Origin: Actinoallomurus spadix
Lineage (GTDB): Bacteria > Actinomycetota > Actinomycetes > Streptosporangiales > Streptosporangiaceae
Direction: 5' to 3'
DNA: 64,000 nucleotides
Assembly (NCBI RefSeq): GCF_024055725.1
Contig: NZ_JAMXMX010000004.1
Location: 186,001 to 250,000 of the forward strand
Shown here in pieces: positions 1-64,000 of the stretch (positions are counted from its first letter, which is position 1; the number at the start of each line of letters is the position of its first letter). Below the pieces are notes generated by a model that was not told the DNA's origin, ran no database searches, and was given only the letters and a program-made list of their open reading frames with translations. The translations under genes and the position numbers were made by a program.

Positions 1-100
1 TCCGGCCGCCCATGAGCATCGTGCCGAGGCTGAGCCGCGTCACCTGGAGCGGGCCAAGGGTCATGGTGCCCATCGGGGATGTCGCCTTCTGCGGTGTCAT
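1..100 (-). CDS. Aldo/keto reductase, N-terminal part only (runs off left edge)
   Basis: Reading leftward from an ATG at 98-100 there is an open frame to the window edge whose product contains LQVTRLSLGTMLMGGR. This matches the first beta strand and cofactor-proximal loop of NAD(P)H-dependent aldo/keto reductases. Only 33 residues are inside the window, so catalytic Tyr, Lys and His cannot be checked. In-frame ATGs at 71-73 and 62-64 are alternative starts. No Shine-Dalgarno sequence precedes the first ATG, so a leaderless transcript is possible. It is divergent from the DUF4331 gene. The family call rests on a short motif. Confidence 0.6.
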   Translation of the reverse strand, partial: MTPQKATSPMGTMTLGPLQVTRLSLGTMLMGGR

Positions 101-109
101 GCCGGAGAG

Positions 110-137
110 GTTATGGATCGGCCGTTCATGCGTCCAA
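110..137 (-). promoter_or_regulatory. Candidate promoter for the aldo/keto reductase
   Basis: On the - strand, TTGGAC (132-137) and CATAAC (110-115) are separated by 16 bases. The second hexamer ends about ten bases before the ATG at 100, which would fit a leaderless message. Both boxes are only partial matches to the vegetative consensus. Confidence 0.3.
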
Positions 138-298
138 CGCATAGATATTGCACTCGCCTGGTCGGCGAGCCGACGTGCGGCTCCGCCGATGTTGGCCGGA
201 TCCGGCCACGGTCCCGTCCGGGCCGGGCTCCGCTCCGAATGACCCGTGCAGCAGGTGCTCAGGGGAGCACCGGAGGGATCACCGGAGGAAGCAGCGAA

Positions 299-1858
299 AT
301 GCCAGCATCCGCATCGGCCCGGGTCCGGGCCTCCGTGCTCCTGGCCGTGGGCGTCGCCCTGGCCGGCGGCGGGCTCACCGGTCTCGCCCCCGGTCAGGCC
401 ACGGCCAGCAGCCATCGCGAGGCGCCGCTCATCTCGGGGCAGCCGCAGTACGACAACACCGACGTCTACGCCTTCGTCAGCCCGGACCGGCCGGACAGCA
501 CCACGCTGATCGCCGACTGGATCCCGTTCGAGGACCCCTCGGGCGGGCCGAACTTCTACAAGTTCGCCACCGACGCCCGCTACGACATCAACGTCGACAG
601 TGACGGAAACGCGCAGGCCGACTACACGTTCCGGTGGACGTTCACCGACCGCTACCGCAGCGGTGACACCTTCCTCTACAACACCGGCCCGGTGAAGAGC
701 CTGTCCGATCCCAACCTCAACTTCCTCCAGACGTACGACCTCACCTTGATCAAGCGCTCGAACGGCACGGCCGTCTCGGAGCAGAGACTCGCCACCAACG
801 TCCCGGTCGCGCCGTCCAACGTCGGCAAGGCGTCGATGCCGGACTACGCGTCGCTGCGGCAGCAGGCCGTGCACCCGCTGACCGGCGGCCCCGGCGGCTG
901 GGCGAACGGCGGCCAGGTCTTCGCCGGGCAGGCCGACGATCCGTTCTTCCTTGACCTGCGCGTCTTCGACCTGCTGTACGGCGGGAACCTGTCCGAGGTC
1001 GGCAACGACACGCTGCGCGGCTACAACGTGAACAGCGTGGCGCTGCAGGTGCCGACGAAGATGCTGTCGGCCGGATCGCACATCATCGGCGTCTGGTCGG
1101 ACACGCAGCGGCGTGGCGCGAGCGGCTGGTACACCCAGGTCTCGCGCCTCGGGATGCCGCTGGTCAACGAGGTCGTCATTCCCCTGAAGGACAAGGACAG
1201 GTTCAACGCCTCGGTCCCGTGGAACAACGCGCGGTTCGGCAGGTACGTCACCGACCCGGAGCTGCCCAGGCTCATCCAAAAGGTCTACGGCATCCCGGCG
1301 CCCGCCGCGCCGCGCAAGGACCTCGTCCAGGTCTTCCTGACCGGGGTGCCCGGCCTGAACCAGCCGCCGAACGTCCGCCCGGCCGAGATGCTGCGCCTCA
1401 ACACCTCGATCCCGCCCGCCAAGCGGCCCGACCGGCTCGGCGTCCTCGCGGGTGACAAGGCCGGCTTCCCGAATGGCCGCCGCCTGGGCGACGACGTGGT
1501 CGACGCCTCGCTGCAGGTCGTCGAGGGCAGGCTGCTCGGCGCCAAGACGAACCTGGGCGACGGAGTGGACGCGAACGACCAGGCGTTCGGCACGTCCTTC
1601 CCGTACCTGGCGCTGCCGAGCTCGGGCTCGTCGGTCAAGAACGCCTCGGTCAAGGGCTCCTCGGCCGGCGGCACCGCGACCGGCGGCAACCCGACGGGCC
1701 GTGTGACGCCGTTGAACGCCGGCCCGGTCGCCGACAAGGAGCCGGTCCGCGGCTCGTCGCCGCTCCTGCCGATCGCCGCGATCGGCGCGGGCGCGCTCTT
1801 CCTCGGCGGCAGCGGTGCCCTCTGGTGGCGGCGCCGGCGCCCGTCCCGATCCCTCTGA
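299..1858 (+). CDS. Exported DUF4331 family protein with C-terminal membrane anchor
   Basis: A 519-residue protein of unknown function. Residues 1 to about 35 form a signal peptide ending near ATAS. The mature start SSHREAPLIS and the following NTDVYAFVSPD are typical of DUF4331, which spans almost the whole protein. The tail has a Thr/Gly/Ser-rich stretch, a hydrophobic segment (LLPIAAIGAGALFLGG) and a final Arg-rich end, so it is probably anchored in the membrane facing outward. Start ATG 299 has GGAGGA at 284-289; an upstream in-frame start at 113 would put a long tail before the signal peptide. It is first in a run with the TPR and NicO genes, which suggests a shared envelope or metal-related role (inference). 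Confidence 0.85.
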   Translation: MPASASARVRASVLLAVGVALAGGGLTGLAPGQATASSHREAPLISGQPQYDNTDVYAFVSPDRPDSTTLIADWIPFEDPSGGPNFYKFATDARYDINVDSDGNAQADYTFRWTFTDRYRSGDTFLYNTGPVKSLSDPNLNFLQTYDLTLIKRSNGTAVSEQRLATNVPVAPSNVGKASMPDYASLRQQAVHPLTGGPGGWANGGQVFAGQADDPFFLDLRVFDLLYGGNLSEVGNDTLRGYNVNSVALQVPTKMLSAGSHIIGVWSDTQRRGASGWYTQVSRLGMPLVNEVVIPLKDKDRFNASVPWNNARFGRYVTDPELPRLIQKVYGIPAPAAPRKDLVQVFLTGVPGLNQPPNVRPAEMLRLNTSIPPAKRPDRLGVLAGDKAGFPNGRRLGDDVVDASLQVVEGRLLGAKTNLGDGVDANDQAFGTSFPYLALPSSGSSVKNASVKGSSAGGTATGGNPTGRVTPLNAGPVADKEPVRGSSPLLPIAAIGAGALFLGGSGALWWRRRRPSRSL

Positions 1859-1922
1859 TCCCGGCCGGCCGGCCCGGCCGCGCCACCCGCGGCCGGGCAA
1901 CCCACCTCGGAGGTTGGACGCC

Positions 1923-3239
1923 ATGCGAGCGAAGATCCGGCGACCGGCGTACGCCCTGGTCACGATGGGGCTGGCCGTGGGCCTGACGCTGGCCGCCACG
2001 CTGACGACCGGCGGCTCCCGGTCCGCCTCCCCGGACCCCGGGCCGTACGAGCGGGTCTCGGCGGGCGGCCTGAGCACGGGAATCGGCCGGTTGCAGCGGC
2101 ACCTGCGCGCGCAGCCGCGTGATTCGGAGGGCTGGGCGACGCTGGGCCTGTCGTACGTCGAGCGGGCCCGCCTGACGGCCGACCCCTCGTACTATCCGAA
2201 GGCCGGCGCCGCCCTCGCCAGGGCGCTGAAGGAACGGCCCGCCGACAACGACGCCGCCCACGCGGGCCTCGCCGCGCTCGCCGCCGCCCGTCACGACTTC
2301 GCCACCGCCCTCACGCAGGCGGACCAGGCACTGGCCGTCAACCCGTACCGGCAGAACGCACTGGCCGTGCGGATCGACGCGCTGGTCGAACTGGGCCGCT
2401 ACCCCGAGGCGATGAACGCGGCCCGGCACGCCGACGCGGTCGCCCCCGGCATTCCCATCTTCACTCGGCTGGCCTATGTGAACGAGCTGAGCGGTCACGT
2501 CCGCGAGGCCCGGCGGATCCTGGAGCTGGCGGCCGGATCTGCCACCGACCGAGGCGACCAGGCGTACGTCCACGACCAGCTCGGCGAGCTGGCGTGGAAC
2601 GCCGGCGACCTCACGACGGCGGCGCGCGAGTTCGCGCTGGCCCTGCGCCATGACCCCTCGTATCCGGCCGCCGTGGACGGCCGGTCCCGCGTGCGGGCGG
2701 CGCGCGGCGACACGGCCGGCGCGATCACCGACCATCGGAAGGTCGTCGCCACGCTGCCGCTGCCGCAGTACCTCACCGGATTCGGCGAGTTGCTCGAGGC
2801 GCGCGGCCGCCGGGACGAGGCCGCCCGGCAGTACGCGGTGGCCGGTGCCTGGGCCAGGCTCGCCCACGTCGCCGGAGTCGCCACCGATCTGGAGACGGCG
2901 CTGTTCGACGCCGACCACGGCGACCCCGCGCAGGCGCTGCGTGCGGCGCGGGCCGAGTGGGCGCGGCGGCACGGCGTGCACGTCGCCGACGCGCTCGGCT
3001 GGGCCCTGCACGTCAACGGGCGGGACGCGGAGGCGCTGGCGTACGCCCGGCAGGCGAACGCCGGCGGCTACCGCAACGCCCTGTTCCGCTACCACCTCGG
3101 CGTGATCGAGAAGGGGCTCGGGAGGCGCGCCGACGCACGACGCGACCTCGCCGGGGCGCTCGCCGTGAACAGGTACTTCTCGCCGCTGTACGCGTCGCGG
3201 GCGCGGGCGGCCCTGGCCTCGCTCGGAGGACGATCATGA
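1923..3239 (+). CDS. Exported tetratricopeptide-repeat protein
   Basis: A 438-residue protein with an N-terminal hydrophobic signal or anchor (residues 8-28), followed by a run of alanine-rich helical pairs of about 34 residues. Examples are ARHDFATALTQADQALAVNP and GDLTTAAREFALALRHDPS, which have the A/G-x-Y/F and P-ending pattern of TPR units. Such proteins are protein-binding scaffolds with no catalysis. Start ATG 1923 has GGAGG at 1909-1913. Its stop overlaps the ATG of the next gene (ATGA), so translation is probably coupled. It likely works with the DUF4331 protein or the transporter on the outer face of the membrane (inference). Confidence 0.8.
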   Translation: MRAKIRRPAYALVTMGLAVGLTLAATLTTGGSRSASPDPGPYERVSAGGLSTGIGRLQRHLRAQPRDSEGWATLGLSYVERARLTADPSYYPKAGAALARALKERPADNDAAHAGLAALAAARHDFATALTQADQALAVNPYRQNALAVRIDALVELGRYPEAMNAARHADAVAPGIPIFTRLAYVNELSGHVREARRILELAAGSATDRGDQAYVHDQLGELAWNAGDLTTAAREFALALRHDPSYPAAVDGRSRVRAARGDTAGAITDHRKVVATLPLPQYLTGFGELLEARGRRDEAARQYAVAGAWARLAHVAGVATDLETALFDADHGDPAQALRAARAEWARRHGVHVADALGWALHVNGRDAEALAYARQANAGGYRNALFRYHLGVIEKGLGRRADARRDLAGALAVNRYFSPLYASRARAALASLGGRS

Positions 3240-4609
3240 GCCCGCCCCTGGTGCTCGCCGCAGCACTCATGGCACCGCTGCACCCGCTGGGGAACTTCAC
3301 GGTCAACCGCTACGACGGGCTGGTGGTCGCCGCCCACGAACTGCGCGTCGACCACGTGCGGGACCTGGCCGAGATCCCGGCGGCGCAGGTACTCCAGGGC
3401 GGCGCGGACCTCACCGGCTGGGCCGGACGGACCTGCTCGTCGGCGGCCGGGTCGTTCCGGATCACCGTGGACGGGCGGCCGGTACGGGCGACCGTGCGTT
3501 CCGCCACCGCCCGGACGCGGCCCGGCCAGGCCGGGCTCCCGACGATACGCCTGGAATGCGCGCTGGCGGCGCCGTTGACCGTGCGGGACGGCGGTTCGGC
3601 CATCGTGGTCCACGACACGGGGGCCGCCGACCGTGCCGGCTGGCACGAGATCACCGCCGCGGGCGACCGCACCACCCTGCGGTCCTCCGACGTGCCGGCG
3701 AGGTCGAAGAGCGCGCGGCTGACCTCGTACCCGCAGGATCTGCTGAGCTCGCCGCTCGACCAGCGGACGGCGTCCCTCACCGTCACCCCCGGCGGCCCTC
3801 CACTGGCCGCCTCCCCCGGCACCGGGGTGACCCGCGTGCTGCCGCGCGGCGCCGGCCGGTTCACCCAGGCGTTCACCGATCTGATCGGACGGCGTTCGCT
3901 CTCCCCCGCGTTCACGCTGTTCGCGCTGCTTCTCGCCACCGTGCTGGGCGCCACGCACGCGCTCGCCCCCGGCCACGGCAAGACGATCATGGCCACGCAG
4001 GCGGTCGGCCGGGGCCGCCGCTCGCTCCGCGACGTGATCGTGCTCGGTCTCACCGTGACGGTGACCCACACGGCGGGCGTGCTGACGCTGGCACTGCTGG
4101 TGGCGAGCGGTTCCACGCTGGTGAGCCCGGCCGCGTTCGGCTGGCTGAGCGCGACGTCCGGCGTCTTCGTGGTGGCGGCCGGGGTGACCCTGCTCCGCCG
4201 CGCGCTCGGTCACCGCTCGCACACCCATCCGCACACGCACGGCCATGACCACCACCACGACATGCCGCAGCGCGGGACGGTGGTGCTCATGGGATTCGCG
4301 GGCGGGCTGCTGCCGAGCCCTTCGGCGGTGGTGGTGCTGCTCGGCGCGGCGGCGGTCGGGCACGCCTGGTTCGGCCTGCTGCTGGTCCTGGCGTACGGCC
4401 TGGGCCTGGCGCTGACCCTGGTCTCCATCGGCGTGTTCATCACCGGAGCCGGACGCCGCCTGGCGACCCGGATCCCATCCCTCCGGCAACGGCTGCCGTG
4501 CCTCCCCCGCCTGCCGGGAACATCGGTGCCCGCCGGATCCGCGCTCCTCGTCATCCTGCTCGGGCTCGGCCTGACGGTGCGAAGCCTGTCGTCCGTGCTC
4601 GGTCAGTGA
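3236..4609 (+). CDS. NicO/RcnA-type nickel-cobalt exporter with extracytoplasmic N-domain
   Basis: 457 residues. After a short signal, HPLGNFTVNRY opens a domain of about 190 residues often found ahead of actinobacterial NicO transporters. From about residue 220 there are six or so membrane segments of the high-affinity nickel transport (NicO) family, including ATHALAPGHGK (HxxxPGHGK-type motif) and TVTHTAGV. A cytoplasmic His-rich loop, HRSHTHPHTHGHDHHHD, is typical of metal binding. RcnA-like members export Ni/Co; direction here is inferred. It overlaps the TPR gene by four bases and lies 15 bases before the sigma factor gene. Confidence 0.82.
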   Translation: MSPPLVLAAALMAPLHPLGNFTVNRYDGLVVAAHELRVDHVRDLAEIPAAQVLQGGADLTGWAGRTCSSAAGSFRITVDGRPVRATVRSATARTRPGQAGLPTIRLECALAAPLTVRDGGSAIVVHDTGAADRAGWHEITAAGDRTTLRSSDVPARSKSARLTSYPQDLLSSPLDQRTASLTVTPGGPPLAASPGTGVTRVLPRGAGRFTQAFTDLIGRRSLSPAFTLFALLLATVLGATHALAPGHGKTIMATQAVGRGRRSLRDVIVLGLTVTVTHTAGVLTLALLVASGSTLVSPAAFGWLSATSGVFVVAAGVTLLRRALGHRSHTHPHTHGHDHHHDMPQRGTVVLMGFAGGLLPSPSAVVVLLGAAAVGHAWFGLLLVLAYGLGLALTLVSIGVFITGAGRRLATRIPSLRQRLPCLPRLPGTSVPAGSALLVILLGLGLTVRSLSSVLGQ

Positions 4610-4624
4610 GAAGGGCTGGGCACG

Positions 4625-5266
4625 ATGGCCACGGGTTCGTACGATCCGGCGAGGACGATGGTCGGGAGAGCCGGAATGCCGAACATTCGCCGGGGCATGT
4701 CCGGGCAGCGGGAGAAGCGCCGTAAGACCCGCCTGGACGCCCTCCTCGGGCAGGTCGCGGCAGGCGACACCGCCGCGTTCGAAGAGCTGTACGACGAGAC
4801 CATCGCCTCGGTGTACGGCTTGGCCGTACGGGTGCTGCGCGACCCCGCTCAGGCCGAGGAGATCGCCCAGGAGGTGATGGTCGAGGTCTGGCGGAAGGCC
4901 GGCCGGTACGACCCGGCCCGTGGCGGCGCGATGGGCTGGATCATGACGCTCGCCCAGCGCCGCGCCGTCGACCGGGTCCGCGCGGAACAGTCCGCCGCCG
5001 AACGCGACGACCTCGCCGCCCGCCGCGAGCCGCCCGCCGCGCCCGACGGCGTCGCCGAACTCGTCCTGGACCGGCTCGACCGCCGGCGCGTCCGCGACTG
5101 CCTGGACCACCTGACGGCGCCCCAGCTCCAGTCGATCACGCTCGCCTACTACGACGGGTACACGTACCGTGAGGTCGCGGAGCGGACCGACACACCGCTC
5201 AGCACCGTGAAGGCCCGGATGCGCGACGGGATGATCCGCCTGCGCGACTGCCTGGGGGTGGCGTGA
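4625..5266 (+). CDS. sigK: ECF sigma factor, SigK type
   Basis: 213 residues. Region 2 (about 45-115) has EELYDETIASVYGLAVRVL and the -10 recognition segment AQEVMVEVWRKAGRYD. Region 4 (about 155-205) has LAYYDGYTYREVAERT and PLSTVKARMRDG, the helix-turn-helix that reads the -35 box. The order and the partner downstream match SigK/RskA pairs of actinobacteria. Start ATG 4625 has a weak AAGG; an in-frame ATG at 4676 is a possible alternative that removes 17 residues. The stop overlaps the anti-sigma start, as expected for a stoichiometric pair. The signal is unknown; in mycobacteria SigK controls secreted proteins. Confidence 0.85.
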   Translation: MATGSYDPARTMVGRAGMPNIRRGMSGQREKRRKTRLDALLGQVAAGDTAAFEELYDETIASVYGLAVRVLRDPAQAEEIAQEVMVEVWRKAGRYDPARGGAMGWIMTLAQRRAVDRVRAEQSAAERDDLAARREPPAAPDGVAELVLDRLDRRRVRDCLDHLTAPQLQSITLAYYDGYTYREVAERTDTPLSTVKARMRDGMIRLRDCLGVA

Positions 5267-5967
5267 TGGCCGACGACATCCACACGCTGGCGGGGCCGTA
5301 CGCCCTCGGCGCCCTCACCGACGACGCCGAACGCGAGGCGTTCGAGGACCACCTCGCCCAGTGCGCATTCTGCGCCGAGGAGATCGACGGCCTGCTCGCG
5401 ACCTCCGCCGTTCTCGGCCGCGCGGTCGCCCTCCCGCCCCCGCCGGACCTGCGCGCCCGCGTTCTCGGCGAGATCGCCGATACGCCCCAGGAACAGGCCG
5501 CCCACCCCGTACGGCGGGCGCGCAGGCTTCCGCGCCCGGCGACGCTGCTCGCCGCCGCGTGCCTGGTCGTCGCCCTGGCCGCAGGGGCGGTGGCGGTGCG
5601 CACCCAGCAGCGGCTGAGCCAGGAGACCGCTCGCGCCCAAGCGATCGCGGCCGTGCTGTCCGCACCCGACGCGCGTACGGTCACGGGCCGGATGAGCTCG
5701 GGCGGCACACTGACCGTGACCAGCTCGGCCGCGCGGAAGAGCGCCGTCATCGCCCCCTCCGGGCTACCCGCCCTCCCGAGCACCAAGACGTACGAGTTGT
5801 GGACGATGAGCGGCTCGGGCGTGCGCCCCGCGGGCACGGTGCAGCCGGGCTCCGCGCCCGTCGTCACGTCCCTGCCCGCCGGCCACGACCGCATCGGCGT
5901 GACCGTCGAACCGGCGGGCGGCTCACCCCGGCCCACCACGACGCCCCTGGCCGTACTGACCCTCTAG
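5266..5967 (+). CDS. rskA: RskA-like membrane anti-sigma factor
   Basis: 233 residues. The N-terminal anti-sigma domain (1-75) carries a zinc-finger-like HLAQCAFCAEE (HxxxCxxC). One membrane segment follows (ATLLAAACLVVALAAGAVAV, about 103-122), then an outer RskA C-terminal domain with YELWTMSGSGVRPAG. It should hold the SigK-like factor inactive at the membrane until regulated proteolysis (known for the family). The ATG at 5266 lies in the sigma factor's stop (TGATG); a GTG at 5263 is the only nearby alternative. The kinase gene begins 12 bases downstream. Confidence 0.85.
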   Translation: MADDIHTLAGPYALGALTDDAEREAFEDHLAQCAFCAEEIDGLLATSAVLGRAVALPPPPDLRARVLGEIADTPQEQAAHPVRRARRLPRPATLLAAACLVVALAAGAVAVRTQQRLSQETARAQAIAAVLSAPDARTVTGRMSSGGTLTVTSSAARKSAVIAPSGLPALPSTKTYELWTMSGSGVRPAGTVQPGSAPVVTSLPAGHDRIGVTVEPAGGSPRPTTTPLAVLTL

Positions 5968-5979
5968 AGGAACCCGACC

Positions 5980-7065
5980 GTGAGCGCACCCACCGAGGCC
6001 GATCCGGCCGCCATCGGCCCGTACACGATCGTCCGCCGGCTCGGCGCCGGCGGGATGGGCACCGTCCACCTCGGCCGTGACGCCGCCGGACGGCAGGCCG
6101 CCATCAAGCTGATCAAGCCGGAGCTCGCGGAGGACGCGGCCTTCCGCCGCCGATTCGAGGCCGAGGCGGTCAACGCCCGCCGCGTGGCGTCCTTCTGCAC
6201 CGCGGCGGTGCTCGGCAACGGCATGTACGGTGACCGGCCCTACCTGGCCATCGAGTACATCGAGGGCCCGACACTGCGGACCCACGTGGAACGCGAGGGC
6301 GCCCTGCCGCCCGGCCCGCTGCACGGCCTCGCCGTCGGCGTCGCGGCCGCGCTCACCGCCATCCATGCCGCGAGCCTGGTCCACCGCGATCTCAAGCCGT
6401 CCAACGTCATCCTGTCGATCACCGGTCCGCGCGTCATCGACTTCGGTATCGCCCGTTCCCTCGACGCCACCGTCCACCTCACCGCGAGCGGCATCATCCT
6501 CGGCACGCCCGGCTGGTTGCCGCCCGAGCAGCTCCTGCGCGGCACGACCGCCCCTGCCGGAGACATCTTCACCTGGGGCTGCCTGGTCGCGTACGCGGGA
6601 ACCGGGCGCCACCCGTACGGCACGGGCGACCCCGTGGCGATGGCCGGCCGCGTCATTCACGGCGAACCCGACCTGGACGGTCTTCCCGCACCACTCACCG
6701 AGGTCGTACGGACGGCCCTCGGCAAGGATCCGGCCCGCCGCCCCACGGCCCGCGAACTCCTGCTCACTCTCACCGGCGGATCGGCCGACGAGGAACACCT
6801 CATGGCCACCCTCGCGTCACCACTCCCGGACGCGATCCCGCCGCCGCAGCCCCGGACGACGCCGCCCTCGCCGCAGACCCGGACGACGACGCCACCCTCA
6901 CCGCCCTCGCCGCGAACCAGAACGACGCCGCCCTTGCCGCAGACCCGGACGACGGCGCCGTCCTCGTCGACGTCCCGCCCCGGCCGCCGGCTCGCGATGG
7001 GCGCCCTGGCCTTCCTCGTCGGCCTCGCCCTGCTCGCGACGGGCGTCTTACTGCTGCATCGGTAG
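5980..7065 (+). CDS. Membrane-anchored Hanks-type Ser/Thr protein kinase
   Basis: 361 residues. Kinase domain 10-265: glycine-rich loop RRLGAGGMGTVHLG, lysine in AAIKLIKPE, catalytic loop VHRDLKPSNV, metal-binding DFG in VIDFGIARSL. A Pro/Thr/Arg-rich linker made of near-repeats (PRTTPPSPQTRTT) follows, then one membrane segment (ALAFLVGLALLATGVLLL) near the end. No PASTA or other sensor is seen outside. GTG start 5980 with AGAGG at 5966-5970, just after the anti-sigma stop. It closes the DUF4331-to-kinase run and could add phospho-control to the SigK circuit (inference). Confidence 0.88.
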   Translation: MSAPTEADPAAIGPYTIVRRLGAGGMGTVHLGRDAAGRQAAIKLIKPELAEDAAFRRRFEAEAVNARRVASFCTAAVLGNGMYGDRPYLAIEYIEGPTLRTHVEREGALPPGPLHGLAVGVAAALTAIHAASLVHRDLKPSNVILSITGPRVIDFGIARSLDATVHLTASGIILGTPGWLPPEQLLRGTTAPAGDIFTWGCLVAYAGTGRHPYGTGDPVAMAGRVIHGEPDLDGLPAPLTEVVRTALGKDPARRPTARELLLTLTGGSADEEHLMATLASPLPDAIPPPQPRTTPPSPQTRTTTPPSPPSPRTRTTPPLPQTRTTAPSSSTSRPGRRLAMGALAFLVGLALLATGVLLLHR

Positions 7066-7142
7066 CCGCGCCCACCTCACCGAGGTGACAGGCCGGCAGG
7101 ACTGCGCCCGATGGTCGATGCCACGGGCCGCCAGAGCGGCAA

Positions 7143-7173
7143 CGGCCGGACGGGGGCGGGCCCCATCCGGCCG
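7143..7173. terminator. Hairpin terminator between convergent kinase and GH2 genes
   Basis: CGGCCGGA-C-GGGG pairs with CCCC-A-TCCGGCCG around a five-base loop. It sits between two gene ends and can serve both strands. No U-tract follows, as is common in high-GC actinobacteria. Confidence 0.65.
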
Positions 7174-7183
7174 TCGCGTGAGG

Positions 7184-10000
7184 TCAGCCGGTGTGGCGGG
7201 TCTGGTCGGGGACGTTGAAGCCGTTGACGCGGACGTCGGGCTCGGCGGGCGTGGCGGAGTAGCGGGCGGTGATGGTCTGCTGCTCGCCGGGCCAGAGGGT
7301 GACGTCGTTGTCGCTCCAACGGATCGGCAGCACCTGCCTACCGCCGACGAACAGGTCGGCCCGGGTGAACAGGGCCGGGCTGCCGCCGTGGCCGACGTTG
7401 CGGACGGTCACGCTCGTCACCATCTCACGGCCCTCGCGGCGGGTCGTCGCGCCGACCCGGATGTCGGCGGGCTTGAGGGCGCGCAGGCCGGTCAGATCGG
7501 CGTAGCCGTCCTTCTGGAAGACCGCGAACCCGTTGGACGGGGTGTACCGGCCGGGCGCGTGCGTCTTCGGCCAGTCGACCTGGTCGGCCTTGGTGGACAG
7601 CCAGTACACGTTGCGGCTGACGACCTCGGAGCCGCGGGTGAGGGTGAGCTTCTCGAAGTAGGTCTTCGAGGTCCCGGCCGGGACCTTCGGGTGCAGGACG
7701 GTCCGCACGTCCTGGCTGCCCAGCGCCCCGACGGGCGCGGTGGCGGTGGCGCGGACCTCGCCGTCGAGGTCGATGATCTGCGCGGTGGCGCGCAGGCCGT
7801 CCTGGCGGGCGCCGGTCAGGTTGGCGACCTTGATGGAGCCGTCGTCGTAGGAGTACATGACGTGCACCGGCTCGTTGGCCTTCTTCGCGCCGAAGTAGAC
7901 GCCCGGCTGGTCGAAGTCGGAGCCGTACATGCTCCACTGGAGCGACGGCCACGCCTTGTTCAGCATCCAGTAGATGATCCCGGTGCTGGGGTTCGCCTTG
8001 TCGGTGGAGTTGCCGATGTACGACTCGAACTGCGCGCGGGTGACCTCGTACTCACCGATCTGGACGGTCTTCTGGTACGAGCCGGCGTCCTTCCAGGGGC
8101 CGTACCGGTGCCACAGCGGGGTGTTGTAGACGCCCATCCGGGACAGGCGCGTGTAGTCGGCGTAGAAGAACGTGTGGTACATGTCCTGGCCGGCGGTCTG
8201 GCCCTGCGCGGTCGCCGGGTCCCAGATCTTCTTCTGCTCGTCCGGGGTGAGGAAGCGGTTCAGCGAGTCCTGCGTCGGGATGGTGTTCCCCGTGCTGACC
8301 TCGGTGTCGAATCCCCAGGCGCTGCCGGTCATGCTGAGCGTCGGGTCATTGGTGTTGACGGTCTCCCGCCCGTTGTTCCACAGCGCGCCCGGCGGGAAGT
8401 AGTTGTAACCGCCCTCCTTGGTGCCGGCCGGCCCGAGCCTGGGCGACGACTTGTACTCCGCCGCGGCGACCTGTGGGAGCCGGAAGTCGGCCTGCTCGAA
8501 CGCCTTCAGGAAGAGCGCCTCCTTCTCCGCGTCGGGCGCGTCGTCGCTGCCCTGGAAGAAGGTGAAGACGCTCGGGTGGTCGCGGAGCCGCTCCGCCATC
8601 GTGCGTGCCTGATTGGACGCGTTGGCCGTCACATCGTCCGACCAGGTCGATGACCTGCTCTCCCAGAGGGCGCAGCACTGCCAGCCCGGCATGGCGAGGA
8701 CGCCCGCCCGGTCGAGCCGGGCGAACATGTCGTCGGGCGGGAAGTTGCCCTCGAACCGGACCGCGTTCAACCCCATGTTGCGGATGTAGGAGATCTGGTC
8801 GGAGACGTTGGACGGGGAGTAGCGCAGGAACAGGTCCGGCGACCATCCGGCGCCGCGGATGACCAGCGGCCTGCCGTTGACGATGAACTGCCGGTAGCCG
8901 TCCTTGCCGTGGGTCTTGCCGGGGACGGGCCTGGTGAGCCGCGACGTCACCGTCCGGATGCCGAAGTCCTCGGCTGCGGCGCTGGACACCGTTCCGCCTG
9001 CGGACGCGTCCAGCGCGAGGTGGTAGAGCGGCTGGTCGCCCATCTGGTACGGCCACCACACGGCCGGGTGCTCCAGGTGCAGGCCGGGACAGTCCGCCTT
9101 GGTGATCGCGACGGTGCGGGTCGCGTGCGCGGCCACCGTGACCGTGGCCTTGCAGGCGACGCGGGTGGAGCCGTGCGTCACCGTGCCGGACACGACCACC
9201 CGCTGCGCCGACCCGGTGGTGTTGCGCACGTCGGCCTTGACGGTCAGGTCGGCGGTGGACAGGTCGGGGGCGTCGTCCTGCAGGACGTGTGCGTTCCGGA
9301 CCGAGACCGGGCCGTCCTGAATGATCTGCGGCGCGTACTGCAGCCCGGTGTTCTGGTCGGGGGCCATGGGGTTCCAGTCCACCTGGTTCTGGGTCAGGTA
9401 CCGCATGGGCGTGTCGAACTTGGTGATGTCGGCGTCGTTGCGGGAGACGTCGAGCGCGATGGCGTTCGCCCCGTCCCGGATGTAGGGCGTGATGTCGTAT
9501 TCCAGCCTGGCGTACGATCCCTGGAGCTGCGCGCCTCCGGCGATCTTCGTCCCGTTGATCCAGAGGCCGGCCTTCCCGGAGACGCCGTTCAGCACCAGGA
9601 ACGTGCGGCCGCCTTTCCGGGGGTGGACGGTGAGCTGCTCGCGGTACCACCAGTTCACGTCGAACTGCCCGGCCGGGACCTTCGCCATGGTGTCGTTGTG
9701 GAAGATGTTCGGGTACCGGCCGTTCTCCAGCAGGCCCGCCATCAGCGTCTCGGGCCGGGACAGCGGCAGCCAGCCCTTCGTCGGATAGTCCGGCGTGGAG
9801 ATCTCGGCGCCGGTGTCGCGGGTGTCGGCGGACGACCGGATCGCCCAGCCGGAGGTGAGTTCCGTGGTCCCGGAGGACCGGATCCTCTGCACGGCGGGCC
9901 GGTGCCCGGTGAAGGCGTAGGCCGGCATCGCCGGGGCCGACGTCCCGGCGAGGGCGAGCGCGCCGCACAGCGCCATGGTTCGGTTCCTGGACCCGCTCAT
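7184..10000 (-). CDS. Exported GH2 glycosidase, exo-beta-D-glucosaminidase-like
   Basis: 938 residues with a signal peptide ending near PAYA. The order is a GH2 jelly-roll sugar-binding domain (WWYREQLTVHP, FLVLNGVSGKAGLWING), immunoglobulin-like domain, TIM barrel and C-terminal Ig-like domains. FFQGSDDAP and AAEYKSSPRLG in the barrel, and WGFDTEVSTG, resemble CsxA-type exo-beta-D-glucosaminidases (chitosan oligomer degradation); the annotation endo-beta-mannosidase is also used for relatives. Candidate acid/base and nucleophile are the Asp/Glu of these motifs, not proven here. Start ATG 10000 directly precedes the signal peptide; a longer frame to 10168 adds a non-signal-like tail. It is last of the long - strand array, after the PucR gene. 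Confidence 0.78.
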   Translation of the reverse strand: MSGSRNRTMALCGALALAGTSAPAMPAYAFTGHRPAVQRIRSSGTTELTSGWAIRSSADTRDTGAEISTPDYPTKGWLPLSRPETLMAGLLENGRYPNIFHNDTMAKVPAGQFDVNWWYREQLTVHPRKGGRTFLVLNGVSGKAGLWINGTKIAGGAQLQGSYARLEYDITPYIRDGANAIALDVSRNDADITKFDTPMRYLTQNQVDWNPMAPDQNTGLQYAPQIIQDGPVSVRNAHVLQDDAPDLSTADLTVKADVRNTTGSAQRVVVSGTVTHGSTRVACKATVTVAAHATRTVAITKADCPGLHLEHPAVWWPYQMGDQPLYHLALDASAGGTVSSAAAEDFGIRTVTSRLTRPVPGKTHGKDGYRQFIVNGRPLVIRGAGWSPDLFLRYSPSNVSDQISYIRNMGLNAVRFEGNFPPDDMFARLDRAGVLAMPGWQCCALWESRSSTWSDDVTANASNQARTMAERLRDHPSVFTFFQGSDDAPDAEKEALFLKAFEQADFRLPQVAAAEYKSSPRLGPAGTKEGGYNYFPPGALWNNGRETVNTNDPTLSMTGSAWGFDTEVSTGNTIPTQDSLNRFLTPDEQKKIWDPATAQGQTAGQDMYHTFFYADYTRLSRMGVYNTPLWHRYGPWKDAGSYQKTVQIGEYEVTRAQFESYIGNSTDKANPSTGIIYWMLNKAWPSLQWSMYGSDFDQPGVYFGAKKANEPVHVMYSYDDGSIKVANLTGARQDGLRATAQIIDLDGEVRATATAPVGALGSQDVRTVLHPKVPAGTSKTYFEKLTLTRGSEVVSRNVYWLSTKADQVDWPKTHAPGRYTPSNGFAVFQKDGYADLTGLRALKPADIRVGATTRREGREMVTSVTVRNVGHGGSPALFTRADLFVGGRQVLPIRWSDNDVTLWPGEQQTITARYSATPAEPDVRVNGFNVPDQTRHTG

Positions 10001-10194
10001 GTGTCCATCACCCCTTCGTGCGGCCGGAGCCGGGCGCTTCCCGGCGGCCGATGTCCTCAATGCTCGGGCCGGGGCGTCCGCCGGGCAGTAGGGCCAGGGC
10101 GTCAACGGGGGTGGTGCTGAGCCCACTCCTTCGGCGGCGCGTCGGGGCGCAGGGTGGAGCGTGGGCATCGGGCCATCGGCCGGCGTCCAGCGAC

Positions 10195-10210
10195 GCCGGC
10201 CGCGGCCGGC
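10195..10210. other. 16-base perfect palindrome in the GH2 upstream gap
   Basis: GCCGGCCGCGGCCGGC is a perfect palindrome in the 295-base gap between the PucR stop and the GH2 start. It could be a weak terminator after pucR or a protein binding site. The rest of the gap shows nothing else I can name. Confidence 0.3.
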
Positions 10211-10295
10211 GGGGGCTGCTCGCTACCTTGCTCGCCCGCATCGAGCACGCACAGGGTTCAACGACGAGCGACCACCGGGCGGTCAACCGTTTCGA

Positions 10296-12080
10296 TCACG
10301 TCCGCCCGCTGTTCGATCGCCCACGCGAACCCGGCCGGTATCCGGACGGCGGTCCCCCTGCGGTCGTTGCGCTCCTCACGCCGCCGGTTCTCGGCGCCGG
10401 CGAGTCGGCGCGGAGCACCCGTAGTTGCACCATCAAGGCGAACCGCTGGTCGGGGTCGCCGAGATCGCACTGCCCGACCTCGGCGACCCGCCGGAGCCGG
10501 TACCGGAAGGTGTTCTGGTGGACCGCGATCGATTCGGCGGCCGTGACGACGTCACCGAAGGCGTCCAGCCAGGCGCGGAGGGTCTGGACGAGACCACCGC
10601 GACGCCGGCGGTCGTAGTCGATCAACCGCGCCAGCGCTCCCGCCGGCTCCTCGCCCCGAACCGCGGCGAGGTCGCGCAACTCCGAGATCAGGGCTTCGCC
10701 CTGCAGTTCGTCGAAACGGCCGATCCGCCGATGAAGGCGTCCCTCGCGGAGCACCCGCAGCACCCGGTCGACGCAGGACCGGCTGTGGGCGACGCCGGAC
10801 AGGTCGAGCGCCACCGGGGCCACCGCGGTGATCGGCGGCAGCCGGTCCCCCACCCGGTCCAGGAAGTCCTGGAGAATCCCTGCCGCGCGGGTCCCGGCCG
10901 TCTCCGCGGCTCCGGTCAGGGGCACCAGCCCATAGGTGACCGCGCCGATCGCCGCCGCCGCGGATCGGGGGTGGATCGCCGACAGGTGCAGGGCGAACGC
11001 GTCGCTGAGCCGCTGCCGGTCATGGACCACGGTCGCGCTGTCGGCGTTGTCGTAGCGCGGGCCTCGCTCGTCGAGAGCAACGCCCAGCACCAGGAGCGGC
11101 TGACCCGACAGACCCAGCCGTTCGAGCGCCTCGCCCGCGCCGACACCGCCTTCCAGCGCGGTGCTCAGCAGGTCGGCCCGCAGTCGCCGCTGCACGTCGG
11201 CGCCGGCGCGGACCCGGAGCATGTGCAGGGCGACCAGCTTGGCCGACTCACGCAGCGCCTCGTCGCGTTCGTCGCTGAGACGGCCGGGCACCACGGCCCA
11301 GATGGAACCGAGCACCTCATCCCCCGCCCGCACGGAGATGGCGACGCGGGGCAGTGTCGTGCCGCCCGTCCCGTCGGAGAAGGGTTCGATGTAGACGGGC
11401 TGGTCGCTGCGGAACAGATCCCGGAAGACCCCCCGCTCGTGCAGAACGCGCGCGTACCGCTCCGGCACCTGGCGGCCGAGGATGGTCTCGACGCGGCCGG
11501 GGTCGGCCTCGTCCTGGCGACCGGAGAAGGCGAGCACGCGGGAGTTGCGGTCCTCGATGGTGACCGGGGCGTCGAGCAGCGCAGCGATCGCGTTGGCGGC
11601 CGCGAACAGGTCACCGGCGGGCAGCCCGCCGAGCGACTCCTCCTCGGCGAGTCCCGCGTCCACGCCCTGGTTGAGCAGGGAGCGGAGCATCTCGCTGAGG
11701 TGGCCCCACGGGGCACCCCGGCGCAGGCCGAGCACGGCGACCGCCGCCTCGTCGGCGGCGGCCCGTACCTCGTCGGTGAGCGGGACCGGCGCGCGGAGGA
11801 CGAGCGCGGCCGCGTTCTGCTCCCCCAGCCGGCGCAGGAGCGCGGCGACGTGGCCGGGAGACTCCACCCCGACGCCGAGCACCAGCGCGTGGAAGGGCAG
11901 CACCGGCTGGTCGAGCGGGTCGTGGAACACGACGGCGCTGATCTCTCCGGGCCGGTCGGGGTCGCCGTACGCGAGTTCGAGCAGGGTGGCGCCCAGGTCG
12001 TCGACGACCCGTCCGAGGTTCGCGCGGGGACGCGTGGTGCCGGTGTGCTGCACGGTCTCACCGTAGACGCGCTCTACCAC
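10296..12080 (-). CDS. PucR family transcriptional regulator
   Basis: 594 residues. The middle is GAF-like (EDRNSRVLAFSGRQDEADPGR, GDEVLGSIWAV). The C-terminus has the PucR-type helix-turn-helix: LRAWLDAFGDVVTAAESIAVHQNTFRYRLRRV. Family members usually activate nearby purine, amino acid or peptide catabolic genes. Its place at the end of the peptide/D-amino acid array suggests it controls that array (inference). The GTG start at 12080 has no good ribosome binding site; a second GTG nine codons inside is an alternative. The C-terminal 30 residues after LRVLRADS are low-complexity and may be extra. Confidence 0.82.
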   Translation of the reverse strand: MVERVYGETVQHTGTTRPRANLGRVVDDLGATLLELAYGDPDRPGEISAVVFHDPLDQPVLPFHALVLGVGVESPGHVAALLRRLGEQNAAALVLRAPVPLTDEVRAAADEAAVAVLGLRRGAPWGHLSEMLRSLLNQGVDAGLAEEESLGGLPAGDLFAAANAIAALLDAPVTIEDRNSRVLAFSGRQDEADPGRVETILGRQVPERYARVLHERGVFRDLFRSDQPVYIEPFSDGTGGTTLPRVAISVRAGDEVLGSIWAVVPGRLSDERDEALRESAKLVALHMLRVRAGADVQRRLRADLLSTALEGGVGAGEALERLGLSGQPLLVLGVALDERGPRYDNADSATVVHDRQRLSDAFALHLSAIHPRSAAAAIGAVTYGLVPLTGAAETAGTRAAGILQDFLDRVGDRLPPITAVAPVALDLSGVAHSRSCVDRVLRVLREGRLHRRIGRFDELQGEALISELRDLAAVRGEEPAGALARLIDYDRRRRGGLVQTLRAWLDAFGDVVTAAESIAVHQNTFRYRLRRVAEVGQCDLGDPDQRFALMVQLRVLRADSPAPRTGGVRSATTAGGPPSGYRPGSRGRSNSGRT

Positions 12081-12136
12081 GGCCGACTAGTCGGATCCGC
12101 CGAATACGGCCACCGTCTCTCGTCGTGCCCGACCAC

Positions 12137-13243
12137 TCATCCGGTGAGCCACTCGGTGGCGGTGGTGACCTCGGCGAGCCGGTCCGGCACCGGCGCCAGG
12201 CCGAGCCCGGGACCGGTGGGGACCACGAGGTGGCCGTCGTCGAGCACGAACGGCTCGGTGACGTCCGAGGCGTAGTACCGTCCGGACGCCGAGGTGTCGC
12301 CGGGCAGCGTGAAGCCGGGCAGGGCGGCGAGCGCCACGTTGGCGGCCCGGCCGAGGCCGGTCTCCAGCATCCCGCCGCACCACACCGGTATGCCGTGTGC
12401 CGCGCAGACGTCGTGGATCCGGCGGGCCTCCAGGTATCCGCCGACCCGCCCGGGCTTGATGTTCACCACCTGGCAGGCGCCCAGCCGGATCGCCGCCGCC
12501 GCGTCGCGGGCCGACGTGATGGACTCGTCCAGGCAGATCGGCGTCCGGATCCGCCGGGCCAGCTCCACGTGGCCGAGCACGTCCTCCTCGTCGAGGGGTT
12601 GCTCGATCAGCAGCAGGTCGAAGGGGTCCAGCCGGGCCAGGTGCCGCGCGTCGCCCAGGGTGTACGCCGTGTTGGCGTCCACCTGGAGCAGCAGGTCATC
12701 GCCGAACCGCTCGCGGACCGCGCGAACCGGCTCGACGTCCCAGCCGGGCTCGATCTTGAGCTTGATGCGGACGTACCCCTCGGCCAGGTAGCCCCCGACG
12801 GCGTCGAGCAGCTCGGGAACACCGTCCATGATTCCGACCGAGACCCCGCACGGGACCCGGTCGCGCACGGCGCCGAGTTCGCGGCCGAACGAGCGGCCCT
12901 CGGCGCGGAGTTCGGCGTCCAGTACCGCCATCTCGAGCGCCGCCTTGGCCATGCGATGGCCCTTGAACGGCGCGAGGATCCCGGCGACGGAGTGGGCCGC
13001 CGGCGGACCGGCCGCCAGCACCGCCGGAACGAGGAACCGGCGCAGCACGTCCGCGGCCGCGTCGACGTACTCGGAGGAGTAGAGGGGGTCGGTCATCGCC
13101 ACGCACTCGCCCCAGCCTTCGGCGGCGTCCGTCGTCACGCGCACGAGCAGGATGTCGCGGCTGGTCTGGGTGCCGAACGACGTACGGAACGGCGCGACCA
13201 GTGGCATGGAGATCCGTCGCAGTTCGACGCCGGTGAGTTTCAT
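12137..13243 (-). CDS. N-succinylamino acid racemase / o-succinylbenzoate synthase family enzyme
   Basis: 368 residues, enolase superfamily, MenC/NSAR group. The first catalytic Lys pair is in RIKLKI (Lys161 and Lys163). Metal ligands are in QVDAN, IEQPL and CLDES, and the second-side Lys is in NIKPGRVGG. The same fold does o-succinylbenzoate synthesis for menaquinone or racemises N-succinyl amino acids. No other men gene is near. The start overlaps the stop of a GNAT gene, with an M20 peptidase upstream; that trio is the known setting for N-succinylamino acid racemase in D- to L-amino acid conversion. I favour the racemase role on context. Confidence 0.82.
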   Translation of the reverse strand: MKLTGVELRRISMPLVAPFRTSFGTQTSRDILLVRVTTDAAEGWGECVAMTDPLYSSEYVDAAADVLRRFLVPAVLAAGPPAAHSVAGILAPFKGHRMAKAALEMAVLDAELRAEGRSFGRELGAVRDRVPCGVSVGIMDGVPELLDAVGGYLAEGYVRIKLKIEPGWDVEPVRAVRERFGDDLLLQVDANTAYTLGDARHLARLDPFDLLLIEQPLDEEDVLGHVELARRIRTPICLDESITSARDAAAAIRLGACQVVNIKPGRVGGYLEARRIHDVCAAHGIPVWCGGMLETGLGRAANVALAALPGFTLPGDTSASGRYYASDVTEPFVLDDGHLVVPTGPGLGLAPVPDRLAEVTTATEWLTG

Positions 13244-14112
13244 GATTCCCTCCGTACGATGTACCAGCCGGTACGGTCGAAGCCGTCGATCCGGCCACCG
13301 CGGCCGGCCAGGCCGGTGAGCGCCTCGCGCACGGCGAGCCGCCAGCGCCGTGCCAGTTCGGGTTCGGTCGTGCGAAGCGCCGTGATGTCCGGGGGGACGG
13401 CGACGAGCGAGGTCGCGCCGTCGAGACTGCCGGGTACCGGGCTGCCGTCCTCGGCGATGCCCAGGGCGAGAACGGCACCCGCCCTCATCTCGTCGTCGGC
13501 CACCTCACCGGTGCCGCCTCCGAGTCCGGCGAGGGCCACCGCGGTGTCGCGGAGCGGCCAGCGCACCAGGAGCCGGTCGGACTCCCCGTCGCTGTTGATG
13601 GCGTCGACCATCGGGCCGTAGAAGTTCGGCAGGTACTCGACCGGTCGCGCGGCCAGCTTCACGAGGTTGAAGTAGGCGTTCCGCGCCACCAGCGGGTCGA
13701 AGGTCCAGGCGATCTCGGAGACACCGCGCAGCATCGCCCAGGCCCGCTGATGCAGTTTGAGCGCGAAGCCGACACTGCGGCCGGCGGCGGCCGGGGAGAC
13801 ACCGGCGATGTGGCTGTGGAGGGCGCCGCCCGCCGGGGCGAAGAAGCCGACGCAGGCGCCGATCAGCCGGTCGCCGTCGAACGCGCCGGCCACATAGTTG
13901 CCGGCCTTGGTGAAGGCCCGCAGCAGTTCGATGGTCACCGGCGGGTTCGCGGAGCGGCCCCAGATGGTGGCGAACAGGCCGACCACGCCGGTGAGCTCGG
14001 CGATGTCCGTGAGCTCGCGCACCGAGACACCGGCCGCCCCGGCGGCAGCCTCCGCGGCCCGCACCGCCTGGTCCAGCACCGGCTCCGCCGACGCGACGCT
14101 GCTATCGGTCAT
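13240..14112 (-). CDS. GNAT-superfamily acyltransferase, putative D-amino acid N-succinyltransferase
   Basis: 290 residues of the predicted-acetyltransferase group COG3375, which often neighbours N-succinylamino acid racemase genes. The fold-typical core includes YVAGAFDGDRLIGACVGFF and HSHIAGVSPAAAGRSVGFALKLHQRAWAM split over the acyl-CoA loop, then IAWTFDPLVARNAYFNL. In Geobacillus a GNAT member succinylates D-amino acids before racemisation; the same role is inferred here. ATG 14112 has AAGGAG close upstream. It overlaps the racemase start by four bases. A conserved repeat element lies directly upstream (14113-14184). Confidence 0.75.
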   Translation of the reverse strand: MTDSSVASAEPVLDQAVRAAEAAAGAAGVSVRELTDIAELTGVVGLFATIWGRSANPPVTIELLRAFTKAGNYVAGAFDGDRLIGACVGFFAPAGGALHSHIAGVSPAAAGRSVGFALKLHQRAWAMLRGVSEIAWTFDPLVARNAYFNLVKLAARPVEYLPNFYGPMVDAINSDGESDRLLVRWPLRDTAVALAGLGGGTGEVADDEMRAGAVLALGIAEDGSPVPGSLDGATSLVAVPPDITALRTTEPELARRWRLAVREALTGLAGRGGRIDGFDRTGWYIVRRES

Positions 14113-14184
14113 GGGGTCTCCTTCGTCGGCCCCATGACCAAGGTGCCGTGCTCATTGGTTCCCTCGCTTCGCTCGGTCACGGTC
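14113..14184 (-). repeat. Repeat element copy A, just upstream of the GNAT start
   Basis: On the - strand this stretch contains ACCGAGCGAAGCGAG, then CAATGAGCAC, GGTCA and CCGACGAAGGAG, ending at the start codon. The same order with about three quarters identity occurs at 18643-18711. If translated it gives TERSEGTNEH-like residues, a non-coding artefact seen as N-terminal extensions in annotation. It looks like a small mobile or regulatory intergenic element that also supplies the ribosome binding site. Confidence 0.7.
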
Positions 14185-14218
14185 TTCCTGCTCCTCAGCT
14201 CGTCGGGGGTCGTCACGG

Positions 14219-15343
14219 TCATGCCGCGGTGGGCGTGGCGAGCGGGTCCGGCGAACCGGCCAGCAGCTCTTCGACCAGTGCGCGTACCAGCGCGGTCCGC
14301 GTGGGCATCTCCTCGACCAGCACGTGTTCGTCCGCGGCGTGCGCGCCGCCGCCGACCGCGCCGAGGCCGTCCAGGGTGGGCGTTCCGACACCGGCGGTGA
14401 GGTTGCCGTCGGACGCGCCGCCGACCGCGGCGTGAGCCGGCGCGGGCAGTCCCCGGGACGCGGCGATCCGGCACAGCAGCTCATAGAGCGGCGCCGAGGC
14501 CGCCGCCTCGAGCGGGGGGCGGCTCGGGCCGGCGGTGGTCTCGACGCGGGCACCGGACACCGTGGGCCACAGAGCGCGGATCGCCCGGTCGACCCGTTCC
14601 TGTTCCGCCACCGTCCTGGCCCGTACGTCGACGGCGAACGTTCCCTCGGCCGGGACGGTGTTGGCGGTGGTGCCGGTACGGGCGACGGTCGGCGTGACCG
14701 TGGTACCGGCCTCCCGGTCGGCGAGCGCGCTGACGGTCAGCACCTGGTGGGCGAGCTCCAGGGTCGCGTTCACGCCCCGATCCGGCTCCAGCCCGGCGTG
14801 GGCGGCGCGGCCGGCCAGGCGTACCTCGTACTGCGCGGCGCCTTTGCGCTCGGTCTTGAGGGCACCGCCGTCGGCGGACGCCTCGAACACCAGGGCGGCC
14901 GTCGCGGCCCGGGCCTCCTGCTCGATCAGCGCCCGGGAGCTGGGCGAGCCGATCTCCTCGTCGCCGGTCACGAGCAGGGTGACGCCGTCGAGGCCGGCGG
15001 CCGCGTGGAACGCCATGACCAGGCCGGCCTTCATGTCGAAGCAGCCGGGGCCGCGCAGGATCCCGCCCTCGACGGTGCACGGGTGCTCGGTCAGCGTGCC
15101 GAGGGGCCACACCGTGTCGTGGTGGCCGAGGAGCAGCACCCGTGACGGTTCCGCGCCGAGCCGCCAGCGCAGGTGGGTGCGGCCGTCCAGCACGATCCGC
15201 TCGGGCGGGACGCCGAGGCGTGCGGTGCCGACCCGGGCGACGACCTCGGCCGAGCGCGCGACGGCGGCCAGGTCGGTCGAGGGCGACTCGCACTCGATGA
15301 GGACGCGTGCGTCGGCGAGCAGGTCACCGAGGGCGGCCGTCAT
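14219..15343 (-). CDS. M20 family metallopeptidase (carboxypeptidase/desuccinylase-like)
   Basis: 374 residues. Metal site motifs: GHHDTVWPLG (first zinc ligand and Asp), GCFDMKAGL (bridging Asp) and GDEEIGS (catalytic Glu pair). A dimerisation domain lies at about 170-285. The best family match by eye is glutamate carboxypeptidase/ArgE-DapE type. In the GNAT-racemase-M20 setting it would remove the succinyl group from the N-succinyl-L-amino acid; dipeptide or N-acyl hydrolysis is the alternative. ATG 15343 overlaps the stop of the S9-S12 fusion gene (ATGA). 106 bases with a repeat element separate it from the GNAT gene. Confidence 0.82.
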   Translation of the reverse strand: MTAALGDLLADARVLIECESPSTDLAAVARSAEVVARVGTARLGVPPERIVLDGRTHLRWRLGAEPSRVLLLGHHDTVWPLGTLTEHPCTVEGGILRGPGCFDMKAGLVMAFHAAAGLDGVTLLVTGDEEIGSPSSRALIEQEARAATAALVFEASADGGALKTERKGAAQYEVRLAGRAAHAGLEPDRGVNATLELAHQVLTVSALADREAGTTVTPTVARTGTTANTVPAEGTFAVDVRARTVAEQERVDRAIRALWPTVSGARVETTAGPSRPPLEAAASAPLYELLCRIAASRGLPAPAHAAVGGASDGNLTAGVGTPTLDGLGAVGGGAHAADEHVLVEEMPTRTALVRALVEELLAGSPDPLATPTAA

Positions 15344-18300
15344 CGGTCCACCCGCGGGGTGGCGCGCGCGCCGAAGTGCAGGTACGGCTCGCCGGTCGGC
15401 AGCTCGTAGAAGGTGACCGGCGCCCAGGTCTGCGCCTCGGGCGGCCTGACGGCGAACAGGGCAGGGCCGACCGGGACCAGCGCGTGCTCTTCGACCGGGT
15501 CCGGCAGCAGCTCGGCGAGCGGACCGGTGATGGTGGTCCGGAGCAGCGGCCCCTCCAGGCCCTCCTCGACCTCCATGCGCACGCCGGCCCGTTCGTAGAC
15601 GCCGGCGTAGGGTGCCACGTCGACGGTCACCGGTTCGGGCGGTGGCGCGAACGGCGGTGGCATCGTGACGCCGGCGACCTCCGCGAAGATCTCCCGGTAC
15701 AGGTCCTGGTAGAGGCCGCGGGCGTCACCGCCGTTGGTGAGCAGCACGACGGCGAGTCCCTGCTCGGGCAGCACCCGCAGGAACGCCGCCTGGCCGAGCG
15801 TGTTGCCGTCGTGGCCGATCAGGCGGTGCCCGTCCCAGCCGAACCGGATCCAGCCGAGCCCCCACGAGTCGCCGAGGACGTGCTCGTCGGGCAGGCCGGT
15901 CTGGTGCGCGGCCATGGCGGCGGCGCTTCCCGCGCTGAGGATCCGCGTGCCGTCGGCCGCCAGACCGCCGGTCAGATGCAGCCGCGCGAAGGCCAGGACC
16001 TCGGCGGCGGTGGAGGTGACCAGCCCGGCCGGGCCGATCGAGCGGGGCAGCGTCCAGGCGGCGGCCGGGACGGTTTCGCCCGCGTGCTCTTCGTGGCCGA
16101 CCGCGGCGGAGAAGAGCAGCGCCTCTTCGGGCAGGGTCACCGTGTGCGTCAGCCCGAGCGGGGCGCACAGCCGGTCGCGCAGCGCCTGGTCCCACGTCTG
16201 CCCGGTGACCTTCTCGATCACCCTGCCCAGCAGTGAGTAACCCGAGTTGCAGTAGGAGAAGGTGGCGCCCACCGGGTGGTTCTGCCCGGCTTCGCCGAGG
16301 AGGTCGACGTACTTTTCCAGGCAGTCGTCACCGCGGCCGGTGTCGGTGAACACGTCCCCGTCGATACCGCTGGTGTGGGTGAGCAGGTGCCGCAGCGTGA
16401 CCGACTTCGTGACGTCGGGGTCGGCGAGCCGCAGCTCCGGCAGGACCTCGGCGACCGGGGTGTCCAGCGTGAGCGCCCCCTCGTCGACCAGGGCCATCAC
16501 CACGGTCGCGGTCCAGACCTTGGTGATCGAGCCGATCTGGAACAGCGAGTCGGTGGCGGCCGGTACGCCGGTGCGGACGTTGAGGACGCCGTGGGCGGCC
16601 TCGACCAGCTCGTCGTCATGCTCGTTCGTCCCGACGCGGAGGATGCCGAGCTGCGCGCCGGGTACGTTGTGCCGCTCGGCGAGCCGGGCCAGCCGCCGCC
16701 GCCAGTGGGCGCCGTCGACGCGGGCCCGGCCGGCCCGGCCGGTGTGCTGCTCGAGCCAGTCCAGCACCCGGTGGTTGAAGTCGAGCCGCTGTGAGGGCGG
16801 GCCGAAGAGGATGAAGACGTGCGAGGCGTCCGGGTAGACGACCAGCCGGGTCGGGACCCCTCGCTCGCGCAGCGCGGTGTGCCACTGCTGCGCCTGCCCG
16901 AGCGGGCAGGTCAGGTCGGCGGCGCCGTGGAGCAGCAGGGTCGGCGTACGGACGTCGGCCACGCGGGTGAGCGGTGACATCGCGGCGTACTCCGCCGGCC
17001 TCCGCCACGGGGCGCCGCCGAGTTCGTGGACGCTGAGGAAGTGGCCTTCGTCGCTGGAGCCGGCCAGGCTCACCAGGTCGCTGACCGTACCGCCTGCGAC
17101 GGCCGCCGCGAACCGGTCGTCGTGACCGGTCAGCCAGCAGGTCATGAAGCCGCCGTAGCTGTACCCCGCCACCGCGAGCCGATCCGGGTCCGCGAACCCC
17201 TCGTCGACGAGCCGGTCGAGGGGCTCGAGGAAGTCGGCGGCGTCCGCGAGGCCCCAGCCGCCGCGGACACCGTCGTAGAACGCCTCGCCGTAGCCGTCGC
17301 TGCCGCGCGGATTGACCAGCAGCACCGCCCAGCCGCGGTCGACCAGCTCCTGGTGGTAGAGGTGGATCTCGTCGGCCGCCGCGTTCCACGCGTTGTGCGG
17401 GCCGCCGTGCACGTCGAGGAGGACCGGCCGCGGGCCGCTGCGCGCGGGATCGTGCATCAGCCAGGCCTGCACCTCGGTGCCGTCGGAGACGGTGAACCAC
17501 CGCTCCTCGCGGGGGTAGAGCTCCACGCCGGCGAGTGCGGCACCGTGGTCGGTCAGTACGGTCTCGGCTCCGGTCGCCAGGTCCACGACCGCGATCTCGC
17601 CGAATGACGTGGGGGTGGTGAGCGCGACCGCGGCGCGGCCGCCGCCGGCCGACAGCCCCGAGACGACGCGGCCGGGCCCGGCGATGACCGGGCGCGCGTC
17701 GTCGCCGTCGGCCGTGACCGACCACAGGTGGGTGCAGCCGTGGTCGCGCAGGCAGAACAGGATCCGGCCGTCGTCCTCGTGCGGCAGGCCGCCGGGATAG
17801 CCGGGACCGCCGGGCATCAGGTTGCAGTCGAGGGCGCCGGACAGGTCGGTGACCGCGCCGCCGGCGGCGTCCACGCGGTACAGGTGGGCGTGCCCGGCCG
17901 GGTCGCCGGCCCAGCCGGTCACGAGCAGCGCCGTACCGCCGGCGGCCCAGCCGACGGTGGCGGCCACCCCGTCGGCGAAGGCGACGTTTCGGGCCCGTGC
18001 GTGCGGGTCGTCCACCTCCAGCAGGTGCACCGGGGTGCGGTGGCGCAGGTCGCCGTCGGCTCCGGCTCTGCGGGTGAAGGCGAGGACGGCGCCGTCCGGT
18101 GACCAGGCCGGGGTGCCGGCGCTCTCCGGGCCGTCGGTGAGCTGCCGGACCTCGCGGCCGTCCAGGTCGAGGACGTGCAGCTGCCGGCGCACCGGGCCGT
18201 GGAACCCCGACCCGTCGGCCTGGTAGTCGATGCCGTCGGAGACCATCGGCCCCCGCGCGCCGCCGGTCGGGTCGACCGGCGCGGTGAAGGCGAGGCGGCG

Positions 18301-18642
18301 GCCGTCCGGGCTCCAGCGCGGGGCCCCGGCACCGAGCGGCAGGTCGGTCACCTGCTCGGGCTCCCCTCCATCGGCGTCGAGCACGGCGACCTGCCCGTCG
18401 CGGAGGAAGGCGAGCCGGCGGCCGTCCGGCGACCAGGCCGGCGCGGTGTCGGCCGGGCCGGAGGTGAGGCGGCGGGACGGGCCGCCGCCCGTGCCGACCA
18501 GCCACAGCTCATCGACGGTGCGGTCGCCGTCCGCGTCCAGGGTCCGGAGCACGTACGCGATCCGGCTCCCGTCCGGCGACAGCACCGGCTGCGACGGCAC
18601 CGCCAGGTCGGTGAGGTCCTCGATGCGCAAGCGTCGGCTCAT
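15340..18642 (-). CDS. Fusion of S9 prolyl-oligopeptidase-type peptidase and S12 beta-lactamase-fold hydrolase
   Basis: 1100 residues. Residues 1-360 form a PD40/beta-propeller (repeats such as WSPDGRRLAF). About 370-640 is the S9 alpha/beta-hydrolase domain with GYSYGG (nucleophile Ser495). From about 660 a complete class C beta-lactamase/DD-peptidase domain follows, with SITK (Ser705, Lys708), YCN (Tyr797) and HDGNT near the C-terminal active-site strand. Both catalytic sets are intact. The separate S12 protein at 24132 resembles the second half closely (DTGxGDDCLEKYV, FQIGSITK), so the fusion probably arose by duplication. No signal peptide, so it should act on imported peptides. Start ATG 18642 has GAGAGG upstream; the further ATG at 18711 reads through a repeat element. 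Confidence 0.88.
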   Translation of the reverse strand: MSRRLRIEDLTDLAVPSQPVLSPDGSRIAYVLRTLDADGDRTVDELWLVGTGGGPSRRLTSGPADTAPAWSPDGRRLAFLRDGQVAVLDADGGEPEQVTDLPLGAGAPRWSPDGRRLAFTAPVDPTGGARGPMVSDGIDYQADGSGFHGPVRRQLHVLDLDGREVRQLTDGPESAGTPAWSPDGAVLAFTRRAGADGDLRHRTPVHLLEVDDPHARARNVAFADGVAATVGWAAGGTALLVTGWAGDPAGHAHLYRVDAAGGAVTDLSGALDCNLMPGGPGYPGGLPHEDDGRILFCLRDHGCTHLWSVTADGDDARPVIAGPGRVVSGLSAGGGRAAVALTTPTSFGEIAVVDLATGAETVLTDHGAALAGVELYPREERWFTVSDGTEVQAWLMHDPARSGPRPVLLDVHGGPHNAWNAAADEIHLYHQELVDRGWAVLLVNPRGSDGYGEAFYDGVRGGWGLADAADFLEPLDRLVDEGFADPDRLAVAGYSYGGFMTCWLTGHDDRFAAAVAGGTVSDLVSLAGSSDEGHFLSVHELGGAPWRRPAEYAAMSPLTRVADVRTPTLLLHGAADLTCPLGQAQQWHTALRERGVPTRLVVYPDASHVFILFGPPSQRLDFNHRVLDWLEQHTGRAGRARVDGAHWRRRLARLAERHNVPGAQLGILRVGTNEHDDELVEAAHGVLNVRTGVPAATDSLFQIGSITKVWTATVVMALVDEGALTLDTPVAEVLPELRLADPDVTKSVTLRHLLTHTSGIDGDVFTDTGRGDDCLEKYVDLLGEAGQNHPVGATFSYCNSGYSLLGRVIEKVTGQTWDQALRDRLCAPLGLTHTVTLPEEALLFSAAVGHEEHAGETVPAAAWTLPRSIGPAGLVTSTAAEVLAFARLHLTGGLAADGTRILSAGSAAAMAAHQTGLPDEHVLGDSWGLGWIRFGWDGHRLIGHDGNTLGQAAFLRVLPEQGLAVVLLTNGGDARGLYQDLYREIFAEVAGVTMPPPFAPPPEPVTVDVAPYAGVYERAGVRMEVEEGLEGPLLRTTITGPLAELLPDPVEEHALVPVGPALFAVRPPEAQTWAPVTFYELPTGEPYLHFGARATPRVDR

Positions 18643-18711
18643 GAGTCCTCTCTCGTCGGAGGAGTGACCAGGGACGCTGTGTTCATTGCTGCACTCGCTC
18701 CGCTCGTTCAT
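18643..18711 (-). repeat. Repeat element copy B, just upstream of the S9-S12 fusion start
   Basis: On the - strand it reads AACGAGCGGAGCGAG, CAATGAACAC, GGTCA, CCGACGA and a ribosome binding site, then ATG. It aligns along its length with copy A at 14113-14184. Reading it as coding would add MNERSE residues to the peptidase, which is not credible. It starts right at the stop of the ABC ATPase gene. Confidence 0.7.
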
Positions 18712-19454
18712 GGCCTGTTCCTTCGTGTCGTCCGCCCGGGTACGGCGGCGAGCAGTTCGCGGGTGAAGTCGTGTTCGGGTTCGGTGAGCACACGTGTCGT
18801 CGGTCCCTGCTCGACGAGCCTGCCGTGCCGCATGACCGCGATCTGCGAGGCGACGTAGCGGACGACCGCGAGGTCGTGGGAGATGAACAGCATCGCCAGG
18901 CCCAGCTCGCGCTGGAGCTCACGGACGAGGTTGAGCACGGCCCCTTGGACCGAGACGTCCAGGGCGGAGGTGATCTCGTCCGCGATGATCACACGCGGGC
19001 GTGCGGCGAGCGCCCGCGCCAGCGCGACGCGCTGCCGCTGACCGCCGGACAGCCGGGACGGGACGGCGCCGGCGCAGCTCGGGTTGAGGTGCACCAGTTC
19101 GAGCAGCCGCTCGACCTCGGCTCGCCGGTCGGCGCGTGAGCCGCCCGGCGGCATCGCCTCGGCCACACTCCGCCCGACCGTCATGCGGGGGTCGAGCGAC
19201 GAGTAGGGGTCCTGGAAGACCATCTGCAGCGGACGTGGCCGGCCGCGGGCCGGGATCGGGTCGCCGCCGAGGGTGATCCGGCCGGTGGTGAGCGGGGCCA
19301 GGCCGACGGCGGCCCGGGCGAGCGTGGACTTGCCGGAGCCGGACTCGCCGACGAGCCCGACCACCGCCCCCTCGGGGACCGTCAGGCTGACCTCGTCGAC
19401 GGCGGTCGTCCGGCCGTAACGGACCGTGACGTTCTCGAAGCGCAGCTCACTCAC
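18708..19454 (-). CDS. Peptide ABC importer ATP-binding subunit (DppF/OppF-like)
   Basis: 248 residues, one ABC domain. Walker A GESGSGKST, Q-loop FQDPYSS, signature LSGGQRQR, Walker B VIIADEIT, H-loop ISHDLAVV. It is shorter than typical OppF (about 300) because the C-terminal oligopeptide-binding extension is missing. It overlaps the end of the DppC-DppD fusion gene by four bases and completes a family-5 (peptide) importer with the upstream genes. Energises uptake at the inner face of the membrane. Confidence 0.9.
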   Translation of the reverse strand: MSELRFENVTVRYGRTTAVDEVSLTVPEGAVVGLVGESGSGKSTLARAAVGLAPLTTGRITLGGDPIPARGRPRPLQMVFQDPYSSLDPRMTVGRSVAEAMPPGGSRADRRAEVERLLELVHLNPSCAGAVPSRLSGGQRQRVALARALAARPRVIIADEITSALDVSVQGAVLNLVRELQRELGLAMLFISHDLAVVRYVASQIAVMRHGRLVEQGPTTRVLTEPEHDFTRELLAAVPGRTTRRNRP

Positions 19455-21466
19455 GGCGACTCCACCAGGTCATCGATGTTCCGGTCCTCCGGCCGGGCGG
19501 GCAGCGGCTCGCCCGCGTGCCAGCACGCCACCCGGTGGCGTGGCGAACCGGCCGGATCGTGACCGGCCGGGTCACCCAGGCCGGACGGGTCTGCCACGCC
19601 GGACGGGTCACCCGGGCCGAACGGGTCTGCCGCCAGCGGCGGGTCCTCGGCCGCGCAGCGGGCGTCGGCGAGCGGGCACCGGTCGGCGTAGGCACAGCCG
19701 GCCGGTACGTCCGCCGGGTCGACCGGGCGGCCCGGGATCGTCGCGAGCGGCTCGGCGAGGTCGGTGTTCATGTCGGGCACCGCGTCGACCAGCGCCCGGG
19801 TGTAGGGGTGCCGGGCGGCGGTGGCCAGGTCGGCGGCCGGCAGATCCTCGACGATCCGGCCGGCGTACATCACCAGGATTCGGTCACAGACCTCACCGAC
19901 CACCGTGACGTCGTGGCTGATCAGGATCAACGCGACGTCGTCCGCGTCGCGGATCTCGGCGAGCAGGTCCAGCACCTGCTGCTGCACGGTGACGTCGAGC
20001 GCGGTGGTCGGCTCGTCCGCGACGATCAGCGCCGGGGCGCCCATCAGCCCCATGCCGATCATCGCCCGCTGGCGCATCCCGCCGGAGAACTCATGGGGAT
20101 ACTGGCGGGCGCGCCGGTCCGCGTCCGGGATCCGGACCGCCGTCAACCGGTCGACGGCGCGGGCCATCGCCTCCCGGCGGCTCATGCCCTGGTGGCGCGT
20201 GGCCACCTCCGCGAGCTGGGCGCCGATCCGGCGGGTGGGGTTGAAGGCGGTCATCGGGTCCTGGAAGACCATGGCCAGCGTGGTGCCCAGCGTCCGGCGC
20301 CGGGCCGTGGTGTCCGGTGCCAGCAGGTCATTGCCGAGGAACTCGAGCCGGGAGGCGTCGACGCGGCCCTGGTCGGCGAGCAGCCGGGTGACGGCCAGGG
20401 CGGTCATGGACTTGCCGGAGCCCGACTCCCCGACGATGCCGACCGCCTCGCCGCGGCGTACGTCGAAGGACACGCCGCGGACCGGCCGTACGGGACCCGA
20501 CGGCCCGGAGATGGTGACCTCGAGGTCGCGGACGTCGAGCACCACCTCCGGCGACCGGTCCCCGGCGTCCTCACCCCGGCCCGTACGCTCCGGCCCGCTC
20601 GCCGACCCGGCGCGTACGGGCCCCATCCCGCGCAGGCCACCGGCGACGGGGACGCCGAGCCCCTTGGCGACCGACTCGCCGAAGAGGTTGAACGCCAGCC
20701 CGGCCAGCAGCACCGCCGCCCCCGGGGCGAGCGCCGCGGGCGCGTTCACGTAGATCGTGCCGATGCCCTCGTAGAGCAGACGGCCCCAATCGTAGGACGG
20801 TGACTGGACGCCGAGACCGAGGAACGACAGCCCGGCGAAGGACAGCAGCGCGGTACCCGCGCCGATGGTGGCGTTGACGACCAGCGGCTCGGCGATGTTG
20901 GGCAGCACGTGGCGGACCAGGATCCGGAACCGGCCGATCCCCATCGCCCGGGCGGCCGCGACGTAGTCCCGCGCCGCGACCCCGGCGACGAGCGTCTGCG
21001 TGAGGCGCGCGAACGCCGGGGCACCGGCGAGCCCGATGGCCAGGACCGCGCCGGTGGCGCCGACGCCGAACACGACCGCGAAGAACAGCGCCAGCAGCAG
21101 TCCCGGGAACGCGACGGCGGTGTTCACCCCGGCGGCCACCAGCCGGCCGGTCCGGCGGCCGAGCACGAACGGCGCCGATCCGAGCAGCAGTCCGGCGACC
21201 ACCGAGATCACGGTGGCGAGCAGGGCGAGCAGGACCGACAGCCGGGACGCGACGAGGACCCGCAGGAGGATGTCCCGGCCCAGGTTGTCCGTTCCCGCCC
21301 AGTGCCGGGCGGACGGCCGGGCCAGGATGGCGTCGGTGTCGACGGCGCCGGCGCCGGATCCCCACAGCATCGGTCCGAGGACGGCCAGGGCGACGACCGC
21401 CACCACGAGCACGGTCGCCGTGAGGCCCAGCGGCGTGCGGACGACCCGTCTCCAGCGTCCTTGCAT
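19451..21466 (-). CDS. Peptide ABC importer, permease DppC fused to ATPase DppD
   Basis: 671 residues, a fusion of two normally separate subunits. Residues 1-270 have five to six membrane segments and the permease EAA loop around AARAMGIGRFRILVRHVLP. A linker of about 40 residues precedes an ABC domain: GESGSGKSM, FQDPMTAFNP, FSGGMRQR, LIVADEPTTALD, ISHDVTVV. The C-terminal OppD-type cysteine region follows (CAYADRCPLADARC, VACWH), likely an iron-sulfur or metal site. It also contains a Gly/Asp/Pro repeat region (GDPSGVADPSGLGDP). Start three bases after the permease DppB stop; the stop overlaps the DppF-like gene. Confidence 0.9.
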   Translation of the reverse strand: MQGRWRRVVRTPLGLTATVLVVAVVALAVLGPMLWGSGAGAVDTDAILARPSARHWAGTDNLGRDILLRVLVASRLSVLLALLATVISVVAGLLLGSAPFVLGRRTGRLVAAGVNTAVAFPGLLLALFFAVVFGVGATGAVLAIGLAGAPAFARLTQTLVAGVAARDYVAAARAMGIGRFRILVRHVLPNIAEPLVVNATIGAGTALLSFAGLSFLGLGVQSPSYDWGRLLYEGIGTIYVNAPAALAPGAAVLLAGLAFNLFGESVAKGLGVPVAGGLRGMGPVRAGSASGPERTGRGEDAGDRSPEVVLDVRDLEVTISGPSGPVRPVRGVSFDVRRGEAVGIVGESGSGKSMTALAVTRLLADQGRVDASRLEFLGNDLLAPDTTARRRTLGTTLAMVFQDPMTAFNPTRRIGAQLAEVATRHQGMSRREAMARAVDRLTAVRIPDADRRARQYPHEFSGGMRQRAMIGMGLMGAPALIVADEPTTALDVTVQQQVLDLLAEIRDADDVALILISHDVTVVGEVCDRILVMYAGRIVEDLPAADLATAARHPYTRALVDAVPDMNTDLAEPLATIPGRPVDPADVPAGCAYADRCPLADARCAAEDPPLAADPFGPGDPSGVADPSGLGDPAGHDPAGSPRHRVACWHAGEPLPARPEDRNIDDLVESP

Positions 21467-21469
21467 CCG

Positions 21470-22477
21470 TCAGTCCTCCCGGATCTTCGAGCGGGGATCG
21501 AGCAGGGCGAGGGCGACGTCGACGACGAGGTTGATGATCAGTACGCCGACGCCGTACACGAGGACGATCGCCTGCACCACCGGATAGTCCTTGGTGAGGA
21601 TGGAACGCACGATCGTGCTGCCGAGGCCCGGCCAGGCGAAGACGTTCTCGACGAGGACGGTGCCGACGACCAGCGTGCTCAGTAGCAGGCCGCCCACCGT
21701 CAGCGCGGCGGTGACGGCGTTGGGCAGCGCGTGGCCGACGTAGATCGCCCGGGCGGGCAGGCGCTTGGCCCGGGCGGTGCGGATGAAGTCGGCCTCGAGC
21801 ACCCCGACCATCTCGACGCGGACGATGCGGGCGAGGATCGCCGCCGGCCCGATCGCCAGCGAGAACACCGGCAGCACGTACGCCGGCGCGGTGGCGTCAC
21901 CGGCGACGGGCAGCCATCCGAGCTGGATCCCGAAGACGTAGACCAGCGCGACCCCGATCAGGAAGTCCGGGATGGTCGCCACGATGACGCTGGTCGTGGT
22001 GAAGGCGAGCTCGGTGCGTCGTCCGCGGCCGCGCCGGGTCAGCACGCCCATGACGACGCCCAGGGGGATCGCCACGACCACGGCCGTCAGGAACGCGAGC
22101 CCGGCCAGGGTGAGCGTGGCCGGCAGTCGCTGGGCGACCACGTCGGAGACCGGTAGCTGCGAGGCGAGGGACGTCCCGAGGTCTCCGGTGACCAGCCCCT
22201 TCAGATAGTGCAGGTACTGCACGAGGATCGGGTCGTCCAGGCCCAGGGCGTGCCGGCGGGCCGCGACCAGGTCCGCCGGCGCGGTGGGACCCAGCGCTCC
22301 CCGGACCGGGTCGCCCGGGATGAGGTGGATCATCGCGAAGGACGCCGTCACCAGCACCCAGAGCGAGATCAGCAACCGCCGCAGGCGCCGGACGCCGAAC
22401 CGTACCGACGGAAGGGCCCAGAATCGCGGGTGTTCCGGGTCCACCGGCGTGCTCGGGGCGGTCAGCGTCACCGACAT
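21470..22477 (-). CDS. Peptide ABC importer permease (DppB-like)
   Basis: 335 residues, six membrane segments. N-terminal SFAMIHLIPGDPVRGALG is the conserved start of the DppB/OppB family. The EAA loop lies around RTARAKRLPARAIYVGHALPNA, and the C-terminus has KDYPVVQAIVLVYGVGVLIINLVVD. It pairs with the DppC half of the next gene to form the channel. Sixteen bases separate it from the substrate-binding protein gene upstream. Confidence 0.9.
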   Translation of the reverse strand: MSVTLTAPSTPVDPEHPRFWALPSVRFGVRRLRRLLISLWVLVTASFAMIHLIPGDPVRGALGPTAPADLVAARRHALGLDDPILVQYLHYLKGLVTGDLGTSLASQLPVSDVVAQRLPATLTLAGLAFLTAVVVAIPLGVVMGVLTRRGRGRRTELAFTTTSVIVATIPDFLIGVALVYVFGIQLGWLPVAGDATAPAYVLPVFSLAIGPAAILARIVRVEMVGVLEADFIRTARAKRLPARAIYVGHALPNAVTAALTVGGLLLSTLVVGTVLVENVFAWPGLGSTIVRSILTKDYPVVQAIVLVYGVGVLIINLVVDVALALLDPRSKIRED

Positions 22478-22493
22478 GTCCGCTCTCCCTTCG

Positions 22494-24089
22494 TCACCGC
22501 GCCAGCATGCGGATGCTGGTGGGGACGAGCTCGCCGGGCGTCTCGAATCGCGCGCCCTTGCCGAACGTGCGCACGACCGTGCCGGCGAACGGCACGACGT
22601 CCGCCTTGGCGATCAAACCGGACTCCGCGGCGAGCCAGTCGCGGCACCCGGCCGTGCCCGGGATCGCCATCGCCGACTTCACCGCCGCGTCGTAGTCCGG
22701 GTCGGAGATCCCGGCGAAGTTGTTCCCCTGCGGCGCCGCCGGCCCGGAGAGGAAGGGCACGAGCTGGTCCGGGGTGTTGACGTTGACCGCGGCCCAGGCG
22801 ACGTCCCAGTTGCCGGTACCGAAGATCGTGTTCGTCAGGGTCGTCTCGTTCTGACTGTGCGCGGTGGCCTCCACGCCGATCGCCTTCCACTGCCGCACCG
22901 CCAGCTCGGCCGCGGCGTCGCCGCCGGTGCCGTTGTTGTTCTGGTAGATGAAGGTCAGCCGCAGCGGCCTGCCGTCCTTGGTGCGCCTGCCGTCGCTTCC
23001 CTTGACCCAGCCGGCCTGGTCGAGCAGGGCGCCCGCCGCCTGCGGGTCATGGGCCGGCAGCGCGCGGGAGACGGAGTCACCGCGACAGGCGACCGGCTCG
23101 TTCGCGGCCAGCGTCGTCGCCGCCGTGCCGCGGCCCGACGTGAACACCTTCTGCAACTGGCCGAGGTCGAGCGCCTGCGTCAGGGCCTTCCGGACCTTGG
23201 GGTCGCCGGTGGCCCGGCCGGCGCGCTCGTTGTACCACTGCTCTCCGGCGAGGATCGGGGTCTTCGCCGCGTACAGGCCGGACTTCTCCAGTCGCTCCGC
23301 GTCGGGACCGACGATCTGGGCGCCGTTCAGGCCGCCCGAGAGCAGCAGGTTCGCCGCGGTCGACGCGTTCTCGACCACCTTGATCACGACGGTCTTCGGC
23401 AGTCCCCTGGTCGCGGTCGTCGCGCCGTTCGGGCCCCACGTGTAGCCGTCGCGGATCGCGTACGTGTAGTGGTCACCCGGCGCGGCCTGGATCAGCTTGT
23501 ACGGCCCGGTGCCGGCCGTCGCCGTCCGCAGCGAGGACCGGTCGGCCATCCCGCGGGGACAGACGATCGGCAGCCCGGAAAGACCGTTGAGGACGAACGG
23601 GGCCGGCCGGGCCAGCGTGAGCGTCACGACGCGGGTGGTGTCGTCGCCCTTCGCCTTGGCGCCGACCGGGAGGAAGGTCCCCAGGAAGGGGCTCTTGTTC
23701 TTCGGATCGGCGACGAAGCCGAGGTTCTTCGCCACGTCGGAGGCGGTGAGGCGGGTGCCGTCGGAACAGGTGATGCCGTCGGCCAGCGTCAGCGTGACCG
23801 ATCTGCCGTTGACCTGCCAGCTCTTGGCCAGCGCCGACTTGATCTCGCCGGTCCTGCCGTCGACGCTGAGCAGCGGGTCGTAGGCGAACTGGGTGACCGC
23901 GAACAGCGAGGTGCCCGCGCCCATCTGCGGATCGAGGCCGCCCAGGTCCGAGGAGAGCCCGTAGGTGAAGGTGCCGCCGTCGACGACCCCGGCTCCCCCG
24001 CCGCCGTTCGAGGCGCCCCCGCAGGCGGTGAGCGCGGCCGCGGCCAGGGCGAGGCAGCTGCCTTGGATGCCCAGAGTGGTCAGCTTCAT
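22494..24089 (-). CDS. Peptide ABC importer substrate-binding lipoprotein (family 5)
   Basis: 531 residues. Lipoprotein signal with lipobox LTAC at residues 20-23, then Gly/Ser linker. SBP_bac_5 features: GLSSDLGGLDPQMGAG at the mature start, LAKSWQVNGRSVTLTLADGI, and RKALTQALDLGQLQ. It captures oligopeptides outside and delivers them to the permease. Family-5 proteins also bind nickel or sugars, but the peptidase genes around point to peptides. Preceded by the serine hydrolase gene, 42 bases upstream. Confidence 0.9.
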   Translation of the reverse strand: MKLTTLGIQGSCLALAAAALTACGGASNGGGGAGVVDGGTFTYGLSSDLGGLDPQMGAGTSLFAVTQFAYDPLLSVDGRTGEIKSALAKSWQVNGRSVTLTLADGITCSDGTRLTASDVAKNLGFVADPKNKSPFLGTFLPVGAKAKGDDTTRVVTLTLARPAPFVLNGLSGLPIVCPRGMADRSSLRTATAGTGPYKLIQAAPGDHYTYAIRDGYTWGPNGATTATRGLPKTVVIKVVENASTAANLLLSGGLNGAQIVGPDAERLEKSGLYAAKTPILAGEQWYNERAGRATGDPKVRKALTQALDLGQLQKVFTSGRGTAATTLAANEPVACRGDSVSRALPAHDPQAAGALLDQAGWVKGSDGRRTKDGRPLRLTFIYQNNNGTGGDAAAELAVRQWKAIGVEATAHSQNETTLTNTIFGTGNWDVAWAAVNVNTPDQLVPFLSGPAAPQGNNFAGISDPDYDAAVKSAMAIPGTAGCRDWLAAESGLIAKADVVPFAGTVVRTFGKGARFETPGELVPTSIRMLAR

Positions 24090-24131
24090 GGCTGTTCCGT
24101 TCCGTACGTTCTGGTGGCAGGGGTTCGGCGG

Positions 24132-25520
24132 TCAGGCGCCGGCGCGGCGGACCGCGCGGCCGAGGTGCAGGTAGAGCGCGTGGCCGGTGCCGTCGTCGCC
24201 CACGAACGCGTGCGGCATGTACATGCCGCGGTCGGCGAGGACCGGGATCAGCATGTCGTCGCGGTAGTGGACGAGCTCGGTACGCTCGGCCCGCCCGCCC
24301 ATCTCCTTGTAGGCGCCCTTGGGGATCTGCTCGATCCAGATCCGCTGGTCGTCGTCCTGGCTGACGGTGAGGTCGAAGACCGAGGCCGAGTAGGTGCCGA
24401 CGTACCGCTCGGCGTCGATGCGCCGGGGCTCCGCGGGCGGGGCGGGGAGCGGGGGCAGCCCGAGCTCGGTGAGCTCGCCCAGCACGTGCCCCACGACGTC
24501 GTGGTAGAGCGAGACGGCGTCACCGCCGTTGGTCAGCAGCGCGATGGCCAGTCCGGCCTCGGGGACCATCCGCAGGAAGGCGGCCTGCCCGATGGTGGTG
24601 CCGTCGTGACCGATGATGGTGCCGGCCGGCATGTCGAACCGTTCGAACCCGAGGCCCCACGACGTCCCCATGAGACCGAGCTCGGGCAGGCCGACCTCCC
24701 GGTCGTGCATCCGGGCGGCGGTCCCCGGAGCCAGCACGCGGGTGCCGTCGGCCGCCCGGCCGTCCTCGAGGTGCATCCGCGCGAAGGCGACCAGGTCCCG
24801 CGGCCGCATCGCGAGCATCGAGCCGGCCGGGGCGTTCGACCGCGCCATGGCCCACATCGGCGCCGGCACGTAACCGGCGCCCGGCTCCATCTCGACATGG
24901 CCCACCGCGGCCCGGAACATGATCGCCTCATAGGGGCCGGTGGCGGTGTGGGTGAGCCCCAGTGGCGCGATGAGGTGTTCGCGCAGGCACGCGTCGTACG
25001 GCTGCCCGCGCAGGACCTCGACGAGCCGGCCGAGCACGCAGTAGCCGGCGTTGTTGTACGAGAACTGCTCGCCGGGCGGGAACAGCTGCGGCACGTCGTG
25101 CAGGGTCGCGACGTACTTCTCGAGACAGTCGTCGCCCACCCCGGTGTCGGTGAAGATGTCCCCCTCGAACCCGGCCGTGTGGTTGAGCAGCTGCCGGACG
25201 GTGATCTGCTCGGCCGCCTCCTCGTCGGCGAGGCGGAACTCCGTCAGATAGGTGCGCACCGGCCGGTCGAGGTCGATCGTGCCCTCGTCGGCCAGCTGCA
25301 TGACCAGCGTGCTGGTCCAGAGCTTGGTGATCGACCCGATCTGGAAGACCGAATCCGCGGTCGCCTCCACCCTGGTCGTCTTGCTGAGCAGGCCGGCTGC
25401 TCCGTCGACCACCTGGTCGTCCTGCATCACGGCCCATCCCACGCCCGGAACCTCGTGTTCCTCGAGCAACAGCGGAAGCCGCTCATCGAGCCAAGCGTGG
25501 ATGTCGTCAAGGTCGCCCAT
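24132..25520 (-). CDS. Beta-lactamase-fold serine hydrolase (S12, D-aminopeptidase/DD-peptidase-like)
   Basis: 462 residues. SITK (Ser63, Lys66), YNN (Tyr155) and GHDGTTIG make a full S12 active site. A C-terminal domain of about 120 residues follows (YVGTYSASVFDLTV). No signal peptide, so cytoplasmic; relatives include D-aminopeptidases and D-stereospecific peptidases, fitting D-residue peptides. It closely resembles the C-terminal half of the fusion at 15340. ATG 25520 is the likely start; an extended frame to 25625 adds a Cys/Arg-rich tail. No ribosome binding site is visible and TAGCAT lies eight bases before ATG, so the array may begin with a leaderless message. Confidence 0.82.
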   Translation of the reverse strand: MGDLDDIHAWLDERLPLLLEEHEVPGVGWAVMQDDQVVDGAAGLLSKTTRVEATADSVFQIGSITKLWTSTLVMQLADEGTIDLDRPVRTYLTEFRLADEEAAEQITVRQLLNHTAGFEGDIFTDTGVGDDCLEKYVATLHDVPQLFPPGEQFSYNNAGYCVLGRLVEVLRGQPYDACLREHLIAPLGLTHTATGPYEAIMFRAAVGHVEMEPGAGYVPAPMWAMARSNAPAGSMLAMRPRDLVAFARMHLEDGRAADGTRVLAPGTAARMHDREVGLPELGLMGTSWGLGFERFDMPAGTIIGHDGTTIGQAAFLRMVPEAGLAIALLTNGGDAVSLYHDVVGHVLGELTELGLPPLPAPPAEPRRIDAERYVGTYSASVFDLTVSQDDDQRIWIEQIPKGAYKEMGGRAERTELVHYRDDMLIPVLADRGMYMPHAFVGDDGTGHALYLHLGRAVRRAGA

Positions 25521-25732
25521 GCGTGGTGATGCTAAGCACAACGCCGTACGGAAAGTTCGTCGTGACCGACAACATGTCGGCGCCGGATGGTCGTATCCGA
25601 CCAGATCTCCGCGCCGCGGCATCACGTCCGGATGACACGGAATCGTGCGAAACGGGAGGTCGCGGGGTGAGACGCACGCCGGTCTGACGCGGGGCGCCGG
25701 TTTTGTCGGCGGGGCAGGGGATCATCGGCGGC

Positions 25733-26041
25733 ATGTGCAAGGACGACCGGTCCGCATTGAGCTGCCCGAGCTGTCATGCGTCACTCGTGCTCGCCGCCAT
25801 CGGCGGCGGCACCTCACCGGTGCTCACCCACCGGGATCCACCGTCCCCACCGCCGGTCCAGGAGGTGCTGGCCCGGTACGCGGGCCGGGCCGTCGATCCG
25901 GCGGCCGCCCGGAACGGTGCCGCCCAGGTTCGCGCCCGCCTGGCCGCGGCCCGCAGCGCGGCGGCCGAACGCCGCGCCCGGCAGGCCGAGGCGCGGCGTG
26001 CCGGTCCCGGCGTCCAAGGCGTGCCCCACCGCGCGGCGTAA
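25733..26041 (+). CDS. Small hypothetical protein with a CxxC motif
   Basis: 102 residues if started at ATG 25733 (an upstream GTG at 25703 is possible). The N-terminus has CPSCH, which could bind zinc. The rest is Pro-rich and then a long Ala/Arg helix (ARLAAARSAAAERRARQAEARR). Codon third positions are strongly GC, as in real genes here, but no clear ribosome binding site is present and overlapping frames are also open. No family recognised. Confidence 0.4.
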   Translation: MCKDDRSALSCPSCHASLVLAAIGGGTSPVLTHRDPPSPPPVQEVLARYAGRAVDPAAARNGAAQVRARLAAARSAAAERRARQAEARRAGPGVQGVPHRAA

Positions 26042-26201
26042 GACCGGCGTCGCGGCTTCCCGGCGAGGCAGCCCACGGACGCAGACCTCCCGAGGGCATG
26101 GCGGCCGTGGCGACGCCGGCGGGCCGCCGCCGGGCGGGTGAGCGCGGGCGCGCGGGAACACCGCCCGGCGGACACGGCCGCCGGGCGGAGGTGAGCGATC
26201 C

Positions 26202-26894
26202 TCACCTGCCCGCGGACCTGCCGGATCGGCGGAGGGCGACGGCCGCGAGGCCGAGGGCGAGCAGTCCGGCGGCCAGGCCCGCGGCGCCGAGGGTGATCCC
26301 GGCGCGGTCTCGGCCCCGCTTCACGGCGGGTGCCGCCTGGGGCGTGCCGGCCTTGGCCAGGGTGAGCGACGGTGCGGGATGCTCCGGTTCGGCGCCGCCG
26401 CCGGGCAGGTCGGTCCAGCGCACGACGCTGGTCCCGCCGCTGTGGTCGGTGTAGGTCTGCAGGGCCTTGAAGTACAGCGTGGCGGTGTCGGTGGGCAGCG
26501 GGCCGAGGGAGATCCAGAACTGCTGGAACCGCCCGGGCTGGATCTTCCCGCCGGACCAGGTGATCGCGGTGACCGCGTCGGTGAGTTCACCGCCTTCGAT
26601 CTCGATCGGCTTGGGCAGGTGGCCCTTGGTGACCTCGACGTTCCAGCCGGGCACCGGCTCCACCGACACCGACGCGATCGGGTGGTCCGTCGGCAGGTAC
26701 AGCTGCACCTTCGTGGTGTCGGCGCCGGTCTCCTCGTTGGGGACGCGGACGTTGAAGGCTCCGTACCCGCCCGGTTCGGCGGTGCGCGGGTTGATGGTGA
26801 CGTGCGCCGAAGCGGGAACGGCCAGGGCCACGACGGTGGCCGTGACGGCGCCGGCGCCGGTCAGCAGGCGCGTGGCGGCATGCGAAAAGGACAT
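26202..26894 (-). CDS. ycnI: YcnI/DUF1775 copper-associated exported protein
   Basis: 230 residues. Signal peptide ending VPASA, then HVTINP: the N-terminal His of the mature protein is the copper ligand in YcnI proteins. GYGAFNVRVPNEE, IASVSVEPVPGW and ITWSGGKIQPGRFQQFWISLG are the conserved DUF1775 core. C-terminal hydrophobic anchor (LGAAGLAAGLLALGLAAVAL) and basic tail place it on the outer membrane face. Start ATG 26894. It follows a His/Met-containing membrane protein gene; both probably serve copper handling. Confidence 0.9.
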   Translation of the reverse strand: MSFSHAATRLLTGAGAVTATVVALAVPASAHVTINPRTAEPGGYGAFNVRVPNEETGADTTKVQLYLPTDHPIASVSVEPVPGWNVEVTKGHLPKPIEIEGGELTDAVTAITWSGGKIQPGRFQQFWISLGPLPTDTATLYFKALQTYTDHSGGTSVVRWTDLPGGGAEPEHPAPSLTLAKAGTPQAAPAVKRGRDRAGITLGAAGLAAGLLALGLAAVALRRSGRSAGR

Positions 26895-27054
26895 GGGTAC
26901 CTCGGGAAGAGTGCGTGCGAACAGGGCGGACGGTGACCACGGCCCGTTCCCCGGCCGGCGAGGCATCGCGGAATGCCCGGCCGCCCGCACGGCGGGGACC
27001 GGGTTCAGGGCGCGCCAGGACGTGTGCGGGCGCGCCGGGGAAGGAACCGTGGGA

Positions 27055-27717
27055 TCACATGGCGGCGCGGAGGCCCGCGCCGACGCCCCGAGGAGGACCG
27101 CGCCGTACCAGGACGTGCCGCAACGCGACCACGGCCGGGGGCGTCTGGTCCGCACTCCGCCGACGTCGGGTACCGGCGGGCCGCCGCGCTCCCACGAGGT
27201 CGGCGTACGCCAGCGGGAGAAGGACGCGCAGCGCGGGGCCGAGCACCGTCTCCGCGAGGACGCTCAGCAGACGCCAGGCGGCCCGCTCCCCCGCGTACAG
27301 CCACAGCGCCACCAGCGCTCCGGCGAGCGCGTGCGCCCCGGCCATGCCGAGACCGGACGTCCCGGCACCGTGGTTCATCGGCGTGACGGCGGCGGCGCCC
27401 GGCGCGGTGTGCACGCCGCCGTGCATCGTCATGGCCGGGTGCGCGAGCGCGGAGCCGGGATCGGCGGGAGTGGCCCAGGCGAACCACTCGTGCAGGCACG
27501 CCTGCACGACCTCGACCGCCAGCAGGATCCACCGGGCGGACCGGTGCCGGTCGGCCAGGTGGTAACCGACCGCGGTCACCCCCGCCACGGCCGACCAGCC
27601 CGCCCACACCGGCGCCGGACGGGCGGCCATCAGATCATGGCCGGCCAGGGACAGCTCGACGCACGCCACGGCGAAAACCGCGGCGCGCATCAGGCGGAAC
27701 CAGGCGGGCGGACGCAT
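27055..27717 (-). CDS. Integral membrane protein, copper-type
   Basis: 220 residues with four to five membrane segments. The central loop is rich in Met and His (HPAMTMHGGVH, PMNHGAG), like copper-binding loops, and an N-terminal segment has GHDLMAARP. No catalytic motif and no named family recognised with certainty. It lies 160 bases upstream of ycnI in the same direction, with a BlaI/CopY-like operator just before its start. A role in copper import or sensing is inferred. Confidence 0.65.
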   Translation of the reverse strand: MRPPAWFRLMRAAVFAVACVELSLAGHDLMAARPAPVWAGWSAVAGVTAVGYHLADRHRSARWILLAVEVVQACLHEWFAWATPADPGSALAHPAMTMHGGVHTAPGAAAVTPMNHGAGTSGLGMAGAHALAGALVALWLYAGERAAWRLLSVLAETVLGPALRVLLPLAYADLVGARRPAGTRRRRSADQTPPAVVALRHVLVRRGPPRGVGAGLRAAM

Positions 27718-27730
27718 GACCTCACCAACG

Positions 27731-27758
27731 ACTACGACGTGTAGTACACGGAGACTAC
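27731..27758 (-). promoter_or_regulatory. Inverted-repeat operator, BlaI/CopY-like, before the copper membrane protein
   Basis: ACTAC-N5-GTAGT (27731-27745) is followed after eight bases by another ACTAC (27754-27758), giving overlapping inverted repeats 14-41 bases before the start codon. ACTACA/TGTAGT half sites are typical of BlaI/MecI/CopY repressors; here the spacer is one base longer than the usual form. The position would block transcription of the copper genes. Confidence 0.55.
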
Positions 27759-27799
27759 ACCGCGCGCCCCGAGACGGCGCCGGGCCCGGGCCGTACCGG

Positions 27800-29248
27800 T
27801 CATCGAGCGGTCGGTGGCGTGGTGGCGCCGGGGCGGGCGCCGGCCGGGTAGGTGGGGCCGGTGATGGCGCGGACGGAGCCGCCGGTGATGGGCAGGCCGC
27901 CGGTGGGCTCGTACGTCGCCTCGTCGAAGGTGCTGCCGGAGGGCGCGTTCGCGACCTCGATGGCCGGCCAGGCGCGCCCGCCGGTGACGGAGGTGGAGAT
28001 GTAGTCGCCGACCATGCGGCCCTGGCTGGTGTCGGCGATCCACGACAGGGTCATCGGACCGGCGACCTGGGTGGGGGTGCTCCAGGTCGAGCCGCCGTTG
28101 GTGGAGGAGGTGTATCCGACGGTGAGCCGGCAGGTGGCGGCGGTGCAGTTCGCGGTCGGGTACCGGTAATAGGTCAGCCCGAGCCTGGCGGTCGAGCCGG
28201 AGGTGGCGCGGTCGACGCCGATGCCGGGGATGAAGTGGTCACCGCCGTCGCTGGTGATGCGGGTGACGGGTCCCCAGGTGGTCTCGCTGGTGGACTTGCT
28301 CATCACGATGTCGTTGGCGGGGCAGCCGGACTGGAAGCGGCAGTCCTGCCAGACCACGTACGCGGTTCCGGCGGCGTCGATCTCGGCGGACGGCAGCGTC
28401 TCGGTGCGCAGATCCCCGGCGACCTCATGGTCCTGGGCCGTCGCGATCAGCACGGTGGCGTTCCAGCCGGCGCCGCCGTTGGTGGAGCGGAACGAGCGGA
28501 TCTGACCGTTGTTGCTCAGATACGGCACCAGGACGGTGCCGTTGGGGCGTACGACCGGCTGACCGCCGAGCCCCGTGGCGCTGGTGGAGTGGACGGTCCA
28601 CGACGCGCCGCCGTTGCTGGAGGTCGCCATCTTGACGGCGTTGCCCGCGCCGTTGTCGTCGAACTCGGTATAGCAGTTGCCGTAGTACGGGCTGGAGGCG
28701 GTGTTGTCGCAGACGATCCAGTTCTTGTCCAGGCTGCCCCCGGTCGCCGTGGCGACCGGATTCGTCCAGGTCAGGCCGCCGTCGGTGGACCGGCTCGTCA
28801 CGACGGCGGCGCCGGTGACGCCGCCGCTGTCGGTGAGCGCGAGCGAGGAGATCATCCAGGTGTTGTGCCTGGCGTCGTAGGCGACGGACTCGTCACTGGT
28901 CCGGTCGTACGGGCCGTTGCCCTCGAACTTGGTGAGACCGGGCAGGAACCCGTGGGTCCACGTGGAGCCACCGTCGGTCGAGGTGGCGAATCCGGCTCCG
29001 GAGGCCCCGCCGTCGTAGAACCGGCCGACCTGGAACGCGGAGACGATGGTGCTGCCCGAGGAGAAGGTGTCCGGTTCGACCTCGGTCCGGTGCTGGCTGG
29101 TGGTGTTGGTGTACGGATCGGTGCTCACCTGGGTGAGCGTGACGTTCGCGGACGCGGGTCCACTGCCGAGGAGTAACGCCGCCACCGCGATCGGGGCGGC
29201 GAGGGGAACGGTCACGAGAGAAGACAGGCGAGAACGCCGGCGGGTCAC
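27800..29248 (-). CDS. Exported BNR-repeat (sialidase-like) beta-propeller protein
   Basis: 482 residues. Twin-Arg-like start (TRRRSRLSS) and signal peptide ending GPASA. At least five Asp-box/BNR motifs: STDGGSTWT, STDGGLTWT, SSNGGASWT, STNGGAGWN, STNGGSTWS. These build a sialidase-type propeller, but the Arg triad and catalytic Tyr of true sialidases were not identified, so enzymatic activity is unproven. GTG 29248 has AGGAGG five bases upstream. Divergent from a second BNR protein at 29533, with a 284-base gap between the starts. Confidence 0.75.
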   Translation of the reverse strand: MTRRRSRLSSLVTVPLAAPIAVAALLLGSGPASANVTLTQVSTDPYTNTTSQHRTEVEPDTFSSGSTIVSAFQVGRFYDGGASGAGFATSTDGGSTWTHGFLPGLTKFEGNGPYDRTSDESVAYDARHNTWMISSLALTDSGGVTGAAVVTSRSTDGGLTWTNPVATATGGSLDKNWIVCDNTASSPYYGNCYTEFDDNGAGNAVKMATSSNGGASWTVHSTSATGLGGQPVVRPNGTVLVPYLSNNGQIRSFRSTNGGAGWNATVLIATAQDHEVAGDLRTETLPSAEIDAAGTAYVVWQDCRFQSGCPANDIVMSKSTSETTWGPVTRITSDGGDHFIPGIGVDRATSGSTARLGLTYYRYPTANCTAATCRLTVGYTSSTNGGSTWSTPTQVAGPMTLSWIADTSQGRMVGDYISTSVTGGRAWPAIEVANAPSGSTFDEATYEPTGGLPITGGSVRAITGPTYPAGARPGATTPPTAR

Positions 29249-29532
29249 GGCAACCTCCTGAACGCTCCGGCGCCGAGGCCGGCGCAGGGCGGGGGCCGGC
29301 GGGGTCACTCGGGCCGAGCGCCACAAATGTGAATGGCGCCAGGTGCCGTGTCAATGGGCCGAATCCGGATGAGGCTTCCGGCCTGAGTTCACCGTGGTCA
29401 CTTACCGCATTCTTTGACCACTGCTGGCCATTGGGGAACTCTGGGATTGTCTCGTCCCTACTCCGAGATCTACGTTCCGCGCGGGCGCGGTCTGCGCGCT
29501 CTTCAGGCGACGGAGCCTGATCGGAGGTAGGG

Positions 29533-31425
29533 ATGCGAAAACGTGGTGCCCTGAGCCTGGTCGCCGCCGGTGGTCTGCTCATCGGCGGGCCGGCCTTAAT
29601 CACGCCCGGCGCGAATGCCGAGCCGTTCGGCTACGCCAAGCTCAGCGCCGTTCAGAAACGACATGTCTCTGGAGCATTGGCCGAAGCCCTGGGCCCCCAG
29701 CGGCTGAACAGGAACACCGTCACCGTCCCGAAGGAGACGGCCGCGTCCGGCTGTTACGGGAATCACGGCCATGACGTCAAGGTCAACCAGAACTGCTCGA
29801 ACGTCTCCGACCCGGACCTCGCCGGGCGCGGGCAGGCGCAGAACGAGACCTGGGTCGCGGTCAACCCGAACAACCCCAGGCAGGTCATCGCGACCTACAA
29901 CGACTACCGGCGCGGCGACGGGACCTGCGGCGTCACCTACTCCCGCGACGCCGGCCGCACCTGGACGGACACCACGGCGCCGAACGGGTTCGTCCGTGGC
30001 ACGGCCTTCGGCGGGAGACCGCGCGAGTACTTCCAGTCCGGCGGGGACACCTCGGTGGCCTGGGACACGCGCGGGAACGCCTACCTGTCGTGCCAGGAGT
30101 TCAAGCGCGGCAACGCCGTCTCCCCGGACGCCGACCAGTCCAGCGGCTTCTACGTCTACCGCTCGACCGGATCCGGCGGCGCGTCGTTCAACTTCGCCGG
30201 CCGCCCGGTCGCCGAGCACGACGACACCGCCGGCGCGGGGAACTTCCTGCTCGACAAGCAACTGCTGACCGTCGACGACCACGTCCGCAGCCCCTACCGG
30301 GACCGCGTCTACGTGACCTGGACGACCTATCCCGAGGACGGCACCGCCTACATCTACGAGGCCTACTCCAGCGACTACGGCGAGCACTTCAGCGCCCCCG
30401 TCCTGGTCAGCTCCGACTCGGCGCTGTGCCCGCAGGGTCATGACATCCCCGCACCGCACGGGCGCTGCAACGACAACCAGTTCTCCCAGCCGATCACCGC
30501 CGCGGATGGCACCCTGTACGTCGCGTGGGCGAACTACAACACCGCGAATCCGGGCAAGGACAATCGCTTCCAGGTCCTGCTCGCCCGCTCGGTCGACGGA
30601 GGCAGGACCTTCTCCGCTCCCGTCAAGGCCACCGACTACTACGACCTGCCCGACTGCGACACCTACCAGGGCGACGGCAAGAACCCCGGCCGCGACTGCG
30701 TACCGGAGAAGGGAAGCGGCACCGACTCGGTCTTCCGCGCCACCAACTACCCCAACGTCACGGTCGACCCGGCGAACCCCAAGCGGGTGGTCGTCACCAC
30801 CGGCTCCTACCTCAACCGCGACTCCAACGAGGCCCGCGGCTGCACGCCCGCCGGCCTCACCGCGGCCGAAGAGGGGCTGGGCAGCCTGTACGACGGTGTC
30901 AAGACCGGCGGATGCAACAACGGCATCGTGATCTCCAGCTCCACCGACGGTGGCGCCTCCTTCACCGGCACCACCACCGACGTGCGGAAACTGCCCGTCA
31001 TCGGTGACAACACCGCACAGGCGCGCAGCGACCAGTACTGGCAGGGCACCGTCTTCAGCCCCCGCGGCACGCTCGTGACCGCCTACTACGACCGGCAGTA
31101 CGGCTCGGACGAGACCACCGGCTTCTCCGATATCACCGTGACCACGTCCAAGGATCTGACCCACTTCGCCAGCACGCGGGTGACCTCGTCCAGCATGCCG
31201 CCGCCGAGCCAGTTCAACGGCCAGTTCTACGGCGACTACATCATGGTCGACGCCACCGCCACGACCGCCCACCCGGTCTGGTCCGACACCCGCAACGCCG
31301 CCCTGTTCCCCTGCCCCGGCACCGGCACGAGCGGCAACCCGCCGCGGCTGTGCCACGCCTCGGCCGCCAACGCCTCCGTCGCCAACGACGAGGACATCTA
31401 CACCGCCGCGGTCCCGATCCGCTGA
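29533..31425 (+). CDS. Exported BNR-repeat protein, larger
   Basis: 630 residues. Signal peptide ending GANA. Cysteines are frequent (GCYGNHGHD, CSNVSD, CGVTYS), consistent with an exported disulfide-bonded protein. BNR/Asp-box motifs SRDAGRTWT, SVDGGRTFS and STDGGASFT, and NETWVAVNPNNPRQ at the start of the propeller. Likely a carbohydrate-binding or sialidase-fold protein; function unknown. Start ATG 29533 with GGAGG just before. Shares its promoter region with the divergent BNR gene. Confidence 0.75.
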   Translation: MRKRGALSLVAAGGLLIGGPALITPGANAEPFGYAKLSAVQKRHVSGALAEALGPQRLNRNTVTVPKETAASGCYGNHGHDVKVNQNCSNVSDPDLAGRGQAQNETWVAVNPNNPRQVIATYNDYRRGDGTCGVTYSRDAGRTWTDTTAPNGFVRGTAFGGRPREYFQSGGDTSVAWDTRGNAYLSCQEFKRGNAVSPDADQSSGFYVYRSTGSGGASFNFAGRPVAEHDDTAGAGNFLLDKQLLTVDDHVRSPYRDRVYVTWTTYPEDGTAYIYEAYSSDYGEHFSAPVLVSSDSALCPQGHDIPAPHGRCNDNQFSQPITAADGTLYVAWANYNTANPGKDNRFQVLLARSVDGGRTFSAPVKATDYYDLPDCDTYQGDGKNPGRDCVPEKGSGTDSVFRATNYPNVTVDPANPKRVVVTTGSYLNRDSNEARGCTPAGLTAAEEGLGSLYDGVKTGGCNNGIVISSSTDGGASFTGTTTDVRKLPVIGDNTAQARSDQYWQGTVFSPRGTLVTAYYDRQYGSDETTGFSDITVTTSKDLTHFASTRVTSSSMPPPSQFNGQFYGDYIMVDATATTAHPVWSDTRNAALFPCPGTGTSGNPPRLCHASAANASVANDEDIYTAAVPIR

Positions 31426-31503
31426 CCGGGTCGTCCGGGCGGCACCGGCCGCGCCGCCCGGACACCCGCGGTGACGCCGCGGCTCGATCACCGATCGGCG
31501 CGG

Positions 31504-31530
31504 TGTCACAGATCCCCGGGCCGCCTTGTC
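31504..31530 (+). promoter_or_regulatory. ECF41-type promoter of the sigma factor gene
   Basis: TGTCACA (31504-31510), 16 bases, TGTC (31527-31530). ECF41 sigma factors recognise TGTCACA at -35 and CGTC-like -10 boxes, and control themselves. The identical arrangement occurs before the NAD(P)-binding gene at 33818-34570. Confidence 0.75.
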
Positions 31531-31592
31531 TCAGCTGTCCAGGGCAAGATGGGAGCGGAGCCGGTCCGGGGACCGAAACGGGGGCGATCATT

Positions 31593-32501
31593 GTGGGCGA
31601 CACCGGGTCGGCGGCCCGTCCGGGTGGGCCGGAGGACCTCGACGAGGCCACGGCGGTCTTCGCCCGGGTACGGCCACGCCTGTTCGGCATCGCGTACCGG
31701 ATGCTCGGCAGTTCCACCGAGGCCGAGGACCTGGTGCAGGAGGCGTGGCTGCGCTGGCAGTCCTACGACCGCGGCACCGTGGCCGACCCGGCCGCGTTCC
31801 TGGCGACCACGGTCACCCGGCTGGCGATCAACATCCTGCAGTCGGCACGGGTCCGTCGCGAGACCTACGTCGGTCCCTGGCTGCCCGAACCCATCGACAC
31901 CAGCGCCGACCCGTACCTCGGCGCCGAACGCGGGGAGGCCCTCAGCCTCGCCGTCCTGCTGCTCCTGGAGAGGCTCTCGCCGACCGAACGCGCGGCGTAC
32001 GTCCTGCGTGAGGCGTTCGACTACCCGTATCCGCACATCGCGGACATCGTCCAGGTCAGCGAGGCGGCGGCCCGGCAACTCGTCAGCAGGGCCCGCAAGC
32101 ACCTGCGGTCCGAGCGCCGGGCACCGGTGACCGGCACCGAACAGCGCAGGCTGCTGACCGCTTTCGTCGCCGCGGCCCGCACCGGCGATCTCGCCGCTCT
32201 CGAGAAGATCCTCGCCGCGGACGTGGTCAGCTACTCCGACGGCGGCGGCGCCGTACGGGCGTCTCGCTTCCCCGTGGTGGGCGCGGTCCGTGTCGCCAAG
32301 TACGTCAGAGCGTTCGCGGACCGGTTCTGGGCCGGTGTCGAAGTGCGGTGGGCCGACGTGAACGGTCAGACGGCCGCCCTGCTCCACCGCGACGGCGAAC
32401 TGTTCACCGTCCTCACGGTCGACGCCTCCGACGATGGCATCGACCGGGTCCTGTGGATGATGAACCCGGCCAAGATCACCGCAGCGTCCGGCACCGCCTG
32501 A
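31593..32501 (+). CDS. sigJ: ECF41 sigma factor with C-terminal SnoaL-like domain (SigJ type)
   Basis: 302 residues. Region 2 at about 15-85 (RLFGIAYRMLGSSTEAEDLVQ, split: AEDLVQEAWLRW), region 4 at about 125-180 (FDYPYPHIADIVQVSEAAARQ). Then a SnoaL/NTF2-like domain to the end. The ECF41 hallmarks are present: WLPEP in the linker, YSDGGG in the SnoaL domain and NPAKI near the end (family NPDKL-like). In this group the tail modulates activity, replacing an anti-sigma factor. GTG 31593 with GGGGCG. An autoregulatory promoter lies about 63 bases upstream of the start. Confidence 0.88.
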   Translation: MGDTGSAARPGGPEDLDEATAVFARVRPRLFGIAYRMLGSSTEAEDLVQEAWLRWQSYDRGTVADPAAFLATTVTRLAINILQSARVRRETYVGPWLPEPIDTSADPYLGAERGEALSLAVLLLLERLSPTERAAYVLREAFDYPYPHIADIVQVSEAAARQLVSRARKHLRSERRAPVTGTEQRRLLTAFVAAARTGDLAALEKILAADVVSYSDGGGAVRASRFPVVGAVRVAKYVRAFADRFWAGVEVRWADVNGQTAALLHRDGELFTVLTVDASDDGIDRVLWMMNPAKITAASGTA

Positions 32502-32502
32502 C

Positions 32503-32643
32503 ACCGCCCTCGTCGCCGAACCGCTCGACCGCGCGTCGGAGCTGCGCTGTTACCTGCGCGACCCCGACGGCTACCTCATCGAGGTGGGCCAGTCCACCGG
32601 TCTGCTCGACGGAATCCTGGCCGCTACGCCCGCGGACTCCTGA
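32503..32643 (+). pseudogene. C-terminal fragment of a VOC (glyoxalase-like) protein
   Basis: Directly after sigJ, a 46-codon frame with no start reads SELRCYLRDPDGYLIEVGQS and ends in TGA. CYxxDPDGxxIEV is the last strand and metal-ligand Glu motif of vicinal-oxygen-chelate proteins. The rest of the gene is missing, so it is a remnant that may have been joined to the sigma gene end by deletion. Confidence 0.7.
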
Positions 32644-32644
32644 C

Positions 32645-33350
32645 CGCGGCCGGCCGTCCGCGCGCTGTACGGGCACGCCGCCGGTGACCCACAGCGCGCC
32701 GGCCAGGCCGTTCTCCTCTTCGAGGACGGAGATGGCCCGCGGCAGGTCGGGCTCGATGGTCTCGCCGCCGCGTTCCAGGGCGTAGCTGTAGGAACCCGAT
32801 GGGCAGTGGTCGATGCGGCCCATGATGTCGGAACGGACGTCGCTGTCCCCGCTGTCGGCGAGCATGTCGGCGATCGGCCGGGTACGCCCGATGCAGAACG
32901 CGGCGTGTCCAGCCGCGGGCTCCCGCCGACGGCGTTGAGCAGGTTCGCGGCCAGCGCCAGGTGGAGCATCTCTTCGATGAAGACTCCGGCCACCGCCTCG
33001 ACCGCTTCGGGATTGCGTTCCGGGTCGAGGGAGTAGAGCGCGCACAGGTACGGCGGCAGGGTCGCGTGTTCCAGCTCGATCGCCCACTGCAGGTGCTCGC
33101 GGAGATCTCAGGTGCCCTCGCCGGTGCCGCGCCGGCCGGAACGGGAGTCGCCGTGCAGTCCCTCGACCGCACCGAGGAGGTTGCGGAGCTCGATCTCTTC
33201 GCGCTGGACGTCGGTGGGATCGAACAGCCACTTCGAGGCCGGCAGCTCGGCGGACTCCTCCGGGCGGCTCGACTCGGACATGGTCAGTTCTGCCTCGATC
33301 TCGACCTCGAGTTCGACCTCGAACTCGGCGTCGCCGGTCGGCTTGTTCAT
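32645..33350 (-). pseudogene. Broken ferritin-like / CDGSH-type iron-sulfur protein gene
   Basis: An intact start (ATG 33350, strong GGAGGAG) leads into an acidic N-terminus ending at a TGA (33108-33110). In the same frame beyond that stop is a ferritin-like segment: DLREHLQWAIELEHATLPPY and VFIEEMLHLALAANLLNAVG, like the VioB family. Near 32905 the reading frame shifts to a segment with RPIADMLADSGDSDVRSD and HCPSGSYSYALE, as in proteins carrying CDGSH/Fe-S domains. The CDGSH cysteines themselves are absent. At least one stop and one frameshift, so inactive unless sequencing error. Confidence 0.72.
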
Positions 33351-33462
33351 CTCTCCTCCACGTGTGGCTTGGACGGGTCACCCGACGGGCCGGGCGCCGG
33401 CAGCCTGGTCCCGGCCGGCAGCGCGCACGCCTCCGCCTGCCAGGCCAGGGCCGCCGGATTCA

Positions 33463-33511
33463 CGCCTGCCGCGGCAGGCGGCCCGATTTCGCGCTACCGC
33501 GGCAGGCGGCC
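33463..33511. repeat. 18-base palindrome with a short direct repeat
   Basis: CGCCTGCCGCGGCAGGCG (33463-33480) is a perfect palindrome, and CCGCGGCAGGCGGCC recurs at 33469 and 33497, 28 bases apart. It lies beyond the truncated cupin gene, so it may terminate that transcript or mark a deletion junction. Confidence 0.45.
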
Positions 33512-33575
33512 GGGATCTCGGTCGGCGGCGCCGATCCCGTCGGAGGGCCACCTGCCGTCGGGGCGCGGTGGTGGG

Positions 33576-33773
33576 TCAGGAGTCGCGAGCGACCCGGAGG
33601 TGCTTGTGCGGCGGCGGCGCGCCGGGGTCGCCGGGCGGGTACTCGACGATCACGGTCATCACGTGCGCGCCCGCCGGGATGAAGGGCGGCTCGACCTCCT
33701 GGATCGTGGTGAACGCCGTCTGCCACACGGACGAGCCGGCCTTCGGCTCGCCGACCGGATCAGTGCCGGACAT
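33576..33773 (-). pseudogene. Truncated cupin-domain protein
   Basis: 65 residues from ATG 33773, with AAGG nearby. TVIVEYPPGDPGAPPPHKH is the first half of a cupin barrel including the first His metal ligands. After HKH the frame ends within seven residues (LRVARDS). Normal cupins of this type have about 100 more residues, so the second motif is lost. It follows the NAD(P)-binding gene in the same direction and would be in the same ECF41-driven transcript. Confidence 0.7.
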
Positions 33774-33817
33774 GGGATCGACCTTTCTGGCTCGGGGGTG
33801 AGGGACGGGGCCGGGCG

Positions 33818-34570
33818 CTACCTGCCGGCGTCACTCGCCAGCCAGTCGGCGTACTTGATCTCGCCGAGGACCGCGCCGTCGCCCGGAACGAGATCGCTTT
33901 CGCGCATCTCGGCGCCGAAGTAGTGCGCGTGCGGGTCGGTGACCACCTCACGCTCGTCACCCCAGGCCGTCAGAGCACTGCGGAAGAACTCGTCCATCCG
34001 GAACCGCTCGGGACCGGCGATGTCGACCCGTCCGTTCAGCGGCGACCCCACCGCGACCCGGCCGACCGTCTGCGCGACCTCCTCGCCCGCGATGGGCTGG
34101 AACAGCACCGGCGGCATCCGGACCGCCTCACCGGCCGTCGCCTCGTCGGCGATCCGCCGGGCGAACTCGAAGAACTGCGTGGCGTGCACGATCGAGAACG
34201 CGATGCCCGAGTCCTTGATCAACTCCTCTTGGGCGACCTTCGCCCGGAAGTAGCCGATGTCGGGCCGCCGCTCGGTGCCCACCACCGACAGCGCGACGTG
34301 ATGCCCGACCCCGGCCTTCTCCTCGGCCGCCAGCAGATTGCCGGTCGAGGTGCGGAAGAACTCCAGCACCGCGGTGTCCTCGAAGGACGGGGAGTTGGAC
34401 ACGTCGATCACCACGGACGCGCCGTCCAGGACCTCGGCCAGCCCCTCCCCGGTCAGCGTGTTGACACCGGTGTTCGGCGAGGCGGGAACCGCCTCGTGGC
34501 CGTGCTCACCGAGCTTCGTCACGAGCTTGGACCCGATCAGACCGGTACCACCGATCACCACGATCCTCAT
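33818..34570 (-). CDS. NmrA-type NAD(P)-binding protein, ECF41 target (COE-family epimerase/oxidoreductase)
   Basis: 250 residues. N-terminal Rossmann motif GGTGLIGSKLV, then VALSVVGTERRPDIGYFRAK and the substrate-side FSIVHATQFFEF. No clear YxxxK catalytic pair is seen, as in NmrA-like sensors, so it may bind redox cofactors rather than catalyse. ATG 34570 with AGGAGG; a longer frame to 34636 would run into the promoter. The TGTCACA-N16-TGTC promoter lies 57 bases upstream. Genes of this type (carboxymuconolactone decarboxylase, oxidoreductase, epimerase) are the usual ECF41 targets. Confidence 0.82.
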   Translation of the reverse strand: MRIVVIGGTGLIGSKLVTKLGEHGHEAVPASPNTGVNTLTGEGLAEVLDGASVVIDVSNSPSFEDTAVLEFFRTSTGNLLAAEEKAGVGHHVALSVVGTERRPDIGYFRAKVAQEELIKDSGIAFSIVHATQFFEFARRIADEATAGEAVRMPPVLFQPIAGEEVAQTVGRVAVGSPLNGRVDIAGPERFRMDEFFRSALTAWGDEREVVTDPHAHYFGAEMRESDLVPGDGAVLGEIKYADWLASDAGR

Positions 34571-34626
34571 TGACAAGCCTCCTGTCCCTCCGGCGGCGCT
34601 CCGTGCGCCACCCGGTCGCCAGCTAA

Positions 34627-34653
34627 GACAGGACACCCCTCCGGGCTGTGACA
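34627..34653 (-). promoter_or_regulatory. ECF41-type promoter before the NmrA-like gene
   Basis: On the - strand TGTCACA (34647-34653), 16 bases, TGTC (34627-34630). Same spacing and boxes as the sigJ promoter, which makes chance unlikely and identifies the target of the sigma factor. Confidence 0.78.
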
Positions 34654-34807
34654 GTGCTCGGCGAAGAAATCGCGGTCCGTCGTGGTGGTCACGGCCACCA
34701 CCGCCCGATCGTGTGGTGCTCCTCAGCCACCGCGTCGGTGGCGATGCCGTGTGACGCGCGGCCGGCCCGCCCCGAGTGGGCCGACCCGCCCCGGACCAGC
34801 ACTGACC

Positions 34808-34851
34808 ATCGCCCTCGGCCGGGCCCCTCCGGCTCTTCGGCCGAGGGCGAT
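34808..34851. terminator. Hairpin in the 420-base gap before the DUF6924 gene
   Basis: ATCGCCCTCGGCCG (34808-34821) pairs perfectly with CGGCCGAGGGCGAT (34838-34851) around 16 bases. The gap 34571-34990 also holds the ECF41 promoter. No gene ends near the hairpin, so it may be left from a lost gene, end a small transcript, or insulate the next gene. Nothing else is recognised in the gap. Confidence 0.5.
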
Positions 34852-34990
34852 CGCCGTCCGGACGGATGCGCGCACGCTGGGGGCTCGGGCCCTACGGGGA
34901 AATGTCCGGCGCGAGGTGTAGGACAGGAGGCACCCCCGGCCAGGACCGTTCACGACGGGGACCACCGCGGCGTTTTCTTGAGGAGTGTCA

Positions 34991-35935
34991 ATGTCCCTTC
35001 CCGAGCTTCCCCGACCGGAGCCTGGTGACGTGTTGCTGGTCTGTACCTCTTACGAGGACGGCACGCCCCTGTGGGGCGGGCTGTTCAGCGAGGTCGGGGG
35101 CCGCCGGGAGGGCGACGTCCTCGTGCTCGGGGACGGCGGGGTGCGGCTTCGCCTGGTCGAGGGCGGCGAATGGGACGACCTGCGCGGCGGCAACGTCCCG
35201 GCGCTCGTCCCGGGCGACGGCCCGGTGACGCCGGTCGTCGTCCTGGCGGACGACTCGGTGGTGTACGGCGGGGACGGGCCGTTGCTGGTGGATTCGGCGG
35301 TGGCGCCCGGGCGCGGTGTCCGGGTCTCCTCGGACCGGCTCGGTGAGATCCTGGCCGCCCTGCTGGGCGGCGCACTCGCCTTCGACGACCTGGTGCGCGA
35401 CATGGACGTCTACGGCATGTACCAGGGGGACGGCGGCCGGCCGGCCTTCCCCGCGCCGGCGGCGCCGCCGCACCGGGACCACCCCGCACTACCCGCCACC
35501 GACGCGGCTCTGCTGGTCCGTACCTGTTTCGACGACGAGGAGGGCTGGCGTGCCCTGCTGGACGAGCTGGGCGGAGCCGACGAGGACGGCTGGGTCGGCG
35601 CGGACCTGGACCCGGACGAGATCGACGTGGAGCACTATCCGCTGACGGCACGGGTCGTCGACGACCGCGCCTTCGAGGGACTCACGGCGGGCCAGGTCCC
35701 GGCGCTGGTCCCGCCCGGGGAGGACACCATCCTGGTCGTGCTCGCCGACGCCCGGACCTTCGCCGAGCCCGACCGCCCGCTGACCGTCGTCGACCTGGAC
35801 GACACCCCGGGGCAGGCCGCCGTCCTCCCCTGCCGCATGGTCGGATCGATGGCGTGCAACCTCGAGATCGGCAACATGGACTTCCACGAGTTCGTCGCCG
35901 AGGACGGCCGGGATCCGTGGTGGGACGCCCTCTGA
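34991..35935 (+). CDS. Protein with two DUF6924-like domains
   Basis: 314 residues, cytoplasmic, acidic. Two similar halves: DVLLVCTSYEDGTPLWGG (about 13-30) and AALLVRTCFDDEEGWRALL (about 175-193), each followed by a segment ending in GxxPALVP and a VVLAD strand (TPVVVLADDSV, TILVVLADART). This is an internal duplication of the actinobacterial DUF6924 fold. Function is unknown. ATG 34991 with AGGAG at 34981-34985; a GTG two codons earlier is less likely. Stands alone. Confidence 0.7.
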   Translation: MSLPELPRPEPGDVLLVCTSYEDGTPLWGGLFSEVGGRREGDVLVLGDGGVRLRLVEGGEWDDLRGGNVPALVPGDGPVTPVVVLADDSVVYGGDGPLLVDSAVAPGRGVRVSSDRLGEILAALLGGALAFDDLVRDMDVYGMYQGDGGRPAFPAPAAPPHRDHPALPATDAALLVRTCFDDEEGWRALLDELGGADEDGWVGADLDPDEIDVEHYPLTARVVDDRAFEGLTAGQVPALVPPGEDTILVVLADARTFAEPDRPLTVVDLDDTPGQAAVLPCRMVGSMACNLEIGNMDFHEFVAEDGRDPWWDAL

Positions 35936-36060
35936 CGACCGCTCGGTAATCTCTCCGCCACTGAGCCCTCCGCTCTGGCCCAAATCCCGGTCCAGGGCGA
36001 TACGGGCGGAGTTTTCCGGTAAATCCCCATGGGCAGGTACCCAGCCACTGGGGGAACCGC

Positions 36061-37584
36061 ATGAGCCGCAAGAAGCCGCGACCGCCCGGTCGCGCACTCG
36101 GCGGGGCGGTGACGTCGTCCGTTCTCGGTCTGACGGCGCTCGGCGCCGTCCCGCCGCCCGCCGTGGTCCCGGACCCCGGCACCGCGCACCGGGCCCTTCC
36201 CGCCGCGCCCGAGCTTCGCATCCTTCGGCATCGACCGGGGGCGGCACCGGGGATGATCCTGATAACCCCGCAGAGTCTGCCGCCCGCGCCGCGGGACGGT
36301 AACGAGATCCTCGACGGACAGGGCCGGCCGGTCTGGTTCAGGCCGGTCCCGGCCCGGCAGTTCACGACCGACCTGCGCGTCCAGCGCTACCGAGGGCGAC
36401 CGGTGCTGACCTGGTTGCAGGGCGCCCTCGCGGACGGTGTCCTCTCGTACCGCAGCGGGTTCGCCTACGACGGCACCGGATACATCGCCGACACCCACTA
36501 TCGCGTCATCGCGACGGTTCGGCATGTCGCCGATCCGCACGAGTTGCAGCTCACCCCAAGGAACACCGTGCTGCTCATCGGCGCCCGGAATCTGCGCATG
36601 GATCTGACCCCGATCGGCGGCACCAGGAACGACACCGTCCGCGACGGCGTCCTCAAGGAGGTCGACGTCGCGACCGGCCGGACCCTGTGGCGCTGGAGCG
36701 CCGCGGACCACATACCGGTCACGGAGAACCACCACCCGGGGCTCCGGCCGCACGAACCCCGCCCTTACGACTATCTCCACCTCAATTCGGTCGATGAGGG
36801 CCCCGACGGCACCCTGCTCGTCTCGGCCATGAACACGTGCGCCGTCTACAAGGTGGACCGGCGGACCGGGCGGATCATCTGGCGGCTGGGCGGGCGCGAG
36901 AGCACGTTCCGGCTCGGACCCGGCGTGCGCTTCTGCGGACAACACGACGCGCACTGGGCCGGCGAGAACCTGATCCGGGTCTTCGACAACGGGACCCTCA
37001 CGGATCGGCACGCGTCGCGCGTCGCCTGGATCCGGCTCGACCCCCGCGGCAGAACGGCCACGCTCGTCCGGCAGATCGTGCAACCCCGGCGCGAGTCCGT
37101 CGCCATCCAGGGCAACGCTCAGGAGCTGCCGAACGGCGACACCGCGGTGGGCTGGGGCTCGACCGGCCGGATCTCGGAGTTCTCCCCCGGCGGGAGCCGC
37201 TTGTTCGATGCCGCACTCCCCGAGGGGGTGATCACCTATCGGATGTACCGGCTGCCGTGGAACGGCCGGCCGTGCACACCACCGGCCGTCATCCCCCGGG
37301 GTCGCACCGTGCACGCGGTCTGGAACGGCGCGACGGGCGTCGCTCGCTGGCGCGTCCTCACCGGTCCGACGCGGAAGGCCGCGAAACCGGTCGCGGAGGC
37401 GGCGTGGAACGGGCTGGACACGGCCATCACGCTCCCCGGCACGTCGGCTTCGGCGCCGTACGTCCAGGTCGAGGCGCTGGACGCGCACGGCAGGCTGCTC
37501 GGCGTCGGCGCCCGGGGGCGCGGGGAGTCGCGGATGCCGCCGGTTCCGGGGCGGCCGGGAACGTGTCCTGGGACGACCCGCTGA
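36061..37584 (+). CDS. Arylsulfate sulfotransferase (ASST) family protein
   Basis: 507 residues with an N-terminal hydrophobic signal or anchor (about 20-40). Beta-propeller of the arylsulfotransferase family: DPHELQLTPRNTVLLIG, TLWRWSAADHIPV, DYLHLNSVDEGPDG, GRIIWRLGG and FCGQHDAHW. The conserved His in DYLHLNS and QHDAHW sit where ASST active-site histidines lie. ASSTs move sulfate from an aryl sulfate donor to a phenol or hydroxyl without PAPS. A type III PKS and a PAPS sulfotransferase follow in the same direction, as in caprazamycin biosynthesis (Cpz4, Cpz6, Cpz8), where the PKS product is the sulfate carrier. Start ATG 36061 with a GGGGGAA site. Confidence 0.82.
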   Translation: MSRKKPRPPGRALGGAVTSSVLGLTALGAVPPPAVVPDPGTAHRALPAAPELRILRHRPGAAPGMILITPQSLPPAPRDGNEILDGQGRPVWFRPVPARQFTTDLRVQRYRGRPVLTWLQGALADGVLSYRSGFAYDGTGYIADTHYRVIATVRHVADPHELQLTPRNTVLLIGARNLRMDLTPIGGTRNDTVRDGVLKEVDVATGRTLWRWSAADHIPVTENHHPGLRPHEPRPYDYLHLNSVDEGPDGTLLVSAMNTCAVYKVDRRTGRIIWRLGGRESTFRLGPGVRFCGQHDAHWAGENLIRVFDNGTLTDRHASRVAWIRLDPRGRTATLVRQIVQPRRESVAIQGNAQELPNGDTAVGWGSTGRISEFSPGGSRLFDAALPEGVITYRMYRLPWNGRPCTPPAVIPRGRTVHAVWNGATGVARWRVLTGPTRKAAKPVAEAAWNGLDTAITLPGTSASAPYVQVEALDAHGRLLGVGARGRGESRMPPVPGRPGTCPGTTR

Positions 37585-37666
37585 CCGGGCCGCCGATCAT
37601 CCTGCCCCGTCGGCCGGCCCGGCTCGAGGAGGCGGCTCCGTTCCACCGGCATCACGGGAGGGCGTC

Positions 37667-38707
37667 ATGGCCACCGCGCGGATCACCCGCATCGCGTTCA
37701 CCTCCCCTCCTCTGATCAGGATGAAGGAGTTCGCCGAGTTCTTCGCCGCCGACGCCGGCGGCCACCACGTCATGAATTTCGTCCGCAACGCGGCGATAGA
37801 GACGAAGGGGATGGCGGTCAACCCGCGCACGGAGGACCCTCGCGGCTGGGGAACGGCCCGGCGCATGGATGTCAGCCTGGCGGTGGCCCGGGCCCTGGGG
37901 CGGGAGGCGGTCCGGCAGGCGCTGGCCGGTGCCGGCCTGCGGCCCGGCGACGTCGGCCTCCTGGTCACGGCCACCACCACGGCGCACTCGACCCCGGGTC
38001 TGGACGCGCTGATCACCCAGGTGGGGATGCGGCCCGACACCGAGTTCCAGTCGCTCGGCCCGATGGGCTGCTACGCCGCGCTTCCCGCGCTGTCCACGGC
38101 CCGGAACTGGGTCGAGACGCATGGCCGTCCGGCGGTGCTCGTCTGTACCGACCTGTTCTCGCCGTACCTGCCGCCGCCGCCGTACGACAAAGAGCAGGCC
38201 GTGGTGCTCACGCTCTTCGGGGACGGCGCCGCCGCGGTCGTGGTGCGCCCCGGCGGGGATCACGTCAGGGGGCTGGACATCCTCGACACCGAGACGTTCT
38301 ACGTCCCCGAGTTCGCCGACGACCTGCAGATCCACGTCGGCGATCGCGGCATGCGGGTCCGCCTCGCCCCGACCATGCCCGACGTCACCGCGGCGGCCGT
38401 GGCAGGCCCGACCGACCGCCTGCTCGGCCGGCGCGGCCTCTCCCGCGCGGACGTCCGGTGGTGGGCGCTCCACCCCGGAGGACGCCGGATCATCGACCGG
38501 GTGGCCGAAGAACTGGCACTGCCGGCCGGCTCGGTGGACGCCTCCCGCGCGGTGATGCGGGAGTACGGCAACACCGCCGGACCGGCCGTCATCTGTGTGC
38601 TCAAGCGCCTGCAGGATTCCCGCCCGCTCGCTCCCGGAGAACACGGGGTCGCGCTGGCGTTCGGGCCGGGGGCGACCATCTGGGCCGTCCTTCTCGGCGG
38701 CGCCTGA
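37667..38707 (+). CDS. Type III polyketide synthase
   Basis: 346 residues, thiolase fold of the chalcone synthase group. Catalytic triad by motif: Cys135 in GPMGCYAA, His269 in WALHPGG, Asn302 in EYGNTAG. FGDGAAAVVV and the final GFGPG-like AFGPGATIW are also present. Such enzymes condense malonyl-CoA onto an acyl starter to give pyrones or resorcinols. Between the ASST and the PAPS sulfotransferase, it would make the small phenolic/pyrone sulfate carrier (as Cpz6 makes presulficidins). ATG 37667 with GGGAGG at 37657-37662; 82 bases after the ASST stop. Confidence 0.9.
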   Translation: MATARITRIAFTSPPLIRMKEFAEFFAADAGGHHVMNFVRNAAIETKGMAVNPRTEDPRGWGTARRMDVSLAVARALGREAVRQALAGAGLRPGDVGLLVTATTTAHSTPGLDALITQVGMRPDTEFQSLGPMGCYAALPALSTARNWVETHGRPAVLVCTDLFSPYLPPPPYDKEQAVVLTLFGDGAAAVVVRPGGDHVRGLDILDTETFYVPEFADDLQIHVGDRGMRVRLAPTMPDVTAAAVAGPTDRLLGRRGLSRADVRWWALHPGGRRIIDRVAEELALPAGSVDASRAVMREYGNTAGPAVICVLKRLQDSRPLAPGEHGVALAFGPGATIWAVLLGGA

Positions 38708-38743
38708 GACGAACGACCGGACCGTCCTGCGGAAGGGGTCGCC

Positions 38744-39382
38744 ATGCTGGAGGTCATCGGCGCCGGGTTCGGCCGTACCGGCACGCTCTCGTTGAAGACG
38801 GCACTGGAACGCCTCGGTTTCGCGCCCTGTCATCACATGCTCGGGCTGGCCGAGCATCCGGGTGAGGTCGGGCTGTGGCGGCGCGCCGCCCGTGGTGAGC
38901 CCGTGGACTGGGACGAGGTCTATCGGGGATACCGCTCGACCGTGGACTGGCCCGGCGCCCGGTTCTGGCGCGAGCTGGTCGAGCGTTACCCGGCGGCGAA
39001 GGTCATTCTCACCACCCGCGACTTCGCGTCCTGGTACGACAGTGTCCTCGGCACCATCTACCGCGCCGCGATCGACGACTCGCCGCTCGCCTCGCCCGTC
39101 CTGGCCGAGGTCCGGGCCATGGCCCGCGAGGTGGTGTGGGACGGCCTGTTCGGCGGGCGTTTCACGGACCGCGACCACTCGTCGCGGATCTTCGAGGACC
39201 ACGTCGCGGCCGTGCACGGGCGGGTGCCCGCCGCCAGGCTGCTGGTCTTCGACGTGGCTCAGGGCTGGCGGCCGCTGTGCGCGTTCCTCGACCGGCCGGT
39301 GCCGGACGCGCCGTTCCCGCACCGCAACCGCCGGGAGGATTTCGGCTCCCTGCTGCGGGAGCAGTCCGGGACCTCGCCCTGA
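38744..39382 (+). CDS. PAPS-dependent sulfotransferase
   Basis: 212 residues. The N-terminal GFGRTGTLSLKTALERLGF is the 5'-phosphosulfate-binding loop of the Sulfotransfer family; VILTTRDFASWYDSVLG is the 3'-phosphate-binding strand and helix (R-D-x-x-x-W-Y-D-S). Cytoplasmic. In this trio it should load sulfate from PAPS onto the type III PKS product, the step done by Cpz8 in caprazamycin. GGAAGGGG at 38731-38738 precedes the ATG. It lies 36 bases after the PKS stop and ends three bases before a convergent gene. Confidence 0.88.
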   Translation: MLEVIGAGFGRTGTLSLKTALERLGFAPCHHMLGLAEHPGEVGLWRRAARGEPVDWDEVYRGYRSTVDWPGARFWRELVERYPAAKVILTTRDFASWYDSVLGTIYRAAIDDSPLASPVLAEVRAMAREVVWDGLFGGRFTDRDHSSRIFEDHVAAVHGRVPAARLLVFDVAQGWRPLCAFLDRPVPDAPFPHRNRREDFGSLLREQSGTSP

Positions 39383-39385
39383 TCT

Positions 39386-39877
39386 CTAGGGCCCGCCGGG
39401 ACGACCGGCGGAGCGGTGGAGTATCTCCCGGAGCTCGTCGGCATGCCGTCTGGCGAGTTCCGGTCGATCGCGGTACCGCGCCGGGGTGGTGTGGAACAGC
39501 GCTATCCGCCAGCCGCCGGACTGTTTCTGGGCGACCAGTGACTGCACGGAGTTGGCGGCGGGGTCCAGCACGGTCCGCCCCGGCGGAGTCATCCCGGCGA
39601 TGGCGCACAGCAGGACCACGCCGTCGTTCAGCGGCCGTACCTCACGCACCTTGGACACGTACGACGCCGGAACCTCGTCCGCGAAGAACGGTGTCAGGTG
39701 CTCTTCGATCCGGGCTCCTGGAACGTGGCCGCCGTCGTCGTCGACCAGCACGCCGTCGGAGGCGAAGAGCGCCGCGAAGCCGCGGGCGTCGCCTCGGTTC
39801 CAGGCGGCGAGCAGATCGTCGTACAGCGCTCGCACGGAGGCTTCGGCGGACTTCACCTGTTCAGTGGTCTCGGACAT
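39386..39877 (-). CDS. SnoaL-like / SgcJ-EcaC family protein
   Basis: 163 residues, NTF2-like fold: VRALYDDLLAAWNRGDARGF, ALFASDGVLVDDDGG and WRIALFHTTPARY are typical of the SgcJ/EcaC oxidoreductase group. Members occur in many antibiotic clusters and as general enzymes of unknown substrate. ATG 39877 gives the family-length protein; a TTG at 39985 would add 36 residues that overlap a regulatory inverted repeat. Convergent with the sulfotransferase. Could act on a cluster product, or be unrelated. Confidence 0.7.
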   Translation of the reverse strand: MSETTEQVKSAEASVRALYDDLLAAWNRGDARGFAALFASDGVLVDDDGGHVPGARIEEHLTPFFADEVPASYVSKVREVRPLNDGVVLLCAIAGMTPPGRTVLDPAANSVQSLVAQKQSGGWRIALFHTTPARYRDRPELARRHADELREILHRSAGRPGGP

Positions 39878-39956
39878 GCCATCCACGATGGTCGCAGGAG
39901 CAGTACATTTCCCTTCCGCCGAGCATGCTCGGGTGATCTCCCCGACAAACCACACC

Positions 39957-39985
39957 TGGTCAATGATTTCGTCATCATTGGTCAA
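39957..39985. promoter_or_regulatory. Inverted repeat between SnoaL-like and flavin-barrel genes
   Basis: CAATGAT (39961-39967) and ATCATTG (39974-39980) form a perfect inverted repeat with six bases between; TGGTCAA also occurs directly repeated at 39957 and 39979. It lies in an AT-rich patch between divergent starts, so a repressor site for both genes is plausible. Confidence 0.45.
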
Positions 39986-40063
39986 CTACCGAATGACGGG
40001 TCGGCTAGCGGGCATTTCGTCCCGAGAAGACGCATCTCGGCGGCTTTTGTGTGGAGGGCGTAG

Positions 40064-40516
40064 ATGAACCTTGCCATGTCAAGCGATTGCCGGGAAAGGT
40101 TCCTCGCGGACCTGCACGTGGGCGTGCTCGGAGTGACCGATCCGCGGGGGACGTCCGCTCCCCTGCTCGTGCCGGTCTGGTACGGCTACGAGCCCGGCGG
40201 GGTGGTGACCGTCCTGACGGACCGGACCTCGACCAAGGCCGACCTGATCAAGCGGGCCCGGCGATTCAGCCTCTGCGCGCAGAGCGAGGTCCCGCCCTAT
40301 CGCTATGTCAGCGTCGAAGGTCCCGTCGTGGCGGTGGAGGACGGCCTGGACCGGGCCGAGTGGGAGGCGATCGCCCACCGTTACCTCGACCGGGACACCG
40401 CCGTCGCCTACCTGGACGCGAACCGGCACCAACTCGAGGAGTACCTGACCTTCCGGATGCGTCCCCAGCGGTGGAGGACGGCCGACTTCACCGCCTTCGC
40501 GCGGCAGTTCAGCTGA
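40064..40516 (+). CDS. Pyridoxamine 5'-phosphate oxidase-like flavin/F420-binding protein
   Basis: 150 residues, split beta-barrel: FLADLHVGVLGVTDPRGT, PLLVPVWYGYEPGG, TSTKADLIKRARRFSLC and YRYVSVEGPVVAVED follow the family order. These proteins bind FMN or F420 and reduce varied substrates; activity is not predictable. ATG 40064 with GGAGG at 40052-40056. The NRPS-like gene starts 62 bases downstream in the same direction, so it may belong to the biosynthetic operon. Confidence 0.78.
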   Translation: MNLAMSSDCRERFLADLHVGVLGVTDPRGTSAPLLVPVWYGYEPGGVVTVLTDRTSTKADLIKRARRFSLCAQSEVPPYRYVSVEGPVVAVEDGLDRAEWEAIAHRYLDRDTAVAYLDANRHQLEEYLTFRMRPQRWRTADFTAFARQFS

Positions 40517-40578
40517 TCCGGCGATCACGCGATCACGCGAACCGCGCGCCGTGCGCAGTCTCAGCAAAGGAGCCCGCC

Positions 40579-43500
40579 ATGTCTGCTCAGCGCTGCCGGG
40601 TCGTCTCCGCGCTGGCAGAGTGGAACGACACCGCGACCGGCTACCCGCGGAACAGTTGCCTGCACGGGCTGTTCGACGCGCGGGCGGCGGAAGGGGGCGG
40701 CGCGGTCGCCGCGGTGCACGCCGGCCGCCGGTTGACCTTCGGCGAGCTGCGAGACCGCTCCGACACCCTGGCCGTACGGCTGCGCGGCGTGGGCGTCCGG
40801 CGCGGGGATCCGGTGGCGGTCTGCGGCGGGCGCTCGCTGGACGCCCTGGTCGCCTTCCTCGGTGTGCTGAAGGCCGGCGCGGCCTACGTTCCGCTGGACG
40901 ACACACTGCCGCCCGCCCGGCTGCGCGCCCTGGCCGAGGACGCCGGGGTGCAGACGGCGGTGGTCCTGCCGGATGCGGCCTGCCGGGTGCGCCGGCTGCG
41001 CGCCCGGGTCGACCTGCCCGATGACGAGGCCCCCGCACCGGAGCCGGTGGGCGGTCCACCGGTCGTGGAATCGGCGCCGCTCGACTGCGCCTACGTGATG
41101 TCGACCTCGGGTTCGGCCGGCCGGCCGAAGGCGGTGGGGATCCCCCACCGCGGGGTGGTCCGGCTCGCCTTCGCCGACGTGGCGGGGTCACGGCCGGGCC
41201 CCGGCGACCGGGTGCTCCACGCGTACGCGCTCTCGTCCGACGCGTCGACGATCGAGATCTGGTCCGCGCTGCTCAACGGGGCCTGCCTCGTGCTGGTCGA
41301 CCGGGAGGACCTGCTGTCCCCCACGGCGCTGCAGTGGCGGCTGCGCGCGGAGCGGGTGACCGTGGCCTACCTGACCACCGGCGTCCTGCACGGCGTGGCC
41401 CGGACCAGGCCCGAGGCCCTGCGGTGCCTCCGGTTCGTCTCTGCGGGGGGCGAGGCGCTGGACCCGGCGCTGGCGCGCGCGGTGCTGGCGGCGTGCCCGG
41501 ACACGACTCTGGTCAACTTCTACGGGCCGACCGAGAACAGCGTCGTGTCCACCGCCCAGGTGGTCCGCGACCTGCCGCCCGGAGCCGGCGACGTGCCCAT
41601 CGGCCGTCCGCTGGCCGACTCCACCTGCTACGTGCTGCGGCCGGACGGCGCGCCGGCCGCGGTCGGCGAGCAGGGCGAACTCTTCGTCGGCGGAGACGGA
41701 CTGGCGCTGGGCTACCTCGGAGACCCGGAGCTGACCGCCGAGCGTTTCGTCGACAATCCCTTCGCGCCGGGCACGCGCCTGTACCGCACCGGGGACCGGG
41801 CGTCCTGGCTGCCCGACGGCGCGCTGCGCTACCACGGCAGGATGGACCGGCAGGTGAAGCTGCGCGGCCACCGCGTCGAACCGGAGGAGGTCGAGACCAG
41901 GCTGCGGGCGCACCATGCCGTCGGCGAGGCCGTCGTCGGCGTGGTCGGCGACGACGGGAACGCCGAGCACCTGATCGGCTATGTCACACCGGCCGACCCC
42001 CGGGCCACGGTGTCGCCGGAGGACCTGCGCGAATACCTCACCGCCTGGCTGCCGGCCCCGGCCATGCCGTCGCGACTGGTCGTACGGCAACGCCTCCCCC
42101 TCACCCCCGCCGGGAAGATCGACCGGGAGCGCCTGGCCGCGGAGGCGGCCGAGGCGATCCGGGCGGGCCCGGGGTCCGCGCGGCTCGCCGTGACGGGCCC
42201 GGCCGACGTCCTCGCCGAGATCTGGCAGCACGCCCTGCGGGTCCGCCCCACGTGCGTCGACGACTTCTTCGCCCTCGGCGGTGACTCCCTCCTCGCCGCC
42301 GAGGTCGTCACGCGCACCCTGGCCGCACTCGACATGGACGCGCGGCACGGCAGCGAACTGGTCCGCCGGCTCCTGCGGACGCCGACCCTCGCCGGTTACG
42401 CCGAGGCGGTGGAGGAGATGCGCCGCGCCGGCACCACCGCCCCCGGGACGGTGGACTTCGAGGCGGAGGCCGTACTCGGGTTCGACCTCCCGCCGCGGCA
42501 GGGCCCCGCGCCGCGCTGGGACGAGCCCCGGCACACCCTGATCACAGGCGCCACCGGGTTCGTCGGCGCCTTCCTGGTCGACCGGCTGCTCCGGTCGACC
42601 TCGACCACGGTGCACTGCCCGATCAGAGCACGGGACGTGCGGCGCGCCGAGCGGCGGCTGGCGGCCAACCTCGCCCGCTTCGGCCTCGCCCCACCGGGAG
42701 TGACCGAGCGGATCGTGTGCTTCCCCGCGGATCTCACCGCGCCCCGGCTCGGCCTGTCCGCCGAGCACGCGGCCGAACTCTCCGGAGTCCTCGACCTGGT
42801 GATCCACGCCGGGGCCGAGGTGAACTTCCTGTATCCGTACGCGCAGCTGCGCGCGGCGAATGTGGACGGGACCCGGTCGGTGATCCGGCTGGCGGCCCCG
42901 CGCCGGGTCCCGGTCCACTTCCTGTCCACGATCGCGGTGGTCGCCGGCTTCGGTACGGCCGGGGTGCGGCGGGTCGACGAGGACCTGCCCCTCGCGCACG
43001 CGGACCGGCTCACGATGGGGTACGCCGAGACCAAGTGGGTCGCCGAGCGGGTCCTGCAGCAGGCCGCCGCCCAGGGCCTTCCGGTGGCGGTGTACCGCCC
43101 CTACGAGATCACCGGCGACCGGCACAACGGCGCGTGCAACACCGAGACCGCGATCTGCTCGCTGTTCAAGACCATCGCCGAGACCGGCCTCGCGCCCGAC
43201 GTGCCGCTGCCGATGGACTTCGTCCCCGTCGACCACCTGGCCGACGCGGTCGTGCACCTCGCGACCAACCGCCCCGCCGCCTGGCGGGTCTACCACCTGA
43301 CCAATCCCCGGCCCGCCCGGCTGGCGGACATGCTCGACCGCATGCGCGCCGCCGGCTGCCGCATCACCACGCTCCCCTACTCGCGATGGGTGACGGAACT
43401 GGTGAGGCATGTCGCCGAGCATCCGACCAGTCCGACCGCGCCCTTCCTGCCGCTGTGCGTCGACCGCAGCAACAAGACCGACATCTCGGTCAAGGAGATG

Positions 43501-43674
43501 TACTTCGAGGGCACGTTCCCGTCGCTGGGACGAGACAACGTCGACCGGGACCTCGCCGGCAGCGGCCTGCACTGCCCCCCGGTCGACCAGGCGCTGCTCG
43601 ACCGGTACCTCGCGTACTTCTTCTCGACCGGATACTTCCCGCGTCCGCGGCGGACCGCAGGAGGGACGAGATGA
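40579..43674 (+). CDS. NRPS-like A-PCP-reductase protein
   Basis: 1031 residues. Adenylation domain 20-520: STSGSAGRPK (A3, Thr of the usual SGSTG replaced by Ala), NFYGPTEN (A5), YRTGD (A7), GRMDRQVKLRGHRVEPEE (A8), LPLTPAGKID (A10 Lys). Asp221 in SSDAS equals the Asp that binds the alpha-amino group, so an amino acid substrate is expected; my alignment reads the pocket as D-A-I-Y-V-A-F-V-V-K, no code I recognise. Carrier domain with LGGDSLL (Ser570). Thioester reductase domain from about 650: TGATGFVG (656-663) and YAETK (Tyr815, Lys819). It should release one amino acid as aldehyde or alcohol. ATG overlap with the P450 follows. Confidence 0.92.
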   Translation: MSAQRCRVVSALAEWNDTATGYPRNSCLHGLFDARAAEGGGAVAAVHAGRRLTFGELRDRSDTLAVRLRGVGVRRGDPVAVCGGRSLDALVAFLGVLKAGAAYVPLDDTLPPARLRALAEDAGVQTAVVLPDAACRVRRLRARVDLPDDEAPAPEPVGGPPVVESAPLDCAYVMSTSGSAGRPKAVGIPHRGVVRLAFADVAGSRPGPGDRVLHAYALSSDASTIEIWSALLNGACLVLVDREDLLSPTALQWRLRAERVTVAYLTTGVLHGVARTRPEALRCLRFVSAGGEALDPALARAVLAACPDTTLVNFYGPTENSVVSTAQVVRDLPPGAGDVPIGRPLADSTCYVLRPDGAPAAVGEQGELFVGGDGLALGYLGDPELTAERFVDNPFAPGTRLYRTGDRASWLPDGALRYHGRMDRQVKLRGHRVEPEEVETRLRAHHAVGEAVVGVVGDDGNAEHLIGYVTPADPRATVSPEDLREYLTAWLPAPAMPSRLVVRQRLPLTPAGKIDRERLAAEAAEAIRAGPGSARLAVTGPADVLAEIWQHALRVRPTCVDDFFALGGDSLLAAEVVTRTLAALDMDARHGSELVRRLLRTPTLAGYAEAVEEMRRAGTTAPGTVDFEAEAVLGFDLPPRQGPAPRWDEPRHTLITGATGFVGAFLVDRLLRSTSTTVHCPIRARDVRRAERRLAANLARFGLAPPGVTERIVCFPADLTAPRLGLSAEHAAELSGVLDLVIHAGAEVNFLYPYAQLRAANVDGTRSVIRLAAPRRVPVHFLSTIAVVAGFGTAGVRRVDEDLPLAHADRLTMGYAETKWVAERVLQQAAAQGLPVAVYRPYEITGDRHNGACNTETAICSLFKTIAETGLAPDVPLPMDFVPVDHLADAVVHLATNRPAAWRVYHLTNPRPARLADMLDRMRAAGCRITTLPYSRWVTELVRHVAEHPTSPTAPFLPLCVDRSNKTDISVKEMYFEGTFPSLGRDNVDRDLAGSGLHCPPVDQALLDRYLAYFFSTGYFPRPRRTAGGTR

Positions 43675-44921
43675 CCGCGAAGCGAACACCGTCCGGCGGC
43701 GCACCGCCCCCGGGGGGCGCGGCGGACGGGCGACGGCCGCCTGTCATGGACTTCCCGATCGCACCGCCAGGGGAGATCGGGCCGGTCGAGGAGTACGAAC
43801 GGCTGCGGCGGGACTGCCCGCTCGCGTGGGTCCGCACGCCGATGGGCGCCCCCGCCTGGTACGTCACCCGTTACGCGGACGTCAGGGCGTTGCTCGGGGA
43901 CGGCAGGCTGATCAGGCCGACCATCAACGCCTGGCCCGTCCGCCCCGGGGACCCCCCGGACCCGGGTCCCGGCCTGACGACCATGATGGAGCTGAACGGC
44001 GCCCGGCACGCCGCGTTGCGCAGGGCGCTGGCCGACGAGTTCGCCGCCCATACCGTCGACGGTCACCGGGGACGTATCCGGGCGCTGGCCGAGGGGTTGC
44101 TCGACGACGTCGAGACCGGCGGCCCGCCGGCCGACCTCGCCGCCGACTTCGCGGAACCGTTCCCGCTCCTGGTGATGTGCGACCTGGCGGGCATCCCGTA
44201 CGAGGACAGGGACTACTTCCTGCCCATGGCCGACGCCGCGCTCGGGGCGCTGGTGACGCTCGACGAGGGACGCGAGGTCACCCGCACGCTGCGGCGCTAC
44301 ATCACCCAGGTGATCGCCGGTAAACGACGCCGGCCCGGGGACGACGTGCTCACCCGGCTGACATGCCGATGTGACCGCGGCGAACTCGACGAGGAGGACG
44401 TGGTCACCTTCGGCCTGTCCATGCTCATGGCCGGTTACCGCACCTGCACCATGTTCCTGGCCGACGCGATCCTCGTCCTGCTGACGCAGCCCGGCCGGTT
44501 CGCCCGTCTCCGCGACGACCGCGCGATCATGCCGCGGGCGGTGGAGGAACTGCTGCGCTACCTGCCGGTGCTGAACGGCGTCGTCGTCCTGCAGGCGACC
44601 CGGGACATCGGCCTGCGCGGACGCACGATCCAGGCCGGGGAGGCCGTGCTGCCGGTGCTCGCCGCCGCCAACCGGGACGGCACGGTGTTCCCCGACGCCG
44701 ACCGGCTAGACCTGCGGCGGGACCCCAACCCCCACCTCACCTTCGGCCACGGCGCTCACTACTGCATCGGCGTGCACCTGGCCCGCGCCGAACTCTCCGT
44801 GGCGCTCGACGCCCTCCTCGACCGCTTCCCGGGCCTGCGCCTGGCCGTCGACGAAAGCGAACTGCCGTGGGAGAACGAGTCACCGGCCAAGTCGCCGCTG
44901 GCCCTGCCGGTCGACTGGTGA
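43671..44921 (+). CDS. Cytochrome P450 of the NRPS-like operon
   Basis: 416 residues. Heme loop FGHGAHYCIG (Cys365), ExxR in EELLRY, and NRDGTVFPDADRLDLRRDPN before it. The I-helix reads MAGYRTC: Arg257 stands where most P450s have Asp or Glu before Thr258. Start overlaps the NRPS stop (ATGA) and its own stop overlaps the ABC gene (GTGA), so the three are co-translated. It probably oxidises the amino acid on the carrier or its aldehyde product, or a late intermediate. Redox partners are not in the window. Confidence 0.9.
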   Translation: MTAKRTPSGGAPPPGGAADGRRPPVMDFPIAPPGEIGPVEEYERLRRDCPLAWVRTPMGAPAWYVTRYADVRALLGDGRLIRPTINAWPVRPGDPPDPGPGLTTMMELNGARHAALRRALADEFAAHTVDGHRGRIRALAEGLLDDVETGGPPADLAADFAEPFPLLVMCDLAGIPYEDRDYFLPMADAALGALVTLDEGREVTRTLRRYITQVIAGKRRRPGDDVLTRLTCRCDRGELDEEDVVTFGLSMLMAGYRTCTMFLADAILVLLTQPGRFARLRDDRAIMPRAVEELLRYLPVLNGVVVLQATRDIGLRGRTIQAGEAVLPVLAAANRDGTVFPDADRLDLRRDPNPHLTFGHGAHYCIGVHLARAELSVALDALLDRFPGLRLAVDESELPWENESPAKSPLALPVDW

Positions 44922-46741
44922 GCCCGGCGAACGAGCCCGGCCGGCCGGCCGGCTCACTGCGCGTTCTCTGGCGGCACGTGCGGGGCATGCGGCGGTTCCT
45001 CGCCGTGATGATGGTGCTCGAACTGGTGGGAGACGCGGCCGCCCTGTCCCAGCCCCTGATCGCACGCTGGGTCCTGGACGAGCTGAAGGCCGGCGGCAGC
45101 CTGGTCCGGCCGCTCATGGTCCTCGGCGGACTCGCCGTCATCGGGATGGCGTTGTCGGGCACCTGCACGTTCCTCCTCGGCCGCGGCGCCCTGCGGCTCG
45201 TGACGAATCTGCGCTGCACCCTGGTGCGGCGCGTGCTGAGCGGCAGCGTGGCCGCGGTGGAACGCAGGCCGGTCGGCGACCTCCTCTCCCGCATCGGCGC
45301 CGACACCACCCTGCTGCGGGACACGGTCGGTGACGCCCTCGTGCGCTCCGCCGCCACGCCGGCGGTCGTACTGGCGGCGCTCGCGCTGATGGGCACCATC
45401 GACGTGATCATGCTCGGTGTGGTCGTCGGGCTCCTCGCGATCACCGCTGCGGGCGAGATGGTCGCGGGACAGCGCGTCAGGGAGGCCACCGAACAGGCAC
45501 AGGGACGCCTCGCCGCGATGACCTCGTCGATGCAGCGCGCGCTGATCGCGTTCCGTACCGTCAAGGCGTCGGGCACCGAACGGGCGGAGTCCGACCACGC
45601 CTGCGCCGAGGCTGAGGCCGCCTTCCGGTCCGGACGGCGGGCGGTGCGCGTCGAGGCGCTCCTCGGAATGCTCACCGCCTTCTCGGTCGACGTGACCTTC
45701 CTGGCGGTACTCGCCGTCGGCGGCGCGAGGGTCGTGTCCGGCGCCATCGGCGTCGGCGACCTGGTCGCGTTCCTGCTCTACGTGATGTTCCTGGGGGAGC
45801 CGATCGACGCGCTCGCCTTCACCATCCCCCAGATCGCCCAGGGCCTGGCGGCCGTCCGGCGGATCGAGGCACTGCGCTCCCTGCCGGCGGAGGCGGAGGA
45901 GCTCCCCTCCACGGCCCGCGTCACCGAGCGGGCCGCCCGGAACGGTCCGGGCGGCGGACCGGATCCCGAGGTGCGCTTCGACGCGGTGTGGTTCGGCTAC
46001 GACGGCCGGCCCGTGCTGCGCGACGTGAGCTTCGCGGCACGCCGCGGCCTCACCGTGCTCGTCGGACCGTCCGGCGCCGGCAAGACGACCCTGCTCAGCC
46101 TCATCCTGCGGTTCGCCGACGTGGACCGGGGCCGGGTCCTGCTCGACGCGGTCGACGTCCGCGAACTGGACCGTGACGGGCTGCGGCGGCGGCTCGCCTA
46201 CGTGCAGCAGGAGGCCGCGCTCCTCGGTGAAACGGTGCGTGAGGCGATGCTGTACGGGGTGCCGAGCCCGGGCCGCGCCGACGTGCGCGGAGCGCTCCGC
46301 GCCGTGGCCCTGGACGACTGGGCGGGCTCCCTGCCGAGAGGCCTCGACACGCCGGTCGGCGAACGCGGGGTGGCGATCTCAGGGGGCCAGCGGCAGCGGC
46401 TGGCGGTCGCGCGGGCGCTGCTTCGCGGCGCGGACGTGCTGCTGCTGGACGAGGCCACCTCCCAGCTGGACGCGATCAGCGAGCGCACGCTGCTGGACTC
46501 GCTGGCCCGGGAGGCGCGCGGCCGGGTGGTCCTGGCCGCCACCCACCGGGTGTCGGTCGCCGCGGAGGCGGATCAGATAGTGCTGCTCATCGAGGGCGGC
46601 GTACGAGCCGTCGGACGCCATGCGGCGCTGTTGCGATCCGATCCGGTCTACCGTGAACTGGCCTGCGCCCCGTACTTCGAGACCGGGGCCGGGCACGATC
46701 CCTGGCGAACCGGACGACGGCGCCGACGGCACGCACGGTGA
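44918..46741 (+). CDS. ABC exporter, fused membrane and ATPase domains
   Basis: 607 residues, type IV half-transporter. Six membrane segments in 25-310, then ABC domain: GPSGAGKTT, signature ISGGQRQRLAV, VLLLDEATS, ATHRVSVAA (H-loop). Such homodimeric exporters carry out natural products or lipids. GTG 44918 overlaps the P450 stop; an earlier ATG at 44867 would overlap the P450 gene by 55 bases and is less likely. With the MFS pump next, it likely provides self-protection or export for the product. Confidence 0.9.
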   Translation: MSPANEPGRPAGSLRVLWRHVRGMRRFLAVMMVLELVGDAAALSQPLIARWVLDELKAGGSLVRPLMVLGGLAVIGMALSGTCTFLLGRGALRLVTNLRCTLVRRVLSGSVAAVERRPVGDLLSRIGADTTLLRDTVGDALVRSAATPAVVLAALALMGTIDVIMLGVVVGLLAITAAGEMVAGQRVREATEQAQGRLAAMTSSMQRALIAFRTVKASGTERAESDHACAEAEAAFRSGRRAVRVEALLGMLTAFSVDVTFLAVLAVGGARVVSGAIGVGDLVAFLLYVMFLGEPIDALAFTIPQIAQGLAAVRRIEALRSLPAEAEELPSTARVTERAARNGPGGGPDPEVRFDAVWFGYDGRPVLRDVSFAARRGLTVLVGPSGAGKTTLLSLILRFADVDRGRVLLDAVDVRELDRDGLRRRLAYVQQEAALLGETVREAMLYGVPSPGRADVRGALRAVALDDWAGSLPRGLDTPVGERGVAISGGQRQRLAVARALLRGADVLLLDEATSQLDAISERTLLDSLAREARGRVVLAATHRVSVAAEADQIVLLIEGGVRAVGRHAALLRSDPVYRELACAPYFETGAGHDPWRTGRRRRRHAR

Positions 46742-46845
46742 CCAGGGGCGCGGCCGTTTCATGACCTTCCACGTAATCGCCACGGTACGGGCCTCGGCGG
46801 CAATCTCGATCCTGCAACCGCCCGACAGAGCAGGAGACAACCGAG

Positions 46846-48246
46846 ATGACCGCCATCAAGGCGCCCGCGGCCGCCCCCGTACGGGTGGCCGCCCCCGGCT
46901 GGGGGACCCTGCTGGTCCTCCTCACCGGGATCTTCATCACCACACTCGACTTCTTCATCGTCAACGTGGCGATCCCCGCCACCCAGCGGGACCTGAACGC
47001 CACCCCGTCACAGATCCAGTTCCTCGTCGCGGGCTTCGGGGTGGCGCTGGCGGCCGGGCTGATCACCGCCGGGCGGCTCGGCGACCTGTACGGCCGGCGG
47101 CGGATGTTCGCGATCGGGCTGACCGTCTTCACGCTGGCCTCGGCGGCGTGCGGGGAGGCCCCGACCGCCGGGTTCCTCATCGGCGCGCGGGTCGTGCAGG
47201 GGCTCGGCGCGGCGCTGCTGATGCCCCAGGTGCTGGCGATCATCAACACCGTCTACACCGGTGAGTACCGGGCCAGGGCGTTCAACGCCTATGGCGTCGC
47301 GATGGGCTTCGGCGGCGTGTTCGGGCAGCTCATCGGCGGCATCCTGATCAGGGCGGACATCGCCGGGCTCGGCTGGCGCACCATCTTCCTGATCAACGTG
47401 CCGGTGGGCGCGGCCGCGCTGGCGCTGGTCCCCCGGCTGGTGCCGGAGTCCCGCGCCGCGGCCGGCGCCCGGCTGGACCCGGTCGGCACCGTCCTGGTCT
47501 CCCTCGGCCTGGTCGCGATCGTCTTCCCCCTCGTGCAGGGCCGCGAGCAGGGCTGGCCGATGTGGACCTGGGAGTGCCTGGGAGCGGCGGTCGTCCTCCT
47601 CGCGGCGTTCGCCCTGTACCAGCGGCGGGCCGCCGCACCTCTGGTGGCGCCGGCGCTGTTCCGGCACCGCTCGTTCACCGCGGGCACGGCCGTGAGCCTG
47701 CTGCAGTCGATGACGATGGGCTCGTTCTTCCTGGTCCTGGCCCTCTACCTCCAGCAGGGGCGCGGGCTGTCCGCGCTGGAGTCCGGGCTGGTCTTCCTGC
47801 CGCTGGGCCTCGGCTACTTCCTGTCCTCCGCCCGCGCCGCCGCGGTCGCCGCGAGGCTCGGCCGTCAGGTCATCGCGGTCGGCGCACTGGGCATGGCGCT
47901 CGGATACACGGTGCTGGCGCTGACCGCAACGGAACTCGGCGAGCACGGGGCCGTCGGCTGGGTCATCCCCGGCCTGGTCATCGCGGGCGCCGGGATGGGC
48001 CTGGTCATGGCACCGCTGCCCGCGCTGGTGCTGAACGGTGTCGAGCCCGGGCACGCCGCCGCCGCCTCCGGCGTGCTCAGCACCGCCCAGCAGGCCGGTG
48101 GCGCGATCGGCGTGGCCGTGATCGGCGTCGTCTTCTACGGCGCGCTCGGCACGTTCCCGCACGCCTTCGCCGCCGGGCTGGTCCTACTGATCGTCCTGGA
48201 CGCGCTGGTCGCGGCCCTGGTCCAGCTCCTCCCCCGCGTACGGTGA
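46846..48246 (+). CDS. MFS drug:proton antiporter, EmrB/QacA (DHA2) type
   Basis: 466 residues, 14 predicted membrane segments in the DHA2 family. FITTLDFFIVNVAIPA in the first segment (motif D1) and GRLGDLYGRRRMF (motif A) are diagnostic. GAALLMPQVLAIIN also matches. Typical of antibiotic export in producing strains. ATG 46846 with AGGAG nearby; 104 bases after the ABC gene. A strong bidirectional terminator follows at 48260-48298. Confidence 0.92.
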   Translation: MTAIKAPAAAPVRVAAPGWGTLLVLLTGIFITTLDFFIVNVAIPATQRDLNATPSQIQFLVAGFGVALAAGLITAGRLGDLYGRRRMFAIGLTVFTLASAACGEAPTAGFLIGARVVQGLGAALLMPQVLAIINTVYTGEYRARAFNAYGVAMGFGGVFGQLIGGILIRADIAGLGWRTIFLINVPVGAAALALVPRLVPESRAAAGARLDPVGTVLVSLGLVAIVFPLVQGREQGWPMWTWECLGAAVVLLAAFALYQRRAAAPLVAPALFRHRSFTAGTAVSLLQSMTMGSFFLVLALYLQQGRGLSALESGLVFLPLGLGYFLSSARAAAVAARLGRQVIAVGALGMALGYTVLALTATELGEHGAVGWVIPGLVIAGAGMGLVMAPLPALVLNGVEPGHAAAASGVLSTAQQAGGAIGVAVIGVVFYGALGTFPHAFAAGLVLLIVLDALVAALVQLLPRVR

Positions 48247-48259
48247 GACGCGCGTTCCC

Positions 48260-48298
48260 CCCGCCCTGGCGACCCGGCATCCGGGACGCCAGGGCGGG
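48260..48298. terminator. Bidirectional terminator between the MFS and sugar dehydratase genes
   Basis: CCCGCCCTGGCG (48260-48271) pairs perfectly with CGCCAGGGCGGG (48287-48298) around 15 bases. It fills the gap between two convergent gene ends. Confidence 0.85.
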
Positions 48299-48299
48299 T

Positions 48300-49643
48300 T
48301 CAGCGCGGGACGCTCTGGGGCGCGTGACGGGCCGGCGCGTCACCCTGCCGGGTCGCGAACTCCCGGATCGAGGCGGCCATGAAGTCGATCATCTCGTCGG
48401 ACAGCCCGGGGTGGACGCCGACCCAGAACGTGCGTTCGGTGATGATGTCGCTGTTCGTGAGCTCGCCGGCGATCCGGTGATCGCGTCCCTGGTAGGCGGG
48501 GTGGCGGGTCAGGTTCCCGGCGAACAGCAGGCGTGTCCCGATCCGCCGTGACTCCAGGAAGTCGATCAGCTCACGGCGCCCGAAGGCGGCGTCCGCCGCG
48601 ATGGTGATCGCGAAACCGAACCAGCTCGGGTCGCCGCCCGGCGTCGCCTCGGGAAGCAGCAGAGCGGGCACTCCATCCAGGCCTTCGCGCAGCCGCCGCC
48701 AGTTGCGCCGCCGCGCCTCGCCGAAGGCGGGCAGCTTGCGGAGCTGGCTGACGCCGAGCGCCGCCTGCAGGTCCGTCGCCTTCAGGTTGTACCCGACGTG
48801 GGAGAACGTGTACTTGTGGTCGTACCCGTACGGAAGGTCCGCGAGCCGGTAGCCGAACCGTTTGTGGCACCTGTCGTCCTCTCCCGGCTCGCACCAGCAG
48901 TCACGCCCCCAGTCGCGCAGCGACTCGACGACGCGCGCCAGCGTCAGGTCGTCGGTGAGGACGCAGCCGCCCTCCCCCATGGTGATGTGGTGCGCCGGAT
49001 AGAAGCTGACGGTCGCGAGGTCGCCGCGCGTGCCGGTGAGCCGCCCCTTGTAGCGCGAGCCGACGGCGTCGCAGTTGTCCTCGACCAGGAACAGCCCGTG
49101 CGTGGCGGCCAGTTCGGCGATCTCGTCGACGGCGAACGGATTGCCGAGGGAATGGGCCAGCGCGATCGCCCGCGTCCGGGGCCCGATCGCGGCCTCGATC
49201 CGGTCGGGCGTCGCGTTGTACGTGCGCGGGTCCACGTCGACGAACACCGGGATCATGCCGTTCTGGACGATCGGGTTGACGGTCGTCGGGAAGCCCGCCG
49301 CGGCCGTGATCACCTCGTCCCCGGGCCGGAGCCTGCGGTCTCCGAGTACGGGTGACGTCAGCGCGGAGATCGCGAGGAGGTTGGCCGATGACCCGGAGTT
49401 CGTCAGGTGAGCCTTGCGCCGGCCGAGCACGCGCGCGAACTCCCGCTCGAACCGCAGCGCGCGGGCGCCCGCGGCGATGCGGAGATCCAGCGCCGCCTCC
49501 ACGAGCGCGACGCGGTCGTCCTCGTCCAGTACCGCCCCGGAGGGAGGCAGCCGGGTCACGCCGGGAACGAACTCCACCGGCGACGACGCCTCGGCGTGAT
49601 ACGCCCGGACCTGTTCCAGCAGCATCGACTTCGACTCGGTCAT
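48300..49643 (-). CDS. NDP-4-keto-6-deoxyhexose 3-dehydratase (E1/SpnQ/RfbH type)
   Basis: 447 residues, DegT/DnrJ/EryC1 fold. In [14 protein letters not shown] a His (219) replaces the PLP-anchoring Lys, as in the 3-dehydratases that use PMP. Cys191, Cys249, Cys251 and Cys259 keep the C-x57-C-x-C-x7-C spacing of the [2Fe-2S] site of E1. It removes the C3 hydroxyl of an NDP-4-keto-6-deoxyhexose, giving 3,6-dideoxy (or 2,3,6-trideoxy) sugars. Its reductase partner and the NDP-glucose 4,6-dehydratase are not in the window. ATG 49643 with GGAGG; a long upstream frame is not coding. Next to an epimerase gene. Confidence 0.92.
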
Positions 49644-49672
49644 GGCATGCCTCCACGAGCACTCGACATCGG

Positions 49673-50518
49673 TCACCACGCGCCCGCGTCCCAGGCGGTG
49701 TACACGGTCGGGAAAAGCGGCCGGAAGCCGAGGTCCGCGCGGATCCGGGCGGCGTCCACGATGCCCTCCCAGGGATCGCTCAGGGGCCGGTCCGCGGCCT
49801 CGGCGTCGAGGGACCACCCGTGCAGCCGGTGCAGCTCGGCGGCCGTGACCGGCGCGTCGTCGGCGACGTTGAACGCGCGGCCGTCCACGCCGTCCGTGTG
49901 CAGGGCCCGGAGAACGGCCTGGCCGGCGTCGGCGTGGTGCACGAGGTGCAGGCGCCGGTGCGCCGGCCACGTCCGGATCCGCGCCATGGACGTCGTGAGG
50001 TGCGGGTCCCCGTAGCCGTACACGAGCGCGAAGCGCAGCACCCGCAACCCCAGCCCGTCCCGCCGGTGCAGGTCGCGCAGCGCCTCCTCGGCCGCCGCCT
50101 TGCTGCCGGGGTAGGCCCCCTGCGGCCTCAGGTCGTCGTCCTCGGTCGCGGGGCGCCCGCGGCCCGGGCCGTAGACGAAGTACGTACTGGCGAAGACGAA
50201 GCGAACCGCTCCCGCGCGCAGCGCCGCCCGGGCGAGCGCCAGAGTGACGTCCCGGTTCACCGACGTCAGCTGCTCGGGGGACGCGTCGCGCCCGGTCGCC
50301 GCGGCGAGATGCACCACCGCGTCCACGCCGTCGACCGCGCCGCGCAGCGTGGGGGGATCGCACAGGTCCCCGGCCATCATCTCGGCGCCACGGGCCGCGA
50401 GCGGAGCGCCGCGCGCGGAGTCGCGGACGAGAACGCGCACCCGGTCCCCGCGATTCAGCAGCGCGGGCACGACCCGGCTGCCGACACGGCCGGTGCCGCC
50501 GGTCAGCAGGATTCGCAT
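49673..50518 (-). CDS. NAD-dependent epimerase/4-ketoreductase for the deoxysugar
   Basis: 281 residues, extended [14 protein letters not shown] binds the cofactor. Where most members have YxxxK it reads [11 protein letters not shown], which keeps Tyr and Lys in register. [15 protein letters not shown] and [11 protein letters not shown] fit sugar-nucleotide epimerases and reductases. With the 3-dehydratase directly downstream (29 bases) it likely reduces or epimerises the NDP-4-keto sugar. Start at ATG 50518 is chosen by the Rossmann motif; a GTG at 50545 is possible. Divergent from a glycosyltransferase. Confidence 0.8.
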
Positions 50519-50841
50519 TCTCGCCGAATCGTCGATGACGGCCACCGGGTACGGTCGTCTCTCCGATGAGAATTTCGCATGCGATACTCGATCCGACTCT
50601 GACGCTGGGCCGAGAAGTCATGGTGCCGACGAGAAATCGCGCGACGGTCGAGTAAAGGTCGAACCGCTTCGCTCCCCCATTTCCGGGCGCCTCGTCCGAG
50701 TGCGCCCTTGACGCGGTTGAACGCTCGCGGCCTCATCGTGCTCGCGGTAAAACGATCCGAGAGCCCGTCCGCGGTTCGATCAACCGAGTTCGAACGCCGC
50801 TTCCCGCATTCGACGTGCCCCCTGGAAGGCATCCGGTCGCC
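50519..50841. promoter_or_regulatory. Divergent promoter region of sugar and glycosyltransferase genes
   Basis: 323 bases between divergent starts, richer in A/T than its surroundings. TTGACG occurs at 50708-50713 on the + strand but no convincing -10 box follows at the right distance. No small gene or strong hairpin seen. Confidence 0.35.
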
Positions 50842-52053
50842 ATGAGGATTTTGTTCATCGTCACGGGATCTCAACCGACCTACTTCGCAGTCGCCCCGCT
50901 GGCGACGGCCGCACGGAGCGCGGGGCATGAGGTCATGCTGGCCGCGCACGAGCCGTGGGTGAAGACCGCGGAGTCCATCGGTCTTCCCACGTTCTGTTTC
51001 ACCGCCGAGCCGATGCGGCACTACATGGGGCTGCCCGCCACGGACGATTCCCGGCGGTCCTCTCCATTGCCGGCGGACGAGCAGATGACCGGCCAGGGCC
51101 GGGGCTTCGCCCGGATGGGCCGGGCCGGGCTGGAGCCGCTGCTGGAGTTCGCCGGGGACTGGTCCCCGGACCTGGTCGTCGGCACCGCGCTGTGCTTCTC
51201 CGCCATGCTGCTCACCGCCCGCCTCGGCATTCCCTACGTACGCCTCTTCGAGAATCAGATCCCGATAGCGCGCATCGACGCGGGAGCCGAGGAGGAGCTC
51301 CGGCCGGACCTGGAGGGTCTCGGGCTGGACCGGTTGCCGCGGCCCGATCTGATCCTCGACGCGACTCCCCCGTCGCTCCGGCCCCCGGACGCCCCCGCCC
51401 CCGCGCAGCCGGTGCGCTGGATCCCGAGCCATCCGCAACGTCGTCTCGAGCGATGGATGTACACCCGGCCCGAGGGACGCCGCCGCGTCCTGATCACCTC
51501 GGGAAGCCGGAGCCTCATGTTCCACGACGAGGGCTGGTCCATGCCGCTGCTGGTGGGTGAGCTGACCGCGACGGGGGTCGATGTGCTGGTCGCCGCCTCC
51601 CCGGGGAACCGGGAGCTGACCGGGCACCGGATCCCGGACCGCATCTCCGTGTCCGAGCGGTTCGGCCAGGACATGGGCGACGTCCGCGTCGGCTGGATCC
51701 CGCTGGACGCGGTCGCCCCCACCTGCGATCTGGCCGTCCATCACGGCGGCGCGACCACCATCCCGACACTCCTGGTCAGCGGCGTGCCGCAACTGATCAT
51801 CCCCGAGGGCAAGCCGGACTACCACCGGGACGCCATGGCGCGGTCCCTCAGTGACTTCGGCGCGGCCAGGGCGCTGCGGCCCCGGGCGGAGGGGACCGGC
51901 CGGGACCCGGGTGAGGTGATCGCCGCGGCCTGCCGGGAGATGCTCGCGGAGCCCGGCTACGCCGAACGGGCGACCTTCCTCGCCAAGGAGATAGCGGCCC
52001 AGCCGACACCCGCCGAGATCGTTCCGAAGCTGGAAGCGCTGGCCTCCCGATAG
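50842..52053 (+). CDS. Glycosyltransferase, GT1 family (antibiotic type)
   Basis: 403 residues, GT-B fold. N-terminal FIVTGSQPTYFAVAPLATAARSAG, C-terminal donor site with WIPLDAVAPTCDLAVHHGGATT and GVPQLIIPEG. These are the marks of EryCIII/DesVII-like macrolide and aglycone glycosyltransferases using NDP-deoxysugars. Its paralogue is at 52969. ATG 50842 is chosen since the first strand begins there; GGAAGG at 50824 is a little far; a GTG at 50815 is possible. An O-methyltransferase gene follows 73 bases later. Confidence 0.88.
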   Translation: MRILFIVTGSQPTYFAVAPLATAARSAGHEVMLAAHEPWVKTAESIGLPTFCFTAEPMRHYMGLPATDDSRRSSPLPADEQMTGQGRGFARMGRAGLEPLLEFAGDWSPDLVVGTALCFSAMLLTARLGIPYVRLFENQIPIARIDAGAEEELRPDLEGLGLDRLPRPDLILDATPPSLRPPDAPAPAQPVRWIPSHPQRRLERWMYTRPEGRRRVLITSGSRSLMFHDEGWSMPLLVGELTATGVDVLVAASPGNRELTGHRIPDRISVSERFGQDMGDVRVGWIPLDAVAPTCDLAVHHGGATTIPTLLVSGVPQLIIPEGKPDYHRDAMARSLSDFGAARALRPRAEGTGRDPGEVIAAACREMLAEPGYAERATFLAKEIAAQPTPAEIVPKLEALASR

Positions 52054-52126
52054 CCGAGGGCCGGAGATCACCACCGGTCAGGGCCGGCAGGGCCCGCGGA
52101 GAGGCGCTGGAGAGGAGCACAGGCAG

Positions 52127-52900
52127 ATGGGAAGTCCCCGGTACACCGATCCGTCGATCGTGCCGCATGAGTCGCCGGCCGAGCGTGAGTCGCGGGAGCG
52201 GCTGACGGAGCTGCTGGCCAAGACCCCGATTCCGGTGGAGTACCTGATCGATCACCTGGCCCTGTACCTGCGCCGGTGCCAGCTCAGTGACCTGCTGAGC
52301 ATGGACGCGCTGTACCGGCAGGCGCGTGAGGTGCCGGGCGTGATCATGGAGTTCGGGGTGCTGCACGGGCGTCACCTGGCGGCGCTGACCGCGCTGCGCG
52401 GCTTCTATGAGCCGCAGAACTCCCTGCGCCGGATCATCGGTTTCGACACCTTCACCGGGTTCCCCGACGTCAGCGACGTCGACCGGGTCAGCCCGAGCGC
52501 GGTCGCCGGCCGGTTCGGCACGTCGGAGGACTTCCCCGAGCATCTGCGCCAGGTGCTGCGCGCGCACGAACTCGGCGAACCCCTCGGGCACGTCCAGCGC
52601 AGTTTCATCGTCCAGGGCGACGTGCGCGAGACGGTGCCCCGGTACCTGCGGGACAACCCCCAGACCGTCATCGCGATGGCCTACTTCGACCTGGACCTGT
52701 ACGAGCCGACCCGCGACGTGCTGCAGATCATCGCCCCGTACCTGGCCCGCGGCGCCATCGTCGCCTTCGACGAACTCGCCCACCCCAAATGGCCCGGCGA
52801 GACGGCCGCGCTGCGGGAGGTCCTGGACCTGGGCCAGGCCACCTTGCATCAGATCCCCGGCCGGGAACCCCCGGTCATCTACCTGCGCTGGAACGACTGA
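52127..52900 (+). CDS. TylF/MycF-type SAM-dependent O-methyltransferase
   Basis: 257 residues. SAM-binding MEFGVLHGRHLAAL, FDTFTGFPDVS and metal-proximal AYFDLDLYEPT and FDELAHPKWPGE are the TylF family core (macrocin O-methyltransferase, mycinamicin MycF, and sugar methyltransferases of enediynes). These are metal-dependent enzymes that methylate sugar hydroxyls after transfer. Next to glycosyltransferase and deoxysugar genes it is expected to methylate the attached sugar. ATG 52127 with GAGGAG a little upstream. A perfect terminator hairpin follows. Confidence 0.88.
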   Translation: MGSPRYTDPSIVPHESPAERESRERLTELLAKTPIPVEYLIDHLALYLRRCQLSDLLSMDALYRQAREVPGVIMEFGVLHGRHLAALTALRGFYEPQNSLRRIIGFDTFTGFPDVSDVDRVSPSAVAGRFGTSEDFPEHLRQVLRAHELGEPLGHVQRSFIVQGDVRETVPRYLRDNPQTVIAMAYFDLDLYEPTRDVLQIIAPYLARGAIVAFDELAHPKWPGETAALREVLDLGQATLHQIPGREPPVIYLRWND

Positions 52901-52903
52901 CGC

Positions 52904-52959
52904 GGCGCTCCACCGGCCCGATCACGGAGAAGTGACCGTGGTCGGGCCGGTGGAGCGCC
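52904..52959. terminator. Bidirectional terminator between methyltransferase and glycosyltransferase genes
   Basis: GGCGCTCCACCGGCCCGA (52904-52921) pairs perfectly with its reverse complement at 52942-52959. CACG/CGTG inside can extend the stem. It lies in the 68-base gap between convergent genes. Confidence 0.9.
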
Positions 52960-52968
52960 CAGAGGCCG

Positions 52969-54045
52969 TCAGGCGGCGGGCAGGGCCTCCAGTTCGCGCA
53001 GCACCTCGGCCGGAGTCGGGAGCGAGGCGCTCTCCTCGGCGAGGAGCCGGCTCCGCTCGGCGTACCCGGGGTCCGAGAGCATCTCCCGGCAGCGCGCGCC
53101 GATGAGCTCGCCCGGGTTCCGGTCCGCGTCCGTACGCCGCTCCTCCACCATCAGGGCGGCGCCGAAGCCGCACAGGGACTCGGCGATGTTCCTGCTCATG
53201 CCCATGTCGGGGATGAGCAGCTGGGGCACACCCGCGTTGATCATCGTCGCCACGGTGGTCGCGCCGCCGTGGTGGACGGCCAGATCACAGGTGGGGGCGA
53301 CCACGTCCAGCGGGATCCAGCCGGCGCGGACGTCGCCCGTCTCCCGCGCCAGTCGCTCAGCGGCCTCGGGAAGCGCCGCGACCAGTACCTCGGCCCCCGC
53401 CCCGGTCAGCTCGTCCACCAGCGCACGCAGCGGAGTGCCGAGGGTGTCGAGCACGAGGTTGCGGGTACCCGCGGTGATCAGGACGCGGGGTCGTCCGTCG
53501 GGGCGCGTGTACATCCACGGCTCGACGCGGGCCTGGCGCACGCGGGGGGCCCAGCGCATCGACCTCGCGGCGGGCGAACCCGGCGGCCGGAGCGACGGGG
53601 GGCAGAGGTTGATGAACATGGCGGGCTCCGGCAGCTCCGCCACCCCAAGGCGCCGCATCTCGGGCGCGAGCCCCTCCAGCACCGTGCGGTCGCGGCGATC
53701 CATCGAGGCGAAGTGCCACGCCTGACGCACGTACGGGACACCGAGCCGGGCGGCGAACACCCTGGGAACGTGCGACAGCCCGCCGACGATCAGGTCGGGA
53801 GCCCAGTCCTCCGCCAGTTCCAGGAGGGCGTCGAGCCGGACGGCGGCGGTCAGGACGTCCTGCCCGAACCGCATGCGCTCGGGGATGATGCAGACCGCGG
53901 GGAGGCCGATGGCCTCCGCGACCTCCATGAGCGACTCGTCGGCGGCCAGGAGGATCTCGTGCCCGGCGTTCCGCGCGGCCGAGGCGAGGGGGGCGATGGC
54001 GAAGACGATCGCCTGACTGCCACCGGCGGTGAACAGCATCTTCAT
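52969..54045 (-). CDS. Second GT1 glycosyltransferase, paralogue of the 50842 gene
   Basis: 358 residues, GT-B. FTAGGSQAIVFAIAPLASAAR and WIPLDVVAPTCDLAVHHGGATT match the first glycosyltransferase almost motif for motif. It is about 45 residues shorter, mainly in the N-domain loop. Two such enzymes suggest two sugars or two attachment sites on the product, or acceptor divergence after duplication. ATG 54045; the ribosome binding site is weak. It stands alone on this strand between a terminator and a repeat-containing gap. Confidence 0.85.
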   Translation of the reverse strand: MKMLFTAGGSQAIVFAIAPLASAARNAGHEILLAADESLMEVAEAIGLPAVCIIPERMRFGQDVLTAAVRLDALLELAEDWAPDLIVGGLSHVPRVFAARLGVPYVRQAWHFASMDRRDRTVLEGLAPEMRRLGVAELPEPAMFINLCPPSLRPPGSPAARSMRWAPRVRQARVEPWMYTRPDGRPRVLITAGTRNLVLDTLGTPLRALVDELTGAGAEVLVAALPEAAERLARETGDVRAGWIPLDVVAPTCDLAVHHGGATTVATMINAGVPQLLIPDMGMSRNIAESLCGFGAALMVEERRTDADRNPGELIGARCREMLSDPGYAERSRLLAEESASLPTPAEVLRELEALPAA

Positions 54046-54083
54046 CGGAATTCAGCTCTTCCACGTGCGACGGCGCGAACGGG

Positions 54084-54170
54084 CGCCGGGCGGGCTCGAC
54101 TAGGGATTCGAAGCGCGGGCGGGCTCAGATGGAGATCAGAGTGCGGGGCGGGTTCAGGTGGCGATCGGGG
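54084..54170. repeat. Three degenerate 29-base tandem repeats at the nitroreductase gene end
   Basis: Units at 54084-54112, 54113-54141 and 54142-54170 share a GCGGGCGGGCTC-like core with varied tails. The last unit includes the final codons and stop of the nitroreductase homologue, so the array may have grown from the gene end. Confidence 0.55.
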
Positions 54171-54771
54171 CGCGGGTACGGCTTCGCTTGAGTTCGAAGA
54201 AGCCGTCGGTCCCGGCCACGGCCAGGACGCCGTCCCAGAGCCTGACCGCGGCCTCGCCGCGCGGGGCCGGCGACACTACGGGCCCGAAGAACGCCGCGTC
54301 CCCCACCGCGATGATGGGGGTGCCCACCTCCGTGCCGACCCGGTCGACGCCGTCCTTGTGCGAGGCGCGCAGCGCCTCGTCGAACTCGTCGGACCAGGCC
54401 GCTCCGGCCAGTGCGGGATCGAGGCCCGCGGCGGCCAGCGCCGCTTCGTAGGTGGCACGCTCCCGGGGCGCCTCCTCATGGTGGAACCGGGTGCCCAGTT
54501 CCGTGTAGAGGTCTCCCAGCACCTGGGAGCCGTACTTCTGCTCGGCGGCGACGCAGATCCGCACCGCCTCCAGCCGCATCGCCTGGCCCTTCCGCTGCTG
54601 CTCGGACAGGTCGCCGCGCCCCTCGTTGAGGACCGTCAGGCTCATCACATGCCAGCGCGGTTCCACGGGACGCAGCCTCGCCACCTCGAGGATCCACCGG
54701 GAGGTCAGCCAGGCCCAGGGACAGGCCGGGTCGAACCAGAAGTCCACCGGGGTACGGGCGTCGTGCGGCAA
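54154..54771 (-). CDS. DsbA-family protein, mycothiol-dependent nitroreductase (Rv2466c) homologue
   Basis: 205 residues, thioredoxin fold with helical insert. VDFWFDPACPWAW at the N-terminus is the active site; mycobacterial Rv2466c has CPWC, here the second Cys is Ala, so only a one-Cys (mycothiol mixed disulfide) mechanism is possible. RWILEVARLRPVEPRWHVMS, VGTPIIAVGDAAFFGPV and the end FFELKRSRT follow the family. TTG 54771 with AGGAGG six bases upstream is the start; a longer frame to 54927 has no such site. Confidence 0.82.
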   Translation of the reverse strand: MPHDARTPVDFWFDPACPWAWLTSRWILEVARLRPVEPRWHVMSLTVLNEGRGDLSEQQRKGQAMRLEAVRICVAAEQKYGSQVLGDLYTELGTRFHHEEAPRERATYEAALAAAGLDPALAGAAWSDEFDEALRASHKDGVDRVGTEVGTPIIAVGDAAFFGPVVSPAPRGEAAVRLWDGVLAVAGTDGFFELKRSRTRAPIAT

Positions 54772-55005
54772 TGTCGGCCTCCTCGCCGTAAGACTCTCGG
54801 CCGCCGCCGGGCCGACCGTTCGGCCCGCCGGCCACCGGCGCGACCCGCCGCCGATCGTCTGCCCTGGCGCGTGTTCCTTCACGGGTACGCTGCCGCAGCA
54901 GCCTGGCAGGCGCGCCGGGAGTCCCACTCGAGTCCGGGTGGACCCCGGAGCGAGCCGTTCGCACCACGATGATCGTGTCCGGCCGGGCGTACGGTCCGGC
55001 CCGCG

Positions 55006-55797
55006 TCAGACGAGCCGGGCGAGCGCGGACGCGGAGGGACTCCCCGGCTCCGCCTGGTAGACGATGATCACTTGCTGCTCGGCTCCGCCGACGGTGAGCG
55101 CCTGCCGCCGCAGGGCGAGCTCCCCGACGACCGGGTGGGCGAACCGTTTGAGCTCGTCGCGGGCGGGCCGCACGTCATGCCGTGCCCAGAGTTCACGGAA
55201 GTCCTCGTCCGCCTCCAGCTCGGCGAGCAGCGCGGCGATCCCGGGGTCGCGCGGGTCGGCCTCGGCGCGCAGCGCGGCGACGGTCTGCGCGGCGATCCGC
55301 GGCCAGTCCGGGAACAGCCGGCGGGCCCCGGGCCACAGGAACATCTCCCGGACCAGGTTGTGCCCGGGTTCGTACATCGGGGCGAGCATGCGGGCGTGCT
55401 TGTTCGCGGCCAGCACGTCGAACCCGCGATCGCGCACATAGGCGGGGCGGTCCACCCACGCGTCGAGCAACTGGTGCACGTCCGGGGTGACCTCGGCCGG
55501 CGAAGGCCGGACGGGATCCGGATCGGCGAGCGCGAAGAGGTACGCCGAGGCGTCGGCGTCCAGCTCGAGCGCGCGTGCGAGCGCCTCGAGGACCTGGCGC
55601 GACGGGTGCCGGTCGGTCCCCTGCTCGAGCCTGGTGAGGTACGGCTCGCTGATGCCGGCCAGCAGGGCGAGTTCGTCCCGCCGCAGCCCCGGCACCCGGC
55701 GCCGGCCGGCGGCGGAGGCGGGCAGGTCCTTATGCGAGGGCCGCACCCGGCCGCGCCTCGCCTTCAGGAACTCCCCCAGAGCGTTGTCGGTCGCCAT
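55006..55797 (-). CDS. XRE-family regulator with MmyB-like ligand domain
   Basis: 263 residues. Helix-turn-helix at 36-90: PGLRRDELALLAGISEPYL and YLTRLEQGTDRHPS. The MmyB-like domain (105-255) includes VLAANKHARMLAPMYEPG and LFPDW, a fatty-acid-like pocket in structural relatives. Typically encoded divergently from a short-chain dehydrogenase it represses, exactly as here (62-base gap with palindromes). ATG 55797. Probably inducible by a small hydrophobic ligand. Confidence 0.88.
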   Translation of the reverse strand: MATDNALGEFLKARRGRVRPSHKDLPASAAGRRRVPGLRRDELALLAGISEPYLTRLEQGTDRHPSRQVLEALARALELDADASAYLFALADPDPVRPSPAEVTPDVHQLLDAWVDRPAYVRDRGFDVLAANKHARMLAPMYEPGHNLVREMFLWPGARRLFPDWPRIAAQTVAALRAEADPRDPGIAALLAELEADEDFRELWARHDVRPARDELKRFAHPVVGELALRRQALTVGGAEQQVIIVYQAEPGSPSASALARLV

Positions 55798-55804
55798 GCT
55801 CGCA

Positions 55805-55836
55805 GGGTAACCCTCGCGGGGTGCTGGTCACCCGCG
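55805..55836. promoter_or_regulatory. Palindromic operator between XRE regulator and SDR gene
   Basis: GGGTAACCC (55805-55813) is a perfect odd palindrome. CGCGGGGTG (55815-55823) and CACCCGCG (55829-55836) form a second, near-perfect inverted repeat. Both lie between divergent starts only 62 bases apart. Confidence 0.55.
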
Positions 55837-55859
55837 GGCGGTGCGCACAGGATCGAAGC

Positions 55860-56666
55860 ATGAAGACATGGTTCATCACCGGCGCGTCCCGTGGTTTCGG
55901 CCGGATCTGGGCGGCCGCCGCGCTCGCCCGCGGCGACTGTGTCGCCGCCACCGCTCGCCGCATCGACTCCCTGCGACCCCTCGCCGAGGCGCATGGGGAC
56001 AAGGTCCTTCCGCTCGAACTCGACGTCACCGACCGGGACGCGGCCGCCGCCGCCGTACGGCGGGCCGCCGACGCCTTCGGGCGCCTGGACGTCGTCGTCA
56101 ACAACGCGGGCTACGGCCTGTTCGGGATGGTCGAGGAGGTCACCGAGGAGCAGGCCCGCGCGCAGCTCGACACCAACCTGTTCGGCGCGCTGTGGGTGAC
56201 GCAGGCCGCGCTGCCGGTCCTGCGCTCGCAGGGCAGCGGCCACATCCTGCAGGTGTCCAGCCTCGGTGGTCTCGCCGCCTTCCCCACGCTCGGGCTGTAC
56301 AACGCCTCGAAGTGGGCGCTGGAGGGGATGAGCGAGGCGCTCGCGCAGGAGGTCGGCCCGCTCGGGATCGACGTCACGATCGTCGAGCCCGGTCCGTACG
56401 GCACGGACTGGTCCGGCGGATCCGCGGTGCACACCGAGCCCATCGCCGCCTACGAGCCGATCCGCGAGGCTCGCCGTTCGGGCGCGTCCGCCCGCGCGCC
56501 GCAGGATCCGGCGGTCACCGCCGACGTCATCCTCGAGCTGGTCGACACCGAGCGGCCCCCGCTGCGGCTCTTCCTCGGCGCGTACCCCTATCCCGTCGTC
56601 GAGGCCGTCTACCGGCGGCGACTCGACACCTGGAACGAATGGCGGGCGCTCGCCACGAGGGCGTGA
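55860..56666 (+). CDS. Short-chain dehydrogenase/reductase
   Basis: 268 residues, classical SDR. TGASRGFG cofactor motif, NNAGYG, catalytic YNASKWA (Tyr and Lys), Ser in VSSLGG. The PG motif VEPGPYGTDW follows. NADP-dependent by the basic residue in ATARRIDSL. Substrate unknown. Divergent from the XRE/MmyB regulator. ATG 55860 has only a weak AGGA site. The next SDR-like gene begins 46 bases downstream. Confidence 0.88.
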   Translation: MKTWFITGASRGFGRIWAAAALARGDCVAATARRIDSLRPLAEAHGDKVLPLELDVTDRDAAAAAVRRAADAFGRLDVVVNNAGYGLFGMVEEVTEEQARAQLDTNLFGALWVTQAALPVLRSQGSGHILQVSSLGGLAAFPTLGLYNASKWALEGMSEALAQEVGPLGIDVTIVEPGPYGTDWSGGSAVHTEPIAAYEPIREARRSGASARAPQDPAVTADVILELVDTERPPLRLFLGAYPYPVVEAVYRRRLDTWNEWRALATRA

Positions 56667-56712
56667 CCGGTGTGGCGGCGCTACCCCGAACATCACGACA
56701 TCAGGAGCGAAC

Positions 56713-57378
56713 GTGCAGAACGAACGACCCGGACCGATCCATATCGTCGGCGCGGGGCCCGGGGTGGGCGCCTCGGTGGCCCGCCGGTTCGCCCGCGCCG
56801 GCCATCCCGTGGGACTCATCTCCCGCACCCCCGCGCGGCTCGGTGCCCTGACCGCGGAGCTGACGGCGGACGGCATACCGGCGGAGTGCGCTCCGGCCGA
56901 CGCGAGCGACCCCGCCGCGCTCGAACGGGCGCTGGCGGTGCTCGCCGAGCGGCAGGGGCCGGCCGAGGTGCTGTGCTTCAGCCCGCTTCCGGACATCGAC
57001 CTGATCAAACCGGTCGTGGAGACCACCCCGGACGACCTGGCCAAGGCCCTGGCCCTGAACGTCGTCGGCGCCGCCGCCGCGGTACGGGCCGTTCTGCCCG
57101 CCATGCGCGCCGCCGGCCGCGGCACGCTGCTGTTCGTGACCGGGAGCGCGGTGGAGCGGCCGAACCCGGACCGCGCGGCGAGCGCCGTCGCCGGATTCGC
57201 GGAGCGGTCGTATGCCGCGCTGCTGTCCCAGGCCCTCGCCGGCACGCCCCTGCGCGTCGCCCACCTGGTGGTCGCCGGGGCGATCGGCAACGGCCTGAGA
57301 CACGAGCCGGACGCCGTCGCCGGCCGCCTCTGGGACCTGCACGACACCGCCGCGGAGACCTACGCGGTGCTGTCCTGA
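56713..57378 (+). CDS. SDR-fold protein with atypical active site
   Basis: 221 residues. GAGPGVGASVARRFARAG is a Rossmann cofactor site, and FVTGSAVERPNPDRAAS takes the place of the catalytic Ser strand. Tyr is in ERSYAALLSQA, where the Lys four residues on is Leu. So the classical YxxxK is lost; it may bind NAD(P) without normal catalysis or use other residues. GTG 56713 with GGAG at 56704. Probably co-transcribed with the preceding SDR. Confidence 0.75.
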   Translation: MQNERPGPIHIVGAGPGVGASVARRFARAGHPVGLISRTPARLGALTAELTADGIPAECAPADASDPAALERALAVLAERQGPAEVLCFSPLPDIDLIKPVVETTPDDLAKALALNVVGAAAAVRAVLPAMRAAGRGTLLFVTGSAVERPNPDRAASAVAGFAERSYAALLSQALAGTPLRVAHLVVAGAIGNGLRHEPDAVAGRLWDLHDTAAETYAVLS

Positions 57379-57407
57379 CGCGCGCGGGTCACCCCTTGAA
57401 GCACGGG

Positions 57408-58154
57408 TCACCCGTTGAAGTCGGAGAAGAACCGGGCCTGGTCGAACCGCCCGGCGGCCAGGTCCGGGTAGCTCATCACGAAGGACACGAGGCAGAGCGG
57501 GCTCCCGCCGAAGTCCTGGCCGACGAGGTCGTCGGTCAGGTAGAGCTGGGCGAGGAGGGTCTCCTTATCCGGCGAGTCGACGGGATTACCGACGCCGCTG
57601 GTGCTCTCGTCGGCGTAACCGCCGATCGCGAGCTGGAAGTCGTCGTCGAAGCCGAGCTCCACGACGACATCCGCGATGAGCTCCTCATCGTGGACCCGCT
57701 CACCGAGGTCGACCGCGGCCTCCGAGCGTTCCACCGGAAGGGACCACGCCGCCCTCCCGTGCAGCGGGAACGGGTCATAGACCGGCGCGTACATGTCCTC
57801 CGGCACATCGCGTTCGGCGACCGGGACACCGGCCGGCACGTGAACGACCCGGCAGTCCTCCGGAACGATCTCCGGCTCGGCGAAGAACAGCAGGTGCCCG
57901 TCCCCCGGGAGGTCCAGGTCGTGGCTGCCCGGAGGGATCGCGGCGAGGTCGACGGTGGCGAGGAAGGCCGTCCCCCGCGGCCATTCCACGCCCTCCGGCA
58001 GCGCCGGCCTGCCGCCGAAACGGCCGGCCACCGGGCCGTCGGCCGCGCGTGACAGCTCGAGCCGGGGACGCGCCAGCCGCAGCCACCACTCGATCGCCGC
58101 GTCCGGCAGCCCCTTCTCGGACGCGGTCTCACGAAACCTCTGCCGTAGATCCAT
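57408..58154 (-). CDS. DUF1963 (YwqG-like) protein
   Basis: 248 residues. GRFGGRPALPEGVEWPRG is the hallmark of DUF1963. DLPGDGHLLFFAEPE and a C-terminal QIGG-like FQLAIGGYAD also agree. Function unknown; often near toxin or immunity genes in other bacteria, but no such partner is seen here. ATG 58154 fits the family N-terminus; no good ribosome binding site. Convergent with the SDR pair. Confidence 0.8.
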   Translation of the reverse strand: MDLRQRFRETASEKGLPDAAIEWWLRLARPRLELSRAADGPVAGRFGGRPALPEGVEWPRGTAFLATVDLAAIPPGSHDLDLPGDGHLLFFAEPEIVPEDCRVVHVPAGVPVAERDVPEDMYAPVYDPFPLHGRAAWSLPVERSEAAVDLGERVHDEELIADVVVELGFDDDFQLAIGGYADESTSGVGNPVDSPDKETLLAQLYLTDDLVGQDFGGSPLCLVSFVMSYPDLAAGRFDQARFFSDFNG

Positions 58155-58274
58155 AGCCGAGCATTCTGCAGGATGGCGGCGCCGGGCATACGCCTTTCGC
58201 CCGGCACCGGAAGGCCGCTCGCCGCCGGGAGACCGCTCGGCACCGGGAGGCCGCTCCAAGCCGGGCGGGCCGGC

Positions 58275-59336
58275 TCACGCCTCGAACGTCGCGAGGTACC
58301 GGACGTACTCGTCCCGCTCGCCATCGAGCAGCGCGTGCGGGGCACCGTAGACGTGCTCGAAGATCGCTTCGGGCGCGGGGTCCGGCATGTTCCGTACGCC
58401 GTCGCGCAGGCGCGCGGTCAGCCGCCGCGCCTCCGCGTCCACCTCGGCGAAGAACGCGTCGTCGGCGTGTCCCTCGGCGACGAGGAGTCTGCGCAGCCGG
58501 GTGATCGGGTCCTTGCGCCGCCATTCCTCCAGCTCGGTCTCGAGGCGGTAGCGGGTCGGATCGTCGGACGTGGTGTGGCTGCCCATCCGGTAGGTGAACG
58601 CCTCGATCAGCGTCGGCCCCTGGCCGGCGCGGGCGCGGTCCAGCGCGGCGCGGGTGACGGCGAGGACGGCCAGCACGTCATTGCCGTCCACGCGCACGCC
58701 GGGGAAGCCGAACCCCTCGGCCCGGCGGTAGATCGGCGTACGGGCCTGGTTGTGCACCGGCGTCGAGATCGCGAGCTGGTTGTTCTGGCAGAAGAAGACC
58801 ACCGGGGCCTGGTTCACCGCGGCGAAGACGAATGCCTCCGAGACGTCGCCCTGGCTGGTCCCGCCGTCGCCGAAGTAGGTCATCACGGCGGAATCGGCGG
58901 CGTCCATCGTGACGCCGACGGCGTACCCGACCGCGTGCAGCACCGAGGGACCGATGACGATCGTGTACGGATGGAAGTTGTGGGTGCGGCCGTCCCAGCC
59001 GCCATCGGCCCCGCGCCACAGGCCCATCATGTCGAGCGGGTCCATGCCCCGGCACCAGGCGACACCGTGCTCGCGATAACAGGGGAAGACGTGGTCGTCG
59101 TCGCGCAGGGCGCGGCCGGAGCCGATCTGGGCGGCCTCCTGTCCTTCCAGCGAGGGCCACAGCGCCAGCTCGCCCTGGCGCTGCAGTTTGATCGCCTCCG
59201 CGTCGAAGCCGCGGGTGAGCAGCATGTCCCGGTAGAGCCCGCGCAGCTCTTCGGGCGAGGGATCGATGGCGTACTCGTCGTGCTCGACGCGCTCCCCCGA
59301 CGGGGTGAGCAGCTGGACGAATCCGGCCGTTTCCAA
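58275..59336 (-). CDS. Thiamine-dependent 2-oxoacid dehydrogenase E1 alpha subunit, without beta partner
   Basis: 353 residues, pyruvate or branched-chain type. TPP-magnesium site GDGGTSQGDVSEAF through FFCQNNQLAIS (GDG...NN). RGFDAEAIKLQRQG and TYRMGSHTTSDDPTRY are standard. TTG 59336 has GGAGGAG close upstream and is the likely start. E1 alpha normally needs E1 beta and E2; neither is beside it, as the next gene downstream is DUF1963 and upstream is TetR. The beta subunit must be elsewhere, or this copy is orphaned. Confidence 0.88.
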   Translation of the reverse strand: METAGFVQLLTPSGERVEHDEYAIDPSPEELRGLYRDMLLTRGFDAEAIKLQRQGELALWPSLEGQEAAQIGSGRALRDDDHVFPCYREHGVAWCRGMDPLDMMGLWRGADGGWDGRTHNFHPYTIVIGPSVLHAVGYAVGVTMDAADSAVMTYFGDGGTSQGDVSEAFVFAAVNQAPVVFFCQNNQLAISTPVHNQARTPIYRRAEGFGFPGVRVDGNDVLAVLAVTRAALDRARAGQGPTLIEAFTYRMGSHTTSDDPTRYRLETELEEWRRKDPITRLRRLLVAEGHADDAFFAEVDAEARRLTARLRDGVRNMPDPAPEAIFEHVYGAPHALLDGERDEYVRYLATFEA

Positions 59337-59685
59337 GTCTCCTCCTTCTCCGGGCGTCCGGCGCGCTCGCGGGTCCCGCCGCGCCGGGTCGCCCGCTGCC
59401 GGTCGCGACCGGGAGGGGAGCGGGCGCCGCCGTGCGCGGGCGCCCGGCCGGTCCTGGCCTCGGTGGTGGTGGTGCCGCACTGTGATGCGGACACCGCCGG
59501 ATGGGGTGCGGCTCCGTGCCCTGATATTGCCTGAGCGGCCGAGAGCACGCCAGGACCACTATCGGCCTGCTCCCTCACCTGCCCGATGACCGGCGCGGAA
59601 CGGCGAGACCCCGCCGATGGCGCTGACGTGCGCCGGCCGGGATGGCATACCCGAGCCTCGCGATCGGCGGCTGGGGCGGCCGGTC
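59337..59685. other. 349-base intergenic region upstream of the E1 alpha gene
   Basis: Lies between the TetR stop and the E1 alpha start on the same strand. The ribosome binding site of E1 alpha is at its left edge. An AT-rich CAATATCA around 59523-59530 could be a -10 region, without a clear -35 box. No gene, repeat or strong hairpin recognised. Confidence 0.3.
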
Positions 59686-60279
59686 TCAGCCTTCGGGCCG
59701 TGCCTGTGCCGGTGGGGCGGTCGCGGAGAGGGCGCGCAGGTCGTCGAATGCCTGAAGGAGGTGCGCGTCCAGGCTCCTCTGCGAGGGATCGTCGAGCCAG
59801 GCCTGGGCCGCGTGGTGGAAGGTGCCCCAGCCGGTCTGCGCGGCCAGGCGGGCCAGCCGGTCGGCGACACCGCGCCGCCGCAGCGCCTCCGCCACGGCGT
59901 CGGCCATGGAGGCGGCCTTGGCCAGGTCGCGTTCGCGGAGCGCCGGGGTGGCGGCGATGATCTCCAGCCGCGGCTCGGAGAACGGGCGGTTCTCCTCGAG
60001 GATCCGCGCGGCCTTCCGGAAGGCCCACAGCAGGATCTCCAGCGGCTGCAGACCCTCCGGTGCTTCGACCACCGCCTCGATCAGCGCGGCGCGCAGGTCG
60101 GCCTCGCCGTCGAAGAGCACCTCGCGCTTGTCCGGGAAGTGCCGGAAGAACGTGCGCTCGTTCACGCCGGCCCGCGCGGCGATCTCCGCCGCGGTGGTCT
60201 GGTCGAACCCGCGCTCACGGAACAGGTCCAGGGCCGCCTGCTGCAGGCGGCGGCGCGCTTGTACTCCGCTCCGAGGCAC
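59686..60279 (-). CDS. TetR family transcriptional repressor
   Basis: 197 residues. DNA-binding domain 5-55: LQQAALDLFRERGFDQTTAAEIAARAGVNERTF (HTH, split at the turn) and FFRHFPDKREVLF. The C-terminal ligand domain ends AWLDDPSQRS. Divergent from an SDR gene, with palindromic operators between. The start at 60279 precedes the first helix by seven residues. Likely represses both genes and is released by a small ligand, perhaps the SDR substrate. Confidence 0.88.
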   Translation of the reverse strand: MPRSGVQARRRLQQAALDLFRERGFDQTTAAEIAARAGVNERTFFRHFPDKREVLFDGEADLRAALIEAVVEAPEGLQPLEILLWAFRKAARILEENRPFSEPRLEIIAATPALRERDLAKAASMADAVAEALRRRGVADRLARLAAQTGWGTFHHAAQAWLDDPSQRSLDAHLLQAFDDLRALSATAPPAQARPEG

Positions 60280-60301
60280 ACCCCGATGGTACCGGAGACG
60301 C

Positions 60302-60383
60302 CAGTCACCGACACTACGTTGCGCCAGTCACTGGCGCTACGTGTAGAGTCAGTGACTGGCGCTAAGAAGCGCCAGAAACTGGC
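60302..60383. promoter_or_regulatory. TetR operator array between tetR and SDR genes
   Basis: GCGCCAGTCACTGGCGC (60321-60337) is a perfect odd palindrome. GCGCCAGAAACTGGC (60369-60383) is a second site, and CAGTGACTGGCGC (60350-60362) and CCAGTCAC (60301-60308) are further half sites. All share CCAGT/ACTGG arms and lie within 100 bases between divergent genes. Confidence 0.75.
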
Positions 60384-60403
60384 ATTACGCGGGAGAGTGT
60401 TCC

Positions 60404-61315
60404 ATGCATGTCTTCGTCACCGGGGGCTCCGGCCTGACGGGCCCCACCGTCGTCGCCGAGCTCATCGCGGCCGGCCACTCCGTCACCGGGCTGGCCCGCT
60501 CGGACGCCGCGGCCGCCCGGCTGGAGTCACTGGGCGCCACGCCCCACCGCGGCTCCCTGGACGACCTCGACAGCCTGCGCCGTGGCGCCGAGGCCGCCGA
60601 CGGCGTTCTGCACATGGCGTTCGGCGGCGACTTCGCCGACCCCGACGACATGATGCGGCGCGACCGAGCCGCGATCGAGACGCTCGGCCGGACGCTGGAA
60701 GGTTCGGGCAGACCGTTCGTCAGCACGTCGGGCACGCTGGTCATGCCCGCCGGCCGGGAGACCACCGAGAAGGACGAGCCCGACCTGGACGGGATCGCCG
60801 CCTTCCGGATCCCCGGCGAGCGGGCCTGCCTGGACTTCGCCGCCCGGGGAGTGCGCGCGAGCGTGGTGCGGCTCGCTCCCACCGTCCACGGGCCCCGCGA
60901 CTACGGCTTCATCGGCATGCTCGTCGACACCGCGCGGAAGACCGGCAGGTCGGTCTACGTCGGCGACGGCGCCAACCGGTGGCCCGCCGTCCACCGGCAG
61001 GACGCCGCGGTCCTCTTCCGCCTGGCACTGGAGAAGGCCCCCGCGGGCAGCGTCCTGCACGGAGTCGCCGAGAGCGGCGTCCCCTTCAAGGGCATCGCCG
61101 AGACGATCGCCCGCGGCCTGAGCCTGCCCGCCGTCTCACTGACCCCCGACGAGGCCGCCACGCACTTCCCCAGCCCGTTCATGGCCACCGTGTACGGGTT
61201 CGACGCACCCGTCTCCAGCACCCACACCCAGGACCTGCTCGGCTGGTCGCCCGCCCACCCGGCACTCCTCGACGACATCGAACACGGCGACTACCTCACC
61301 CCGCCGGCGTCCTGA
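60404..61315 (+). CDS. NAD(P)-dependent epimerase/dehydratase (extended SDR)
   Basis: 303 residues. GGSGLTGPTVVAEL binds the cofactor. VSTSGTLVMPAGR and VVRLAPTVHGPRDYGF are typical of the extended SDR group annotated SDR family oxidoreductase; the classical Tyr-x-x-x-Lys is not evident and the region reads IPGERACLDF. Regulated by the divergent TetR via the operators just upstream. ATG 60404. A perfect terminator hairpin lies directly after the stop. Substrate unknown. Confidence 0.82.
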   Translation: MHVFVTGGSGLTGPTVVAELIAAGHSVTGLARSDAAAARLESLGATPHRGSLDDLDSLRRGAEAADGVLHMAFGGDFADPDDMMRRDRAAIETLGRTLEGSGRPFVSTSGTLVMPAGRETTEKDEPDLDGIAAFRIPGERACLDFAARGVRASVVRLAPTVHGPRDYGFIGMLVDTARKTGRSVYVGDGANRWPAVHRQDAAVLFRLALEKAPAGSVLHGVAESGVPFKGIAETIARGLSLPAVSLTPDEAATHFPSPFMATVYGFDAPVSSTHTQDLLGWSPAHPALLDDIEHGDYLTPPAS

Positions 61316-61320
61316 CCACC

Positions 61321-61362
61321 TCGTACGTCTGCTCCGGAGCCCGCCCCGGAGCAGACGTACGA
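61321..61362. terminator. Bidirectional terminator between SDR and RiPP P450 genes
   Basis: TCGTACGTCTGCTCCGG (61321-61337) pairs perfectly with CCGGAGCAGACGTACGA (61346-61362) around eight bases. It lies between convergent gene ends and isolates the RiPP locus on its 3' side. Confidence 0.9.
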
Positions 61363-61384
61363 GCCGTAGGCAGGGACGTCGTTC

Positions 61385-62653
61385 TCAGCGGGGATCGACC
61401 AGGAGCTCGCACCCGATGGGGGTGAGCGTGGCGCGGGCGTCGGTCCGCACGTCACCGTCGACGCGGAACCTCAGCCGCTGCAGGAGGACCGCGATCATCG
61501 TGATCACCTCGGTGCGGGCGAAACGCGCTCCCAGGCACCGCCGCGGGCCCGCGCCGAACGGCACGTACGCGCCTGGCGGCGGGGAGAAGTGCTCCCACCT
61601 GTGCAGGTCGAACCGCTCCGGCTCGGGATAGCACCCGGCGACCCGGTGTGTGACCCAGAAGGGGATGACGACGCGCGAGCCCGGCGGCAACGTCCACGAT
61701 CCGCAGGCGGCGCCCTCCCCCACCACCCGCTCCACGACCCAGCTCGCCGGCCATAGCCGCAGCGTCTCGTCGACGGCCCAGCCGAGCTCGGGCGGCTCCG
61801 GCTCGCCGCTGCGCCACCGATCCGCCGCGGCTCTCGCCGTCTCCTGCTGCTCCTGGTGGCGCGCCAGCTCGACGAGCGCCCACGCCGTCGCCGCCGCCGG
61901 GATCCCGTGCGCGGCGAGGAGTATCGAGGTCAGCGCGTCGACCACGGCGGCGTCGTCGAGACCACCGCGGTAGAGCACGTCGACGAGCCCGCCTTCGCCG
62001 TCGCTCTTCGCCGTGGACAGCAGTGTGGCGTGCATCCTCTTGAGCCGCCGGCTCGCGCGCCACTCCCGTTGCTGGATCGGCTTCACCCAGGCCGGGAACT
62101 CGTACGGACTCGCGATGATCGGGAAGAGTGCCTCCAGCATCGCCTGCGCCGTCTCCGGGACGGCGGAGGCGTCCCGGGTGCCGAAGCAGAAGCGGGCGAC
62201 CGACGCCGAGGTGACCTCCGCGAAGGTCGCCATCAGGTCGTCGACGCGGCGCCGCCGGCGCAGTCGCTCGGACAGTTTGCCGGCCGTCCCGGTGAGCCAG
62301 CGCGCGTGGTCTTCGAGCATCTCGGCCGTCATGCCGACGATGGCCGTCCTCCGGGTGGACATCCACGCGTCGAGCTGCGCGGAACCCGGCGTCGCCGTGG
62401 ATCTTCTTCGTCTCAGGTCGCGATCCAGGAAGTACGTCCGGTTGGTGTTCCGGAGTACGGCGTGGACCTCCTCAGGGCCCGTCACCAAGATGGCGCCCGG
62501 CCAGAGCCGCACCACCGGCCCGTACCGGCGCGCCGTCTCGTAGAAGAATCCGAGCCGATCGTTCTTGTAGGAATGCACCGCGTCGGCGCGGTCGAGGTCA
62601 AGGGCGGGTATCTCATCGATATTCCGCGTGGTCTTGCTGACGTCAACAGTCAT
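61385..62653 (-). CDS. Cytochrome P450, likely RiPP cross-linking enzyme
   Basis: 422 residues. Heme loop FGAGPRRCLG (Cys373), ExxR in DETLRLW, PERFDLHRW before the heme. The I-helix reads AAHGIPAA (247-254): the usual acid-Thr pair for oxygen activation is absent, an arrangement compatible with radical coupling P450s. It lies 89 bases after a 31-residue peptide gene in the same direction, with a hairpin between. In atropopeptide, biarylitide and cittilin loci a single P450 beside a tiny precursor gene makes the biaryl or C-N links between aromatic residues; the same role is inferred. ATG 62653; weak ribosome binding site. Confidence 0.85.
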   Translation of the reverse strand: MTVDVSKTTRNIDEIPALDLDRADAVHSYKNDRLGFFYETARRYGPVVRLWPGAILVTGPEEVHAVLRNTNRTYFLDRDLRRRRSTATPGSAQLDAWMSTRRTAIVGMTAEMLEDHARWLTGTAGKLSERLRRRRRVDDLMATFAEVTSASVARFCFGTRDASAVPETAQAMLEALFPIIASPYEFPAWVKPIQQREWRASRRLKRMHATLLSTAKSDGEGGLVDVLYRGGLDDAAVVDALTSILLAAHGIPAAATAWALVELARHQEQQETARAAADRWRSGEPEPPELGWAVDETLRLWPASWVVERVVGEGAACGSWTLPPGSRVVIPFWVTHRVAGCYPEPERFDLHRWEHFSPPPGAYVPFGAGPRRCLGARFARTEVITMIAVLLQRLRFRVDGDVRTDARATLTPIGCELLVDPR

Positions 62654-62694
62654 TGATCGACCAGTTTCCCAGCGAACCCGCTGATCACCGGATC

Positions 62695-62731
62695 GGCGCC
62701 TCCCGCCGGGAGCAGGAAGGCGGGAGACGCC
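62695..62731 (-). terminator. Intercistronic hairpin between RiPP precursor and P450
   Basis: GGCGCCTCCCGCC (62695-62707) and GGCGGGAGACGCC (62719-62731) pair over 13 positions with one mismatch around an 11-base loop. It starts 12 bases after the precursor stop codon and lies before the P450 start. It could act as a partial terminator or 3' stabiliser, keeping peptide message in excess of enzyme message. Confidence 0.7.
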
Positions 62732-62742
62732 GGGCCCTCGGC

Positions 62743-62838
62743 TTAATGCCAGATGTAGCTGGCGGGATGCTCCTTGATTCCCACCATGCGCGCGAGCTTG
62801 AGAATCAAGCGACTGAGCGGGGACGCCTGCTTGGTCAC
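62743..62838 (-). CDS. RiPP precursor peptide, atropopeptide-like (core ASYIWH)
   Basis: 31 residues, too short for usual gene callers. GTG 62838 has an excellent GGAGGGAGG ribosome binding site (62844-62852) five bases away, and a promoter further up. The leader (2-25) is a basic amphipathic helix with SRLILKLARMVGIKEHP; the C-terminus ends ASYIWH. Tryptorubin A, the founder of the atropopeptides, is made from a core AWYIWY by one P450; here Ala, Tyr, Ile and Trp align and Trp2/Tyr6 are Ser/His. The aromatic set Tyr28, Trp30, His31 also recalls the YxH/YxW cores of biarylitides. The P450 follows directly downstream. A protease for leader removal is not identified. Confidence 0.85.
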   Translation of the reverse strand: MTKQASPLSRLILKLARMVGIKEHPASYIWH

Positions 62839-62874
62839 TGCAACCTCCCTCCGCTTTCGAGCGGTACACAAATC

Positions 62875-62903
62875 ACAGTAAAGCGCAGTCATATGGCCGT
62901 CAA
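62875..62903 (-). promoter_or_regulatory. Vegetative-type promoter of the RiPP precursor gene
   Basis: On the - strand TTGACG (62898-62903), a 17-base spacer, and TACTGT (62875-62880). Both boxes and the spacing match the housekeeping consensus well. Transcription would begin about 30 bases before the start codon, in an AT-rich patch between the serine hydrolase stop and the peptide. Confidence 0.65.
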
Positions 62904-62936
62904 TCGGCAAGCCGAATATCGGTATGCCTAGAATCG

Positions 62937-64000
62937 CTACTCGTGCGGGGGCGCGCACAGCGCGTCGTCGACCAGCGTGTTCTCGGCCTCTTCCACGCGC
63001 ACGACGTAGTCCTGCGATTCGGCGATGGCGCCCGTCATGGAGAGCGTGACGCTGCGCCGGCCGTCGGCGGTGACGCCGGTGGCGGTGATCCAGCCGGAGT
63101 CGCCGCCCTCGTGGCCCCAGTAGACGCCGCCGCACGACAGGGGGCGCGAGAAGAGCCCGAGTCCGTCACGGGCGCCCGGCATGAGCGGTTCGAACGCCGT
63201 GCCGACCGGGATGGTCCGCTTCATCTGCGCCAGTTGCGCCGGTCGCAGGAGCCGGCCGCCGAGCAGGGCGCGGAAGAACCGGTCGAGGTCGGCGGTGGTG
63301 GAGACGAGCCCGGCCTCTCCGTTGCCGGCCAGGCCGACCTGCTCGGTGACGTCGATGAGCGGTTCGCCGGGCTGCCATCTCTGGTAGGTCTCGGCATGGG
63401 GCCGGGGCAGCGTGGGGGACGCGCCCGGCCAGAAGGTGTGCTGGAGGCCGAGCGTCCGGACGATCCGGTCCCGTACCTCCTCGTGCCAGGGGTGCCCGGT
63501 GACCCGCTGGATGACCATGCCGAGCAGGGCGTAGCCGGTGTTGGAGTAGCTCCAGTCCGTGCCGGGCCGGAAGTCCGGCCGCTGGCGCATCGCCCGTGCG
63601 ACGAGCTGCTCGGCGGTGTAGGTGTCGTACCGGTGCTGGTAGAAGTCCTCCTTCGAGGTGTAGTCGGGGTAGTCGTCGTGAGTGCCGCTGGTGTGCTGGA
63701 GCAGGTGGCGGAGGGTGATCGCGCGGCCGTCGTTGCCGTTTCCGCGCACCACGCCGGGCAGCCATCGCTCGACCGTGTCGTCCAGGGAGAGCCGGCCCTC
63801 GCCGGCCAGCTGCAGGATCACGGTGGCCGTGAACGTCTTGGTGACGCTGGCGATCCGGAAGTAGCCGTTCGGAGGGACCGGCCGCCGGCTCGTCACGTCG
63901 GTGACGCCACTGGTGGCGGTGACGTTCCGGCCGTCAGAGGTGACCAGGCGGGCCTGCACTCCCGTCACGCCGAGTGCGGTGATCGCGTCGGCGTCGCGCC
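62937..64000 (-). CDS. Beta-lactamase-fold serine hydrolase (DD-peptidase-like), partial
   Basis: The open frame continues past the right edge, so the N-terminus (probably with a signal peptide) is missing; at least 354 residues are inside. S12 motifs: ASVTKTFTATV (Ser and Lys of SxxK), YSNTGYALLG (YxN) and YWGHEGGDSGW (the HxG-type third motif). LRHLLQHTSG is also typical. Likely an exported D-alanyl-D-alanine carboxypeptidase or esterase. It ends 98 bases before the RiPP precursor on the same strand; whether it helps process the peptide is unknown, since the precursor has its own promoter. Confidence 0.88.
   Translation of the reverse strand, partial: RDADAITALGVTGVQARLVTSDGRNVTATSGVTDVTSRRPVPPNGYFRIASVTKTFTATVILQLAGEGRLSLDDTVERWLPGVVRGNGNDGRAITLRHLLQHTSGTHDDYPDYTSKEDFYQHRYDTYTAEQLVARAMRQRPDFRPGTDWSYSNTGYALLGMVIQRVTGHPWHEEVRDRIVRTLGLQHTFWPGASPTLPRPHAETYQRWQPGEPLIDVTEQVGLAGNGEAGLVSTTADLDRFFRALLGGRLLRPAQLAQMKRTIPVGTAFEPLMPGARDGLGLFSRPLSCGGVYWGHEGGDSGWITATGVTADGRRSVTLSMTGAIAESQDYVVRVEEAENTLVDDALCAPPHE

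Follow-up and report, generated by a model that had tools for sequence, protein, structure and literature searches.

The 64,000-nucleotide stretch of Actinoallomurus spadix DNA analysed here (the window; the host is a soil actinomycete with a genome of 8.02 Mb) was found to carry a 31-codon gene ending in KEHPASYIWH with a cytochrome P450 gene behind it, both on the minus strand, as read in the initial annotation. Comparison with related loci makes a two-gene P450 RiPP system with a C-terminal core a well supported reading of this pair, and the P450 probably installs one cross-link, predicted to join Tyr3 to Trp5 of the core ASYIWH, which would give a small rigid peptide akin to the atropopeptides but distinct from them.

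Gene pair and its signals

The precursor and P450 genes are separated by a gap of 89 bases (Table 1). The ribosome-binding site, described initially as near-ideal, was confirmed as a strong site ahead of the GTG start codon. For the promoter that the peptide gene was said to own, the sigma-70 consensus scan returned none at the locus, but the sub-threshold candidate of Table 1 was kept in Actinoallomurus soli as TTGACG-N17-TACCGT at equal spacing, in an alignment read by eye. The strong terminator proposed earlier corresponds to a strong hairpin, and the scan for classical T-run terminators was empty at the locus; the hairpin 3′ of the P450 gene is a probable terminator without a U run.

Table 1. 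Features of the gene pair, in window coordinates.
Feature	Position	Strand	Details
Precursor peptide gene	62743–62838	minus	GTG start, 31 codons and stop; reads VTKQASPLSRLILKLARMVGIKEHPASYIWH
Precursor parts	leader, residues ~1–25; predicted core ASYIWH, residues 26–31	minus	similar [YH]xW-core peptide in four relatives
Cytochrome P450 gene	61385–62653	minus	422 aa; Pfam p450, E 5.7e-39
Ribosome-binding site GGAGGGAGGT	62843–62852	minus	spacing to start codon 4 bases
Candidate promoter TTGACG-N17-TACTGT	62875–62903	minus	8/12 consensus matches, under scan threshold
14-pair hairpin, precursor/P450 intergenic	62694–62732	minus	−49.4 kcal/mol, z −2.9
20-pair hairpin 3′ of P450	61320–61363	minus	z −6.2; between convergent genes; without U run

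Conservation of the peptide beside related P450s

The window P450 belongs to a tight clade (n = 5) with the enzymes of A. soli (L002), genome G274 (L005), genome G857 (L016) and a plasmid of Nocardia sp. NBC_00511 (L008), which are 83%, 65%, 51% and 43% identical to it, respectively. The closest named relative, that of A. soli, was found as one locus in a genome-contig scan. An order-wide P450 search (345 genomes, 1e-40) gave three matches, in the host's own genome, G274 and G009, the last of which looks like the same locus as that of A. soli. A class-wide search (394 genomes, 1e-35) also gave three, in the own genome, G149 and G621, and a search of genus g100, taken as Nocardia (148 genomes, 1e-40), gave G857 as its one match. 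Two further families, searched at 1e-45, gave no match in 35 and 22 genomes. On plasmids 400 records matched; apart from the Nocardia plasmid, the 29 others listed were at or below 29.5% identity. The close family is thus far known from five loci, a thin sampling.

When neighbours of homologous P450s were searched for a conserved peptide, the check proposed in the initial annotation, a short peptide gene turned up just upstream of the P450 in five of five clade members. The upstream peptide reads VAKQASPLSRVIHKIARTVGIKEHPASYAWV in A. soli, MIKHASLIGRVRHTFARWVGIREHPATHYWL in G274 and MSRRLLYVAARLIGAKTRVRKYIWDVS on the Nocardia plasmid, and ends in MVRASIAQRVMFSIARLVGIKERQATHTWK in G857. The plasmid gene (L008, 5850–5933), which precedes its P450, is absent from the annotation shown. 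Over the whole peptide, none of 10,000 shuffles was as good as the similarity to the window peptide for each of the four relatives, and over the leader only none of 2000 was as good for the three tested (L002, L005 and L016). By alignment, the family pattern in four of the five loci is a leader GI(K/R)E(H/R)(P/Q) followed by a predicted core A(S/T)(Y/H)xWx. The window and A. soli precursors share an identical block, VGIKEHPASY, and differ in 13 of 32 codons, 6 synonymously and 7 not; since a third-position excess is absent, this pair does not show purifying selection over the whole peptide.

For the control, the sequence upstream of P450 frames was searched for ORFs 10–60 codons long that have a ribosome site and hold [YH]xW within the last nine residues. 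In the own genome, 31 P450 matches gave 30 loci (L045 and L046 are duplicate frames of L029 and L032), and after exclusion of L038 (wrong frame) and L039 (no upstream sequence) 26 frames were scanned, nine of which were without the canonical heme motif by reading, so that a few may be degenerate P450s. The window frame was positive and none of the 25 other host frames was; set against the peptide gene of every clade member, this result bears out the two-gene RiPP system proposed initially. Such an ORF was also absent from all six decoy P450s (L007 and L010 to L014), including L007 (G621; P450 search E 3.8e-36), which lies outside the clade. The non-self P450 relatives L002, L005, L006, L008 and L016 were positive (5/5), and L009 carries a YYNY peptide instead of [YH]xW.

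The peptides of L006 and L009 were matched by 4633 and 2489 of 10,000 shuffles in their similarity to the window peptide; since they resemble it no better than shuffles, the two are candidate precursors only. At L006 (G149, 1299–1385) the peptide MTKIMTLTVLRLNRGKMGGRYHWATPTG, with a YHW motif, is followed by a 13-pair hairpin and then a P450. L009, on a plasmid of Streptomyces sp. NBC_00161, consists of the peptide MAKKISFIVSRVFGRSGDMAGYYNYR (1774–1854) and a P450 with 27% identity to that of the window (1938–3287), followed by an MFS transporter and an alpha-hydroxy acid oxidase, and is another possible P450 RiPP locus.

P450 features and phylogeny

The window P450 has its heme cysteine at Cys373 (FGAGPRRCLG) and the E296xxR299 motif, and its I-helix (AHGIPAAA) is without the acid-alcohol pair. 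P-A or P-G is read in the I-helix of all seven precursor-linked P450s (the clade of five, L006 and L009). Among 18 other host P450s aligned, the pair is (E/D)-T in 10 and D-S in one, and is incomplete or missing in 7; the decoys all read E-T (6/6), and 12 atropopeptide-linked P450s are also without the pair. Loss of the pair fits cross-linking P450s, yet is not specific to them.

The clade of five received support of 100/100, and in a smaller tree built without atropopeptides the seven precursor-linked P450s formed one clade (100/99). Clustering with unrelated catabolic enzymes had been named initially as an outcome that would speak against the RiPP reading; in the trees, the window P450 groups apart from the host's other P450s. 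The top NCBIfam model for the P450s of the window, L008 and L016 was ApyO, at 103–124 bits (window 110.5); ApyO membership was rejected, this score being far below the cut-off of 525. For L006 and L009, other NCBIfam models outscored ApyO. In PDB sequence searches, none of the chains listed (the best 60 of 369 matches, the best 60 of 224, and all 34 of a third search) bore the name of a RiPP P450.

Core sequence and predicted bond

The five cores read ASYIWH (window), ASYAWV (A. soli), ATHYWL (G274), ATHTWK (G857) and KYIWDVS (Nocardia plasmid). Trp is invariant in all five, and the residue two before it is Tyr in three and His in two. Since the residue after Trp varies (H, V, L, K, D), the Trp-His and Tyr-His bonds offered initially are unlikely, and a bond to the terminal His was set aside with V, L and K at that position in relatives; the Tyr-Trp bond, offered beside them, is the one favoured. 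The simplest reading of ASYIWH suggested by the alignment is a single cross-link between Tyr3 and Trp5 (i,i+2). In ATHYWL the bond is ambiguous, since Tyr4 stands directly next to Trp5 and offers a second possible partner. The Nocardia plasmid core extends three residues past Tyr-x-Trp, and core length seems to vary within the family.

P450s joining Tyr(i) to Trp(i+2) have been published, in lapparbin and in the pseudosporamide/micitide type (PMC11002830, PMC13250620), and for His at the first position the passages covered show only a P450 proposed for MRHEY and an engineered His-x-Tyr (PMC10929621). A natural His-x-Trp pairing was not found among the RiPP papers listed and the openly readable passages covered.

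In the proposed pathway, the short gene would be translated into a 31-residue precursor, as its start codon, ribosome-binding site and conservation suggest, and the leader (...LARMVGIKEHP) would place ASYIWH in the pocket of the P450, as in the model put forward for atropopeptides (PMC11450843). The P450 would then oxidise aromatic side chains and link Tyr3 to Trp5 over Ile4 with loss of two hydrogens, as suggested by the aromatic residues at these positions in relatives. Unlinked host proteases would cut near Pro-Ala and set free a cyclic peptide of the ASYIWH type, or a shortened version of it; among the immediate neighbours of the locus no protease gene was recognised. The calculated [M+H]+ is 776.373 for linear and 774.357 for cross-linked ASYIWH, 705.336 and 703.320 for SYIWH, and 618.304 and 616.288 for YIWH. 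For the two relatives with His at position 3, enzymes of this family would be expected to form a His3-Trp5 link.

Instead of a cross-link, the P450 might carry out hydroxylation, nitration in the manner of RufO, or formation of a C-N bond between the Trp indole and the backbone, which we consider unlikely. Such chemistry has precedent in related P450s, since RufO nitrates (PMC12186263) and others form Trp backbone bonds (PMC11002830), and Trp as the sole invariant core residue of the five loci would suit a Trp-only reaction, but in every locus an oxidisable aromatic stands two positions ahead of Trp (Y, Y, H, H, Y). The missing acid-alcohol pair suits coupling over hydroxylation, without being proof of it, since 7 of 18 other host P450s lack the pair too.

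The five loci may tentatively be read as a distinct family in which one partner of an i,i+2 cross-link to the invariant Trp has naturally switched between Tyr and His, so that enzymes 51–65% identical to that of the window would make His-x-Trp macrocycles and the window enzyme Tyr-x-Trp; distinctness here refers, for the leader, to atropopeptides and biarylitides and, for the enzyme, to atropopeptides only. The Tyr/His difference needs two changes on the careful tree, and forcing the two His loci into one clade was not rejected (p-AU 0.43). Thirty P450 positions that split two Tyr3 from two His3 loci were set aside as mostly phylogeny.

Relation to atropopeptides

Biermann et al. (2024) gave atropopeptides three defining features: the P450, a KSLK motif in the leader and Trp as the second core residue (PMC11450843). 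KSLK (or RSLK, ESLK, KSRK, KPLK or PSLK) is absent from the window leader, and Trp at core position 2 is absent from the four loci read, which have Ser2 (window and A. soli) or Thr2 (L005 and L016). The minimal pairing of a precursor gene with a P450 gene is present at the window locus. Neither the window precursor nor those of six relatives matched the tryptorubin family precursor model NF038372 at E 10; a made-up KSLK...AWYIWY probe scored 28.9 bits against this model, under its cut-off of 33.

For comparison with authentic precursors, the tryptorubin precursor model was run on genus g87, probably Streptomyces, where such precursors are common (28 of 276 genomes over its cut-off; loci L047–L062); an example of a real atropopeptide precursor is MKLIHSIKNKIRPEKSLKSYAWYIWY. 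From 14 atropopeptide regions, the precursor was parsed in 13 (not L076) and a P450 frame was obtained for the tree from 12 (not L070). The 12 atropopeptide-linked P450s formed their own clade (100/100, stem of 3.3 changes per column) with the window outside it in the careful tree, the bootstrap of which had not settled. Identity of the window P450 to these enzymes was 16–21%, against 18–24% to the host's other P450s, and the heme motifs differ (FGHxxERCWG in atropopeptide enzymes and FGAGPRRCLG in the window). The initial label of an atropopeptide-like locus was therefore not upheld, with KSLK and Trp2 absent and the P450 outside the clade of 12, and by that family's definition, applied to the sequence, the window locus is not an atropopeptide.

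That the locus is nevertheless an atropopeptide proper with a divergent core, carrying several tryptorubin-like bridges, some of which would reach the terminal His, is very unlikely. The two systems share a two-gene layout, a short leader and a C-terminal hexapeptide core starting with Ala, in which AWYIWY and ASYIWH have A1, Y3, I4 and W5 in common and the window differs in Ser2 and His6. The whole peptide of L063 (AWYIWY) is more like that of the window than 2000 of 2000 shuffles, and those of the seven other atropopeptide precursors compared were reached by 83–377 of 2000, but with the core removed the leaders of all eight were equalled by 79–1934 of 2000 shuffles (L063 by 79). In the careful tree, a branch with 97/99 support has all 19 precursor-linked P450s on the same side, and the window and atropopeptide clades as closest kin were not rejected (p-AU 0.19); the two groups of enzymes may be distant cousins, a kinship made unsure by the long stem. 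Against membership stand the lack of KSLK, Trp2 and an NF038372 match, the variable terminal His, the differing heme motif and a P450 identity no higher than that to the host's other P450s. The multi-bridge tryptorubin pattern was rejected for want of Trp2.

Pattern searches for KSLKxWxxWx were empty in 394 class genomes and 121 genomes of genus g87, because in real precursors KSLK and the core lie two residues further apart; a gapped KSLK pattern gave one of the 121 genus g87 genomes, and that one was not an atropopeptide.

Other P450 systems

Lapparbin, rubrin, roseovertin and the proposed "cyptide" superfamily likewise pair a P450 with a precursor that has a leader. The lapparbin bond joins Tyr C6 to Trp N1 (PMC13250620) with the spacing Tyr(i)-Trp(i+2) (PMC11002830), which, by published description, is also the spacing predicted for the YxW core of the window. 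For the His-x-Trp cores of L005 and L016, no counterpart was found in those parts of the lapparbin and cyptide literature that were searched.

Biarylitides share a tripeptide cross-link made by a P450, and their precursors MKYIW and MKYLW occur in Actinomadura (PMC13417212). A biarylitide precursor has five residues and that of the window 31, so the two are set apart by their precursors. A biarylitide-type mini-gene pattern was found in one of 140 genomes, where it ends in TGG and has no stop codon.

ApyO links Tyr-x-Tyr in aminopyruvatides, and two YLW orthologs have been reported (PMC13192836). The window core ends in His, whereas the aminopyruvatide core ends in Asp, and a reading of the neighbouring genes by eye revealed none that is MNIO-like.

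Intergenic hairpin across loci

The initial annotation is silent on a second strong hairpin in the window, that between the two genes (62694–62732). A long hairpin lies 3′ of the precursor gene in six of seven loci examined, with z of −2.0 in A. soli, −6.3 in G274, −4.3 in L006 and −6.5 in L008; that of G857 (L016) is weak (z −1.6, 11 of 200 shuffles as good), and L009 has no such hairpin 3′ of its peptide gene (z 0.4). Between the window and A. soli, two pairs of the stem differ, one on both sides and one on a single side, and pairing is intact by eye. The hairpin may act by partial termination or attenuation, or by protecting the 3′ end, and would thereby give more precursor than enzyme.

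It is highly improbable that the short ORF is a translated leader or attenuator of a catabolic P450 gene and no RiPP precursor: the hairpin behind it would suit an attenuator, as would the lack of third-position excess when the ORFs of the window and A. soli are compared, but the hairpin also suits RiPP operons in which precursor is required in excess over enzyme, the peptide likeness goes beyond shuffles between P450s only 43–65% identical, no other host P450 frame scanned has such an ORF, and the remaining host P450s fall elsewhere in the trees.

Implications and surroundings

Among the papers listed in literature searches (in one of them, 12 of 1,667), none dealt with this locus. The family was not found described in the literature searched and is predicted, by comparison of cores, to act like Tyr-x-Trp macrocyclases. 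Two large mining efforts, AtropoFinder (683 loci) and a biarylitide study (277), reportedly took enzymes of atropopeptides or biarylitides as their bait, and the KSLK filter of AtropoFinder would throw out the window family; other groups may already have come across it through co-occurrence mining. Many P450 RiPP loci are already known, and the window family overturns nothing established. What it would offer is a small set of natural variants whose enzymes vary along with their cores at one predicted bond partner (Tyr to His), and with it a ready way to test what decides the bond in P450 macrocyclases.

Elsewhere in the window, the ORFs of 40600–54000 resemble a natural-product cluster (names by eye), with an NRPS-type adenylation domain with a terminal reductase, a second P450 at about 43700–44900, ABC and MFS transporters, a DegT-type aminotransferase, a sugar epimerase, two glycosyltransferases and a methyltransferase.
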